Assembly: GCF_019649055.1 (NCBI RefSeq)
Contig: NW_026570293.1
Span: 620,001-684,000 of the forward strand
From: Paramacrobiotus metropolitanus
Taxonomy: Eukaryota > Tardigrada > Eutardigrada > Parachela > Macrobiotidae
Length of the DNA stretch: 64,000 nucleotides
Direction: 5' to 3'
Under the pieces are notes generated by a model. The model was not told the DNA's origin. It saw only the letters and a list, made by a program, of their open reading frames with translations, and did no database searches. Made by a program: the position numbers and the translations under genes. Below are positions 1-64,000 of the stretch, piece after piece; position 1 is the first letter of the stretch; each line of letters opens with the position of its first letter.

Positions 1-770
1 AATTGCTTTCGCTATATCACGGCCCAATTGTTCAGCTTTTGATTTGACCGCTTCTATCTCCTCTTCTCTCTTTTTATGAGGTCATTCTCATTACCGGTAA
101 CAGTGCGTGGTTCGAAAAAATTCGGGTCACGCTCTGACATCTCAGCGTCCGTACGCTGTTTCGAAAAGTCATCTTTATCTTCGGTAGCAGTGCGTGGTTC
201 GAAAAGGATTGTTGCAAGTCCTTTTGGAGGTACGCTCTGGTACTTTAAAGCTCGTTTCGGTATCTTTTTCCAGTGACCTTTCTGCCAAATTACCAGCCTC
301 CGCGTTCAACTTGATTGTGACTGCAGTTTCAAAGTCTTATCCTCTTTCCTTTTCCTTCCTCGCTTCTTTTTTGGTTTATCTCCGTTTAACCCATTCGTTG
401 ACCTTCTCCCATTTCAGGTAGCGGAGTGGTTCGAAAATGGCTTCTGTTGTGACTGAGTCATTTTCAGACTCCGCTCTGATTCGTCTTCTTTTCGTTAGCT
501 TTCTCCGTTTCAGGTAGCAGAGGTGGTTCGAAAAGATTTTCAAATCTTTTTGTTAGCTCTGTTCCTTTTCTCATCGGGTAATGGCGGATGCCATGGTTTC
601 AACCGGTCAATCGAAACCACTTTTAAGTCTGCTTCCTTCTTCGGATTCTGCTCGATGACCTCCGCTTCGTTTGTTCGCGGGAAGCTAAGAATTTTCCACA
701 CTTTATCGTATTTCGACTAAAGTCCGATTGGTTTTCTTTTTTCCTTGTTTCGTATCTTTTGGTAATCGTA
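1..770 (-). other. Tail of retrotransposon after integrase, FEPR-type repeats
   Basis: From about 770 down to 665 the minus strand still reads as an integrase C-terminal continuation, with a short stretch like the usual strand-rich tail (GDFVLIRLPKD). Below that the sequence is polar and frame-broken. A repeated block, GTAGCAG..CGTGGTTCGAAAA on the plus strand, occurs near 90, 185, 420 and 515; on the minus strand it encodes variants of F-E-P-R-T-A-T. The same block returns near 5,930 and 6,010, about 5 kb away in the protease-RT spacer. No envelope-like protein with signal peptide or membrane helix is visible. Function unknown. Confidence 0.55.
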
Positions 771-1801
771 TCAATACGAAATCTCCCACTTTGAAATTCG
801 GCTCCGATTTCTTCTTATTATAAATTTCCGCATTTTTCTCATATGCGTCTTTGATGTTACATCTCGCCACTTCTTCGGCAAGGTCAAGTTCTTTTCATGG
901 TCTCCACCCATTCGTCTGAGTTCCGTAATCATCGGGTATATTCGTTTTTGTGTAACCACATCTTCCGGCATTGTCATTTCTCTGCCGTGTAGCATATAGT
1001 ATGCTGAATATCCCGTTGTGGCGTGCACGACTCTGTTCATCGCCGAAATAACATATGGGAGATACTTGTTAAACTTTCTTTACTTCAGCTGTAAAGTGTC
1101 GTCCGCGATCCGTATGCAGGATGTGCGGTGCTCCGTGTACCAATATCACGTGCTTCACGAACACTTTAGCGAATTCTTTAGCCGTTGCCGTTTTCATTGG
1201 TACCGCATCACATATTTCGTCAGTTGGTCGATAAATACCGCTATGTACTTGTATCCACGTTTCTTCGTCGGTAACAAAGGTCCTTTCAAGTCAGCATATA
1301 CTCGGAAGAACGGATGTCCACTTTAATCTCTTGCAATTTTCAGGTGGACATTTCCTCGGTGTTTTACGGAACTGACATCCTTGACAGGCAGTATGTAATT
1401 CTTCACGTCTGTACTCATCCTGTCCCAGTAATATCGGAGTCTTATTGCTGACAATGTTTTCTCAAATCCCAGATGTCCTGCTGCTTTCTCGTCGTGCAAT
1501 GCGTGGATTATTGCTCTTCGCATTGACAACGGTACAACATATGACCTTTCAAGTTTTCCATTTTATCCTTTACTCGGTATAATATACCATTCCATAACTG
1601 GTAATGCACTTCAAATTTCGATCTTGTTTCCGCGTCTGGTAGGTGTTCCAATTCGTCTATGATCATTGCCAGATGGGGATCTTTCAACTGTTTATTCCGC
1701 AATTGCAAGTTTGAGTCATCAACCTCTTCTTCGTCACCTTGCAGGTTGACAATGCGAACTGTCGCTGTACTGAGTTCATTCCGTCCTTGATGACCTTGCA
1801 T
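771..1801 (-). pseudogene. Integrase of the gypsy element, frameshifted
   Basis: Integrase inserts the cDNA copy into host DNA. Seen here: an N-terminal leader (1508-1801) ending in a WNGILYR-type motif, a degenerate HHCC zinc-binding segment (1323-1529) with paired His at the start (HALHDEKAAGH) but with one of the expected late Cys replaced or shifted, a catalytic-core segment around 1200-1300 containing DLKGPLL and IAVFIDQLTKYV, which places two acidic residues at the expected core spacing, and a late core/C-terminal segment (771-1040) with TGYSAYYMLHGREM. These pieces lie in different frames, so no single product is made. The family assignment is strong from order and motifs; activity is unlikely. 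Confidence 0.8.
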
Positions 1802-2029
1802 CGTGGTAACGGTTTATACCGCTTTTCGCCTGTTTGGGAATCTCAACAGTTTGATTGGGCATTCGTTCAACGCTTGTGCCACTTTGTCCGTTTCCCAAAG
1901 ATCTCTATTCGCTCTATCATCAAGTCCGTGACCTTTCCATTCTGCATTTGAGATTCCGCGTCAAGTCCGGTGACCTTTAAGTCACTAACGGCGGGCAACC
2001 AACTTCTCACTCGGTTCACACCTTCGTTT

Positions 2030-2600
2030 TCAGCCGACTCGTTCGCCGTAGCTGAAGTGACCTTTAATCGTTCTCCCTCTGTTCCACCATCTGCAGGAAC
2101 AGCTGTCCAACAATTGCCGGTTCCTTCGTATCAAACTCCTTCTTGTAATCCTCGAAATTCGGAATCTCGTCAAATTCTTCTTCGTGACACGTCGGACCTT
2201 CAATTGGCGCTCTTGATAACGCGTCCGCGTTGTCACAATATTTCCCGGTTTGTATTCGATTTTAAATTGGTGACCTTGTAATGCCATTGCCCATCTTGTC
2301 AGGCGTGGGTTCATTCCGACTTTATTCGTCTCTGACCTTAACAAATTGGTCAGCGCCTGATGATCCGTCCTTACGGTGAATTCAGCATAATCAATGTACG
2401 GCTTGATTTTCTGACAGCAAACGACTGCCAGACATTCCCATTCTGTTACACCGTAATTCTTCTCCGCTCCATGTAGGACACGACTGGCGTACGCGATCGG
2501 ATGTCCATCTTGTGACAGTACGGCTCCGATTCCTTCTTTGCTCGCGTCGCATTCAATAACGGTCGGTTTCGCGGGTCAAACTTTGCCAGTACTGGACCTT
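2030..2600 (-). pseudogene. RNase H of the gypsy element, frameshifted
   Basis: RNase H degrades the RNA strand of the RNA/DNA hybrid during reverse transcription. The upstream border is marked by PVLAKFDP, a usual Ty3/gypsy RT-RNase H junction. The segment for the first catalytic Asp and the segment ending with tether sequence MALQGHQFKIEYKPGNI (2240-2344) are recognisable. A frame change separates PVLAKFDP from the catalytic part, and in-frame stops occur. Downstream sequence runs toward the integrase leader with strongly polar residues. Dead as a single reading frame in this copy. Confidence 0.75.
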
Positions 2601-2699
2601 CACACAACAACTTCTTCAAACTATTGAACTCTTCTTCATGTACTGCAGTCCAGTCCTTTTCACGTGTTTATCTTGTCTCAGCAACTCATACAAGTGGCA

Positions 2700-3590
2700 A
2701 GTCTTCTGTGCATATCCATTATGAACTTGCGATAATAATTCGCCAGTCAAGGAATGACCTTAACTGCCTTTCTGTTTGAGGCCGTTTGAACTCTGAGACC
2801 GCGGTGACCTTTTCCGGGTCCATACGAATTCCGTCTTCGCTGAGTATATGACCCAAATCCCATCTTGTCTCATCTCCAAATTCGCATTTCGTTGGCTTAA
2901 TCGTGAATCCGCTTCAACCAGACTCATTAAAACATTTCGCAGATTCTGCATGAAAATTTCCCAAGTTTTTCCGGCGAAGATACGTCGTCGATATACGAAA
3001 ACGCAACCCTTTCTTTTCGCTTTCGAGAGAACTTTATCCATACACAATTGAAATGTTGCTGGTCCGTTGCATACGCAAATGGCATTCTTTTAAATCGGTA
3101 CATTCCATCTTGTGTTACAAAGGTCGTCTTGTTGATTGACGCTGGATCCATTGGGATCTGCCAGAATCCACTTTGTAAATCCATTTTTCCGTAATATTTG
3201 TTGCCTGCGCACGCGTCAGGCAACTCATCCGTTGGTAACGGGTAATTATTCTTTCTCGTTAACTTGTTAAGCATGATGTAATTGACGCAAAATCTTGTTC
3301 CCATTGTTCCGTCGCCATTTTTCTTTACTGCCAATACGACTGGAAACTCCACTCGGCGTCTGACGGTTCAATTACATCTTGTGCCAACATCTCTTCGATA
3401 TGCTTCGTTATAAACTCGCGGCCTGTCCAACTCGTTCTGGCCGGGTTACATTTACTGGTTTCGCATCTCCCGTATCAATTACGTGGGTGACCCTTTCACA
3501 TCTCCATACGGTTTCTTTGATGTGGGTAAGACTTTCCAGAATTCCCAAAACGCGTTGTACACGTCGTTTTTCTGCTCTTAGGTAAGGTCA
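2700..3590 (-). pseudogene. Reverse transcriptase of the gypsy element, frameshifted
   Basis: The reverse transcriptase copies element RNA into DNA. The longest open part, 2927-3352, carries VVLAVKKNGD, FCVNYIMLNK, NNYPLP, then GKMDLQSGFWQIPMDP, a clear Ty3/gypsy fingers-palm series, and the YxDD catalytic box as SYIDDV near 2,970. Frame changes follow: the thumb sequence with DPEKVTAV and QLRSFL (2,740-2,830) lies in another frame, and a one-base loss seems to interrupt the next conserved block. The RT begins near 3,590 where sequence for an upstream HIDTG-like linker ends. Family call is confident; the gene is broken. Confidence 0.85.
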
Positions 3591-3599
3591 GGTCCCAAT

Positions 3600-3980
3600 T
3601 TCAGGTTTTCGATTATCTTTTAAGTTCAGCTTTCGTTGTCTCATCCACCTCAGGGTCCTGAGTACGTTCTTACTGTCCTGCGTTGACCTTTACATTCTCC
3701 ATATGTTCGTACGGGTCAACGTAGCCGAGAAGCTGATTTTCTTCACGATTCGGTATTTGCTACTATGATTTGCGATAACGATTTCAAAGTATTTTCCCCT
3801 GTGGTCCGTCACTCCTGCCAACGGTTGCACTTCAGTTTCCACTTGTGGGACCGGTGTAAACATCAACTTGTTTTGAGCCGGTGCATATTTTCCCATCTTG
3901 ACCTTTACGCGTGTGCAGTTTGACGGTTTCAACTTGATTCGTTGGTGCTGTAGACTTTGATCACGTCTTTCGACATTCTA
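3600..3980 (-). pseudogene. Pre-RT linker segment of gypsy pol
   Basis: The open stretch 3690-3932 (80 residues) includes FEIVIANHSSKYRIVKKN, which matches the beta-rich linker that usually sits directly before RT in Ty3/gypsy polyproteins (a V-x-N-x-S-x8-I-x-K-N pattern). It links the unknown polar spacer to RT. Two GTTGACCTTTA/TTGACCTTTAC variants of the element's AAGGTCA motif occur at its ends. No separate function is claimed. Confidence 0.5.
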
Positions 3981-4006
3981 GCTTTTCCACTTTCAATCTT
4001 CTGACT

Positions 4007-6391
4007 TTAATATCCTTTTCTTTTTTCTTCATCTCCTTCGTCATCTTCATCCAAGTCCATTAAATCCTCTTGCTTCGAAAGGTCACTTACACCTGAATCT
4101 TCCGAAGTTGTTGAGTTATCACTTGAACTCGTCCACTGAATCGAATTACTGCTCTCATATTCTTGTGCAGTAAGCTTTGTCAGCCTTTTCAAGTGGGCGC
4201 TCATCAACTCCTTCATCTTCCGATGAAAGGTCACTTTCGTTTTCCGCGAATCGCTAAGTTTTTCGCTTTAGATTTTTGAGCAGAGGTTTGTCCCTTCTTT
4301 TGCCTTTCGCCCGTTTCGTGCGGCGACTCTTGGTGACTCCTTGCTCCGAATTCTCGTTGGTGACCTTTCTGATTGATCGGAGTTTGACCTTTCTTCGTCC
4401 GATTTTGACTTTTCCAGTTCATTTATTTCTTCGCGGCTCGTTAATGGCTTTTCGGTCAACTCGACCGGCGGACATTCCTCACCGTTATCGAGTGACCTTT
4501 CCCGTTTTTTGCCTCAGTTACTGGGTTTTGTTGTTCGTTCGATATCCTTTCAACTTCCTCTTTGAACCTTTTCCACATTTCACCTCTATCCGTTAACATC
4601 TTGCAATATCGAAAGCCGACTTTGAACTTTCTTCTGTTTCATTCGATTGTCCTTCGGCTATCTCTTTAACTGGTTCCTCTTTCTCTGCTTCTTTGACAGT
4701 CCCTTTATTGGCTTCATCCTGTTGAACTGTTTCGTAACCTTTAGGTCGTTTAGGACCAACGAAAATGCAGTTTGCCATCAGTTCTTCGGTGACCCATTCA
4801 TCATTCGGAATCGTTTTACATGCATGTATCACCACCTCGTTCTGGGTAGTCCACTCCATCTGGATCTGGTGCAAGGTCACCTTTTCTTTTGCATTAATCG
4901 GTAACCTTCTTTCCGGGTTACCTGTAGTTCTCGCATTTCTTTTACGTCAAATTTGGGGATTTCTTCCTCGATTTCTTCCAGTATTCTCGAATGCTTTTCG
5001 TTTCCCTCTTTTAACGCGTTGTAGTACACTTCAAGTGATTCGTAGACAGGTGTACCAAGTCCTGCCGGGAAGATGATCGTTCTCCCTTCACCTTTATACA
5101 TGTGGTTCACACGGAAGTCCCAGAAAAGGTCAACTCTCGCTTCTTCCCACATTTCTCCTTCCTCGGTCATTTCTTCTATCTCTCGTTCAAATCTCCTTTC
5201 TGTTGCTACCGGATCGAGAGGATCTTGGATTCCTTTCTCGACACGTTGCAACCAATGGTTTACCATCTGCCTCTTCCAATTATAAACTTTCACATGACAA
5301 CCACGTTCGATATCTATTCCATGATACCGTTCGATGTGTGGTTTCCACATTTCGTTTGTCCGCATGATGCTTTTCGCTTTCTTTTGGGCATGACCTTTAA
5401 GGTCTGCTAATGCGGCATTACATCTTGGCCATTCTGAAGGGTCATCTTGAGAGGCATTTTCACAACATTCGCGCATTCCCATTGTGGTTGCACTCTGCAC
5501 GGATCCTCAAAGTAACCGTGGTGACAACTCCCGGCTCGTTCTTCTGGAGTTAATGTCCTTTGACTCGCTTCAGGTTTAACCTGTTCCTGTACTGTGGTAT
5601 CTTCCTCACATTCGATTGGAGTCACGCTTTTATCCTCAGAGGATATTTCAATGACCTCTGGTTCTTTTTTCTGTTCGGTGACCTTCATTGTTCAGTGCCT
5701 GTCGCGGATTTCGCTTGTGAACATCTGCTCCTCTTCAGCTATTCGTTTCCAAAACTCGTAACCTTTCACTCTTTTGTCCTTCCCGACTTTTAGCTGTCTT
5801 TATTTCCAGTGCCTCTGGTACTGGGATAGGCTTGCCCACTCCATGTCTGGCACAAGGATTGTTTCGCTGCAACTGCCGCTTCTTTCTGTGTGTAATTATC
5901 TCTTCAATCGTTGGTGACCTTTCGGTAGCAGGTCGTGGTTCGAAAAGGGTTCCTTTGAGAGTCACGTTCTGTTACTTCCTCTTGGCTATCTGATAGCCTT
6001 TCATTTTGGGTAGCAGATCGTGGTTCAGGTTCGAAATACGCTCTGGTTCAAGTTCTCAGCTGGTGACCTCGTCTTCCAAGTCTCTGGTAGCTGGTAACTT
6101 TTCGACTTCTTTTCTGTCTCTTGTTCCTCATCTGCTCATCTTCTGTGGATATGATCTTCTTCTGATTCCTTTCCTTTCGTTGACTTTTTGCATTTCGCTT
6201 TCCTTTTCTGGTGCTCTGGTACTGGGATTATCATTAATCTCGTTCTGCTGCACTCTCGTCATTCCCGGTGCCTCTGGTACTGGGATGACCTTCTCTTCCT
6301 TTTGTGTCAGCATTGTCCGATTTAATGTCTTTTCGATCTCCTGCTGAATCATTTGCAACTGCTCAAATGGTGACAATTCTTTTCGCGTCAT
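4007..6391 (-). other. Expanded protease-RT spacer, polar and repetitive, unknown
   Basis: Most Ty3/gypsy elements have a few hundred bases between protease and RT; here about 2.9 kb intervene. Readable pieces on the minus strand are acidic/Ser-rich (4007-4234, with LMDLDEDDEGDEE), Lys/Gln-rich (4231-4459), Glu-rich (4593-4880), a 207-codon open frame (4877-5500), and stretches carrying repeated PVPEA(P/L) peptides (5,810; 6,210; 6,270; 6,415). The pieces overlap out of frame, so the region is frameshifted or spliced. About a dozen exact AAGGTCAC octamers fall inside. I recognise no catalytic domain. Confidence 0.6.
4877..5500 (-). CDS. Unknown 207-residue open frame in protease-RT spacer
   Basis: This is the longest open frame between protease and RT. 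The N-terminal third is Cys-bearing (MRECCENASQDD, SEWPRCNAALADL) and continues upstream in another frame with further Cys/His (CHHGYFEDPCRV, QWECANV), so a Cys/His-rich module of about 70 residues may span the frame change near 5,410. The middle has aromatic-rich HIERYHGIDIERG and WKRQMVNHWLQRVEKG, then Glu-rich amphipathic helices and a Lys-rich end. The composition suggests a structured protein rather than random sequence. It belongs to the retrotransposon by position and strand. Function unknown; I do not match it to a named family. Confidence 0.45.
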   Translation of the reverse strand: MQSATTMGMRECCENASQDDPSEWPRCNAALADLKGHAQKKAKSIMRTNEMWKPHIERYHGIDIERGCHVKVYNWKRQMVNHWLQRVEKGIQDPLDPVATERRFEREIEEMTEEGEMWEEARVDLFWDFRVNHMYKGEGRTIIFPAGLGTPVYESLEVYYNALKEGNEKHSRILEEIEEEIPKFDVKEMRELQVTRKEGYRLMQKKR

Positions 6392-6535
6392 CTTTTCTTT
6401 TCGTTTCCCGGTGCCTCTGGTACTGGGATTAGCGTTTATTAAGTTTGAGCATTTCCTGTTTTACAAGTTCGGTGACCTTTCCGACTTGAACTTTGGCGAC
6501 TGGTTTGGGTCATCTTCTTTTTCTTCTTCCCTTCG

Positions 6536-6870
6536 TTATCCATCAGTACGAATTTCTTCTCCAGAAGTCGAATCCCAATAACACCTGTACGTCGTCACAC
6601 TTCGGTCGGACGTAGAATGAATGTTCGCTTGTCTTTTTCTTAAGGTCACTGGTGCTACACAGTAATGCGTCACCAGGAATCCTGACGTTCCGCTAATTCC
6701 ATTTATTTTCACCAATCTGTCTGGTGGTAATGGGACATATGGAGTCCATTCTTCTCGCAAAACGGTTTGCTGATCAGCGACGTCTCAGCGCCGGTGTCCA
6801 ACATTGCGTTGACCTTTATGTCTCCCACTTTCACTTCGTGTGTGTATGCTTCAATTCTCTTGGCAAGTTT
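6536..6870 (-). pseudogene. Retropepsin-like aspartic protease of the gypsy element
   Basis: The protease cleaves the element polyprotein. Near 6,790 the minus strand reads VNAMLDTGAETSLISK, containing the catalytic DTGA triad and the following hydrophobic strand typical of retropepsins. The open frame 6536-6760 then supplies the flap and C-terminal strands (YVPLPPDRLVKINGISG). The two parts are in different frames, so this copy is broken close after the active site. Upstream lies a long polar region; downstream lies the expanded spacer. Confidence 0.75.
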
Positions 6871-8738
6871 TCCATTTTGAATCTTCAAGTGTGAATCTTA
6901 CATTTCACAGGAATGATACTGGTCCCGGATCCATATCGGGAAGCACTTGTCCTTTGCTGGAGTGCTATGACCTTTCAGTATCTCGCTCAACTTATCAATC
7001 CTGTGTGGGACGTTAGTTCGAACATCGTAATATTTTCGCGGCTTTTCTTTTCGATTGCTTCTCTGTAGCCATTTTACCACTGGTGACCTTTTCACATTCT
7101 GCACTTGCTCATTTGCTTTTGTGCTGTGCATGACCTTTAGTCACTTCATTTATCGTCTGATGGATCAGTTCCTCTTTACGGTTTTCATTTCGTTTATCTC
7201 ATCTTCTCAATGACTTCACTTGTTATTTGGTCAGCTTGTTTCAGTTCATCTTCTTCGCTATCTTTCATCTCATCTGGTGACCTTTCATATGTAACCATGT
7301 CATATCCTTTTCGGTCATCCATTCGATCACCTTCGCGGACACTTCATTGTTCGTTTTCGTTTGATCAATTTGCGAAGACATCCCGTCTGTTCGGGCTGGT
7401 GACTTGTCATTGGCATCCTTTGCAGTGCTTCCGATAAGTCCCGTGACCTTTCAACTGCGCTACTCTGTTGCATTTGCGCCATCTCATTTGACCTTCCTTT
7501 CGGTTCATTTTGCGCTAAGTCCTGTGACCTTTCGTTGCGCTTCATGACAAATCCGCCGTTTGTCAGCTTTTGTATAGGGACTTTTCTCCATAATTCGGCG
7601 GTTTATCCTGTGGCGGAGCATTACGTGAATGATTCCAGTCAGCGCATGTCTTCTTATATTCCTCTGCGTTGAATGCTGGGACTGGGTTCGGTGACCCTGC
7701 GCTGGTTTCCCGGTAACCAACTCTTCCAGTCGCTTTCTTTCACATTGCGTTCGCAACTGTTGCATGTCCCAGTAATCCTCTTGTGACATTCGCGCTTTCT
7801 GTTTCGCTTTTGGCGTTACGGGTATCCACATCCCGTGATTGCCATTCGGTCTGTAGGCCACTTTTTGCCACTTCTCCTTCTGTTGCAGCGTTACGTCCAC
7901 AAGTGAGTCGTCGGGTTCTGTGCCATTTCCTTATTCTTTTGCTGCGCTGTTCGCAGTGTCAAGTCTGTTTCTTGACCTTTTAACGACGCTGTCGCCGTGA
8001 CCTTTTGCATTCGCACTCGCTCCTGACCTTCTTGGGCTTTTCCAACAGAAGGTGACCTTTCATCTTTACTAATAACGTTGATATTCTGCTTAATCCATTC
8101 TTGCCTTATTCAGCTTCTCTTCTTCGTCTTCTGAACAATTCCAAAACTTTGGCTTTGCCCCCGTAACAATCGCAACGGCTCCTTCGCCTTATCGTTTTCT
8201 GCCAAAATTTCGGAATTTCGCGTGTTGCTCATTTCCTCTTGCGCAGTATCGTTCTGCGGTGGTGAATTTTGGTCTTCGATTTGCCATTTATCTGTTTCGA
8301 AACCATTCGTGGTGCATTTCCACTTCTTCTGCGGTATCGGTTTGCGGTTTCTTTGGTTTAACAGCGCTTGTCGAATCTTGGCATTACGTAATGCACGACG
8401 TTCAGCTAACACTTTCTCGCTGCAATACGGTGACCTTTCATTTTGCTGCACTTTTGCAGTGTCGCGCTACCGTCACGACAATTTCCACTCGCAGTACCAT
8501 TCTGCGGTGACCTTTGGTCCCGTTGCACGTTTCCACTCGCAGTACCATTCTGCGGTGACCTTTTGCCTGTGACGGTATCCCATAACCGTTCCATTTCCTT
8601 TTGTGATGACGGCATCCATATAGCCGTTTCTCTTTGCTGTGGCGGCATCCATCTAGCCGTTTCTTGTGGTTGCGGCATCCATATAGCCGGTCCACTTTGC
8701 TGCTGACGGCATCCATATAGCCGTTGCAGTGGTCACAT
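6871..8738 (-). other. Polar Gln/Arg/Lys-rich region between nucleocapsid and protease
   Basis: Several short overlapping open frames (6898-7131, 7505-7900, 8110-8451) are rich in Lys, Arg, Gln and Ser and interrupted by frame changes. The best stretch, 7505-7900, reads WQKVAYRPNGNHGMWIPVTP and has a CERKRLEELVTGKPA helix. No known domain is apparent. At least ten exact AAGGTCAC octamers fall here, often preceded by CGG or TGG on the plus strand. By position it is part of gag-pol of the same element. Confidence 0.45.
8440..8720 (-). repeat. Short tandem repeats in gag-pol
   Basis: Two kinds of direct repeat are visible on the plus strand. A unit of about 45 bases with CACTCGCAGTACCATTCTGC followed by GGTGACCTT occurs twice (about 8,480-8,565), with a related partial copy at 8,735-8,770. 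A second unit, GGCATCCATATAGCCG with a 13-20 base spacer, occurs four times (about 8,602-8,722). Each copy of the first unit ends in the AAGGTCAC octamer, which shows one way the octamer spreads locally. Confidence 0.8.
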
Positions 8739-9647
8739 TCACTGCAGTACCATTCTGCAGTGGTGACCTTTATCCGGTGGTTTAGGGTCGGGTCGATCAG
8801 TAGGCTCACCGGTGCCTACTGATCTTGCCCGTTTCCTGAACCGGCGCTCCACCTTGTTGCGCGCCCTGCACATGTCCTTGTTGTTGTCCGATATCATTGC
8901 CGGGTTAGGATTCTGTCCGCCACCGTTATTATATTGGCCACCACCCTGTTGGTAGTTTCCCCGCCCGCCATTTTCCGGCCTCCTCTGGTTTCCGCGGCCA
9001 AAGCCTCTGTTCCTTCCTCTGAAGCCGCCGCGGCCAAACCACCACGGCATAGCCACCGTTCTGCCACCGCCATTTCCATTTCCGTAGTTTCCGTTTCCAT
9101 TCCTTGTTGGTTTGGAAGTTTGCTTTGTGCTGGTACCCATTGGGTGATGAGGTCATATCCGTTTGCGACCGCTGGCCAGCCACCTATAGCTCGGAGGCGT
9201 TGCCACTCGTTAAAGGCAAAACAGATTCGGGTTCTGTTCTGGTGGTGTATTGGCGAACTTGCACCCTGTGTCTGATGGTTGCCGTACATACAGTACTGGC
9301 ACATCTGCACGTTGTTCGCCACCCATCCATCAATCATCTGAAACTTGAATCCAGTTCGTGACCCTGTTGCTGTTGATTCCTCTGAAGTTTCCTTGACCTT
9401 GACCTTGTCCCTGATTCTGGAAGTTTCCTTGACCTCCGTTCCAGTTTCCATTTCCGTACCCATTTCCGCCAGTTTCCGTACCCCTCCTTGTTGTGGTAAC
9501 ACATTCATAGGGACCATATTCTGAGGTGCGGTGGGCTACATTCTGGGAGCCACATTCTGGGCTACTGGCCTCACCTGGGCCGCTGCCTGTATCGCCGCCA
9601 CCATTGCGTATGTTAACGGTTGTCCCGTCACTGTCGATAAAGGTCAC
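8739..9647 (-). pseudogene. Gly/Asn/Gln-rich nucleocapsid-like gag segment
   Basis: The minus strand encodes long runs rich in Gly, Asn, Gln and Arg (8739-9140, 9330-9647), with GNYQQGGGQYNNGGGQNPNP and RGGFRGRNRGFGRGNQ, as in nucleic-acid-binding RGG-type tails. A zinc-knuckle start, CQYCMYGNH (CX2CX4H), lies near 9,300, but the last Cys is not at the expected place, so the knuckle is degenerate or unusual. Frames switch several times. By order it sits after capsid and before protease, which fits nucleocapsid. Confidence 0.6.
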
Positions 9648-9649
9648 TT

Positions 9650-10606
9650 CTTTGGTGACCTCTGGTGCCGGGGCCTCCTGCGGTACTCGACCGGCTGCTG
9701 GACTGGTGCAGCTGCCATCCTCTGTTGCGGTACATTTTCGACTTGACCTTGGCGGATGGTCACGTATTCCTGATTACGTTGACCTTTAGGCGCTTTATAT
9801 TTGTCTTCTCCCCGCCGACCAGTGACGGAAGAAATCTTTGATTTCGGTTGGAGTCCTGCACTGTTGCGTGCGCAGTGCCTTATAAAGGTCATTGTCCTCT
9901 ACATCCTTCGATCAGGAAACCCGACTGCCTTTTCAGTGATGATCCTTTTCGCCTTGTATTTCATAATCGCTTGATAAAACTGATCAAGAGATTCTTTTCC
10001 AAGTCAAATTTTCTTGCCATGGCTTCTCGTAATCCAAGAACTTCTTCATCACGATCTCCATATTCATCTTTAAACTTGGCCATCCATTCTGTTATTGTAT
10101 ATTCTGTTTCCTCTGGAGTGCGATCTCTCTCTTCGAACCAGGTTTTCGCTGGTCCTTTCTGCCGCTGGCTATCTCAATTAATATCTGGTCGTCGGTGAGG
10201 TGATACGTTCGTTGGGTATCTCTAACCAGTTGTGTCCAGCCATTCACTGCGTCGCGACTTCCATCAAAGGTCACTAGGTTTGTCTTGCGCCCCATCGATT
10301 GAGTGCGTTCACTAATCTCTGTGTCGCATCATTGTCTTCTGCCGTACTGGAGTCACTATCGTCATCGTCCTTATTTCGCTTCGCTTTTCCGTAGCGGGAC
10401 TTTTGGGCGTTCTTGCCGGCTAGACGGTCTATCCTGTTTCCTTTCATCAATGAAGATTTTCGTTTCAATATGTGGATGAAATTGGGTGGGATCACCACGA
10501 TTCGAATGGGAATAAGTTTCCGATGGTGGCTCCTTGTCATCTTTGACCTTTTCCCCGTCCTTTTCGTTTTGACACTTCCTCTGCCAGTACCGGTTCGTAG
10601 CGGCAT
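9650..10606 (-). pseudogene. Capsid (retrotransposon gag) segment, frameshifted
   Basis: The minus strand shows a Ty3/gypsy capsid pattern: TFDGSRDAVNGWTQLV (about 10,240-10,280), a second part around 10,150-10,050 including EYTITEWMAKFKDEYGDRDE, and then VLGLREAMARKFDLEK near 10,000. These match the capsid helix series W..L......Y and L..W...F...Y. The pieces lie in at least two frames. Upstream, 10274-10606 is Lys/Arg/Asp/Ser-rich and probably a linker from the coiled-coil ORF. Confidence 0.7.
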
Positions 10607-10907
10607 ATCAAAGTGAAGCTTTGCCCGTGCCCGTTTCGTGCGCCTTGCTAACTGGGCGGGGCGATTCCTACTGTTGAAGTCCTGACTCCATATTGCAGAA
10701 GCTGTTCATCTTTGTGCTTATTAGACATAACAAGCGCCTTATTCTCATCCTCAAGGCGACGGACTTTCAACTGGACTTCCTCTTTCTCCGTTTCAAGTTC
10801 TGATTCTCCTCCTTGACCTTTAACATATGTTGGTGGAGTTGAAAGTCTTCTCCTGAATGACCTTTTCAGTGTCATTCTCCACCTTTTAATGTGTTCCGCC
10901 AACTGGG

Positions 10908-12557
10908 TCACATCCTTTCCAGCTTCGTGTATTCCTCGACTGCTGCTTTCAGTTGGTTTTTCGTCTGGGTGACCTCATCTTCTCTTGTCATCACCGTTTG
11001 GGTCATATCAATCAGCTCCGTGTTGACCTTGATTATCTCCTGCGTCTTCTGGTGGACTGATTGTTGCCACTCCTTATCTTTCAATTCAAGTACCGTGACC
11101 TTTTCATCCAGGAGGTGTGCCTCGTGTTCCCACCTCATGCCTTGCTCGGCAATTGTCTTAGCAGTCTTTTTCAACTCGGTATTCTCTTCGGTGACCTTTT
11201 GAACATCTTCTTTCAACGACTTGTTCTCTTCCATCACCTGCTTAATTTCGTTCTTCAACTGCACACCTTCAGTGGCTGTAAGCTCCCTCAGGTCCTTAGC
11301 CACTTTGACAGCGTCGTCGGCTCTCCTCTGATGATCCTGTGATTCTTTTTGAAGGGTTCCGATGTTCTCGTCCCGTAACTTCAATTCGTTTCTCAGCTTA
11401 AACACCTCATTGGTGTTTGTCAACAATCGTTGAGTAGCGTCGACGAGTTTGGCCGCGTATTCATCTCGCTTGGCTTCCGCTTCGGTGACCTTAAGTTTCA
11501 GTGAGTCACATTCATCCTTCAATTCGGCTAAGTGCCGTGACCTTTCCGCTGATTCTTCTGGCATGCTCTCATTAAGGTCACTAACTGCAAGATGACCTTC
11601 CATTTCTCTGTCATCTGCCATTTTCAAATATTCATCAGCCAATTCCTTCTGTCTTTCATATTTCACCTTCCAACCGTCTGCGGCACTTTGAAGGTCACCC
11701 TGTTGCTGCTCCAGATCGAACAGGCGTGCTTCAAGTGTCGTCAGTCTTTCCCGATATTCCTGTTTTCGCTTATCCGCTTGACGTTCATTGACTTCAAGTT
11801 CATTTTCCAATTCACTGACACGTCTCCTCAAAGTTGACGTGGGACTGTTCGGTGACTGTGGTCGTACACTGATGACCTTTCCAGTTTTTGTCCGTTCAAT
11901 GAGGTGCTCCGGTATGTCCTTGAATGGTGTCTTACCTTCAGCACGGTCAGCTTCCTTCATGGCAGTTTGAAAAGACATATTCATCGTTGCTTCATCATCC
12001 GTGAAGTAGGACTCGTTCGATTCGTCTGAGACCATTGGAGTTGCCCAAAGGTCATCACCTGCGGTCTTATCGTCCAATGAAAGGTCATCCAGTCCCAGTT
12101 CAGCCAAATTCTCTTCGGTGACCTTTATGTTTCCATCTTCCACTTGGGCCAGGTTTACATTTTTATCCTGCTCGTTTGTTCCGCTGGTGGTAGCATCCAG
12201 CTGTGATGCTGCCACTGCTTCCGCTCTTCTTTCTGTGGATTTTTCCTCCCCAGTGACCTTTGTCTGGTTCATCGGTTCACTTCCCGAGCGCCTTCTGATA
12301 AGTGCTATCAGAGCCTCGTGAATCCTTCTTCTCGAATGCCTTGGGCGCTCGAGTGTTCCGCTCATGTCCAACTGGGCGTGAGTACGGGTACAGATCCTTT
12401 TGTACGGATTTGGTGCGCTTTGCTGTGAGCTGCGGGAGCTTTGCTTCCTGACTGCTGTTAGATGTCGGTTCCTCTTGTTCTTTGTCCATGTTGATCGGAT
12501 AACTTGGACGCTCCTGCCAATTGTTCTCACACACACGTTATTGTATGGTTTATTCAA
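10908..12557 (-). CDS. Intact 549-residue coiled-coil ORF at 5' end of gypsy element
   Basis: This is the only long undamaged frame of the element. Residues 1-110 are basic and Ser-rich, 110-230 are acidic and polar, and about 235-549 form near-continuous heptads rich in Glu, Lys, Leu and Gln, a long coiled coil. It precedes capsid, so it is probably an N-terminal Gag extension or a separate ORF1 that multimerises; this is inference. The frame contains many AAGGTCA cores, read as KVT six times but also as RSR, GHL and, in the opposite orientation, SDL, GDL and DDL. The start chosen is the first Met; later Met at about codon 69 (MSGTLERPRHSRR) is a good alternative. Intactness amid a decayed pol is notable. 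Confidence 0.75.
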   Translation of the reverse strand: MNKPYNNVCVRTIGRSVQVIRSTWTKNKRNRHLTAVRKQSSRSSQQSAPNPYKRICTRTHAQLDMSGTLERPRHSRRRIHEALIALIRRRSGSEPMNQTKVTGEEKSTERRAEAVAASQLDATTSGTNEQDKNVNLAQVEDGNIKVTEENLAELGLDDLSLDDKTAGDDLWATPMVSDESNESYFTDDEATMNMSFQTAMKEADRAEGKTPFKDIPEHLIERTKTGKVISVRPQSPNSPTSTLRRRVSELENELEVNERQADKRKQEYRERLTTLEARLFDLEQQQGDLQSAADGWKVKYERQKELADEYLKMADDREMEGHLAVSDLNESMPEESAERSRHLAELKDECDSLKLKVTEAEAKRDEYAAKLVDATQRLLTNTNEVFKLRNELKLRDENIGTLQKESQDHQRRADDAVKVAKDLRELTATEGVQLKNEIKQVMEENKSLKEDVQKVTEENTELKKTAKTIAEQGMRWEHEAHLLDEKVTVLELKDKEWQQSVHQKTQEIIKVNTELIDMTQTVMTREDEVTQTKNQLKAAVEEYTKLERM

Positions 12558-12599
12558 GTATCCTAAAGATCACTTTGTACTTTGAAATTTTTCAAAGTC

Positions 12600-13075
12600 T
12601 TTGTTAAAGGTCACTTTTCGGTTGAAAAATTTCGACCAAGTCCCGTTTAAAGGTCACTTTTTCGGTAAAAAGTTCGAGAGGTTTGCCCTAAAAGGTCACT
12701 TTCGGACAAAACTTCGAAACCGTTTTTACAGTTTGAAACACGTTAGCAAATGAAATCCTACAGCTGCTGATATCGCTGTATCACTATTCACTTCAATTTC
12801 ACTTCGATAAAGGTCACCTTTCGTCAGTTTCAGATCACAAAGGTCACTTAAATAAGTCAATTAGGACAATTCCAACTTTTTAGTAAAGGTCACTTTTCAG
12901 GTCAAAAGTCCTGTTCTGGTCTCAAAGGTCACTTTCCGACTCAGTTCAACTCAAAAGGTTGCTTTCTGACTCAATTTCTGTTAAAGGTCGCTTTCCGCTC
13001 AATTCAAGTTAAAGGTCACTTTTAAGCTCAATTCGTCACTTTGTCTCAACCTCAAAAGGTCACTTCTCAACTCAA
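12600..13075. promoter_or_regulatory. Array of ten AAGGTCAC-type motifs upstream of gag
   Basis: Copies of (A)AAGGTCAC(T/C)TT begin near 12,606, 12,650, 12,690, 12,809, 12,838, 12,884, 12,925, 12,984 (GGTCGC variant), 13,012 and 13,056, all in the same orientation on the plus strand, spaced about 29-120 bases. AAGGTCA is the established extended half-site bound by monomeric nuclear receptors of the FTZ-F1/ERR type. The array lies in the element's 5' leader, just before the coiled-coil ORF, where a transcription control region is expected. Receptor binding is inference. Confidence 0.6.
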
Positions 13076-13079
13076 TTCA

Positions 13080-13640
13080 AGTCTAAATTTCAGTTATCTC
13101 ATCTTAGATCAAATTTCCCATTACGACTCGAGTTCAACGGAAAATCCCCATTCGGGTTGTTTACTTCGTTCTGATTGGTCCGCTAGCTCAAAAATATTCA
13201 GTTCAAATGTCGATCAATCACAGCTCAGATAACTGACCAATCCCGTTTCACCATTTAAATTTTATATGAGCCTGACGTCACGGTCAACGGCCAGACATGC
13301 GTGCCGCGTGCAAAGCTCCGCCTACATCTACGCTCAGCTCAAAACGGACCAATAGAAATTGACAATTTTACCGTCTAACCAATCCCGTAATTAATAACGG
13401 TTTTTCTACCTGTTAACCGTCCGTTCCACGGGAAAGTGATCCAGATGATCCAATTCTTCTCCACCGTCCGTTCCCGCGCTGCCGCTTTTCCGTAGCGGTT
13501 GTGCCGCCCGCTTTTCAAATGCTACTGTGCCGGCTGACTGCCGTAGCAACAGTAGTGGTGCTCTACTCCAGTTTGGGAGGAGTCTGATCTGTCTTTTCCC
13601 GTGCGCCCCTTTTAGCGCTTCGCCGCTTGTGGCCCACGGC
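13080..13640. other. Leader between motif array and putative PBS, no gene seen
   Basis: This stretch holds no convincing gene. It has CG-containing blocks (13,265-13,330), several CCAAT-like boxes (ACCAATCCCG near 13,235 and 13,378, GACCAATAG at 13,350) in both orientations, and an open minus frame (13406-13678) without recognisable domain. It is best read as the untranslated leader of the gypsy element. Confidence 0.4.
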
Positions 13641-13642
13641 TT

Positions 13643-13779
13643 AGGATTCGCTGAATCCTTGCCGAGTATCAGCGACACCAGTGTAGGTCTTCGCTGAAGA
13701 CTCTACACCGAGGAACGCTGACGACTGAACTCTTGCACTCTTGCACAGCAGTGGAACAGCACAGGTCTTCGCTGAAGAC
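13643..13779. other. Three GCT-loop hairpins at putative primer-binding region
   Basis: Three perfect inverted repeats share the loop GCT: AGGATTC-gct-GAATCCT (13643-13659), GTCTTC-gct-GAAGAC (13687-13701, extended by GTGTAG/CTACAC flanks to 13681-13708), and GTCTTC-gct-GAAGAC again (13765-13779). On the minus strand TGGTGTCGCT starts at 13,680, immediately after TACAC; a TGG start next to a CA-ending LTR is the usual look of a tRNA primer-binding site. The priming tRNA was not identified. Confidence 0.5.
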
Positions 13780-14332
13780 ACTGTACCGAAAACCAAAGCT
13801 GGAAAATCCACGTCAGATGAGGCCGTTCACCGCTTGTGGTGTGCGCTTTGCTTTTCGAAGGACCTGTGCTTTACTGGTCGGAAATCGCATCAAATAACAG
13901 GCCAACTTTGCCTGACACAAATCAAATCAAATCAGAGAACCGCTGTCGGCTCTGCTACCATCTAATGCTAGATCCAACTGTGATCCAGATACGGAGACCT
14001 AAACGGAATAGATCCCGTGGAAGCGAGCGATACGATATGGATCGCGAGCTATGCGGAAACACAAACGTCGCACCGTAAATCGCTGACTTTTTAATATTGA
14101 AAAGTCTGGAGAACAGAAAATCAATAATGATCGGCGCAGCTCGATCGTAACACGTGGAGCCAATTCCACACTGTGTAACACTGTGCAGCACGTGCTATGC
14201 CGCGCCCACTAACACAACTCAAGCCAATCAGAAGAGACACAACACAGACACGTAATCCTAAGGCGTAGCGCCACAGGCGTAGCGCCACTGACGTGAACGC
14301 TAGTGATCCCGGTCTCACAATGTGATGCATTT
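13682..14332 (-). mobile_element. Putative LTR of the gypsy element
   Basis: If the primer-binding site starts at 13,680, the LTR should end near 13,682 on the minus strand (...TACA). A candidate other end is TGTGTTAAATGCATCACA starting near 14,332, giving TG...CA termini and about 650 bases. There is no second LTR in the window to compare, and no target duplication could be checked, so the left boundary is weak. Confidence 0.3.
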
Positions 14333-14420
14333 AACACATCTGCGTTTCGGGTGATCCGTATTATGCAAGGATGCCCGGGCTTGCTACACTTTTGTTTACA
14401 CAGTGAAACAGCCTACCCTA

Positions 14421-14680
14421 GTAAGGCGCCATCCATAAATTACGTCACGCAAGTAGGGGGAGGGGGGAGGTCCTGAAAGCGTTACTGTTTGTTACAAGGG
14501 GGAGGGGGGCTTTAAAAATTTGTTACGATTATGACGTCAACATGCTATATCGATGGAGGGGTTCTAATTTTGTTACGTAACGCTCAGGGAGGATCTCGGT
14601 TTGTTAGCATTCGCGGCCACAGGGGGAGGGGTATCAAAATGTCCACTCGCGTGACGTAATTTATGGAGGCCGCCTAAGCC
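14421..14680. mobile_element. Small inverted-repeat element (MITE), copy 1
   Basis: Terminal inverted repeats ATCCATAAATTACGTCACGC (14431-14450) and its complement GCGTGACGTAATTTATGGA (about 14,649-14,667) bound about 250 bases with G-rich runs (GGGGGAGGGGGG) and no coding frame. The CCATAAATTACGT end is shared with the next element. Confidence 0.8.
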
Positions 14681-14714
14681 ATTGCGAAAAGTGGCCAGGC
14701 CCGGTATATCCGCG

Positions 14715-14949
14715 TAAGGGGGCATCCATAAATTACGTACGCAGAAAACCACGGTTTTTTCAATTCCTCCTCCCCCTTCGTAGCGGTCCGTCACGTTTGC
14801 TTGACCCTCCCCCTGGTCCGCTCCAATCGTAACATGGAGCTGCCACCACCTCCCCCCCCTGGGTTGCCGGGGCCGTCACAGCTTGTCACGTTTTTTGGAC
14901 CCGTCCCTCCCTGGTTCGCTGCGTACGTAATTTATGGATCCCCCCTAAG
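14715..14949. mobile_element. Small inverted-repeat element (MITE), copy 2
   Basis: Terminal inverted repeats GGGGGCATCCATAAATTACG (from 14,718) and its near complement TACGTAATTTATGGATCCCC (ending about 14,944) flank about 230 bases including C-rich runs. It lies 35 bases from copy 1 and shares its ends but not its interior. Its G-rich and C-rich runs are complementary in orientation to those of copy 1. Confidence 0.8.
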
Positions 14950-15728
14950 CGGAGAGTACACTGTACAGTGCAGCAGCACACGTACGTACAAGAGAGAGGC
15001 AGTACAGCACGAGTGTACGCCAAGTACGGTGGGCCCTCACGCGCAGGCTGGTGCGCCTCGCAGTATTATGGAATTCGAGCTTCGTTCATTAAAACAGTTT
15101 TTATCTGCAGACATGAATTTTTATTTTTTTTCTTTTTTTGCACTGAGGTTTGACTTGTCAGTCGCAAAATTTATTCCATGCAATTTGCGCGGAGTCTGCT
15201 AGTAGCTTACTAAAGCTGGAGGCAGCTACGTTACCATCGGTTAAGATAGGCTGTCTAATGGTAGACAGACATTCTTACAGATTTGTCAAGTATATCGGCC
15301 GGAAAAATGGGCGCAATCAGGATGGCTACACCCGTCTTATTCGTTTATTTTTAAAGGAGGATTATGCCAAATTTTTAGCGGACCAGTTGATTATAGCAGA
15401 TGGTTCAGGTCAATGCGCTTTTAAGACCGGATCGGTTAGGCATCCGTCATTTCGCTTGCGGATCTCCAGTTGAGGCGGCGAAATGTTACGGTTGTGAAAA
15501 CTCCAGGTTACACCATTTTACGGATGTGAAAAGTATTTGCTGCAAAGTGTTTGCGGTTAATAATGTCCCTGTTGCGAATTGTTACGTCATAACACACTTC
15601 GTCGTGGGATTTTTGGCTGTGGAATTTTGTATATGTGAACTGCAAGCCTTTTCATCTGAAACTCAGTGTAATTTAGTGGAAAAAACTTCGACATGATAAC
15701 TTGACCCAATCGGAATCGGAACTTCGAC
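14950..15728. other. Region upstream of the Agenet-F-box gene, no gene seen
   Basis: No supported gene. AT-rich with a T tract at 15,120-15,137. It presumably includes the promoter and 5' leader of the plus-strand gene starting at 15,729. I did not find a convincing TATA box. Confidence 0.4.
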
Positions 15729-15759
15729 ATGGCTGACAACTTGACCCAATCGGAATCGA
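15685..15759 (+). repeat. Tandem duplication spanning the start codon, creates a short uORF
   Basis: The block ACTTCGACATG...AACTTGACCCAATCGGAATCG occurs at 15685-15720 and again at 15721-15759. In the first copy a small difference turns the reading into ATG-ATA-ACT-TGA (15693-15704), a three-codon upstream ORF; the second copy carries the ATG (15729) that opens the main frame. A duplicated start context with one disabled copy could lower translation; that effect is inference. Confidence 0.75.
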
Positions 15760-18700
15760 CTATTGCTAAAGAAACGCTAAGTTGCACAGTCATCGAAGTT
15801 CTTGGAGAAAATGGAGCACTTGAGTGTGGCATAGTAAAAGCTACTTCCGCAAGCGAAGTGCTGGTAGACTTCCGATGTGCAGCCAGACCGGCCAAATGGA
15901 TACCTTATAACAGAGCCCTGTTATCTCGAGTGAACCTTTACGATTCCCAGAAGACAGTTGCCCCGATCTTTGGAGATCACGGTAAGTGTTTAGCTGTTAG
16001 GTAGGTGGCTGCTGTTGTCTGCAACTGAGGATGCGTTCGATAACCCTTATCCGAAACCGAAATGATAGCAGTATGAACTGGAAATTAACTGAGGTATTTA
16101 TACCACTCCATGGAAAACCTTTCACAATCTTTTTTCGGTTCAGAACTTTGTGCACCACTTCACTCCGTACATCACCTTTAGCGCGCACTACCATAGTGCG
16201 GGCTACGCGACAGGTCGTCGCGGAACATTTGGTTTTCCAGACATTCCGTCTAAGGCCAACTCGTTTTTATGGCAGACAGTCATATGACTGTTCGTTGCCA
16301 TAAACCAGCCGAAAATTTTTCGCCTTTCCAAAATTGTCCTGCGACCAAATTTTACACAACAAAACGGCTGCGAAACGAGTTGCCCCTAAAACAAATTAGC
16401 CGCTGCTACGAAAAACATGTGGCGAAATGTCCCACGACGGTTAGTCCCGCGACCACGTGGGCTGTCACGCTACCGGCTAACGGTTCACTGCCAGGCACAC
16501 AACCATTTTTTCGTCACAGCTGAATAATTTCGTCTGATTAATTTTCAACTGTTTTGTCTAGAGAAATTCATCTTATTTCAACAGAAAGATAGTCGTATCA
16601 CGTCAACTGCTAACCGTAAAAGTCAATAATTTGCAATTGCAGAGGAAATTGGGATCGCATCAATCTCTGTCGTCTGAGTAACTGTACAGTCTGTACCGTT
16701 CGTTTATTAGGCTATGTATGAGTGGCTTTCGCCTTCTAGCCGAAAGCATTCACTTTCGCCTTCTCCTTTTACGTTTTACGCCTTCTCATTCGCCTTACTA
16801 ATTTTAGGCCTTCGCCTTCTGACTTTGTTCAGTGTGAATTTATAAGATATCGCAAAACGGAATAGGAAAACAAAAATTAAGCGTTATTCTTTTTTATTAA
16901 TAGAAACTTTTATAAACTACCAAAATCAATAAAACGTTTCTGAAACCTTAAAACGGGATCGCTTGCAATGATGCCACTTGTAATCGTGTGTAAATGTTTT
17001 TCATCCCAGCTCGCAGTACTTAGAATCGAATGGCATTTGTTTAACGTAAGGACTTGCAACTGTTTCACAATACATAATCGAATAATTTCGTTTGAATTAA
17101 TTTCAGCTGTTTTGTAGAGAATTCATCTTCTTTCACCTTTTGTCTAGAGCAATAGAAAAACAGGCGTATCAAGTCAACTGCTAACCGTAAAAGTCTATAT
17201 TCGCGAGTGCAAAAGAAATTGTGATCGCATCAGTCTCTGTCGTCTGCGTAACTGTACCGTTGTATTGCAAGTAACTCCCATCCCAGTGATACTGAGCGGA
17301 CATATTCAAAATCGATAATTAATTGAGCCTCAAAAACTAATGTAATCGTTAATTTTAAAACTGGTCAGGGAGCGGCGGGGTTTAGTTGAGGAAACTTCTG
17401 ACTGATAAAGTACGGTAATACGGCATCACTCGCAGTCCAAAAAACCTTTCTTCAGGGCGCACATGTAACGATAAATTACTTGCAAATTGCTGAGAAATAC
17501 GTAAGTATTTTTTAGCTTTATTAAGCAGACCAATTTCAGAGATCGAAGATCCAGTGGAGGTACTGATTCAGCGCAGTCCGTCAGAGCCGTGGACTTGGCA
17601 GCCCGCCACCGTGGTTATTTATGACTGGTTTACTGGACAGTACGGGTTTGTCACCATTTATTTGCCTGACGGAGAGGTTAAAGCCATCGTTCCACAAAAT
17701 TGGATTAGATGCCCGAGCAAAACAGGTTCACTCAACAGCGGTCTACTGGGATTCCCTGATCTTTGTTACACGCAAGAAATGACTCAGTTTTATGTAAGAA
17801 ATTCTGGGTACATACTGTGCAGGTGTACTCTTATTACTGAGTTATTAGGTGGATTTGATCAGCCGCTTTGCTATTGCAGAGCATAACCTTGCTCCAACCT
17901 CGGCCGGCCGACTCAAAAGGCGCTATTGTCACAAATGGAAAAAAACGGCAAGGCGAAAATACATTCCCAGCTGCGGAAAAGCGTCCAAAGCCAGACGTAG
18001 ACGGCAAAGTGGTATCACCGGTGCTTACTGCTCTTTCGCTTCCTTCCGATCCTGATTCTCCAGGAACAAGCGCGTTCTTGAAACAGTCGCCAGCTGAAAT
18101 CCTTAATGAGATATTCCAGTGCCTGCCCACCCTTGATCAGTGCCGACTGCGGGTGGTGTGTGCCGGGTGGAATGACATTTTAGCAACGGCCACTGTCAAA
18201 TGCCTGTTGCACATCCGCTATGACTCTTATTTTGCTTTCCAAAATACACGGTCACGTAATGTGTACCTGGCTGTAGCCTGTGCACATCGTCACTGGAGTA
18301 ACTACGCGGTGGCCATTGTCGGTGTGCCACAAAAGGAGGCTTGGCGTACGGTCCCTTCTCTCCATTACTGGCCCTTGTGTGACGGGCATTTTCTGCGAAA
18401 GATCATGGAAGGAGCAGCAGAGAAATTTCCGAGAAATCTTGTTGTGAAGGACGTTCATGTCGGGCACTGGGCGGACGCGGGAGAGGACTACATAGCCATT
18501 CTTCACAGACTATTTGACTCGCTGGCGGCGGTGTGTGACACGCTGACCGTGAAGAATTTCATGTTCCGGGTGTTTTCGGAGGTGGATGGCTCCGCAGTTA
18601 TTATTATCCGCATCCCGTTCGGACGTATGCGAAACGGTCGGCGTCTTACTGTCGCCCAGTGGTGGGACATGATCGAGCAAGGTTGTCCGCTGCTCGATGA

Positions 18701-18779
18701 CCAACAAAGGGATGCTGTGTCTACTGCGATCAAGGGACGTAAACAGGACTCTATGCTTCGCGGCCGGCTTAATAGGTAA
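15729..18779 (+). CDS. Agenet/Tudor-like plus F-box protein, 3 exons
   Basis: Exons 15729-15981, 17540-17793 and 17880-18779 join with phases 1 and 0 and GT-AG sites (GTAAGT at 15982, GTAAGA at 17794), giving 468 residues. Exon 1 (about residues 15-65) and exon 2 (about 85-145) each resemble Agenet/Tudor-like folds as at the FMRP/FXR N-terminus: EVLGENGALECGIV and PYNRALL, then PVEVLIQ, WTWQPATVV and IVPQNWIRC. Exon 3 carries an F-box-like motif, SPAEILNEIFQCLPTLDQCR followed by LRVVCAGWNDIL, then a C-terminal part of about 230 residues without known domain. F-box proteins recruit substrates to SCF ubiquitin ligases; the Agenet part could read a modified protein or RNA-binding partner. The TAA directly abuts a MITE, and AATAG|GTAAAT could be a donor to a further exon, so the C-terminus is uncertain. 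Confidence 0.75.
16523..17262 (+). repeat. Diverged direct duplication in intron 1 of the F-box gene
   Basis: A block of about 180 bases at 16,523-16,700 recurs at about 17,080-17,262. Shared pieces include GTCAACTGCTAACCGTAAAA and CTCTGTCGTCTG. Between them lies a CGCCTTC-rich low-complexity stretch (16,725-16,825). No coding potential is seen. Confidence 0.7.
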
Positions 18780-18780
18780 A

Positions 18781-19241
18781 TACCGTAATTATCGAATTTG
18801 AACCTCCCCCCATAATAAGGCCCCCTCCGTAATAGCCCCCCCCCACAAACCGTTTGAAAAATAGCGTCTCCCCCCGAATTTACCGCCCAGGGGGCGTTAT
18901 TAAATGTTAAGCGCAACAAAATGATAGATATACCGCAAACTGCTTTATAATAGTTGTTGTGATTTAATAAATAGACAATCAACGGTTACATAAATAATGT
19001 GGTGCGATCACTGCGATGCTTCACGTAAGGTTGTGGGATTCCAAATACCGGTATCTACTGCGTTCAGTATCAATAGAACAGGATGCGCAGTTGCTCGAAA
19101 AATAACGGCCCCCTCAGAAAAATGTTGTTTGAAAAATAGTACCACCCCCCGAAATAACGCCCCCTCCCCGCAATAAGCCCCCCTCTTCCAAGACGTTTGA
19201 ACTATTTGCACCCCAGGGGTGTAAATGCGATAATTACGGTA
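18781..19241. mobile_element. C-rich MITE abutting the F-box gene stop
   Basis: Terminal inverted repeats TACCGTAATTATCGA (18781) and CGATAATTACGGTA (ending 19241) bound 461 bases. The interior has repeated C-runs in AAATAACGCCCCCTCC-like blocks and an internal inverted relation between 18,800-18,900 and 19,100-19,210. It carries no ORF of its own. A related end occurs at 61,988-62,001. The element starts within two bases of the TAA of the F-box gene. Confidence 0.75.
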
Positions 19242-20533
19242 TGCCTATCTAGGAAGTGTACCGGTTCTGCCTGGCACTAAACACCAATGTACCTGTGCTG
19301 GAGAAACTCAGTCAAGATTTACGAATTTATTTCTTGATTAAGAAGTGCTTTCGCTTCGGTCGAAGAATGATAGGAAAAACCGAAAGAACTGCCGAAGCGT
19401 GTTGGCCAGAAAAGTTGTTGCCGTGCTCTGATGAATTCTAGAACGCTTGAATGAACTGATTGGAAACAGATAATGTTTTCTAGATTGCCTTTGTACGCCA
19501 AGCTAAAGACCCACGAGAAACTTCTACTTATTTAAAACCGTTTCCAGCAGGAAACGATGTGCTCAAGCTCGTGGAAGTGAAGCGGATGTCACGAATGGCG
19601 CAGTATCTAATGTATTGCGCGATACCCATCAAGATTTTCGAGATCAAAGTGATCTGGCCCAGGTCTTAGTTATTCCTTACCAGGACGCTAGCGGAATTTG
19701 GAAATGACGACAAATGACGGCTGACCTTTAGCGAATGAAATGAAATTGTTTGAGTTTTCGTTGTGGAACTGGTTGACTTTTCATATACTGGATAACAGTT
19801 ATTTTTTTCCTTGTTAGTTTTGAACGGGTTTTTGGGGACTGGCAGTGTGCGGGCCCTGTAATCAGCATTCAGTTTTCACACGTAACTATGTAATCAGGTA
19901 AATACGGACCTGTACGGTTTCTGCTGTCTTATTCGTAGCCGGGTATAGCATTTCTAGCTGTTCTTTTATTAGTACTTTTATGTACGTATCTGTACATAGG
20001 CCAGCATCGAAATTAAAAGAAGACTGTCTCAGCTAGCATAACAGAGCGGAGTGAAAATTCTTTAATTCACAGAACTTGAAAACTATCATAGACTGACAGT
20101 ACTCCCAGGAGAATGTGTTATGTTTATCTTAATTTCGTTATTTTATTTTTTTATTTATACTTCATTTATTTTATTCCGCATTACGCCTGTTAATGTCAAT
20201 TCTATCTGTTGGATTTTCTTGAGAAAATCGAGCATGTAGAATTCACATAACATTTTTCCTCATTTTTTCACTTTTTTAGTTCAAATTTTTCTAAAAATTA
20301 CCGATTTTTTCCTTTCTGGTTTTCGTCACAAAAACACCTGTCTGAAAGGGATCCTGCGCGCCCCCCATGTAGCCAAAATAGAGCGAATGCTATATTTAGA
20401 AATGTATAAAATTAAATTTTATCTACTAACGACGGAAGGTTTCTAGGTTTCTTTTAATGCTTTTTGTAGTTCGTGTAAGAAAATTAGCGCTACGACCGCT
20501 ACATAGTTTAGCTGAGCCCTCAAATTTTTTTTC
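19242..20533. other. No supported gene; AT-rich intergenic
   Basis: Short open frames occur (19256-19441) but lack domains or convincing splice context. If the F-box gene continues past 18,773, its last exon could lie at about 19,250-19,640; I cannot show that. An AT-rich tract with many TTTATT lies at 20,130-20,190. Confidence 0.4.
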
Positions 20534-21089
20534 TGTTTTGATTCGGATGTTTTGCTTTGCAGCTAACCTGGTGAATCCACCTAGCGCCGCCCAATGCTGC
20601 ATATTTACTGCACGCCAACAGAAAATAATTTTCTTCATCACTCTAGTCACCACAAATGTCCTTATTTTTCGGCCCAGAACACATGACACTTCCGGTGTGA
20701 TTTTGGCAAAACAGAATAGAAAAAGTAGACATTTTATTGCTGTATATGACACAACTAAAACATAATATGTAATACTCTGTAGCTGTCATCCAGAAACGAG
20801 GAGAAATAAAAGAAGAAGCCGGCTCCAAACCGTTGGCAAGAAGCAGTAAGATGTCGCATCGAAAACGTTACAAGCGCGTATTTATCAAAAGCTCAGAATT
20901 ACACATATGCACCGCATTTCACTACCTTACCTTTCCATTTAAAAATCTGCTTATATGCTGCGTTTGTAAAATTCACGAGCCGCTCAACGGCGAATCGTGA
21001 TCCGTCGCCGGGCACGGCGACGCATGTGCCGATCGTCATCAAGGCCTTGAATTTCTGCGCGAAAATAAAACAAACACACGCATTGCCGG
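20534..21089. pseudogene. Inverted duplicate of the SLC6/Cys-rich gene 3' junction
   Basis: This segment matches, in inverse orientation, 59,480-60,075. On the minus strand it has the last SLC6 exon with its acceptor (GCGCAG then AAATTCAAGGCCTTGATG near 21,053) but lacks about 13 bases present in the functional exon, which changes frame. On the plus strand it has the last exon of the Cys-rich gene with acceptor (TTTGCAG ending 20,562), reading ANLVNPPSAAQCC, without the stop found in the functional copy. Both poly(A) signals are kept (AATAAA near 20,804 plus; near 20,733 minus). I see no upstream exons of either gene nearby, so it is probably a fragment. Confidence 0.8.
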
Positions 21090-21939
21090 CAGTATTAAAA
21101 CAAATATTATTTTGTTTTTTGAATTTAATAAGCAGTTAAAAAGATGCATAGACTATATACGGTAATATTCGACCGAAGCGTAGCGAAGGTCCTCTATGGG
21201 AAACGTGATGTCCGTTCGTCGGTCACCGCCATCTGATCTAAAAAGGAGGGGGACCGTAGCCTCATGCACTCATGAATCGGTGTTCGATCGTGCGCACTAA
21301 CAGTCGTTAAATGCGGGTAACATTGCTGATTGTGAGCTCGATTATGATGCAGTTACAGTAATTCGTGTGCTCTCATTGTAACCCACAACACAAGCAAACC
21401 GAACCGTCGACATGGCAATTGTCAATTCAGTACAGTACGTAAACTTTATGAAAAAGATCCCTGAAATGCTTTTTCGTTGACAATTTACAATTGTAATTGT
21501 ATAATTGTTTCTGTACAATAATGGCCGAAATAACGTTTTACTTTTCTGTGACTAACTGTAAAGGAAAAGTGTTGAAATGCATGGTTTACGAAATGAATGA
21601 TTCCCGAAATGAATGGTTTCCGAAATGAATGGTTTCCGAAATGATAGGGTGCCGTTTTAGAATGTTCTGTACCGTGAGGCATTTATTACATAGTGTTTCC
21701 ACAAAGCTTTGTGACTTGTCTAATTGTTAAAATAGCATCATTATCATTAGCCTTAAATTCTGCAAAAAATTTACTTACTCTCTCTTTAATGACTGTTTCC
21801 TACCTAGGTAAACACAAAAACAGATGTCTACGACAGCTTCGGATGTAATAAAATTATAGCAGTGTGGCTTTCCAATCTAGGTAGAATAAGCGGTTTAAGG
21901 CCACTAAATTAATATTGGTATTCAATAAATTTTATGGTT

Positions 21940-22012
21940 TCCGTTCTGAACAGAATTTCGGATGTCGAAAATTGACATCCTTTTGCTTGCCCAGTGCGGA
22001 AATTATCAAGAA
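21940..22012 (+). repeat. Interspersed repeat copy 1 (TGCGGAAATTA family)
   Basis: Shares GGTTTCCGTT..., a middle GATGTC...TGACATCC and the end TTTTGCTTGCCCAGTGCGGA with three other sites (about 29,935, 41,165 and 45,100). All are in the same orientation. Divergence is moderate. The class is unknown. Confidence 0.65.
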
Positions 22013-22911
22013 GACCAAATTTGCCTCAGGAGGATACTTCGTTAAATATGACTGTAGAAGAGAGCATGTTTATGCTACGTAACAACGATTCTACAGTTAC
22101 AGTTCCTTGGCGCTCAGTGCACGTACTATAAATCTTCGGCAGTATGGAGCCCGCTTAGTTGATTACAATAAATCAAAGAATTTTTTTAATTGCTCTACAT
22201 ATTGCTTCGTTTTGTAAAATAATAATATTATGTTAAAATAGGTAAATAGTAGGTTGATTGTGTTAGTCATTATATTCACGTAATCACTTACAATACGTGC
22301 TAATTAGAACATCGGAGACTGCGATACATAAAGGTTTTTTATGTCATCACTAATAAAAATTAATAGGCTGTTAAAGATCTTTACGGTTATGTATACTTAT
22401 ATGTATTATGTTATTGATAAAAATCGCAGTACTGTATATGCACCTTTTGTCCTTATCGGTGTATCTATCTACCGGAGAAACAAATTTGTATGCAGACAGT
22501 ATTGATGCATGGCGCCATGGCAACACAGTCATAAAATCCTGAAAGACAACTCCGCGCAATGCCTAATGCTTAAGTACTTTCTGATGCGGGCGCAACAAGA
22601 AATTTGCAAGCAAAGTGTAAAACATATTAATGCGGTATCTATGGGAGATGTTCCTAAGTTTAATCGAAAATTTTAATTGCTTTTTAATCCAGAATTCTAT
22701 CTCCAACATGGGATGGATATTGGACTTTTGTCCTGCGGAGGGAGTGTGGAGTTTCGTATCTTTTTCTGAACATTGACGTCGTGTAACCCGTCCGTGTTAG
22801 GCAAGTAAGTCAACTTTGCATTAACAGCCAGTTAAAGTAAAATCATTATTTGGAAAGAAAATCAATTTTATCTAGTAATACAAACATTACTGGACGCGAT
22901 GACACCTTGCG

Positions 22912-23072
22912 AGTTGCAACTAACCAATAAACTTTCAGCAAGCAATAACCTTTAACTTTCAGCAAGCTTTCAGCTTTTAACCTTCAGCAACCTTTCAAAA
23001 AGCAATAACCTTCAGCAAGCAATTTAACCAATAACCTTTAGCACAACTAACCAATAACCTTTCAGCAAGTTA
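22912..23072 (+). repeat. Imperfect tandem repeat, AACCTTTCAGCAAGC unit
   Basis: Units such as AATAACCTTTCAGCAAGC and CTAACCAATAACCTT recur at irregular spacing over about 160 bases. Non-coding by appearance. Confidence 0.75.
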
Positions 23073-24018
23073 AACAGCTAATGCAGATGCAACTGCGTAC
23101 TTAATTTAATAACTGCTGTGCTTTAACTTATCGAAACGTTTTACAGTTTAATGTTTGAAGTACAAGCGGCAGCTGACCAGGGAGACGGTCGTAAAGCAAA
23201 AAATTACAACTTCCTGTCTGGGCAGTGCGAGTTTAGCTTTGTCACAAATACAATGTAATTGCCCGTTTAGAGTACAAGCAACAAATATTAACTGGTCAGA
23301 AAAGGCAACCCGGACGCGTTTTCTTCCAGTTCTCTTAGATGGGACACTTAAGAGTCACCCGAAGCTGGATTGCTTCCTGTAGCGTCTTCTGCGAGAGCGA
23401 TGCTGATTCGTGGTTCAACGCTTCTCGTATTTGTTACCTTTTCGTTATCGATTATATGCGGCAGTCAGGGTTTTCGTCGGAACTCCTCTTTCTTTTTGTT
23501 TCGAAGTTAGCTTAGAATTATTCACTCATATCGCTGAGCGTTGTCAGCGGCCGAGCTGTCATTCGTTCTGCTTCTGCTCATGGGCGTTTACTTCCGTGGG
23601 TTTAACTACCGGCGCATGTACTTAGGGTGGCAATGATTTGAAGTGTATACAGCTTGTAACTATTAAGAAAACGAAAACCATATTGTGGGGACAAAGCCGA
23701 ATCCTTTGCGCCCGAAAATTTGGGGCTCGAAGCCAACTCCTATGCGCCCCGTAAGTCGGGGCGCATACCAATTATAATTTATCTATGCATTGAGCATAGC
23801 CAATTATCTACGAGGTTCTAAGAATTTTGAAAATTCTCAGCCGCGCTACAGCATGTATCTGCAAGTGTAATTAACACGAAAGATGCAAAGGCATCAGTAA
23901 AAGTAAGACACAACAGTCTTATACATTTAACGGTTCCCTGACACTTCGGCGGTTCGTCCGCCTGACTACTTGGCTACCGCATGTACTGTAGCGATAATTA
24001 CTTGGTTATTGCACTCAG

Positions 24019-24375
24019 TTACTTCAACCAGATTTTACAACAAAATTTCCGAACTAATTGCAAAATTAGAGTAATTGACTGCATCCATCTGCCCATAGCT
24101 AGATGCAAGTTTTTTGTGCCGTTTGGTGACCTCCAAGAACTTTCTTTTATGCTTCGGCTCGGCACCAGCCATGCGTGCAACGACTTCCGTTTTTTGATGA
24201 ACAATTTCCCGGCACAGCAGGTTAAAGAGCTGATATATACCGGGGTGGTCCTCATTAACAGCATAGCGAAAGTGCGATGCCATGTTTCCAGCCAATTAGT
24301 TGTACGGTGAATATTGTTGTTTGTCCAAGTAAATTCCAAAATTCGACCGGATACAGCGGCTGCCTCACAATACAA
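24019..24375 (-). pseudogene. MULE-type transposase C-terminal fragment (tentative)
   Basis: The minus frame 24035-24295 reads DHPGIYQLFNLLCREIVHQ, then MAGAEPKHKRKFLEVTKRHK and a SYG end. This resembles the C-terminal helix region of FLYWCH-associated Mutator-like transposases in invertebrates (a HPN-W-x-L-I...E...T...I-x-Q-x-x-x-G pattern followed by a basic KR-KY stretch). No catalytic DDE region is adjacent. A second frame (24019-24375) overlaps it out of phase. The nearby foldback element at 54 kb has the 9-bp target duplication expected of this superfamily. Confidence 0.4.
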
Positions 24376-26470
24376 TACATTTCGGCCAGTATACTAACGT
24401 TCATAAGTATTCAAACTAGGATTCACAAAAAAAATCGAAGGTTTCCTGTACAGTTTTTCAACTGCCGTAGTTTCGAAAAACCTTTCAGCCATTCTGCATT
24501 TTGTGCAACTGGAACTAGAATGTTCGGATTCTGATTGTGTCCGGAAACTGCGATTCCGACAAAGTCGCCTTTCTTCTTAAGTTCTTCCCAGGTGCTTATA
24601 TGAGTAGATATTTCGTTAACTAACTTATGAAATTTTTGTTACTTATCAGGAAAAATGTCAATCACTGTAAGCCTATGACAATACCTTACTTTTGTGACTA
24701 TTTTGTCGCCTAGAACTCAAAAAGTCAAAGTCAAGACAATTTCCTTGATCGCCCGAGCGGCCGAATTTCGATCAGCCAGGCGTATACCTCTTCGGATTTT
24801 TAGTCATGTAGAACTAATAGTACGGTGTTTGAGTGCAGAACACTGCGGTTCTGAATTCTGCAAACGAAGCCGAGGAGGTCTCCTGAACATAATACTAATT
24901 ATTACAACTTGGAATTTATCGTGCCACAACAAATTTTGTCCGTAGGACATAAAACTAGCTTGGTGCTGGCAAGCTCGTCGGAAATCGAGATTACAAAATG
25001 CAGAGAATACAATATTAAGTACAGTGTTTTATCGTAATTTCTTGTGCATATTATGCGTAATTTTGTATGCTTTTGCATAGTTCTTCTTAAAAAGCGTGTG
25101 CTTGCACATTTACTTATAGAATGTGGCGAATTAAAATTTGGCCACGGGCGTACGTATAAAGGCACTGCCGTAAGTTAGAACTATTCAATTCAACTGGTGT
25201 TACCAACCGGCGACGGTTGTTGTGTGAGTGGACCAACAGATAAACGAATGTATCAAAATAATGAAAACTGCTGTGATCCACTCATCCGAAACATGTTCTT
25301 AAATCTACGATTTCATACAGATGCGGTTAATAAGAATTTGCGATTAATTTGCTCGCCACACTTTTGGCATTCACTGATTGTACACGATGTACTTAGTTTT
25401 CTACCGGCGCATGCCCATCGGCGGTTCAGCTCGTTGTGGACCGCGAACGCTTAAAATGGCAGCCGAGACAGAAGCAGGCGATTTGTGAAGCAGCTAAGTA
25501 GTTTGGAGTCAAGTTCTGACCAGTCGACCACCTACAACGCATAGAAATGACTTCTATTTTGAGCCTAATCGGTTGTACTGCGTACCGTACGTACGTACTT
25601 GGAATGTTTGTATAATTTTACAGTAATAAGTACCATCATTACTAAGTCTCTATAGTTAGTAAATTCAGTAATAAGTAATTCCTGTTTCCGCCACGGTATA
25701 TGTCGATACACGTACTAGCAGGTACAAGTACCTATAAGAAATAAACTAGCACTACGACGTCTACGAGTAGTAGTACTGAAAGAACTGCTGCACTAAAACT
25801 TCATGCGATGTTATGTAGTAGAACTGCATAACATCGCATATTCCCTCGGCAACATACAGTACGTTAATGAACGTTTTTGGCCCGAAGGAAAGTGCAACGC
25901 ATAAATTAATTAATTACTATTATTATGAGCAGTTCATAATAACTGATAATTATATTAATTTGAAACAACAGATCCAGCACATAGACTCAGGCGTACTTGG
26001 TATTTCTGCAGAAATTCAGAAATGTCAAGATATCGTAAAAGAATTCTCAGCCCAGCTACTTATCTGCCAGTCGTGTTCCCAAATTCGTATACATTAGATA
26101 AAAGCTTTTCGGTAGTGTGTGCCACCTTTACTTTCCTGAAAAACCCTGGCTACAAGCAGTAAAGACATGCCGAGCACTTGTTGGTGCAAAAAAACGTGAT
26201 CGCAGTGTGTGAGAGGATTGTTGATCATCTTTCCCTGGCGCTCAGTTCTGCGTAAATCGTAGCTATACAGTAGTTGCTCACCTTTGAATTTTTAGGACAG
26301 AAGGCGCTCTTGATGTTCGCCAGATTTCCGAAAAATTCGGTCATGTCTGTCGCAACGTGATTCGCTGTAATACAAATCTTTTCGATCCATTAAGAATTTG
26401 CAGTTTCGAACAACCAACTAAGGTAATACGGTGGTTAATGAATTCTTTCCTTGTAGTATTCCGTAATACT
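24376..26470. other. No supported gene
   Basis: AT-rich sequence with only short frames. The plus frame 25867-26097 has some helix-like composition but no splice or domain support. A perfect short hairpin lies at 25,803-25,839. Confidence 0.4.
25803..25839. repeat. Perfect 13-bp hairpin
   Basis: ATGCGATGTTATG (25803-25815) and its exact complement CATAACATCGCAT (25827-25839) flank an 11-base loop. There is no T tract after it and no known RNA gene is evident. Confidence 0.85.
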
Positions 26471-26499
26471 CGCATGTGCCTAACTACGAAATGAACGAG

Positions 26500-26760
26500 C
26501 GCTACTCACATTGGGGTCAGCCAGGAAAACCGGCGTGTGCGATACTGCCAGAAAGTATCGACGAAGCCATCACGGTCTTTCCTTGGCTGTTCGTGTATTA
26601 TAAAGCCAACGGTATGCATCAGTTCGTGCTGGATCGTACCATGCCCCACGCCACCGTCTTGCGGTAAAACATGTAGCGCCACGACAGTCCAGTACATGCA
26701 TCGCGTGCCCGCTGAAAAGTTCCTTTGTATCACTGTAACCAACCGATACAAGCGTTTTCT
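26500..26760 (-). pseudogene. Astacin-type zinc metalloprotease fragment
   Basis: The minus strand reads GTIQHELMHTVGFIIHEQPR followed by KDRDGFVD. Astacins have GT(I/V)xHELMHALGFxHExxRxDRDxxV, where HExxHxxGxxH binds catalytic zinc. Here one extra residue (Ile-Ile where one residue is usual) separates Gly from the third His, so the spacing is HExxHxxGxxxH. The upstream part that should hold the substrate-binding strand is scrambled, and the fragment ends in a stop soon after. Probably a one-exon relic; a cryptic exon of a larger gene cannot be excluded. Confidence 0.65.
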
Positions 26761-27157
26761 TTTTTTTGACGGGTGGGCGAGAGTTTTCGCAATCTGTTGT
26801 TGTGTCGTTAATATGTATCAAGATGATAGCGTACGTACCACGGCAATTTTGATTAATGAATCCATGCTATCGTTTTCGAACCAAACAATTTTTTGCTCCA
26901 TTTTTATTGCGTTCTACATTTGCATCTTCAGTTGTAAGCAATTATCAGATGAACAGTTTGTCATGGAAGTTAGCGCTCAGTCATATCTTCCTAAACTTAA
27001 ATATTTTTGAAGAAGAGTGTCCGGTTTCTTAGTCAGGTCATTTCTAGGCTGAAGGCTGAGTGTCAGTAAAGCATTATTCCGGTGTTGGTCTCCTTGGTGA
27101 TTTGAATAAGGCCTGTAAGGGTGCCATAATTATGTTTCTGTTGCTTTCGACGTTTAT

Positions 27158-28260
27158 TTAGCGGTGCTGCGAGCACCCTTTCCAACTGCTATGTTGGTCG
27201 CCTTTTACTATTTTTCCCGTATCTGCTGCCACTACTGTGCAGTTGTGATCATTGACCATGGTTTTCGTTTGAGGTTTATGGCCGTGTGATCTGGGAGAAG
27301 GCCTCAGTGCGTCGGTTTCGATTGTGCCTACAAACCAGTGGCGCCCTTCGTCGTCCCGGGCGTAGTTGGCGCTTTGAATCTGGTTGCCCAAAAACACGTC
27401 AAAGGTAAAGGCAAACGAGTATTTCAGGCAGTCATTTTCCCAGGCGAGTGTCCGTAGACCGGGACGCACTCGATTTTCATCGGTGCCGGCCGTACCGCTT
27501 GACCGGCGCGATGCATTGATTTTGTTGGCTATAATTGTGGCACCCGACTCACGATCAGTTGCTCCACAGTTTTCTCCTCCGTTTCAGACAACCGCCTTTC
27601 TGGCAAATGTTATGCGATCGTCTCCGTGAATCCATGGTCATGGTCTTCCGAAGCCGGCAGGTGAATGACGTACATGATATAAGCTACATCCTGCCATGCC
27701 ACAAGCTTTAGGCTGTCCACCGGCTGGTTTTTGTGACTTGTCGTAATGCTTTCGTTGTGGGAATTGACTTCCGCCGGCGTGGACAGTAAGCGCCAACCCT
27801 CTTACAAACTAGCTTTACTGAGCTGTATGGGAATGTGTCATGCAGCGGATGCGTCTTTAACGTTTTGGCATTACCGCCAGGATTTATAAAAACGTAATGT
27901 CCCCGTACGTCTCTATTGCTTGACCGCTCTCAACTCTGTCAGCCATTTCTACCCCCGGGTTTGATTTTCGTCCAGTTTGTTGTCGCGAAATGGTTTCAGT
28001 TCAGCACATATTCGATAAAAATACGATGGCAGTTCCGATACACTACACGCAGAGTGATTTTCTGCCGTGGTGACCTGAACAGAAGTTACCATTCCGTTTC
28101 CCTTACGAGCAAAATACACCACATCCAATGTTGGCTGAATTCGCGATTCCGGAATTAACCAGTATTCTTTTGCGTCGTCGGTTTCTCTGTCCTCAGATGT
28201 AGACATATTCCTCCTATTCCTCCTATTCTCTTGTAAAAAGGTACAGCGGCAGCAACGCAA
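27158..28260 (-). pseudogene. Possible Crinkler/RHS-type protein remnant (tentative)
   Basis: The frame 27949-28260 reads PTLDVVYFARKGNGMVTSVQ then VTTAENHSACSVSELPSYFY, and further on a HYVFINPGG motif appears at about 27,880-27,900. The order D...QVT...H...L...(Y/F)(V/I)xxP resembles the REase-like C-terminal region of eukaryotic CRN/RHS effector proteins. The section 27158-27469 is open (103 residues) and has WFVGTIETDALRP but no domain I know. Frame changes and stops lie between. The match is by motif pattern only and could be chance. Confidence 0.25.
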
Positions 28261-28493
28261 CCACGCTTCCAGTCTCTTTGAACACGCTTTCCTTGAATTC
28301 GTTTTCGTTTATTTTGAACCTTTTTTCTTCACTCCGGTTTCACTATCTCTCTAGCTCTTTTTTTAGCCATAGCAAAAACAAACCCTTTGAAGTAATCTTC
28401 AAAAGCTTGATTTTTTTATTAACATAATAACCTATGTCTTCTCCTTGTTTTTTACCCGTCTTCGGCTGTCACTTTCTGGATCACTTTTGATTT

Positions 28494-29115
28494 TCAAAAG
28501 CGCTCACGAAATCCGTCGTGAACGTTAACTTTTTCTTTTTTCTTTTCTCGCCGCACTCCAGTGAGTTCATACAACCTACTTTGGTTGTCTATGTCAGTGC
28601 CAGTATCACCCCTAAAAAAACTTAAAACGTCGAATTCAATTTCACGCAGTCCTTTGTGAAACAAGTTGCGTGCGAAGTATTCCGCAGCGTCCCACTTTAC
28701 ATCAAATAAGCGTTTCGGCATATTCAACTAATTCCAGTGCCAACTCATCTTTGTTCCAAATTTCGCCGCACCTATAAGTGCAGCTGAAAAACAATTACGA
28801 CAAGTACATACAGTAATTACGGTACCTGTCGTGATTTTTTTGAAACATCTGTCGCCAGACTGCAGAAATTTCTTACCCTGCAGGGCTTTAGCAGATTCTT
28901 TTCGTTCCCATGAACAATGTTCCCAATTCGCACACACGACCCACGTCCTTATCCCATTTAACCTCTATGGAGGAAATGAATATCAGTCTGCGATTTTTGA
29001 GGCGGACGTTATCTTTTGAGTCGTCATCGACTTCCTGGTCTTCAGCTTTTCTCCAGCTTTTGAATTTCTTCCAGAACGGTTCGTAGGTTTCTGCGGCAGT
29101 CTTTTTTCTCAATGG
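28494..29115 (-). CDS. Unknown minus-strand coding pieces (28.5-29.1 kb)
   Basis: Two minus frames with protein-like composition: 28888-29112, reading KKTAAETYEPFWKKFKSWRK and RLIFISSIEVKWDKDVG, and 28494-28727, reading VKWDAAEYFARNLFHKGLRE and IEFDVLSFFRG. A GT donor may link them (EVKWDKD.. and DVKWDAA.. look like related ends), but I cannot place a clean intron. They lie upstream, on the same strand, of the possible CRN/RHS-like remnant and might be part of it. Function unknown. Confidence 0.3.
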
Positions 29116-29934
29116 TAACCGTCAATAAAAGCAACGCGCGGTTGGTCGTCATAAATGTTACTGATTATTTTAACAGAATGTCACTTCTTCAAGTACCTGT
29201 ATTTTATTAAGTGGTGAACTGTGACAAACCCAAGGTAACAATCTCGTTGTGATTCTTACTTAAAAAGTCACTATAATATTATTAATTTTATCTGTAACGG
29301 CAAGTAACGTGCTTATCAACATGCTGTATTCATCAGCACCTCGAGACATTAATAACAAGCTGTCAGTTCTCGAAGGTCCTCCTTGAAACCGAAGCATGCT
29401 AGCAACATAGACGAAAGATATATATCCTGACTTCTAGTACTGTTATACAGTAGTTAAGTACAAATCCATCTGTCTTCGACAACCAACCATCGGCCTATTC
29501 AGCGCCGAGCATCGTGGGCAGCGTACTAATGATGCCGTTGAATATGATTTTGTTTACAGTTGTGCCGGGATTCTCGCCTCGCAGGTCTCTGCTTGAGTAA
29601 CTTGTATGAGTAGGTCTCTAAATGTCCAGGTCGCTTTTTCTGAACCAGTCTTTTCGAATCATAAATGTATTTTGCAGATTTTTTGCTTATTAAAAGGGAG
29701 AGGTCTTGTACTTATTACGGGAAGGCTAGCCGCGCAAAGACGAAAATGCGCATTCGGTTTGCGTAGAAAGGGCCGACTTTTTCTGTCGTATATCCGGCAG
29801 AAGTATTCGTACTTAGCTTCTTGTTACTTATCAATATTTATTGAGCTAAAGGCTGTATTACAACAATGTAAAATAGCGTTGGTGCTGAAGATTGTACGAA
29901 TATACTGTGCCAACGCAAGTTGTGAACGTGTGTT

Positions 29935-30005
29935 TTGGTTTCCGTGTTTGGCAACATTTGGATGTCATTAACTGATATCCGTTTGCCTGCCGATTGCGGA
30001 AACTG
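29935..30005 (+). repeat. Interspersed repeat copy 2 (TGCGGAAATTA family)
   Basis: GGTTTCCGTGTTTGGCAACA, then GGATGTC, GATATCC and GTTTGCCTGCCGATTGCGGA match copies near 21,940, 41,165 and 45,100. Confidence 0.65.
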
Positions 30006-30210
30006 AACAGCTTTTATTGTATCGAACAACCCAGTGCTGGATACCATACCAGTAAATACTAACAGAAAAGCGCGGCGTGCACATGAATACTAACTTTGCT
30101 ACCCTGTAATAAAGCGGTGTCATATCAAAGATTTATACCGTAGTTTGCACTGAGCAGTATCATTCTGGTAGTTGCCACTTGCCAGTAAGTATTGCCTTGT
30201 ACCGGTAAAT

Positions 30211-30300
30211 CTAACATCGCTAACTACCTAAATAAATTGCATAAGTACTTGTGTTATGTATTGCACATTGTAGATTCACGGTTTGTAGTACGAGAATAAT
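30211..30300 (+). repeat. Repeat block B, copy 1
   Basis: The 90-base block starting CTAACATCGCTAACTACCTA and ending TTTGTAGTACGAGAATA recurs nearly identically at 32,529-32,618. The two differ mainly by a few inserted bases after ATTGCATAAG. Confidence 0.9.
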
Positions 30301-30859
30301 ATATTACAAGAAACTGCCTCGGCTTCGCCTCCGCGTTTCTTGTGGTCCATGGGCATTTTATTTGAATTTGAATAAATATTTATTAGAAATTTAGAATAAC
30401 ATCTATATTTCGTCGAAACATGATCGGTACATGCAATAGGGCAAACACGAATTTTAATTATATGAAAATAAAAGTTCATGATTCTCTCAACCTTGAAAGC
30501 ATTCCCTTTGGCTGTACATGCAGATAAGTTTTACGATATCCACTACCCGAAAAAGAAAGCCGAAATATAGCCGAAAGTTTACGGTATCATCATATTGCAC
30601 TTTCTTCTAGAAAAACCTATCAAAGCGGAATAAATAAATTTACTGAGTTTTGCCAGTTGTATCGCCTATCTCCGTTGAACGTTACAGAGGACGTAATTGT
30701 ACGGTATATAGCATACCTTTTTAACCGTGGTATTTCTTATTCGTCAGTCAAAGTTTATTTATCCGCGCAAGAGGTGTGAAATTCGAAACACTGGATTACT
30801 AGTTCGGTGGCTCGTCACTTTACTGGCTCTTTTCACTGGAAAGTGGTGGGTGCCCGTAG

Positions 30860-31290
30860 TGTACGTCCAATGACTCCGGTCAGTAGTGGTACCTCGGCTA
30901 CTTGCTTACCTAACCGGTTCTGTTCCCCGGACAGTAGTGGTAGTTCGATCGGTTGCTCACCTAACGGACTCTGTGCACTCGACAGTAGTGGTAGCTCGGT
31001 CACTCGTATCACCAAACGGGCTTTCTGCGGCGGACAGCAGTGGTAGTTCGGTCACTCATATACACTGTACAATAATGACAGCTTGGTCACCCGCTCACCT
31101 ACCGGGCTTTTTGCGCCGGACAGTAATGACGGCTCGGTCAACCGCTCACATAGCAATCCGTAGTGGTAGTTCGGTCACTCACTGGCTTAGCGGGCTATTG
31201 TAACTAGAATATAGTGGTATTTCGGTCACTCGCTGAACTAACGGGTTTGTGCACTGAACAGCTGCGGTAGTTCGGTCTATCACTGATTTA
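30860..31290 (+). repeat. Minisatellite, about 58-base unit, about 8 copies
   Basis: Units carry GACAGTAGTGGTAGTTCGGT followed by CACTCG, CTCACCTAACGGGCT and a short variable part. Copies are 70-90% alike by eye, with unit length 45-62 bases. An open frame (30886-31203) crosses the array but keeps no conserved peptide repeat, so it is probably non-coding. Confidence 0.8.
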
Positions 31291-31480
31291 AATTTAACAG
31301 ACAATCACAGTATTGATCGTGTAGCGAGCGATAGCTGCTCGGCCGGCACTTGTTTAGAAATTGTCCTCGATGTAGTCGTTAGATATGTAGTCGTTCTTGT
31401 CGTAATAACGGTCTGCTAATTAAACTCATTCTGATATTCTAATTAGTAGGAAATACTTTCATTTTTTAACTCTATCTTAC

Positions 31481-32159
31481 CAGGGCTCGGTCACCACCTC
31501 CCCCCTCAGAAAAATCTCATTTTTTGTTTGAAGACACAATAGGTATGGGGAACACTTAAAAAAATTCTTTCATCGGCAATGGTCCAGTGGGCGTGGCTAA
31601 CCACGATTTACTGGTTGACATTATTACATGTATAGCCATTGCCGTATTGCTGCACGTAATTATGGTGTTACAGATTACACTGATAAATTCATTTTGCGAG
31701 TTCTGTGTTATCTATTACCACTGTAGTTTTACTTCTTGATTTGATTCTGCTTCCTAATTAATTGTTTTGGAAAATTAAAATTGTTAGAGAACTCGGCAGT
31801 GGCGACTGCACTGAAACCCGAACAGAGCGTGTGCTGCATTTTAGAGCTGGATACGTGGCGAGATTCTTTAAAAATGCCACTTTTTCAAAACAGTGAATTA
31901 GGAAGCAAAATCAAATCAAGGAGTAAAACTAAAGTGGTAATGAATAATACAGAACTGGCAAAATAAATTTATCAGTGTATTGAGTTTAATGGGTAACACC
32001 ATATGCGCCGCAATACGGCAGCACGGCAACACATGCAATAATGTCGACCGTGAAATTCGGGTTTGGCCACGCCCACTGAACAATGCCGATGAGTATTTTA
32101 GTGTTCCTATACCTGTGTCAAACAAAAACGAGATTTTCTGAGAAGAGGTGGAAGCCCTG
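31481..32159. mobile_element. Foldback element, about 280-base arms
   Basis: Positions 31481-31762 and 31883-32159 are inverted copies with about 75-80% identity by eye, separated by about 120 bases. Ends are CAGGGCT/AGCCCTG, like hAT-type termini (CAGGG). Both arms hold CAGTGGGCGTGGC, TACACTGATAAATT and GATTTGATT(C/T)TGCTTCCTAATT. Flanks show no clear target duplication (TATCTTAC versus AATGAACA). No transposase frame. Confidence 0.85.
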
Positions 32160-32422
32160 AATGAACATTTAGCAACACTGTCTGTTTAAAATTCCACGAC
32201 GATAATTTTTATTATAATAATTTAGTTACATACATTTGGTGAAGGTAGTCAAAACTCTTCCGCTTCGGCGTTCGAACCGGGAGAGGTTTTGAACGAAATG
32301 AATACTATCTGGCCGGGTTTTCGACTACGGGCTTTCAGAATATAATATTGGTTTTGGTCAGTCTTTTCTGGTTTGCCGGCTCTGGTGTATCCCATTCGTG
32401 GCAATATAGATCTGAATCTGGA

Positions 32423-32727
32423 TATTTTATTGAAGGCTCTCAGTAAGTACACATATTATGGAACTGTCCATACTCTTTACAACGCATTTGCTCAATTGAG
32501 TTTATTCCTGTGTTAGGTTAATTAAGTACTAACATCGCTAACTACCTAAATAAATTGCATAAGACTTACTTGTGTTATGTATTGCACATTGTAGATTCAC
32601 GGTTTGTAGTACGAGAATATATTTTATTGAAGGCTCTCAGTAAGTACACATATTATGGAACTGTCCATACTCTTTACAGCGCATTTGCTCAATTGAGTTT
32701 ATTCCTGTGTTAGGTTAATTAAGTACT
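32423..32727 (+). repeat. A-B-A' direct repeat structure
   Basis: Block A (32423-32530, starting TATTTTATTGAAGGCTCTCA) is followed by block B (32531-32618) and by a nearly identical second A (32620-32727). Block B also occurs alone at 30,211-30,300. The identity is high enough to suggest a recent event: either duplication of an A-B unit or insertion of B with flank duplication. Confidence 0.9.
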
Positions 32728-32744
32728 CTACATACTTACCTCGT

Positions 32745-32930
32745 ACAACTGCTAAAAAATTTTTAGCTTTAGCAGGATGTACTTCTTTTAGTTTTATTTA
32801 CTGCATAATAATCGTTTAATGACTATTATGCAGTAAACTAAAATACGAACATCCTGCTAAAGGCAACGCAGGCTAAAGGTCACTTTAGCAGTTACTGTAC
32901 GTAACTGCTAAAATGATCGCTTGCCTGAGT
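32745..32930. repeat. Nested inverted repeats
   Basis: AGCAGGATGTACTTCTTTTAG (about 32,770) pairs with TAAAATACGAACATCCTGCT (about 32,852-32,871), with TACTGCATAAT/ATTATGCAGTA inside. Flanking CTGCTAAA/TTTAGCAG blocks (32,750; 32,890; 32,912) add further pairs. One exact AAAGGTCACTTTAGCAG lies at about 32,876. Confidence 0.7.
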
Positions 32931-32934
32931 ACCT

Positions 32935-34084
32935 ATACATGTTTCATGGCAACAGGCACACCAAAAACTTTTCGTACGTGTCTCGCAAGTGCAGACTTCA
33001 CAATTAAGTACTGCAATTTCCGGACGCACTGACGGTTTACATAATTACATTACTGTACTCACGCACACTTCCTGCATACATTCCAAAATTAAACTCAGAA
33101 TCTCATAAACCAGATTTTTGTTTCAATTTGCGACGGGTGCTACCTTAGTCAGACATTCCGCTGCTTTTCTCCAAAGATTTCCGTGTTAGGTAAGTCTCTG
33201 TTATGTATTAGGTAAGTTTCCATTTCCATTCCATTTCCATGTAAATCGTCTTTGCATTTGAGCCTCAGGAGTAATTAGCTGTAACTGACTGCGCCATTGT
33301 GTCTTGCGAGCACGATTTAATAATATTATGTTGCAACAGAGGATGCAAGTGAACATTTGTATTAGTTGAAGAAGCTACTGTGGCAGCTAAATTCACTTTA
33401 ATAACCAGTGAACTCAACAGTCTACGATCTGTACGATGTGAAGTTTTTTGCCTTCAAATCCGCAGTGGTGCTCGTCGCTCGAAACCGTGCCTCTACCAAA
33501 AATCAAACGATACAGCAGCGTACAGAGAAGCACAGAATTTCTCTGTATGTACGAGCATGTACTCGTACGACTCCGAGTCATCCCTGCTTTTGCGATAAAA
33601 TAATTTAATACTGCGATCGCAAAATGTCCAGAAAGTATCCGCTGCGCTTCTCCACGGCTTCTTAAGACTTTTGCACCGTATGACTCCCGCTTACAAACGG
33701 ATTTTTGTAATCGTGACAACTAACTTCCGCATTTTGTGCTTACCCGTATCTTACGTGCAATATTTTGCCACTTGCCTAGAGCTGGCCTGTTGTGTTGTAC
33801 TTGCAGCGCGCTTTTGTCGCGGGCTAGACACCGTGCGACGCAATTAGTGTTTATAGAGTTTCGTAATGTTTTTGATATACCGAACTACCTATATTATTTG
33901 TGGCAGATTTTTGGACACTTTTTTCCAGATATTTTTACAAACAGTAAAATTGAAATTTATGTACAGCATACAAGCCGGACAGCAATGAATATTATTAGCT
34001 TACGACCAGTACGAGGCAAGTGTCCCTTAAATTAATAGACGCGTTTTGCCTTACCATAAATTGACAACCTAGACCGCAATGTGC
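32935..34084. other. No supported gene
   Basis: AT-rich sequence with short frames (33380-33608, 33414-33719, 33736-34035) that overlap in opposite strands and lack domains. A CCATTTCCATTCC-like repeat lies at 33,220-33,242. Confidence 0.4.
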
Positions 34085-34572
34085 GAACCTGGCAGCCACC
34101 ATGGGCTGGCATCGCGTAATACAAACGGTTGACTGCATTGCTGCCATTGACTTAACGTTAAAGTAAGTTGGCATTTACATTCGCAAAAATCTCAACCGAA
34201 CCTGCGAACTCACGTTCAAAATAATGGAGAAAAAATTTGGGAATTTTTTGGTACCTAGCAAGTAAGTTTTCATGGCAAGCAAACAAAGTTATGAACATTT
34301 GTAGTTTCTCGTAGACACAGCATAAGATTCGTGCGAGGAGCCGTTGAAGAGGGTCCTATGCTATGTCTACGAGAACCCATAAACATAACTTTCTCTACGA
34401 ACACTTACTTACTAGGTACAAAAATTCCAGATTTTCTCCATCATTTGAAATGTTAGGTTGTAGTTGGGATTAAAGTTTAGATGAGCAAATGCCGATTCAG
34501 TTTAACGTCGAAGTCAATGGGAGCAATGCATCACCATTTGATTACATGCTGCCAACCATGGTGGCTGCTGAA
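34085..34572. mobile_element. Foldback element, about 230-base arms
   Basis: The left arm (34085-34322) and right arm (34357-34572) are inverted copies with about 75% identity by eye. Paired blocks include GGCAGCCACCATGG / CCATGGTGGCTGC, GGTACCTAGCAAGTAAGT / ACTTACTTACTAGGTAC, and TTCTCGTAGACA.AGCATA / TATGCTATGTCTACGAGAA. The loop is only about 35 bases. No coding frame; transcripts would fold into a long hairpin. Confidence 0.85.
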
Positions 34573-34593
34573 CATTACATTTAAATTGTCAAT

Positions 34594-34933
34594 TTAAAGT
34601 AACAACAAATCTATTAATGGACACTTCGTAATAAATTCATTTTCGTCCATCCCAGCGGCCATGTTGTTCCATATGAGAGCAGCTTCAGCTGCGTCCGGGT
34701 AGCAGAGTGCTATTTTTCCTGAACCAGTTAATCCGGTGAATCTTCCTCCGTCTTTGCGTGGGCAAAGATAACTAAAAGCGCCAATCACCCTGTCGTATAT
34801 CATCCACCCGACAGTTTTGATGTCATCGATATCGGGGTCGTAAATGTCTAAAGGCACACCGATCCCATGACCCATCTGTTCCGGCATCGACTGTTTTCAG
34901 TTTCACCGGGTCGGGCTGTCTTTGAGTGGCCAT
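34594..34933 (-). CDS. Unknown small ORF, possible exon
   Basis: The frame 34594-34887 (97 residues) reads GVPLDIYDPDIDDIKTVGWM, IYDRVIGAFSYLCPRKDGG and AEAALIWNNMAAGMDENEF, with composition of a real protein. A better start, MATQRQPDPVKLKTVDAG at 34,933, is in another frame and joins after about 18 residues if one base is lost or gained. I do not recognise the family. It lies just downstream of a foldback element and upstream of the second gypsy remnant. Confidence 0.35.
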
Positions 34934-35464
34934 GCTCTGCTGTAATATACGATCAGTCTTAAAGGGCCGAGCAGTTACGTCGGTTCGGGTATCCAGCTAT
35001 CTCTTTCCCTGGTTGCCTGCTTGTTATTGAACGTTTTCCCACGCATCCCAGACTGAAGTCCCCGGTCGACTTTTTGTGTGTACTTTCTTTGTGAGTTGTG
35101 AAACAGTTGGTACGAAATCAACAATCTGGAAGGTCAGCCAACTTGTCCGTCGCTTCTGTCTAACCTTTCCCAAGCGATTCAATGATGTTTCCGAAATCTG
35201 GTGACTTCTTCATCGAATCTGCTCAGTGGTAGTTCGGTTAGCTTTGATATCGCTTCTTTGCATGATTTTCTAGCTACATCATATCGTTGACGTTGATTGA
35301 GTGGGGCGATACCACTCACCCGATCGCGCTGACTGATTGTCAACGAACCAAAACTTGACATGCAAATTCTACGTTCTATGTGAACGTCATATATATTATA
35401 TATATACACTCGTAGCGTATTATAGCGTACCTATCTGACGCCCCCCCCCCTCTCCCACATGAAG

Positions 35465-36340
35465 TCACCACTGGAGATCTCTTCTTGTTTCCGAAAACGC
35501 TGAAGATGGGGCGGATGGGCTGGTGGACCGTACAGAGGATGGATTCACGTCCTGTGATGTATTGGTGGAACTTCCGACATCCAGATACCAAGGCCAAGGC
35601 CTCCTCAATTTGGTCATAGTTTTTCTCCGCCGCTGGCAGGGTCTTTGAGGCTTGTGCGAATGACCATGTCGCGGAGTGCCTTGATACGATCTTGGGAGAT
35701 GTGGCGACCTCGGTGATGCACCACACACCACACACCTCAAGTGTTTCACAGAATGTTGCAGGAAGAATCACTTACTGCGTTTCAACGTGAACTCATGCCC
35801 TTCCAGACGTTGCAGGACATTCTTCTGGTTCGGAGGTGCTTTTCGTCCGTTGCTGAGTGACAGTGATGTCGCCTAGGTAAATCGCAATCCCCTCGCATCC
35901 CTGGAGGACTCTGCTGGAACACTCTGGGGCCATAGGCGACACCGAGGGAGACGGTTAAACTAGAACAACGCTTATTGGTGGTTATTATTACCACGTTCTT
36001 GTTCTCGTCACCCAGTTCCAACGGCGCATAAGCTTGCGTCAGGTTCAGCGTACTGAACTTCCACCCGCCATTTAGTTTCGTAGGCATCTCACCCGGCGTC
36101 GTCAGCGAATATTGCTGGCCGTCGAAAGCATCGCTGAGTCCTACTTCAGCACAGGTTCGGATGTCACCAGCCTATTTCTGTGTCGTCACCACGGGTGCTG
36201 TCGAGTCGGCCCGTCCCACTAGTGTCAGGATTTCACTCCCTACCAGGCGAACCAGGTCACGCTTTACAGCTTCGCCGACGGCGAATGGGGCCGGTCTGGC
36301 TTTCCGAAATACCGGTGTGGCGCCGGACTTAACGTGTAGG
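35465..36340 (-). pseudogene. RT and RNase H of the second gypsy element
   Basis: RT palm sequence FSTLNLTQAYAPLELGDENK and LGVAYGPRVFQQ (35,900-36,060) is followed, in shifted frames, by RNase H motifs PAAEKNYDQIEEALALVSGC and FHQYITGRESILCTVHQPI (35,550-35,650), where the VTDHKPL-like motif is changed. Stops and frame changes prevent a product. The RT resembles the K02A2.6/Mag-like branch of Ty3/gypsy by these motifs. Confidence 0.7.
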
Positions 36341-36591
36341 TGAGCCTTGTAGTGCTTACAATGGCCGAGTTCCTCCCGGAATACGTGTTCTTTAGGAGTT
36401 ATACCACCTCCAGGGAACCGAAAATAGCGGATAACGTGGTCGACTGCAGATCCCGCAGGCTCAACTGTTTAAATTCAGAGCTTGGATCCGGTCACTGCCT
36501 AGCTCGTTTTCTCCTGTGGTCCCAACCAAGAGCGGTAGTGCTTTACGGGGCCGCGCATGGTTAACATCCACAGTCGTTTGACCGATGACCT

Positions 36592-37430
36592 TTAGCGTGT
36601 AACCGTAAAACTCTGTAGCGTGCTGATGTAAGGGGATAGCTTGGGCGATCCGATTAACCTCAAGTATCGGAGGTGATAATGGTCACCCTGGAGCCAATAT
36701 CCAGTACGTGCGATACCGGGATGCACCAGTTTGACTGGGACGTGAATGGACCATCCACCCATTGCGTCCACGGACAGGGCATTGAATTCCTCCACTACCA
36801 GGAATGTCCAGAGTCGCAAGCCTTCGCAGTGTATCCTTGTTTGCCACAGCTCTTGCAGTCACGATCTATGGCTGAGAACTGTGACCGCTCATGCTGCGTC
36901 GACCTACATCCGTCACAGGCATTGCTCGCCGTAGCAGGTTTCCGGTCAGGACGGCTGTTGAGGTTCTGCCGTACTGCGCGCCCACAGCCGCTATTGCATC
37001 CTATGCTAGCACCGCCACCAACGCTACCCGTGGCTCATACTCTTCACAGATTGTCAGAGCCTCCACCACGGTCGTGTCCGTTTGAGACTGGAGATACTTA
37101 CGCGTTCCATTACTCATGACTGCACTGAAAAGTGTCGCGGACATGTTCAAACGCGTGTTCTAGCTTCTCGACGATCTCCGCAATAATAAAATTATCCGGG
37201 CTTGCAAACAAGCACGTTGAAAACAACATTTACCCTGTTTCGATCCAAAGAGGGTCCAGTAGCAAACTGGACTTCCGCATTGGTGATCTTGCGCAGCTTC
37301 AAATAGTTCCGATACTGAAATTGTTAACTTCGCCGGCTCGAACTGTATTAGCCCCGGTCCAGGCTTCTCGCAGGAGGACCAACTGAGCGTCGAGGAAGAC
37401 GATGCAGAAAGTGGGGAAGTCAGCGTCATT
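36592..37430 (-). pseudogene. Gag and protease remnants of the second gypsy element
   Basis: A CKSCGKQGYTAKACD knuckle near 36,850 has the CX2CX4-x-X4C spacing with Tyr in place of the zinc-binding His. Upstream sequence (CDGCRSTQHERSQFS) looks like a first, worn knuckle. After it, 36592-36819 resembles gypsy protease (WSIHVPVKLVHPGIARTGYW), without a clear DTG. The gag part (37,160-37,568) is open in pieces only. Confidence 0.5.
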
Positions 37431-37632
37431 GTGGTAAAATAGGACTATGGCCGCGCGAGGTCGTATGCCTTCACACCAGTTTGTCACGACGTGGGTAACA
37501 AAAGTAATATATTTATTAGTAAAGCCGATCGTCGCTAACTGATGGTCAGCAAACCAGAATAATGACATGCAACTTCTACGTTGCTATGTTAGCCTATGTG
37601 AAAGGTCATTTATATAGCGTATATATCTGAAC

Positions 37633-39228
37633 ATTGCTTGCACTATGTTCAAGGAAGCTGTAGCAGTAAACATTTTAGTTTGGAAAACGTGGATGAAATA
37701 AATGCAGGCCACTGAATTAGTTTTCAGACAAGACACAGTAGTACACTAGTACCGAATGTATGGCTTTAGTGCTTGAATTTACGCATATTTATTAAGCTAG
37801 GCATTAAGCATTTCATTTAAAAAACATAAGCTCGCATGCCATTTAACAAATTTACCGAATGAAAGGGAATGTTCTGTGACCAACTCGAGCTTGAGCATAG
37901 GCGCAGGTTTTCCAGTTTTTTGTCGTTTGGCATGGTAACTGCGGACCGGTAATGACGCTGTCATTTTCGCAATTTGCAGTTCATATTTCGGATTGTCAGG
38001 GGCGATTAGACCAATATCTAATGCCCAGTATTTGATGGTCACTGCAGGCGAACTTTCAGATATATAGAAATATGTCTTTTCTATAGCCAAATTGAAGCTC
38101 ACCATTTTCCCGTCTGGTACGTTTTGGGCAGCGCGTTAATGCTTCACTTTTCGAATTTCTGTCACCCAAGCACGTTGAGAAGCAGCTTTCTTAAAATTTT
38201 GGTTTCGAGCAGACGGCCTTCCACAGTTTCGCACTACCAGGAACTAAACATGGGCCATTTGAAGTCCTTAATAAGTTTTTCCATCCAACTGACTGACATC
38301 CACAAATTCACAACACGACCAGCAACATTGTAACCAAAACATAAATAGGTCTAACATAAATAATTGAAACTGCACATGGACACGAGAAGCTGCTGGGCTT
38401 TAGTGTCCAGGCTGTTAATCAGTTACGGACGGTGCTTATGTATCCCGACCCGTATGGAGATCCGTTAGAGCAACATGCAGTAGTTGTCAAATAAGAACTC
38501 CCACGCTTTGTAATCCATCGTTTCCGGATTAAACTTCGTTATTCGATCCGTTGAAGTCGCCATTGTCACGCTTAAACTAACGCTTACTTCCCTCTTTCCA
38601 CTTAAAGTTCAACGAATACTGCACACTTCACGCCAACCACAGAACTTTTAGAGGTAAAGTCCTACTTGAGGAACGATACAAGGAGGCAATGAGAACTTTT
38701 CTAAGTCTAAAGACGATGCTGTTAACTGGCAAGCATGCGACAGCCATGTGAAAACCCGGCCCACGGAACGGGGCTTCTCGGCAACCGGCGTTCGGCCGGA
38801 ATGCCGGGAAAGCAGTCAAAGTGGATATTAGCGACCGTTCGGCGGCTTTTGGCAGCTTTGTCGGAGTGCCGGTTTGCAGTGAATTACGTTAAAGAATATG
38901 CATTTAAGAAGAGATTATACCGATTTCGCCCTCTTTTCACTATTCAGGAAAGTATTATTCATAATTTAAGCAGTTGTGCTTCGACGTTATTGTATTGCGT
39001 TTGAGGAGTTGTATATCGGCGCAGTTTGATATTCTTACAAGCAGGAGTGCTTATTATTAAAGAATCCGATATAACCAAATAATAAAGAAGGTGCTCGTTA
39101 GGCAGATTACAATAGTCAGTAATAAGTTCAATTTTTTGGTGAATTTTTGGACTAAAGTAAAGCATTAGACTAAATTCGACATCGGCTGCATATCGGTCGT
39201 TTCCAAAGAACTATTCGTTTGGGTGATG
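37633..39228. other. Mostly non-coding; one gag-like fragment
   Basis: The minus frame 37797-38105 (102 residues, MVSFNLAIEKTYFYI...) has no domain I know. A gag-like start lies at 38,460-38,566. The rest is AT-rich without support. Confidence 0.35.
38466..38566 (-). pseudogene. Gag N-terminal fragment of a gypsy-like element
   Basis: On the minus strand from about 38,565 an ATG opens MATSTDRITKFNPETMDYKA followed by WEFLFDNYCML, then a stop. The pattern F-x-P-x3-D-x3-W-x3-F-x2-Y-C fits the start of Ty3/gypsy gag proteins. It is outside the LTR remnants of the second element, so it may come from a third insertion or an earlier rearrangement. Confidence 0.4.
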
Positions 39229-39795
39229 TTAGGATTTATGATTTGAAGCCGCGCATTTTCGGTGAGATAGTCTTTCTTGGAAATGAGGAATCATGTTTGA
39301 GAAAATGGCGCATTGGCAGTTGGCTGACTGATCTGTAGCGTCCAACGCCATCCATTCTCCGTTCACAATATTTCCTTTTCCGGCATCTTTGGGCCTTTGA
39401 TGCTGGAAATCGTCACATCGATGACAATAATAAAATTCTTCGATCGCCTGAGATTTGCCGCTACCTGGTTTCGCAACAATTAAGGCATTAACTGCAGAAC
39501 AGTGAACGTTTCCATGTTCAACTAGTACTTTCTCACCGCATAAGGTTGCTACAGCTCCCAGAATCGATATAAAAATGGCATTTTCCTTAGATCGCCTGGT
39601 CGCTGCGTAATAAGTGATGGATTCCAGCAAACTTACTTCGATATAATCACCAACATTATGCATGAAATTTTTCGTAGCAAGCTCGGCGTATACGGTCAGC
39701 TGTTGCGCGAGATACTGTAACTGCCTACCCCTTATTTCGCATAGGAAGTGTGGTACTGTACAATTCGCTATTGAGAAAGGTCTTCTAAAGCGCAC
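39229..39795 (-). CDS. P-loop ATPase fragment, DUF3987-like (tentative)
   Basis: The open frame of 188 residues holds FISILGAVATLCGEKVLV, then NALIVAKPGSGKSQAIEEF, a Walker A motif (GSGKS) in a beta-strand/loop/helix setting. The order of a hydrophobic helix, a short strand, N-(A/L)-(L/W)-(I/V)-(I/V) and Walker A resembles DUF3987 primase-helicase-like ATPases. A conserved Walker B was not located. A Cys/His-bearing stretch follows (YYCHRCDDFQH). The first codon is not ATG, and GAA|GTAAGT at about 39,640 could be a splice donor, so the frame may join exons wrongly. It may be a host gene part or a transposon cargo gene. Confidence 0.4.
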   Translation of the reverse strand: MRFRRPFSIANCTVPHFLCEIRGRQLQYLAQQLTVYAELATKNFMHNVGDYIEVSLLESITYYAATRRSKENAIFISILGAVATLCGEKVLVEHGNVHCSAVNALIVAKPGSGKSQAIEEFYYCHRCDDFQHQRPKDAGKGNIVNGEWMALDATDQSANCQCAIFSNMIPHFQERLSHRKCAASNHKS

Positions 39796-39959
39796 AATAA
39801 ACTGCCATAACCACGAAAATGAGTAACTACTGTATCTATTGTTAATCGCTCTGGCCGTCTATTTCGCTGGTCATACAGCTATACATAGAACAGGTGCACG
39901 ACTATCCATCAAACCTGGGACTATTTTGACCACAGTAATGTGCCTATAGACACACTATA

Positions 39960-40262
39960 TATCTCACTTATTTGTGGTCAATGAAAACTCTAAAACAGAT
40001 AACAACTGCGTTTGAAGTGGGTACAAGCGAACAAACGTGTTCGTCATGGCTGTCCATTATGAGGGACATTTGTTACATGATGATCAAGGAAGAGTTAAGC
40101 TTATCTCGAATAGCCGGACCAAGATTAACTGTCGAAATCTACGAAAGTTATTTATTTATGTAAACGAAAATATGACCGCGGAGGATTTTTGGTGAATTTC
40201 ACTAGGACCATTGGTGGGATTTGTCGCGAAAACAGAGAAGCATTTGTCTTCGCGATATAGTT
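39960..40262 (+). pseudogene. Merlin/ISXO2-like (IS1595-related) transposase fragment
   Basis: The plus frame 39972-40163 reads TTAFEVGTSEQTCSSWLSIM, then RDICYMMI..., PRLTVEIYESYL. Merlin/ISXO2 transposases have a helix-turn-helix with W...(L/M)R, then (G)G...VEIDES, the first catalytic Asp lying in VEIDES; here it is Tyr. After a frame change the next conserved part follows as KRKYDRGGFL and TIGGICRENREAF, as in KRK(Y)xRGR...GG(I/V). Both the frame break and the lost Asp show a dead copy. Confidence 0.65.
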
Positions 40263-40350
40263 GCTGTTCGCGATCGTATCTGAGCAACTAGTACAGAGTA
40301 CTTAGCAAAAGTAGGGGGGGGTTGTTCCACAAGTAGCCCTTTAAGAACTT

Positions 40351-40581
40351 TTAGAACTTTTTCGTGTCAGTGGATAATTGCCACAATATATTTCTACAAA
40401 ATGCCCTGAATGCCGATATTTTATTCCCGGGATGCTTACAGCATATTCTGTTCAATACAGGGCAGATTTTCCTCTTGCTCGTTTCCCCAAAAGGGCACAC
40501 AGAAACATTTCCGGCCAAAACGGTAGCGATAAAGGCGAGTAATGACAAAAATATCCCTACAACCTTTGTGCGCATCAGAAC
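40351..40581 (-). CDS. Candidate small secreted Cys-containing protein
   Basis: From the ATG at about 40,581 the frame begins MRTKVVGIFLSLLAFIATVL, a good signal peptide (basic n-region, hydrophobic core), followed by AGN and then VSVCPFGETSKRKICPVLNR and ICCKHPG, with C-x8-C-x6-CC-x13-C spacing. Total about 76 residues. An upstream Met (40,653) is in frame but gives a less typical signal. Either a one-exon gene or the first exon of a longer one. It could be chance; no family is assigned. Confidence 0.4.
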   Translation of the reverse strand, partial: VLMRTKVVGIFLSLLAFIATVLAGNVSVCPFGETSKRKICPVLNRICCKHPGNKISAFRAFCRNILWQLSTDTKKF

Positions 40582-40659
40582 TGCAGCCTGCACAGTATTT
40601 AATATTCTCGTACATTTCACAATCGAGGAAATCACGAACATCGTCCGTGGCACTGTCCG

Positions 40660-42536
40660 TGGTTTCTACTAACTGCCGTTTAGCTGCAGCCTGGCTGCGT
40701 CATCCAAGTACGGCACAGCGCCGGTTGCCTTGCTTCGAAAGAAAGCCGCCGGTTCATTGTTTTCGTTTTTTTTTTGCAGCCGTCACTGAATTCAACAGCC
40801 CGATATGGTTTCCGGTCATCGGCCATGGACAGACAAAGTACTTAGCTCATCTTCTATTGATAGGCTACTCGTAGGCGATTTCTTGTTAAATACCTTATGT
40901 GATGATGACACAGAGTACAACTCCGAGACAAAATAAATATTTAAAACCAGCCACCACTTATTATAAGCCGTACAAGATCTTTGTTGACAAGGAGAGCTTC
41001 TATAACAAAAGCAGATGTGCACTTTTATTCGCAGAGACGAGCAGATTGCGATCGCTCACAAAAATGCAAATACTCTTTTCATTTACATAATGTGTATTTT
41101 ACGTACATCTAGTAAAATGAGTGCAGCAACGATTTAATTCCAGTTCCATTCCGATATTACAGAACTTATTGTTTCCGTTTTGAGCAGCATTAGGATGCCG
41201 TAAATGACAATCCTTTTGCCTGCCCATTGCGGAAATATAAGGCTGACCAAGTTTACCAGTCTAAGCTTTCATTACTCAAAGTTGTGAGAAAACAGCGTAA
41301 TATATGTAGCGAAAATTCGAAATGAAGCGAATTCTTTGGCATTCAGCGCCCCAAAAAATATTTCTTGCAAAGGAAACCAACTTCGTTATGAGTAAATAAC
41401 ATAACTGTCAATGACTGTTATGATGATGTATAACCTGTTTGGTAAATGACAACGCGAAAGGTGGTTACTGGCGAAGGAAGCGCGATTAGTTTCGCAGTGT
41501 TGGATAATATTTTAAAAAATTATTTTTTAATGACCTTTCCAAAATAAAGGTAATACTATCCAGTACATAAGTGCCGAGCGCGGATGCGCGAGGCTACCTT
41601 GTACTAATTTAATTATTACTGGTGTGGCAGATGCAGGTAATCTGATAAAAAACGTTGCAGGGTAATGTATTTTACCTGTTATAACTCTTATTCTTTATTA
41701 CTTTGTTATGTTTCGATATCTTGCGCCTTGTGTTGGATTTGACCAATGAAGTTTTCCAAATTTTGAACAAGAAACACCTACGAATTCGTCATACCGTTAA
41801 ACCCAGGCTTGTTAATTTTGTACGAGTAGAAAAATAATTGAGAACTGGATTCTACACAGATACACTGCACAGATGTAAACTTACAAGAACGCATTCACAT
41901 ATTAAAGGCATGCAATTAAATTTTAATAAATTTGGTTCTAAAAATTGAGAAAGTTTTTACGGTAGAATGTTCAGTAAGAATGTAGAATGTACAGTAAAAT
42001 GTATGTAGAATGTAAGTACAGTTACAGACTTACAGTAGAGTAGATATGGAGCACTCACTGGTTACTGTTAGCACGCTCAATCGCAGCAAACTTATATGCG
42101 CCGCATTTATTTTCAAGACATGCCACTGGCAGCAGGCGAGGAACATCTTAGAAAACGTCGCCGATAAGAGTACAACGCTGTCGCGACGATGAAGGTAGAT
42201 GAAAATGCTGGTGGTTTGTTAATTCAACAGGTTCTATGGGTACACCGCTTACGCCCAACAATAGAAATGCAAAAGCAAGATTAAAAAAATTTATAATTTT
42301 AATTTTTTTACATTAATAATTATTAAATAAAAATAGTGATAATAGTAGTGTTCAAAACTGAATCTGATATTTCAGTTTTTCAGAAACAAGTTAGGAGTGC
42401 AGTATCGCTCATTCCTGAAGTAGTATGTACCGTTAGCCTGTAAGGCGTAGTACAGTGGCAGAACTGTGGCAAAATAATGTCATCCAGCTTTTAATTGCGC
42501 TTGGCAGTTTTTCAACTATCATAATTCAACAAAGAC
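40660..42536. other. No supported gene
   Basis: AT-rich sequence with an interspersed repeat copy at 41,165-41,235 and short runs of TGTAGAATGTA near 41,970-42,020. Confidence 0.4.
41165..41235 (+). repeat. Interspersed repeat copy 3 (TGCGGAAATTA family)
   Basis: TGTTTCCGTTTTGAGCAGCA, GGATGCCGTAAATGACAATCC and TTTTGCCTGCCCATTGCGGA match the other three copies. Confidence 0.65.
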
Positions 42537-42965
42537 GTGAACAAGAGCAACGGCTTATTTTTTCGCTTCATGTTACAAACCAAGTTACAGTTAAGAACTG
42601 CTGAAGGCTTTAAATTAAAGTTTCTTCCTTTAAAATTTATTTGTAGGGGTACGTACATACATACTAAGGCAGCTACGGAGTACTTAGAGTGCGAGGATGA
42701 GCTGTGTATTCGTGATCACGGTTCACCTAAAATACCAGGTAATAATAATTCGGTTGTTTTTGCTGGGAAGGCTAACGGTCAGTATGTCAATATTGAGAAA
42801 TTGACACCCGTTAACTCTCAGTTCCCAACATCTACACAGGTCAAAAGGGAAGCTGCCATGAAGATGCTACATAACAAACCGGCTTTACAAAAACCTTGTT
42901 GCTGCAATACTCGCATACCCTCCAACGAGCGAATGCGAAAAATGCCACATTTTTGTACACGCTAA
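42537..42965 (+). CDS. Unknown ORF, possibly FLYWCH/MULE-related (tentative)
   Basis: The frame of 142 residues has TEYLECEDELCIRDHGSPK and, later, QVKREAAMKMLHNKPALQ. A Y-x-x-C-x4-C start followed after about 30 residues by polar helices is loosely like a FLYWCH zinc-finger domain attached to Mutator-like transposases, but the closing His pair is not clear. First codon is not a certain start. A second possibility is chance. Confidence 0.2.
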   Translation: MNKSNGLFFRFMLQTKLQLRTAEGFKLKFLPLKFICRGTYIHTKAATEYLECEDELCIRDHGSPKIPGNNNSVVFAGKANGQYVNIEKLTPVNSQFPTSTQVKREAAMKMLHNKPALQKPCCCNTRIPSNERMRKMPHFCTR

Positions 42966-43639
42966 TAAACTAACATTAATTGCAAATGCGTGCAGTGTAC
43001 CGTATGCTATGAAACGAAATCTAACTACGTACGGTACTTATTTTATCTACCCTAGTAAAGTAAAAATGGCCCACAAGAGCGCCATGGCAACAGAAAAGTA
43101 AACTTATCGGGGCGCTCCCAAAAGGCACATCTGCGGAATGCCCACATTATTTTCTTGCGAACTGTGCGACATTGGCTACTTCAGTTAATACTGCAATTAC
43201 TTATCTATGTTCTAAAATGATCGCTAAAAATCAGGTTACTTCAGATGGGCATTCCAGATGTGGTGGGTGTTTCTTTTCGGAGTCAGTTTGCTTCCTCATT
43301 GATATACCCTTACTGTTCTACACGAATTCCACGATCGACAACTACAGGTAAGTCCGGTTTACTATACATTCGGTGGATTATCCTTTCGGCATAAAGGTAA
43401 TCTAATTCGACAAATCTAAAAGATTTGTTTACTTGTCACAAATTAATCTGCGGCTTGGGCGCGCTGTGCTGTCGCAGGAAAATCTTTAATGGATCCAGTG
43501 GTGATCCGGCTAAACTTTTCTTCGCACACCCTTGAGCAATCGGCAGGCAAGCGGCTGGGCGCAACCGGCATTTGGCAGGACAGTGGACGGCAGTGTCTTG
43601 GCACCTGACAAAACTATCAAATACTCTGAATTTGCTCAT

Positions 43640-43790
43640 CGGTTCGGTAACGGAACGTAATCGCTGTCTTCTGAAATACGATCCTCTTCCTCGGGAAGGG
43701 GCACTTCATCCTGCAGCGGCAGGTCTTCGTTTTCTGCACACCCTGATTCAACCTCATGGTTTCCATAAAAACCGCCTTGCACGCTCTACA
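43640..43790 (-). CDS. Possible terminal exon, acidic
   Basis: After an AG at about 43,793 the minus strand is open to a TGA near 43,640. It encodes VQGGFYGNHEVESGCAENED, then LPLQDEVPLPEEEDRI and SEDSDYVPLPNR. The biased acidic/Pro composition and clean stop suggest a last exon. No partner exons were found upstream, so support is limited. Confidence 0.3.
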
Positions 43791-45099
43791 ACGTTTAAAT
43801 ACTTACATCACGTTTTATAACACTTAAATGTTCCTTTTCGACAAAATGACTGTTATTTATTTCCCGTGAACCGCATCGTGCTCAGCCAAAGAACTGGTTT
43901 TCTGCAAAAACCCCGCCTAAATAGTCATCTTAGTTATCTTAGTTTTCTTAGTTGTCTGCAGTTTATTTCAAACCATCATTTAAACACGTGTTAGAGAAAC
44001 AGTTACAAAAACAACAGCTCGTTTTCTTAGTTATCTTAGTTATCTTACTTAGCATCGGAGAAGGTTGGCGCAGTATACACTAACCAGCATTTCATTCTCG
44101 CGTATCCCGTGTGGTGGTCGGGAAATCGAGTGCAGCCTTGCTCGAATCGCGCCTGCACACCACCGTTGGCTAAGGACAACCCTTTTTCGCGCACTGCAGT
44201 GCACTGATGCTGTTACTGGTGACGGCTTGCTGATAGGGAACTTTAGCTGTAGCAGAATCTCCGAACGCTTTTGCATTATGGCGAACAAAGAAGTTCGTAA
44301 ACACGACTTTTTGAACGCTGGTTATCAAAGCTATGCATTTGAGATGTTCGTATGGATTTGAACATCTGACCTTTAAAAACAAGCATTGTTAGAAATGCTT
44401 AATATTACCCGTAAAATATGACTACCCTATATTATAGTATTACTCTATTTATAGGTAGTAAATTAGTAATACAGTATTATACTACTTGACGTGCTACACT
44501 ACATGATGATAAAATTGATCGTGGCCAAGACCACTGCCCTGCCAACTGCCCATTGTGAGCCCTTGCCCATTTTTTGTGTATAAACTACACACAACTGCGC
44601 TGTCTTTCGTGACCTTTAAATACCGTACAGTAGGGAGTTATGATCTTGACTTATTTGCCACTTGACCTATTGGCTTGACACCCCTTGAACGCGGATTCTT
44701 AAAAGGCCTTTCGCAAAACCAAAAATTAAACGCATTTTGTTTTAATTGAATTTGTGGTGCTATTTTTATTTCATAAACGCGTATACATTACAGATTGAAA
44801 AGACAGATACATTACAGATTTGTGGTCGACATGTCTACGTATTTTCGAAAGTGCCTTTACTTGGCTAGAAAGAGAAATTGCTTTGGATTTCCTTTTCTGG
44901 AGTGGTCTCTGGCTCCCTCTTCGAAACCGCTTAATTACAGCATTAACAGCAATCTGGGTCAGTGAACAAATATGCGAAGCCGGCACTGACTGGTTTTACC
45001 TGATTGCCTACTGGCTTGTTCTGCCAATGGAGCCGCATCAACGAGTGCAAGTACTTTAAATTACCCATCCTGCTCTAATATATAAACCCGTTTTTTCGG

Positions 45100-45172
45100 T
45101 TCCGTGTTTGGCAGCATTTCGCATATCAAAAACTAATATGGGTTTGCTTGCCGAGTGCGGAAATTACAAAAA
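45100..45172 (+). repeat. Interspersed repeat copy 4 (TGCGGAAATTA family)
   Basis: CGGTTCCGTGTTTGGCAGCA and GTTTGCTTGCCGAGTGCGGA match the other copies; the middle is more diverged. Confidence 0.6.
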
Positions 45173-46129
45173 TTTGGTTGTGATAAACAGCCAGCACCTC
45201 CCCAACTAAAACACAGACCTCTCCGGACATGTGGCTGGGATGCTGACATTACTGTATCAAAAGCAGTGTGATATTTGCTGCCTGAATTTGTTTTCGTAAA
45301 TAATAATTGCTGAACGTACGAGATGGGACAAAAGAACGAAATCAGATCTACGTTGGCCTCGTACTGGTCAAAATTATTGCCCGTTGTGTGGTGGTGTAAC
45401 AATATGAGGAGGTACAAATATTAACAAGATCTGCTTCGAACCGAGAGTAAAACTAAATACTTATAAGCGGCATAATTCGTACATGAGCATTATAAATTTC
45501 GGTGTGCACAAAATGACCGAATGCCAAGGAAATCGTAATAAAATACCAGAAATGTGTATATCAAACGATGCACATTACATTTTGGCTTACACATAAAAGC
45601 AGAAAACTTTATCTTCCATATTCGTCAGTGTTCACTGCAGAAAATGCTGTAGCGACTGTGATGCTCTTATTTTTCGCTTACAATAGTGTGTTCGGACTGG
45701 TGAATGTATCACAATCAGTGTTTGTACTCGTACGTTCGAAAAATATTAAAACTAATTATTCTTTCAAAAATTTTTAACCATGAAAACATATCTGGTCAAA
45801 ATTATGCAATGCAAAATTATGCAATAAGAACTTACATACGTAATATTATATCTGTCTAATAAGCACTGGTCAACAGGGTTTACCAGAAGCAAATCGATAT
45901 ATACTCTGGCTATGTGATCAGTCCTATTTTGTAACAAAATAGCCGCTTGCGGCTGGGGAAAATTCTAGCTGGATTGGAATTCTTTATAAGCAATGGGTTT
46001 TTTTAAAAAAACTTATGTAAGCATATAAACGGGCGGTTTTTTCTGATTGAGCTTGTATACTAAGAATTTATCATAGCAATAACCATGTACTTGTACTATG
46101 ATAAATATTACAATTATTCTTTAAATATA

Positions 46130-46380
46130 TTTTATTGACAGATCACAGTCATACAAGTGGAGAAGCTGTCACCCTGCCACCAAAAATCCACAACAAAGTT
46201 TGAGCACAGAAAGCCACATGAGCGCAGAAAATGAATTTTTAAATAAACTTAAATAAAAATGAATTTAAAAAAATAATTTCAAATCTATTTTATTTCATGA
46301 TTGACGGGATACAAGTGGGAGGAGCCGTCTCTTGTCACCGAAATTCCATCACAGAAAACAGAGCGAAAAAAAACAAATTT
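46130..46380 (+). repeat. Direct duplication of about 90 bases
   Basis: TTTTATTGACAGATCACAGT, ACAAGTGGAGAAGCTGTC and CACCAAAAATCCACAACA (46,130-46,215) recur in altered form as TTTATTTCATGATTGACGGG, ACAAGTGGGAGGAGCCGTC and CACCGAAATTCCATCACA (46,288-46,375). Confidence 0.65.
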
Positions 46381-46467
46381 ACAAATCAATTATTTAATTT
46401 GCATATGCAACTTTAATACAATCGTAGTAACGTACAAACAACAAACAAATAGATAAACAAACAAATA

Positions 46468-47211
46468 CAGGGGTGCCGCGCCAAGTTCGGACAGTTGCGA
46501 AAAATTTATTTACAAAAATCACCGTACGCAATTGTATTTGCGCCTTTGCATTTTCCAGTACAACTTTTAATTGCGAACCCAAAAATATCAAAATTGAGCA
46601 TGTTCGCTATGATAAAAAGGGGCGGGGCGAGTGTTTAGGGGAAGGGGTAGTGGTCGTTTTTCTGGCGCTTATAACGGCGCCTCTGAAAAATGTAGCAAAC
46701 GACATTTCGGGGTGAGCAATTCTGAAAATTGTTAAGCGACCCAAAAGGTGTCCGTCGGGGGCCAGCAGATGGAACTCACGCCATCAGTGCCCGCGGCGAA
46801 CTCGAAACAAGACTCATCTGCCATAGACTTGTATGTTAAAAAGCACATTCAAAGAAATGCGGTTGCCAAGAGCACTGTTAGCATCAGACAAGATGTTAGT
46901 GATTAAAAGAGAAGGAAGAAGGTTCCACTAGGTGACCATGCTATCGTTTAAAACTTTTCAGCCTCCTCCAATTTTTAAATACTTGTCGAATGAAGTCGAT
47001 TATTTCTTAGTAAGCAGTGCGATTTTTGCACCAAAAATTAAATTCGAAATTTGGCTGCCGTTCCTGAGCCTCATCTTTTTGCATGGAAACAAAATTACTG
47101 AAGGTGCTACAGACCAAGCACTATCACGCAAAGGTTTTTTAAAAAAATTAGATTTCACTGGTAGGAGTAGAGGAATTTTTTTAACTGTCCGAACTTGGCC
47201 CGGCACCCCTG
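46468..47211. mobile_element. Non-autonomous hAT-like element
   Basis: Terminal inverted repeats CAGGGGTGCCG(C/G)GCCAAGTTCGGACAGTT match at 28 of 29 positions. CAGGGGTG is a usual hAT-type end. The 744-base interior has no transposase. The 9-base word TAGATAAAC directly follows the right end (47,212) and also lies on the left at 46,450-46,458, but 9 bases away from the terminus, so the target duplication is either displaced or accidental. Confidence 0.85.
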
Positions 47212-47482
47212 TAGATAAACTAATTTGAATTGGTGTATTTAAAAAATCGTGAATTTATAAATTATTAATTGCAAATTGTTTTTAGTTTTTGTTTTAAATG
47301 ACCAATTTGACTAAACGTAATTCCATTAAAAACGAAAACTGTCGCCCCGAGCCTTGGACTTTTTTCATGACAGTGTAATTCCATAAAAAAATCAAGCTTT
47401 CAGCACTAAAAGTAAATTCAGGGAAGAGACTCCAGGCAAAAGTCAAACAGTTTTCCTTGCTTTTTGATTTTGTAAATAGCCC

Positions 47483-48189
47483 TTAGTCTTCCTTTCCAGA
47501 TACGACCTTCCCCAATTTGTTGATTTTATATGTCCTGCTGTTGGTGGAGTCAGAAAATCTGGTTTCGAAGCCGGATTGCTCCGTAACCGTATAGTTACCG
47601 CAAGCTTCAGGATTACATGGTACGTGACCGGGACTGGGAGTGGCTGCATGTAGTAGCGAACTGGTTTTGAAAAATAATTCCGGAGGTTTTCCATAGAAGA
47701 GCAGCGGCATTCTTTATCATCTAAGCAAAGAGGATTCCATTGCAAATCAAGGCCTGCCCTCAAACCTGACACTGAAAGACTGTCTAGGAAACGTTGGTCC
47801 ACGTCCATCAAGTTATTTCCATTAAGGTAAACCAGCAATATGCTCCGCATGACGAAAAAACGACTTGTGTAAAGTTCAGAAATATTATTGTGGTATAGCC
47901 CAATCATCTGCGAAAACATAAAATAATACCAGTGAACATTAACACTCGTATTAGTGAATGACCAGTGGTAAATTATTGAGATACTCAGTAGTGTTTCTGC
48001 TGGCCAGTACGAAACGTTTTGTGCTACGGGAAGTTGTTTACTGCAATAATTATTTTTATTTTTACTGCAATTTTTATTTTTATTCTTTTTGGCTTTTTCA
48101 GTAGTACTTACCAACACGTTGAGCGTCGAAAAAGGATTCGTAAGTGACGAGACTTTTGATACATCAGCTTGTGTCAAACGTGTGCGCAC
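47483..48189 (-). pseudogene. Leucine-rich-repeat protein, C-terminal part, apparent frameshift
   Basis: Minus-strand exon pieces: ...48112 ending LTNPFSTLNVL, a 204-base intron (GTAAGT donor, TTTTCGCAG acceptor), then from 47907 MIGLYHNNISELYTS and LLVYLNGNNLMDVDQRFL, two LRRs of the LxxLxLxxN type, followed by LRRCT-like LQWNPLC..KECRC. After about 47,690 the Cys-bearing continuation PCNPEACGNYTVTEQSG to SGKED stop (47,483) is in the next frame. This suggests a one-base shift or an unrecognised intron. LRRCT caps are typical of extracellular LRR proteins. Upstream exons beyond 48,189 were not found. Confidence 0.55.
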
Positions 48190-48428
48190 AAACCGATTTT
48201 AGAACGGTTTATAATTAGTCTCTGAGTACAAAAAGCAGAAAAACTAAAACATTTTTGAAAGCTGTGAAAATTATTATCCTCTACGTAGATACTGGAAAAT
48301 TTCAGATGAACAGATCATCAAAATTAATAAGATACCGTGGTTTATCAGTAACTGTAACACATGTTTAAGCTGCTTTTCGATTTACAAATTCTAAACATCT
48401 GAAATGTGGTGCTTATCGGTTGACAGAC

Positions 48429-48548
48429 TCAACCCGGTCAACCGGTTCCAACAAGTCAACGGAGGCCAAAGAGAAGCGAAATCAACGGATCCTGACCACT
48501 GACACAGCCTCATCACCTGACGACAGCATTGAGGATGCCCTTATTTAA
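48429..48548 (+). CDS. Possible terminal exon (polar, Ser/Thr-rich)
   Basis: After AG at about 48,428 the plus strand reads DSTRSTGSNKSTEAKEKRNQ, RILTTDTASSPDDSIEDALI and a TAA. The frame is protein-like and ends with an acidic-hydrophobic tail. Upstream exons are unknown; the LRR piece just before it is on the other strand. Confidence 0.3.
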   Translation, partial: STRSTGSNKSTEAKEKRNQRILTTDTASSPDDSIEDALI

Positions 48549-48559
48549 AGTTTTCGCCT

Positions 48560-49720
48560 TTCAACCGGTGATCCAGTTGGTGTAGCGCGGACACTTTGAT
48601 TTTTATGCTGACGTTGCTTTGTTCATCTGCCTGTAAGTTAGTGTTGGATAGGCTTACGAATGTTACATGCTGTGTTTCATGTCATTCTCTACTAATTTCC
48701 ATTCCAACGGATGGAAATTAGATCTACTAATAAATCAGTACTGCAGTAACCATAAGCCATGCAAAACAATAATTACCATTACCCATTATTCAGTAATATT
48801 TTGTGTTCTGTCAGACATGTGCATCATGTTCTTGCATTAGTTCGCCAGGTCCCCTGGTCCGCCCTTGTCGACAGTCTCGTCTCGCTGGTAACGGTACCAC
48901 CGTACCAGCGATTCCTACATGTTTTTACGATCAACTGTGAAAATGGTGGAAAAAACCGGTTGATGGTCTCCTGTGTACTTGTATATTGTTATTTGTTTTG
49001 TTAAGGGAAGTGGTCCGGTACATGGCAGCAAATTAACGCAAATTAACGTGCATGCATGAAAACTTTTATTTTCGCGCTCTCAAATTAGAACAATTTTTAC
49101 ATGGACTTATGGCTATGTGTAGCCAAGCGATTTCTGCACAGTGACATGATGCGCATTGGCATGAAAACCGTTTTTGGGCGCGACATTCCGTTGGTTGTAA
49201 TGGCTTTAATAAAGCTCAGAAAAATTAAGTGTACAATATGCAGGCTGTACTTAGAGGTGCCGAAAGTGTTATTATGGACCGATCTCATTTATTTACAAAA
49301 AACGCACATTGGCGTCAAAATTGTTTTACACCAAACTAGGTTTCTACCACGTTCTGAAACTGCAAAATAAATTTGAAGTACATAGTTTAAAACTGTTTTA
49401 TAATCTGGAAAACGGTAGAAACCTGGTTCATATAGTAGAAACGATTGATAAAGACTAATTAGGTGACTGTGTTACAGTGAAGTACTGTTTCCAGACCGAA
49501 ATTTGAAAAAGATCGGCTGAAAATGAAACTTTGAGTACACCCTGGAGCGTTTAAATTTGGGGAATTTTGGTTTGCCCAAAACTCCTCAATCGGATGTTGC
49601 ACACAAAAACGCTTTTCACGCTTAAGTATACAAATCGTTAGGCCACACATTACGGAGTGCCATAAAACAATGCAAAAAAGTGATTAGGAGTGTGTGAAAG
49701 CGAAATTTTTCGTGCATGTG
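48560..49720. other. No supported gene
   Basis: AT-rich. The frames at 48759-49004, 49097-49288 and 49101-49370 overlap on opposite strands and lack domains. Confidence 0.4.
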
Positions 49721-49726
49721 CACCAG

Positions 49727-50050
49727 TTAATTACCATGTACTGAGTCACTTCCTTCAAGTAACATCTGCCGTAACGTTTGTGATGCTACGGTTTCTAAAA
49801 TCCGCGTGCTGCGTAAACGGAAGTCAGGTATCAAAACGGTCACCTGCAGGAGTACATTCATGCACTCTGCCGCTTTAACCACAACGCCTCGCGCGGAGGG
49901 TGGCACACAGATGTTGACGCATTTATTACGCACTACACTCTGTATGCTGCAAGCTGATTCGCCATCAGACACCGCAGTTGTACGCGTACGTACAGCAGAG
50001 AGGAGCAGCGGAAGGAAAGTCTGGCATATGGCAGCGTATAGGAGCAACAT
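49727..50050 (-). CDS. Candidate secreted Cys-containing protein, first exon
   Basis: The frame opens MLLLYAAICQTFLPLLLSAV, a likely signal peptide, then SACSIQSVVRNKCVNICVPP and EC. A CTCCTGCAG|GTGACC boundary at about 49,845 is a possible donor; past it the frame loses Cys and becomes less protein-like. The start is 330 bases from, and divergent to, the SLC6 gene start, so both may share a promoter region. No family assigned. Confidence 0.35.
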   Translation of the reverse strand: MLLLYAAICQTFLPLLLSAVRTRTTAVSDGESACSIQSVVRNKCVNICVPPSARGVVVKAAECMNVLLQVTVLIPDFRLRSTRILETVASQTLRQMLLEGSDSVHGN

Positions 50051-50381
50051 TTACATGTATACACTTATACACGCAGCGGCCACATATATATCGACAGATA
50101 ATCATCGGCCAATTTGTTTGATCATCCTTGCCCGGCGCTGTCCGATTCATTTAACCGCGGAATAATCACTTTTCCCACTTTGACGATCGCTTTCTCTGGT
50201 TTCCTCTATCACGCGGTAAATTCAACCGCGCCGGGAGTTTATTCAGAACGCGGGCGGCTTATCAAGCCTTTCTTATTCAAATTTTTGGTTTTATTTAATA
50301 ATAATTAAAGTATCGGCCAAATTTATTAATAATATAGGGATTAAATTAATTTGCCGCGATTCATCTGGTCAGTATGGAAGG

Positions 50382-53300
50382 ATGACGCAAGAGGACAGCG
50401 GGGTCCGGTTGATGACCTTTACTGGTGAGATGGGCGAGGAGATGTACCGGGAATCGGTGGTATTGCCGGTTAAGTGGCCGGTAGATCGCGATAAGGAGAG
50501 AGAGCGGCTGAACGGTCAGCATGCGTTGGTCAATAACGGAGGTACGTTGACCGATGCGGAAGAGGAGGAGACTCGGCCCAAGGAAGTGTTCACCACGCTG
50601 GGTGTGTTGGATCCGGCGTTGACCGATAAGGACAAGCGGCAAACGGCCAAAGAGCTGGCGGGTGATTACGAGCGGGAATCGTGGCCGGGGAAATGGGATT
50701 TCCTGATGGCCTGCTTGGGTTATGCCGTCGGTAAGTTCATAATATCGTTCCCGCCTCAATTTCGCCGTCAGAATAAAAATTCATTATTAACAAATTTATT
50801 GATGTTCATCTCCTCATTGAAGCAAAGAATAATTCACACGTAAACAAACAATTGTAAAATAAAAAACAGTGACGGTTAGTACAGCTACTACAGCAACAGC
50901 AAGAGATGAAGATTGTTTCGGTTAGGAAATAATATTCCTACATTCAGTAAACGTCCCGTCTGCACTGCAGGTTTCGGAAATGTGTGGAGATTTCCTTCGC
51001 TGGCATACAAAAACGGTGGAGGTAAGAAGTGACATGGTTTATAAATCACTGGTTGTTTTTTTCCGTTTAAGCGGGTGCGCTGCTGCGTATTGTACCAGTT
51101 ACTCAGCAGTCGGCATAGTTTTCGCGTTAAGCCTGGCCGGTAACTGCTGAACGCGTGCGCCGAGTGGTCATTCCTACCATATCAGATTATCAAGAAGACA
51201 TCTAAAAACTTAAACAGTAGCCCTAAAAGGTTTTGTAATTTCAGCGTTTAAATTTTAATTGCGAAGCCGTGTGCCTGTGTTTATAATTTTGGTAACTTTG
51301 ATGGTTATCTCCTATTTGCGATAAAAAAATTTATTTAAATATTGTTAGTTTTTATTTTAATTTGTTTTTTGACAGGCGATGGATGCATTATAAATAGCGC
51401 TTTATTTACAAACATAAAACCTTTTTATTGAGATGTGGGAATGGTTCTTCGGTTATGTGGCATGCTTTTCGTGAATTTATTGCTGTGATCCTCCTTGTTG
51501 GCGCTAATTGACATACTTCAACTTGCGCGCTGGGGAACAACAGCGTTTCCGGGTAGGGTCACCACGGCATCCCGCAGTGTATTGAACACCCATAAGGCAG
51601 GTGTGCGCTGGATATCTTCGTAACAATTTTGTGGTGGGCTTTCGCTCAATTCAGGCATTGAGTTTTTGCTGACATGTTAATTCCGGCTACCATATACGTA
51701 TTCACCTACGGCGTTGCCAGTCGGATACCCTCTAGTTCCACCTAAAAATTTTAATAATCTTTTTTTGCATACCGTATATTTTATTCAATACGGACTATAC
51801 AGTCAGTAGCGTAAGACTGGCTAACAGTAACGACAAAGGATGCTATCACAGCAGGGCCTAATAGCCAATTACGCATGCGTTTCCCGACAGCCATAAATCA
51901 CAGCCTGATCAGAAGGATTGTTGTGCAGGAGCCTTCCTCATCCCCTTCTTTCTCTGCTCCTTCCTGGCCGGCATCCCTGTGTTCTTCCTGGAAGTCGCGA
52001 TGGGCCAGTTTATGAGCGAAGGCACTATCACCGTGTGGAAACTCATTCCCATGTTTAAAGGTGCGGAGTGGTCGTGTAAACGGCATTGTATTTAATTTCT
52101 GACATGTTATACACGATCCGGTCACATCCAAGATATGTAGCACGTACATTAAGATAGCCGGAACAGCGTTTCGTATCTTCTCCCTCTTGTTAGTTATCTA
52201 TTTGTCAGTCTAATATGCAAATAACAACAACATGAAATTCTACTACCTAGATATAAATACTGTTATTACGAGCGAGGAATACTGGAATAATATGCACTAC
52301 ATAGTACATAGTAAATCATACTACGGTAATTTGTCGCTGCGTAATTTTATCCATTTCCGAAGCAGCGGTAATCGATGACCTCCAAACACATATTATACGT
52401 GGAAGGTAATATCTTTAGTACGAGTACCGTACTAGTAGTAATCTTCGCAGGCGTTTATTATTTACACTATTTTATATTTTAGGTGTTGTGCATATTTCAT
52501 TTTCATCGCATATTTCATTTGCTTCGCATATTTTCTTTAGGCTTCGGTTACGGGACGGTGGTAATCGTGACCCTCCTAAATATATATTACATCATTATTC
52601 TTGCCTGGGTGTTTTTTTACCTATTCGCCACCATTTTTTCCTTCGGCTCCGTGCTACCGTGGAGTACGTGCGGAAATTGGTGGAATTCTCCAAAGTAAAC
52701 TGAAGTCGTCAGCACATAGCTAGCTAGCACTGATAGCTGCAGAAAAACTCATTTTTATAGTTGCGTTACCGGGAGGAACGAGACCGTGGATAACGTTACC
52801 GAATGGACTAATTCCACCATGACACCGGCATTGGCCACCCTGACGACACCGGCTTGGCTGGATAATTCCACGGTCGGAGCGGCTAAGATCGATGCTGCGG
52901 CAGAATTTTGGCGGTAAGTTGTTACACCGTACGTAATGATACGGGACCACTAACTACCCGTATTTTAAAAATGGACTGAAATACAGCCCTTTCTGGAAAT
53001 AAAAATACCGCCTGACCCCGAATAAAAATGCAACACTCAATTAAAGCTGCTTCGCATAAAATTAACATTTTCAGTACCGAAAGACTTTGGTGATCGTTAA
53101 ACAATGTTAGAATTTTTTGGAAAGCGCTAAACTGCGAAAGAATAAATAAAATAAACTGCTGTATTTGGAATTTATTACTCGATTTTAAGGTAAAAAAAGG
53201 AAGTAATTTTTAAAATAAAATTGTACGAAATATCCTGTTGAAATTTTAAAAATTTATTTTAAGAAAAAAGTTATTTTATTGTTGTCTTGTGTTAGAAACC

Positions 53301-56300
53301 GAGTCCTGCAGTTATCCACCGGCATCGACGACGTGGGCACTGTGGTATGGGAGCTGGCACTGTGTCTGCTGCTCTCATGGATCCTGTGCTACTTTATCAT
53401 CTGGAAAGGCACCCAGTCCAGCTCCAAAGTGGTCTACATCACGGCCACCGCCCCCTACATCATGCTCTTCATCCTGTTCATCCGCGGCGTCACCCTGCCG
53501 GGCGCCATCAATGGTATCATTTATTACATTTATCCCGATTTTTCACGCTTAGCCGACGGGAAAGTATGGATGGATGCCGGCACACAAATCTTCTTTTCAT
53601 ATGCAATCTGCACATCCACCATCGTCGCCATGGGCTCATATAACCGTTTCCATCATAATTGCTACAGGTTGGTCATATAGGCCCCAGCGTTCGCAACACG
53701 CGTAACCGCCTTTTCAGTGATTCTCTGTTTGTGTGGGTTTTATTACACCGCGATCAATACAGCGGCTTGATCGTATCGCGTAACGCCACTGATTCAGGGA
53801 ACAACATTTCCATATGAAATCCTCCTTACACTTCATGTAGTCCGTAAATACAACTTTTTTTTCAGCTAACCTATTTAATTTCAAATTAAATCACTAACAA
53901 CAAAAATCTGGTGTGAAGACTGTCAATTATTAAGTACTAGTACCGATAGTTTTGCCGTCTTTCTGTGTCCGAAAAGTGATAAATCTTTAATTTCTCAGTA
54001 TTGGTTTTGTTTGATGGATCCAGTTTGCTAAAAAAGTTTCTTTAAACCATTTTTATTTATTTAATGGGAAAATCTTTCTAAAAATATATTTTCATTTAAT
54101 ACTAAGTAATTCTTTTAAAAAAATTGTATGCCAAAGTCACCGGCCAACTGGTTCAGTTTACGCAAAAGTATGGCCAGGGTCAAAAAGAGGGAGGAATTTT
54201 GTGAGGGAGGAATTTCACTGTGGTCAAAAAGAGGGAGGAATTTTTAGAGGGAGGAATTTTACTGTGGTCAAAAAGAGGGAGGAATTTTCGAAGAAGTACT
54301 CGGTGACCTCGAACCCGGGTCCCTGAGGTCGCCAATAAGATTTTCACTGTTATATACAGATTGACGTGCTGAGTCGAACTGAAGTACCCGAGGACCTCGA
54401 ACCCGGGTCCCCGAGGTCGGCAATGAAATTTTCACTGTATATATGGAGCTTTCACGTGATGAGTCGAACTGAAATACATGGGGACCTCGCACCCGGTTCC
54501 CCGAGGTCGCCGATGAGATTTTCACTGTAGATATACCGTTTGACGTGCGAAGTCGAACTGAAGTGCTCGAAAATTCCTTAACCGGGTTCATGAATATGAC
54601 ATCAGAGTTTGTTGACATTGACGCTGAAGGTACTGAAATTATCTAATGTCACCGTTTTTTTCCTAATGTTATCTCCGAGTCATTTGAAATTTTAAATTCG
54701 ATTTTTAAAGTACTTTCGAGTAGGTTTTGCAATCCTTAGTTCCTGAAGTCAGCAGACTCATTTTCATTTGTCAAACTGATTTCTAAATTTGTTTGTCGAA
54801 TTGTGTTTCTAAAGCTGTTTCAAATTTTCTTGATTTTCGTGATAGATTTCGGCAGTTTCGCAGTCTTATCCGAAACTAGTCTTCGCTTAACGCGAAGTGG
54901 CTAGCAACTCAATCCTTCTGCGAAAACGGGCATACCGTCGACGCGTTTCACTTCTAGACAAAAAAGTAGCATATGACATATAAAGAAATGATTTTTGTAC
55001 TTTAAAATGAGTACAGTAATGGTAACGCATTTGTTGTTGCTGAGAAATTAGCTTTTAAAGTGAAAAATTTGAAGTTGACAGACGCACTGGCGTTCTGATC
55101 AGGAATCAAACTCGTTCCCACAGTGTTGTCGGGAATAAACCACCAGATCCCAGTTCACTGTGGAGTGTCCCAAACTGTACTTTACAGTACGAACCAAATA
55201 ACTGCACGACCAAACTCTGTATATCTCGCATAACCAAACTATTGCAGATAGCCCACAGCTCACCACACAGACCAACTTCCGTTGCAGGTGACCAAACGAC
55301 TTGCCATAAGCCCAACACAAAGCACTGACCAAACTTAGCGCGAGCGGAGAGACTTGGAAGGGCAGGACCAGTCTTGTGCGTTGTAGTCTACGGAGCTGTT
55401 ATTAAATTTGAATAAAATTTATCCTCTTCCCGAAGTGCTCTCCAGCTTTGGAGAGTAGCCCAGTAACCACACAACCAACACACCGACTACCTGTCGTCCT
55501 TTTGCGCTCTGCTTATAAAGTCGATTTTTTACAGGATACAGATGTGAAAAAAAATATTCTGAAACGGCCATTTTATAGAGTGAAGTATTAGAAGCTTATT
55601 ATACGGACAGAATTTTGGTTGATAAAAAACAGAACAAAAAAAATCGCGCGTCCGATCACTTCGGCCAGCGTCATTTCGGCCGAGGTTCACTTCGGCCCGC
55701 ACTCATTTCGGCCACCGCTCATTTCGGCAGCAGGACATTTGGCCATCTTAAGTTCCTAAGGTTTCCTAGTTTTTACTATGTTGCTTCGGTTTTCTCAGGT
55801 TTCTTAGGTTTTCATAAGTTATCCATACGCTTCTTAGGTTTTTGAGGTTATGATCTTATGTTTCTTAGGTTTTCGTATGGTTTCTCAGGTTTCTTGGATT
55901 TTCCCCCTTTTGGTTTTTTTGGTTTTGTTTGGTTTCCTTAGGCTTTCTTAGGTTTTTTTAGATTCTTAGATTTCTTAGGTTTCTTGGGTTTTCTTGGGTT
56001 ATTCTTAGGCTATTGACGCTGGGATAGCAAGACAGCGTCGTACAGGCTTACGAGTGTACGAGATTTTGGTTGCTTATGTTGCCGCTAATTGGTTGATAAG
56101 TGCTAGCTTCTATGGCTCACTAGCGCCAGATTGATCCCATGTGAATTGCGGCGTTATCTCTCTCGAATTTCGATGTGCAATTTAGTCTTGACTGGAACAT
56201 CTTTGAAATTGCAATTTAACAACAACATCCTGAATCTGAGATCTCTGGTGTCTTCTAGTAGCGAAAGCATTAGTGTGTACCTACCGGAAGTCACATCCCT

Positions 56301-59300
56301 TTTCTTAAATCTGGATAATTACAACTTCCAGAACGTAGAAATATGTAATAGTTTGGTAAGTAGAACTTCGACATAAGAAAACATTTATCTTTCTTATTTT
56401 CCCACTTTGTCGATTGAGTAAGGTTTGGTCATCTAGTGCGATAGTCGTAGTGCGACTTCCGCATAGCATGTCACTATTCTTAAGTCATTCTTAGGTTATT
56501 CGAGAGGTTATGATGCCATCGAAACGTAGTCACACCGAAAGTAACGTTTTCTTGCCCAAATTAGACCAAAAAAATCGTCGGCCGAAATGAGCTACGGCCG
56601 AACTGAGTGGCGGCCGAAGTGAGTGGCGGCCGAAATGAACGCGGCCGAAATGAACGCAGCCGAAATGAAAACGGCCGCAGTGATCGGTTGCCGAGTCGAA
56701 CGGGGATCACCTTTGGGTAGAAAAGGTCTGACGTTCATAGCTAAATATGCTCCTTATACAAATTGCACAGCATTTTCGTTAATTTTGTAATCTGAAAGCT
56801 CTAACAATAAGGCAAGTGACAACTCAACTGCTTCAACCGGCTATTCATCTATGACGAAGGCGACGAGCACCTTACCAGTTTCCGCAACAGTCTGCTCGCA
56901 AAAAAATCTGAAATCCCGTTGTTCCCGGCATCATAATAAACTGCCAGACAAATTCAGCATTCTTTTGTGTGAGGATAGTAAAACGGACCTCTAACCGTAA
57001 ACAGAGAGCGGCTTCACTTGCGTGCGAAACAGCATAAGCATCCGGAAAGTGTTCACGGATCTCATGTTATTGTATTAGCAAGTGTCGATAAACTGAAATA
57101 TATTGTACTTAAGGACAGTATAAGTAATATATCCATTTACTTATTGGTATACGCAATAAAATAATATAAATTATCCCCCCCCCCAATAGAATTTTATGCC
57201 CCCCCCCCTCAGGGGCAGTACTTCTGAACCCTGAACACCTCTGAACCTTGAACAAGAAACCCCGTACCGAGAGTGTTCAGGGCCGGGAGGTTCCACTGTA
57301 GTAATGTTGATCTTGTTTAGCATGGTCAGGAACATGGGTCGGAAGTTCCCAGTACTTCAGTTCGACTTAGCATGTCAAACTGTATATATACAGTAAAAAT
57401 TGCATTGCCGACCTCGGGGACCCGGGTTCGAGGTTCTCGGGTACTTCCGTTCGACTCAGCACGTCAAACTGTATATAACAGTGAAAATCTTATTATGACC
57501 TCAGGGACCCGGGTTCGAGGTCCCGAGTACTTCAGTTCGACTTCGAAAAATTCCTCCCTCTTTTGACCACAGTAGGATTCCTCCTCTAAAAAATTCCTCC
57601 CTCTTTTGACCACAGTGAAATTCCTCCTCACAAAATTCCTCCCTCTTTTTGACCCTGGCCCAAAAGTATTGCACAATATTATAATTCAGCATATACAGTA
57701 TCTACTAAAATATGTGTTTGGCTAAACAAGTGAATATGACTTAGTATACGAGTACACTCTATAACTACAAAAGGGAAATTGGTCAATCGGTCCGCTGTTC
57801 AAAATCAAATAACGAAATCAATAAACAGCGTACACAATTTATACATTCGGACTGATTCAGTGTGCCTAATCATCAGCACAGGGTTCTAACAGAGAAGTGT
57901 TTTTTCGTGCAATATGCGTTAAAACGAAGTATCTACCATTTTTTAACCACAACGCATATTAAGAAACACTTTCGTTTACAGGGATTCCTTGATTTTGTGC
58001 TCGGTGAATTCGTTAACCAGTTTCTTCGCCGGCTTCGTCATCTTCTCCGTGTTGGGTTTCATGGCGCACGAGCAGAACGTGGACGTGAAGGACTTGGCAC
58101 TGGACGGTCCGGGCTTGACGTTTATCGTGTACCCAAAAGCCATCGCGCAGATGCCGTGGGCGCCGGTGTGGTCCGTGCTCTTTTTCCTTATGCTCATCAC
58201 CCTGGGCATCGACTCCGAGGTAGAGTAACTACATTCTTCCACGCCAGCAATTCAAGTATGCGCTGCAATAATGCTGGCTTTGTGGCAGTTTGTCGGCGTG
58301 GAAGGCTTTGTTACGGCCATCAGCGATATCTTCCCGCAGCTCCGCCGCAAGAGTATCCGTGAATCGTTCATCGCGCTGGTGTGCTTTGTCTACTTCCTCA
58401 TCGGGCTGATTATGGTGACAAAGGTAGGGGAAGCGGTGAAAGTACGGAAAGTGAATTATCCAATGGTTGAATTTAGCGGAGACGGTTGTGTAGGGCGGGA
58501 TGTTCGTGTTCCAGCTGTTTGATAACTACGCCGCATCCGGGCCGACACTGCTGTGGTTCTGCTTTTTTGAATGCGTGGCTATCGGATACGCATACGGTAA
58601 TATTGGTAAAAATAATTTTCGTTCCAGCAGCTATATTATAAATGACAGCATATTAAGAATTCCCATGTCATAATTTTTTAATCTATTTAGCGAAGCATTT
58701 TAAAAATTAAATTGTGTAGTAACAATTTTTCATTTGTTCGCAAATTATTAACAGGGGTGCTTATTTTGTAATATCAGAATAATTTGATTAATTTTTAGTC
58801 GTGTTTTATTCTAGTTAATTTTTTGTTGCAACAGGAGCGGATCGTTTCTACGACGACATCGAGCAGATGATCGGTTTCCGTATCAGTCCATGGTGTAAAT
58901 TCTGCTGGAAATACGTTACTCCCGTCGTCTGTGCCGTAAGTACCGCGCTACTCACCTAAAGTCGAGTAAATAATTTATTGTGCTTATCTGGGTAAGTGTT
59001 TTATGTAGGGCATCTTTATATTCAGCCTGGTAACGTGGTCGCCCATGGAATATTCGGATATTAACTACGTGTTCCCGGCGTGGGCCGAAGGACTGGGTCA
59101 GTTCGTGCCCAGTCATTATCTTTTGCTAGAAAACAATAGCGCAACCATAACGTTATAACGTGAGCAATTGTGGTGATAGGTTGGATGATGGCACTGGCGT
59201 CCATGATCTGCATACCGGGATACATTGCCGTGAAATCCTTCAGTATCGATGTAAGAACCCAGAATTAACTGTATTTGCCAGGTTCAAACTACAATTTGCA

Positions 59301-59597
59301 CGAATTACGAAATACGAAATTGGGCACAAATAGGTACGAAATGGCATGCTAACGCCGGTGGATTAGAGAAAGCTACCGAGATACAATTTATTTATGCAGC
59401 ATAATGGTCTGTGAATTTTTTTAATATCAATTTAATTTATTTAGTTATTAAATTTTTAAAAAAATTTTTTTATTATTGTAGGCAATACGTGTGTTTGTTT
59501 CTTTTTTGCGCAGAAATTCAAGGCCTTGATGGTACCGCAGTTTAACGATCGGCATATGCGTCGCCGTGCCCGGCGACGGAGCAGCATTCGGCGTTGA
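50382..59597 (+). CDS. SLC6 family Na+/Cl- neurotransmitter or amino-acid transporter, 13 exons
   Basis: Exons: 50382-50730, 50971-51021, 51929-52060, 52541-52694, 52761-52913, 53296-53667, 57982-58219, 58289-58423, 58494-58596, 58835-58935, 59009-59096, 59180-59250, 59514-59597. All joins keep frame with GT-AG introns (exon 11 has a weak GTCAGT donor), giving 676 residues, normal for SLC6. Cytosolic N-terminus about 100 residues, then TM1 [20 protein letters not shown], the TM3-4 loop with Cys pair (STCG...NCVTG) and four Asn-glycosylation sequons, TM6 [20 protein letters not shown]7-8 LGIDSEF, and a basic C-tail ([11 protein letters not shown]). TM1 has Gly where monoamine carriers have Asp, so an amino acid, GABA or creatine type is likely. 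It imports its substrate with Na+ and Cl- at the plasma membrane. Intron 6 (4.3 kb) hosts a foldback transposon. Confidence 0.93.
54163..54171 (+). other. Target site duplication, left copy
   Basis: CAAAAGTAT directly precedes the left end of the foldback element at 54,172 and recurs exactly at 57,661-57,669 after its right end. Confidence 0.95.
55651..56690. repeat. Nested inverted repeat built of GGCCGAAATGA units
   Basis: The left block (about 55,651-55,745) has five to six units of TCATTTCGGCC with CG-rich spacers; the right block (about 56,573-56,690) has seven complementary units (GGCCGAAATGA, GGCCGAAGTGA). Unit period is about 16-17 bases. The two blocks are inverted copies about 0.9 kb apart, so they look like ends of a second, smaller element inserted in the first. 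Between them is a TTTCTTAGG microsatellite (55,750-56,010). Confidence 0.8.
56131..56361 (+). other. Exon-like frame inside the nested element
   Basis: The plus strand is open through [40 protein letters not shown] and [20 protein letters not shown], ending ICNSL|GTAAGT, a good donor. The Leu/Asn periodicity is loosely like an LRR-type fold. No start, acceptor or following exon is certain. It may be a captured host gene piece; chance is possible. Confidence 0.3.
57661..57669 (+). other. Target site duplication, right copy
   Basis: CAAAAGTAT, identical to 54,163-54,171. Confidence 0.95.
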
Positions 59598-59770
59598 GCG
59601 GCTCGTAAATTTTCCCTAATGCAGCATGAGCAGATTTGAGATTTTCAAATGGAAATGTAACGCAGTGGAATACGGTGCATATGTGTCATTCTGAGCTTTT
59701 GTTAAATACGCGCTTATAACGTTTCCGGTGCAATATGTTACTGCTTCTTGCCAATGCGGCTTCTTCTTTT

Positions 59771-59776
59771 ATTCCT
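59771..59776 (-). terminator. Poly(A) signal of the convergent Cys-rich gene
   Basis: On the minus strand AATAAA lies about 210 bases after the stop at 59,986. With the SLC6 signal at 59,836 this predicts 3' ends that overlap by roughly 60-100 bases. Confidence 0.5.
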
Positions 59777-59835
59777 CATCGTTTCGGACGACAACTATTA
59801 CATATGTTTTGACTGTGTCATATACAGAGTACTGC

Positions 59836-59841
59836 AATAAA
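59836..59841 (+). terminator. SLC6 poly(A) signal
   Basis: AATAAA about 240 bases after the SLC6 stop. The position is conserved in the decayed copy at 20.73 kb, where it appears on the minus strand. Confidence 0.65.
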
Positions 59842-59985
59842 ATGTCTACTTTTTCCTTTTTTTTTGCCTAACAAAATCACACTGGACGTTACGTCGATTT
59901 TGTTCCGGAATCCGAACGTTTGGGATAAGTATGACTAGAGTTATCGAAAACCTTCAAATTCAGCGTGGGAATGCGCATCCGGTAT

Positions 59986-61307
59986 TTAGCCGGCGACACC
60001 GGAACATATACAGCACTGCGCGGTGCTAGTTGGATTGACCGGATTAGCTGCAACGCAAAAATATCAAAATCAAAACACACATCAAGTATTCCGTGCGCTG
60101 TGCACATAGGCTCACAGCGTTAATTTCTTGATGTGCTTTCATGAACTATTAAAGGTGTTTTACGAAATCTAAAAACCCGTTAGTAAAATTTAGTTTTATC
60201 TTTTAAAAATTTATCATACCCACTATTTTACCTAAGTGGTGGGAGCCTAAGGATGTTTCCAGATACACAGCTTTTAAGCGCACAAACGCGATCTCATTTA
60301 GAGCAAGTACCGTGCAGGAAATCATTTTCTTGTCTGACATATTATTACTTATATTATTTTTCACGGAAACCTCTATGTTGGAAATTTGAAATAAAAGAAG
60401 TTCCAAGCCTTCCGATGCTTGTTGCAACTCTAACCGCTCGGTGTTTGCAGCGTAATGCGAGTTTTATTAGACAGTTTTCAAAACTTTCCATTGTTTTCTT
60501 TTTTCCGTCGCAGAACATGACTTTTTTGCACTACTTCCGGTAAAATTTAGAATATGTAAATTAAATAAACGGAACCTTTTTAAGTAATAACCGTGTTTTC
60601 TTAAATTTTGCTTGTACTAGACGAATGCAGAACTAACGGACCTCTCTTCACGATATACAGAGTACGTACAGAAAAATTGAAGTACGTACAGAAAAACATA
60701 CAGAAAAATTACAGAAAAATTAGAGAAAAAGATATACGTACAGAAAAATTCGACGTAAGTCGAATTTGAAGTAATGCAAGCGTTAATGGGCTGTTTTTAA
60801 AGTGGATAATACAAATTTGACACGTACCACGTTGACAGTTGACGGCGCACAGCACCGTCTGGCAGATATTTCCAGGCAGCGGATCCACAATGGGGCAGGT
60901 TCCACAGTTGGAGTTACAGTTACATGCGCCACCGCCGCCGCCGACCGGAGAGATCTGCGCACCTGTAAGCATAAGCACATACTTCACGCTTTTCCGATAG
61001 AAAACGTAATTATTAATTTATTATTATACTGATTCATATGCAACGCCGGACACGTACCGGCTGATGAGGTGGCTAAACTGGCGGGAATACATGCCCTTTG
61101 TGCACACAGTGCCAGCGGGCACATGCATGTCATCAATGCGCTGTCCTGTACTGTACGCAAACAAAACAACAGTTTATAGTTTTCTCCTGCAATTTTTGCT
61201 CGTTTAACGTTTTAATAATATATAATTCAAGACATACCGGATAAATGCACAGAAATCAGTAGGACCAAAAGGGATAAGACAAGACAGTGCGCTTCCTTGC
61301 TCGCCAT
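59986..61307 (-). CDS. Secreted Cys-rich protein, 4 exons, antistasin-like pattern
   Basis: Exons 61307-61238, 61150-61058, 60962-60828 and 60047-59986, all introns phase 1 with GT-AG sites, encode 119 residues. Exon 1 is a signal peptide (MASKEAHCLVLSLLVLLISV). Exon 2 holds CMCPLALCAQRACIP; exon 3 GGGGGACNCNSNCGTCPIVD and ICQTVLCAVNCQRG; exon 4 NPVNPTSTAQCCICSGVAG and stop. The C-x3-V-x-C-x3-C-x2-G core with a final CC-x-C resembles antistasin-type protease-inhibitor repeats, though the spacing is not exact. Each exon being a symmetric phase-1 unit fits modular secreted proteins. It converges on SLC6, 389 bases from its stop. An inverted, decayed copy of exon 4 lies at 20,563. Confidence 0.75.
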
Positions 61308-61809
61308 GGTTTGTCTGGCCTGCAATTTACGATTTATGGAAAATACTAAACTAATCTTTCTTTAGAAGCGACAAACGGTAACTAATTGCTGCAACAAAAA
61401 GCAGCGGTGCTTTATCCGAAATGCATCAATAATATTGTTAAGTCATGGCGGCACTTTCCGCAATAAACTTTACGAAATGACCGACGATCGTGCTGCATTG
61501 TACTCGTACGTTAATAACGTTACTGTTTGTCGTTCGTCGAAAACAAGCCAATATTTCTCGCGGGCATTTGTTGTTTATGCAGCAGTGGCATTTTGCGCCG
61601 CAACAAAAGTAGCGATGCATATTAATTCTTCGCTGTAGCAGTATTTCCGGTGGATTTGATTTCTGTAAACAAAAATTCAGCGGAGGTTGAACGCCGGCCA
61701 TAAACGTGCGCAGATCGCCTAATTTGATTCCTAAAAAGCGATCACTGAGGACAGTTTAATGTAGCTGTTGTTAGCAGAAATGCCGACCGAGCTGGCGCTT
61801 TGAAAGTCA

Positions 61810-62001
61810 TAAGCTCCCCCCGAAATATAAGCCCATGGGCTTAATTAGATGGTATACAGCCCATATTAGCGAATACCAACAAAGTTAGTTTGAAAAATTG
61901 AAGCCCCCTCCAAATACAAGCCCATGCTCTTAATTGGAGCCCACCCCGTGAGGCGTTGGGAATATTTGTAACCCTCGGGCTCTAATTCGATAATTACGGT
62001 A
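61810..62001. mobile_element. Partial relative of the C-rich MITE
   Basis: The right end CGATAATTACGGTA (61,988-62,001) and internal AAGCCCCCTCCAAATACAAG and CTCCCCCCGAAATATAAG blocks match the style of the element at 18,781-19,241. The left inverted end is missing, so it is truncated. Confidence 0.6.
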
Positions 62002-62316
62002 TCTGTCTACGCTTAACATCGATCGTTAATGAACCGCTCCAAACGCGTGCTATTAAATTATATAAGTAATTTAATAGCTATATATAGCATCGTAAGACGC
62101 ACGGTGTCTGCTCGATCAGTATAAAATCTGACACCTGAAATTTTATCTACTACCGTATTGTACATGCGCTCGCGCCTATTCGCAAACACTGCAATAAATT
62201 TGCCGGACGTTGGACTTTGCCATCGCCAGCCGCACAATCTGCATTTAGAATGAAATATTCCAGAATAACTTATAAAATACGATGCAAACATCTCCAACAA
62301 GAGTCGTTCATGGCGT

Positions 62317-63843
62317 TCAGGTCTGACAATTCGCCTGGTACAGGAATGCAGTTCCATCCATTAGAACGCGTATGCCTTCCTCACCGCACTTGGCTGTAAT
62401 TGCTGCACGAGCGGTGCCGTTGAAATGTGTCAAAGTGTCCGACAGCATACTGCAGAAAAAAGTAAAAATTAATAATATAAAGGGCGGAAATGCAATAGTA
62501 CATACTTTGCAGCGATGCAGGCAGACACCAACCTGCACGCATTTCGCTGAGCAGTGGAAGCGTTGTTAGCCTGTAGATACGGTGAAATGTTTAAATTCAG
62601 CGGAATATTTTCAGTGTTCCGCATGTAGCATTCCACCGTGGCAGGCAGGAAGCGCTGCGGTCCCACCGATGAGTCGCACAATCTCGCGCTGAAGCTATTC
62701 CATGCGGCCATAAACCAGCCGTTTTCATCCTTGGACAGCCGATGCTCCGGGCAGCGTCCGTTCAGGCTGTTTAAGCACTGCCCACTTTCTCGGGCCAGGC
62801 TGCAAAAGCGCAGATTTAATCCTTACCAAGCTAGGTTCAAGGCTCATAGTTCATGTGTAAATTCAAAAAAATATTATCTTTTGTAAAATGATAGTATACT
62901 GCCATAGCATGATTACAAAAATTGTTTCAGCAGTGGTCGATAGGGCGTAACCACACAAAAATTAAATTAGTGCCACACATAATATGAAACTGCATATTAC
63001 AGTGCAATTCCTGGTATAGATTTTTCGGAATTGATGTATTTTGCGCTGATTGCATCAGATATGCCCATGAACCTCGTCAGTTGTCCAGCACTGACTTGGC
63101 CGATGCCACCGCTGCCAGATTGTGAACATTTTTTGATTCGTTATTCGTTTAGTATTTATAATCTGTAAACAACGCTTTATCTGCAAATATCTATACTACT
63201 ACAAATTAACCAATTAGGAATTATAAAATTCACATTAAATTAGCGCGGCATAAATCAACACGCGCGGGATTCAGGTTCGGGGTGCTGGATAACTAAAGCG
63301 GTTCATAAGCATATCTAGTGCAATGCACGCAAATAAAAAAATTCCGGGGCAGCTTTTACTATGGCTCTACTAGTAACTAGACTACTACTCCACTAAATGC
63401 AGTCTATGTTCGGCATAGATTTAAATTTTGTTTGGCCACGCTTTATGACCAAAATTGCAGATGCAATCATTTTTTTAAACATAAAGATGCTACGATAGTA
63501 CGATAGTATACTATTACTTTATAACAGATCAGATTTTTTGAACTTACACCCGGAAAATGCGTCGTGGTTAGCGTCATGTTTCTGTAAATGAATTCCGTCG
63601 TTTCTATAGGCAAAGCTGACCATACCGGCAGAATGTTTCCGCTCGTTGGGCTGTCTGGTTCACCTGCTCATCCGTTACGGGACATTTTCCACGTGAAATT
63701 TCCTTCTCACTCTCATGAAAACCATCCCGCAAAGACCGACAAATTGTTCCCAGTTCGTCGCATGTTTCATCCGCCCATGGAAAAGACACACAAAAGCCGG
63801 TCGGGAGCGCAAATGCCCACAAAAGTAGCGGCGTTAAGGACAT
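62317..63843 (-). CDS. Secreted Cys-rich protein, 3 exons, 214 residues
   Basis: Exons 63843-63626, 62799-62506 and 62449-62317, both introns phase 2, GT-AG. The N-terminus MSLTPLLLWAFALPTGFCVS is a signal peptide. The mature part has about eleven Cys in helix-like spacing: ADETCDELGTICRSL, GKCPVTDEQ, ETFCR, SGQCLNSLNGRCPEH, ARLCDS, VECYM, NACRLVSAC, AKCGEEG and QANCQT at the end. Several Asn-glycosylation sequons are present (NQT, NAS, NGT). The pattern of paired helices with C-x6-C and C-x6-C resembles nematode-type T20D4.11/DUF19-like secreted domains, which is a loose comparison. Same strand as the 119-aa Cys-rich gene. Confidence 0.7.
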
Positions 63844-64000
63844 TTTTACTACTTTAACAAAAATTTACGTTGCTGCAAATCACTTCGATTCCACAGTAAT
63901 GCCGGCGTTGAGTGCCGTCTGGCTTTCGTAATTCGATACCTCGAGTTCTGATTGAGTGGGCAGTTTAAACTACTCGGTAGCATAATTGCATGTAGTTCCT
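63844..64000. other. Upstream of the 214-aa secreted gene
   Basis: No gene seen. Presumably 5' flank of the minus-strand gene starting at 63,843. Confidence 0.4.

What the first reader, a model, noticed from the sequence alone, without database searches (positions are those of the whole stretch)
1..13100. About 100-fold excess of the octamer AAGGTCAC across a 13-kb retrotransposon
Scanning by eye, I count roughly 44 exact AAGGTCAC/GTGACCTT octamers in the first 13.1 kb, and about as many again with the AAGGTCA core. Random expectation for both strands is about 0.4. In the other 51 kb I noticed two exact copies (expectation about 1.6). AAGGTCA is the established extended half-site for FTZ-F1/ERR-type nuclear receptors. 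The motif lies in gag, pol, spacer and leader, in both orientations. Possible meanings: receptor binding sites, a host silencing or replication tag, a short-repeat that spreads by slippage or gene conversion, or a packaging signal.
Basis: partly seen in the sequence, partly recalled or inferred. Interest (0 to 1): 0.9.

Follow-up and report, generated by a model that had tools for sequence, protein, structure and literature searches.

The report
Receptor-type motif peppering tardigrade retrotransposon
A very large jumping gene in a water bear's genome carries about a hundred copies of one short DNA word, even inside its protein genes, and natural selection keeps the word intact, which suggests that some protein reads it along the whole element.

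Summary
In detail: 44 exact AAGGTCAC in 1-13,100 and 2 in the rest of the window. The carrier is a Ty3/gypsy-type element on the minus strand, about 24 kb and cut by the window edge, in the tardigrade Paramacrobiotus metropolitanus. The enriched word is AAAGGTCA followed by C, T or A. In a 10-kb piece compared over 20 copies, AAGGTCA cores are kept far better than their flanks, in both orientations and several reading frames, and in gag also at third codon positions. So the sites are selected, most likely as double-stranded DNA read by a protein. AAAGGTCA is the published NBRE, the NR4A (Nurr1/Nur77) monomer site (PMC8080818, passages). The C-preceded form CAAGGTCAC is not enriched genome-wide. 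A TIR-type repeat shares the word, which favours a host reader. Best reading: a dispersed array read by an NR4A-like host receptor that keeps the element transcribed or unsilenced. An element-encoded, VANC-like reader is the main rival. Neither reader nor effect is shown.

The parts
1..14319 (-). 5' part of a ~24-kb Ty3/gypsy-type LTR element; its 3' part lies left of the window (L011 = contig C73:610001-620000)
   Evidence: Pfam matches; 366-column, 92% repeat between window 13957-14319 and L011:39-403
13961..14319 (-). 5' LTR (edges approximate); no AAGGTCA inside
13950..13960 (-). putative primer binding site TGGTAGCAGAG (initiator tRNA-Met match is recalled)
12607..13063 (+). leader array: 9 AAAGGTCAC, all in one orientation (GTGACCTTT in the element's sense strand), partly 28-bp tandem units
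10908..12569 (-). open frame of 553 codons in gag position, 13 AAGGTCA sites (9 sense, 4 antisense); gag assignment by position and codon-position constraint, no Pfam match over its cut-off
6709..6897 (-). aspartyl protease stretch (PF13650 over cut-off)
4877..5506 (-). accessory open frame of 209 codons between protease and RT, no Pfam match; similar text in P0076 and P0078 (by eye)
2927..3367 (-). reverse transcriptase stretch (PF00078 E 3.2e-6, 27.4 bits, just under cut-off 29.6); no AAGGTCA
2030..2575 (-). RNase H stretch (PF17917 E 9.2e-31); three AAGGTCA sites
1069..1290 (-). integrase core stretch (PF00665 E 0.014, 16.1 bits, under cut-off 32.6); no AAGGTCA
274..12260 (.). 67 dispersed body sites AAGGTCA: 53 in the element's sense orientation, 14 antisense

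Best explanation
AAAGGTCA[C/T/A] is a selected, dispersed binding site for a sequence-specific protein that reads the element as double-stranded DNA; counting every AAGGTCA there are about 109 sites in this ~24-kb copy. Shown: the excess, the sharp specificity, conservation across copies in both orientations, and conservation of third codon positions in gag motifs.
For: Core conservation above flanks in 19 of 19 copies and lower terminal-branch rates in 20 of 20. Third codon positions in gag motifs 0.034 versus 0.123 outside; 1 of 5,000 random sets as low. 44 of 88 positions held by at least 16 of 20 copies; 13 control words 0 or 1 such positions each. Sense and antisense body sites enriched alike (53 vs 1.4; 14 vs 0.46). 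One-base variants at inner positions not enriched (7 seen, about 4.5 expected). NBRE = AAAGGTCA, NR4A monomer site (PMC8080818 passages). The genome has an NR4A-like domain in two exons at C45 (86% and 73% identity to a typed NR4A domain, next best 66%). A TIR-type repeat carries the word twice at each end.
Against: No binding, expression or chromatin data. The LTR and the first ~890 bp after it hold no site, odd for a plain promoter role. Leader (9 of 9) and 3' cluster (6 neighbouring sites) have one orientation, which a symmetric DNA reader does not need. Spacing is random and helical phasing not clear. Isolated sites elsewhere are only about twice the reversed-word control (35 versus 18.4 in C1:1-1.78 Mb, forward strand), so the word may belong mainly to mobile elements. 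In the window copy itself the core/flank rate ratio is the weakest (0.68, 5 changes). In antisense sites positions 0 and +7 are no better conserved than flank.
Confidence: 0.45

Rival explanations
1. Element-encoded reader, as in Arabidopsis VANDAL/VANC: one of the element's accessory proteins binds the word over the whole element and removes silencing (or coats and guides its DNA).
For: The element has open frames of 1,199 and 736 codons downstream of integrase; the first has a weak linker-histone-like C-terminus (PF00538, E 0.0039, below cut-off). VANC21 binds a nine-base motif arrayed in one orientation in its own TE (PMC5735166, passages), like the leader here.
Against: The word equals a known receptor site and is shared by a TIR-type repeat. 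The C-terminal model is unreliable (pLDDT 36.9) and the N-terminal model has no PDB match at E <= 0.001. VANC motifs lie mainly in non-coding regions.
Confidence: 0.25
2. RNA-level signal: AAAGGUCAC in the body and GUGACCUUU in leader and 3' region are bound or pair in the transcript (packaging, stability, translation).
For: Leader and 3' cluster are opposite in orientation to most body sites, so they could pair with them.
Against: Antisense body sites are as enriched as sense ones. Wobble-tolerated changes are not favoured in sense sites (A>G 20 over three positions and C>T 12, against G>A 31 over two positions and T>C 26; not corrected for mutation bias).
Confidence: 0.12
3. Neutral spread by slippage, tandem duplication or gene conversion.
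For: Tandem units in the leader (28 bp) and several repeat families around sites.
Against: Flanks of most body sites are unrelated, and cores are conserved against flanks and at third codon positions.
Confidence: 0.04
4. Protein-level repeat: a conserved peptide such as KVT makes the DNA word look repeated.
For: In gag 7 of 9 sense sites are read in the KV(T/N/I) frame.
Against: Elsewhere KGH/KGQ and ERS/KRS frames are used, antisense sites encode other peptides, the leader has no long open frame, and third codon positions in gag motifs are conserved.
Confidence: 0.02

Closest known systems
Ty3/gypsy LTR retrotransposons
   Same: Repeats at both ends, PBS-like site, protease, RT, RNase H and integrase matches in that order.
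   Different: About 24 kb, with long accessory open frames between protease and RT and downstream of integrase, and the motif array.
VANDAL transposons with VANC anti-silencing proteins (Arabidopsis; PMC5735166 passages, PMC10398659 abstract)
   Same: A short (nine-base) word at high density throughout one TE family, with one-orientation tandem arrays in non-coding parts.
   Different: Animal retroelement; most sites lie in the coding body; the word is a receptor site shared with another repeat type; no reader shown.
NBRE, the NR4A (Nurr1/Nur77) response element (PMC8080818 passages)
   Same: AAAGGTCA exactly.
   Different: About 109 AAGGTCA sites (79 with A before, in 22 kb) inside a mobile element's genes, not a few in a promoter; binding untested.
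Bacterial DNA uptake words and Chi sites (recalled, no call)
   Same: A short word dispersed through coding DNA and kept by selection.
   Different: Different domain of life, and confined mainly to mobile elements here.

Membership tests
Ty3/gypsy LTR retrotransposon | RT and RNase H of this type | tested here: met
   PF17917 E 9.2e-31 over cut-off; PF00078 E 3.2e-6, 27.4 bits, just under its cut-off
Ty3/gypsy LTR retrotransposon | integrase downstream of RT/RNase H | tested here: inconclusive
   order right (1069-1290 minus), but PF00665 only E 0.014, under cut-off
Ty3/gypsy LTR retrotransposon | LTR pair and PBS | tested here: met
   92% repeat at both ends; TGGTAGCAGAG beside it, tRNA match recalled
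VANC-type anti-silencing system | short motif at high density in one TE family | tested here: met
VANC-type anti-silencing system | motif confined mainly to non-coding parts and rare in other TEs | tested here: not met
   67 of 76 window sites lie in the body outside the leader, 13 of them in the gag frame; TIR-type repeat shares the word
VANC-type anti-silencing system | element-encoded motif-binding protein | tested here: inconclusive
   weak PF00538 match; low-confidence model
VANC-type anti-silencing system | loss of silencing marks on target copies | not testable with these tools
   no chromatin data
NBRE array read by an NR4A receptor | AAAGGTCA preferred over CAAGGTCA | tested here: met
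   element 79 vs 1.05 expected against 9 vs 0.74; genome AAAGGTCAC 5.6x, CAAGGTCAC 1.0x their reversed-word controls
NBRE array read by an NR4A receptor | NR4A gene in the host | tested here: met
   two-exon match at C45, 86% and 73% to a typed NR4A domain; no tree made
NBRE array read by an NR4A receptor | binding and transcriptional effect | not testable with these tools
   needs experiments
   8 of 76 sites in 1-13,100; CAAGGTCAC at control level genome-wide

The most novel reading that the evidence does not exclude
An animal retroelement has written a dense receptor-type address into its own genes: about 109 copies of AAGGTCA in one ~24-kb copy, kept by selection wherever copies were compared, in several reading frames and both orientations, so that nearly every stretch of the element is bound by one sequence-specific protein that decides whether it is expressed or silenced. 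It would be a eukaryotic counterpart of bacterial uptake or Chi words.
Probability: 0.55. Interest if true: 0.88.

Novelty: new variant of a known kind. Interest (0 to 1): 0.76.

Why it matters
How mobile elements escape or exploit host control through DNA sequence is an open question; VANC in plants is the closest demonstrated case that I found. Here an animal element shows selection on a short word inside its coding sequence, strong enough to hold third codon positions. With many diverged copies and a candidate class of reader, the question can be tested by simple binding assays. It also warns that third-position constraint in mobile-element genes can come from DNA signals.

Tried and rejected
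FTZ-F1/ERR identity: not supported at position -1. Regular spacing: body spacing looks random (CV 1.01 against 0.98, sd 0.10); helical phasing was weak and scanned over 21 periods, so inconclusive. RNA pairing: no sign of wobble tolerance. Neutral spread and peptide repeat: contradicted as full accounts. A zf-C4 domain inside the element: by eye, none of the 63 places lies at a copy listed. Accessory protein folds: C-terminal model too weak to search; N-terminal model (pLDDT 72.8) without a PDB match at E <= 0.001; no PDB sequence match. SL1 RNA search was uninformative, since its control rang in no genome. Window 44300-44700, with two AAAGGTCA outside the element, is low-copy (2 places); the other outside sites were not followed. 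Nine literature searches: nothing in their listings (most of them capped) describes this element or array. (PMC11071193, passages) treats other tardigrades and does not name this genus. One search failed for a missing file name and was redone.
Full report
1. The observation. In window 1-13,100 there are exactly 44 AAGGTCAC (both strands) and 2 in the other 50.9 kb; AAGGTCA 76 versus 9; AAAGGTCA 55 versus 8. Expectations for AAGGTCA in the body (window 1-12,550) are 1.4 sense and 0.46 antisense under an order-1 Markov model (3.8 and 0.63 under order 2) against 53 and 14 observed; the leader has 9 against 0.22 (order 1) or 2.3 (order 2). Among 7-mers seen at least 8 times, AAGGTCA has a 32-fold excess and the first one that does not overlap it about 8-fold.

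2. The carrier. Pfam matches on the minus strand give aspartyl protease, RT, RNase H and integrase in Ty3/gypsy order; RT and integrase are below the curated cut-offs. A 366-column, 92% repeat links window 13957-14319 to L011:39-403, so the element spans about 24 kb and the window holds its 5' part. Beside the 5' repeat lies TGGTAGCAGAG, which I recall as complementary to animal initiator tRNA-Met. The 3' part has open frames of 1,199 and 736 codons. The 1,199-aa frame has 14 relatives in the protein database (7,991 candidates scored), all 14 from Paramacrobiotus metropolitanus; contig lengths of six of them equal those of G000 contigs C87, C37, C32, C9, C55 and C59. G000 has 169.8 Mb; the species is reported at 170 Mbp (PMC11191345, passages). 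So the host is this tardigrade. A 601-base probe gave 40 scored places of 148 candidates, at 81-100% identity.

3. Selection on the word. From the 40 places I chose 19 over the identity range and fetched one 10-kb piece each (window-equivalent 3.3-13.3 kb); collinear BLAST pieces only were used, and L027 aligns over only 5.4 kb. AAGGTCA cores are 0.93-0.99 identical to the window against 0.83-0.93 in flanks, higher in 19 of 19. Intact sites: 47-60 of 59-64 in 18 copies against 16.7-38.3 expected from flank identity, and 27 of 37 against 11.5 in L027. In sense sites the substitution rate is 0.012-0.052 at positions 0 to +7, against 0.073-0.183 in flanks; position -1 (0.072) is only at the low end of flank. 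In antisense sites positions -1 and 1 to 6 have 0-0.063 against flanks of 0.045-0.208, while positions 0 and +7 (0.108, 0.103) are no better than flank. On terminal branches (triplets of nearest copies, no consensus) the rate is 0.0163 in cores and 0.0511 in flanks, lower in cores in 20 of 20 copies; ratios 0.05-0.68, weakest in the window copy. Gag is under coding selection (0.044, 0.041, 0.124 at codon positions 1, 2, 3), so flanks are not neutral. The cleaner test is third codon positions inside gag motifs: 16 of 470 changed (0.034) against 0.123 outside; 1 of 5,000 random 7-mer sets was as low. Of the 13 gag sites ten are intact in 17-20 of 19-20 copies and three (11024, 11574, 11691) in 1, 12 and 8 of 20, so sites turn over. 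Over the 20 copies 88 positions hold the word, 44 of them in at least 16 copies; the reversed word and 12 shuffles have 1-20 positions, 0 or 1 in at least 16 copies. Sites that could not be placed in register (2-13 per copy) were left out of that count. The 3' ~10 kb was seen in one copy only, so selection there is inferred.

4. Specificity. In the window body plus L011 (kept apart) AAAGGTCAC occurs 39 times against 0.22 expected; the 21 one-base variants at inner positions total 7 against about 4.5 expected. After AAAGGTCA come C 39, T 23, A 14, G 0; before AAGGTCAC come A 39, C 3, T 3, G 2. Other bases before AAGGTCA are still enriched in the element (C 9 versus 0.74, G 9 versus 0.90, T 6 versus 0.44), but far less than A (79 versus 1.05). 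Genome-wide AAAGGTCAC has 19,414 against 3,461 for the reversed word, CAAGGTCAC 1,895 against 1,871. The word is the NBRE, AAAGGTCA, bound by NR4A monomers (PMC8080818, passages), not the FTZ-F1/ERR form (recalled as TCAAGGTCA).

5. DNA or RNA. Sense and antisense body sites are similarly enriched (38- and 30-fold under order 1, 14- and 22-fold under order 2). In open stretches of at least 100 codons sense sites use three frames (11, 10, 7) and antisense sites both frames that avoid TGA (3, 5). Wobble-tolerated changes are not favoured (not corrected for mutation bias). This fits a protein reading double-stranded DNA. The leader (9 of 9) and six neighbouring sites near the 3' repeat (L011:683-1092; the next site, 78 bp on, is in the other orientation) share one orientation; tandem growth explains this at least partly in the leader (28-bp units), and an RNA role stays possible. 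The LTR, the ~890 bp after it and the matched RT and integrase stretches hold no AAGGTCA.

6. Beyond this family. Close direct pairs AAAGGTCAC-N5-35-AAAGGTCAC number 1,407 genome-wide against 9 for the reversed pattern. Of 22 pairs that I took from its capped list, seven with spacers of at least 26 bases match nothing in my loci better than 0.70 ungapped, close to the reversed-spacer control (C1:277451, 1370469, 1819057, 2159326, 2164005, 2164861, 2165212); my loci hold the other copies only over the fetched piece. Four of the seven lie at C1:2159-2166 kb, where the list shows opposite-strand leader-like pairs before body pairs, again at C1:2479-2486 and 4067-4074 kb: probably a related, diverged family with the same layout. 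AAAGGTCACGTSGCRACCTAAAGGTCAC occurs 26 times; 16 of these form eight pairs, all minus then plus, 2.7-7.8 kb apart, as the ends of a TIR-type element would. Outside clusters, forward sites in C1:1-1.78 Mb number 35 against 18.4 (reversed word) or 9.6 (CAAGGTCAC density) expected.

7. Reader. The genome has 63 zf-C4 matches. By eye, from memory of the families, translations show NR5A-like, two ERR-like, RXR-like, COUP-TF-like and NR2E-like domains. A typed NR4A domain finds its highest identities in two exons at C45 (86% over 29 and 73% over 49 residues; next best 66%). The element's own candidate is the 1,199-aa protein with a weak linker-histone-like end; its C-terminal model shows helix-helix-helix-strand-strand order but has pLDDT 36.9 and proves nothing. 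A word equal to a receptor site and used by another repeat type favours a host receptor; the VANC precedent (PMC5735166 passages; PMC10398659 abstract) favours an element-encoded reader. I put 0.45 on the former and 0.25 on the latter.

8. Verdict. The finding is real and stronger than stated. Nine searches of 5.39 million open papers listed no description of it; subscription papers were not covered.

Noticed in passing
G000 C1:2686082-2688853, C9:493889-498337, C24:406698-410586 and five other pairs: A TIR-type repeat with the word twice at each end (AAAGGTCACGTSGCRACCTAAAGGTCAC), ends in minus-plus order 2.7-7.8 kb apart.
   Followed up: partly
L011:4882-8478 and L011:2340-4547, minus strand: Open frames of 1,199 and 736 codons in the 3' part of the element; relatives of the first were found only in P. 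metropolitanus; it carries a weak linker-histone match.
   Followed up: partly
window 1000-3400: Pol is split over several frames in this copy while the gag frame and the 3' frames are long and open. Decay or indel errors of the long-read assembly (Canu, BUSCO 72.9% in PMC11191345) could both explain it.
   Followed up: no
window 54178-57654: Two tandem arrays (about 90-bp and 44-bp units) at 54178-54562 recur in opposite order and apparently as reverse complements at 57347-57654, like the ends of a TIR element, with a degenerate CTTAGGTTTT array between them.
   Followed up: no
window 14424-14946: Two nested inverted repeat pairs (31 and 38 nt, about 90%) next to the 5' LTR, possibly a small TIR element.
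   Followed up: no
L033 and L036: Two ERR-like nuclear receptors in the host genome, judged by eye.
   Followed up: no
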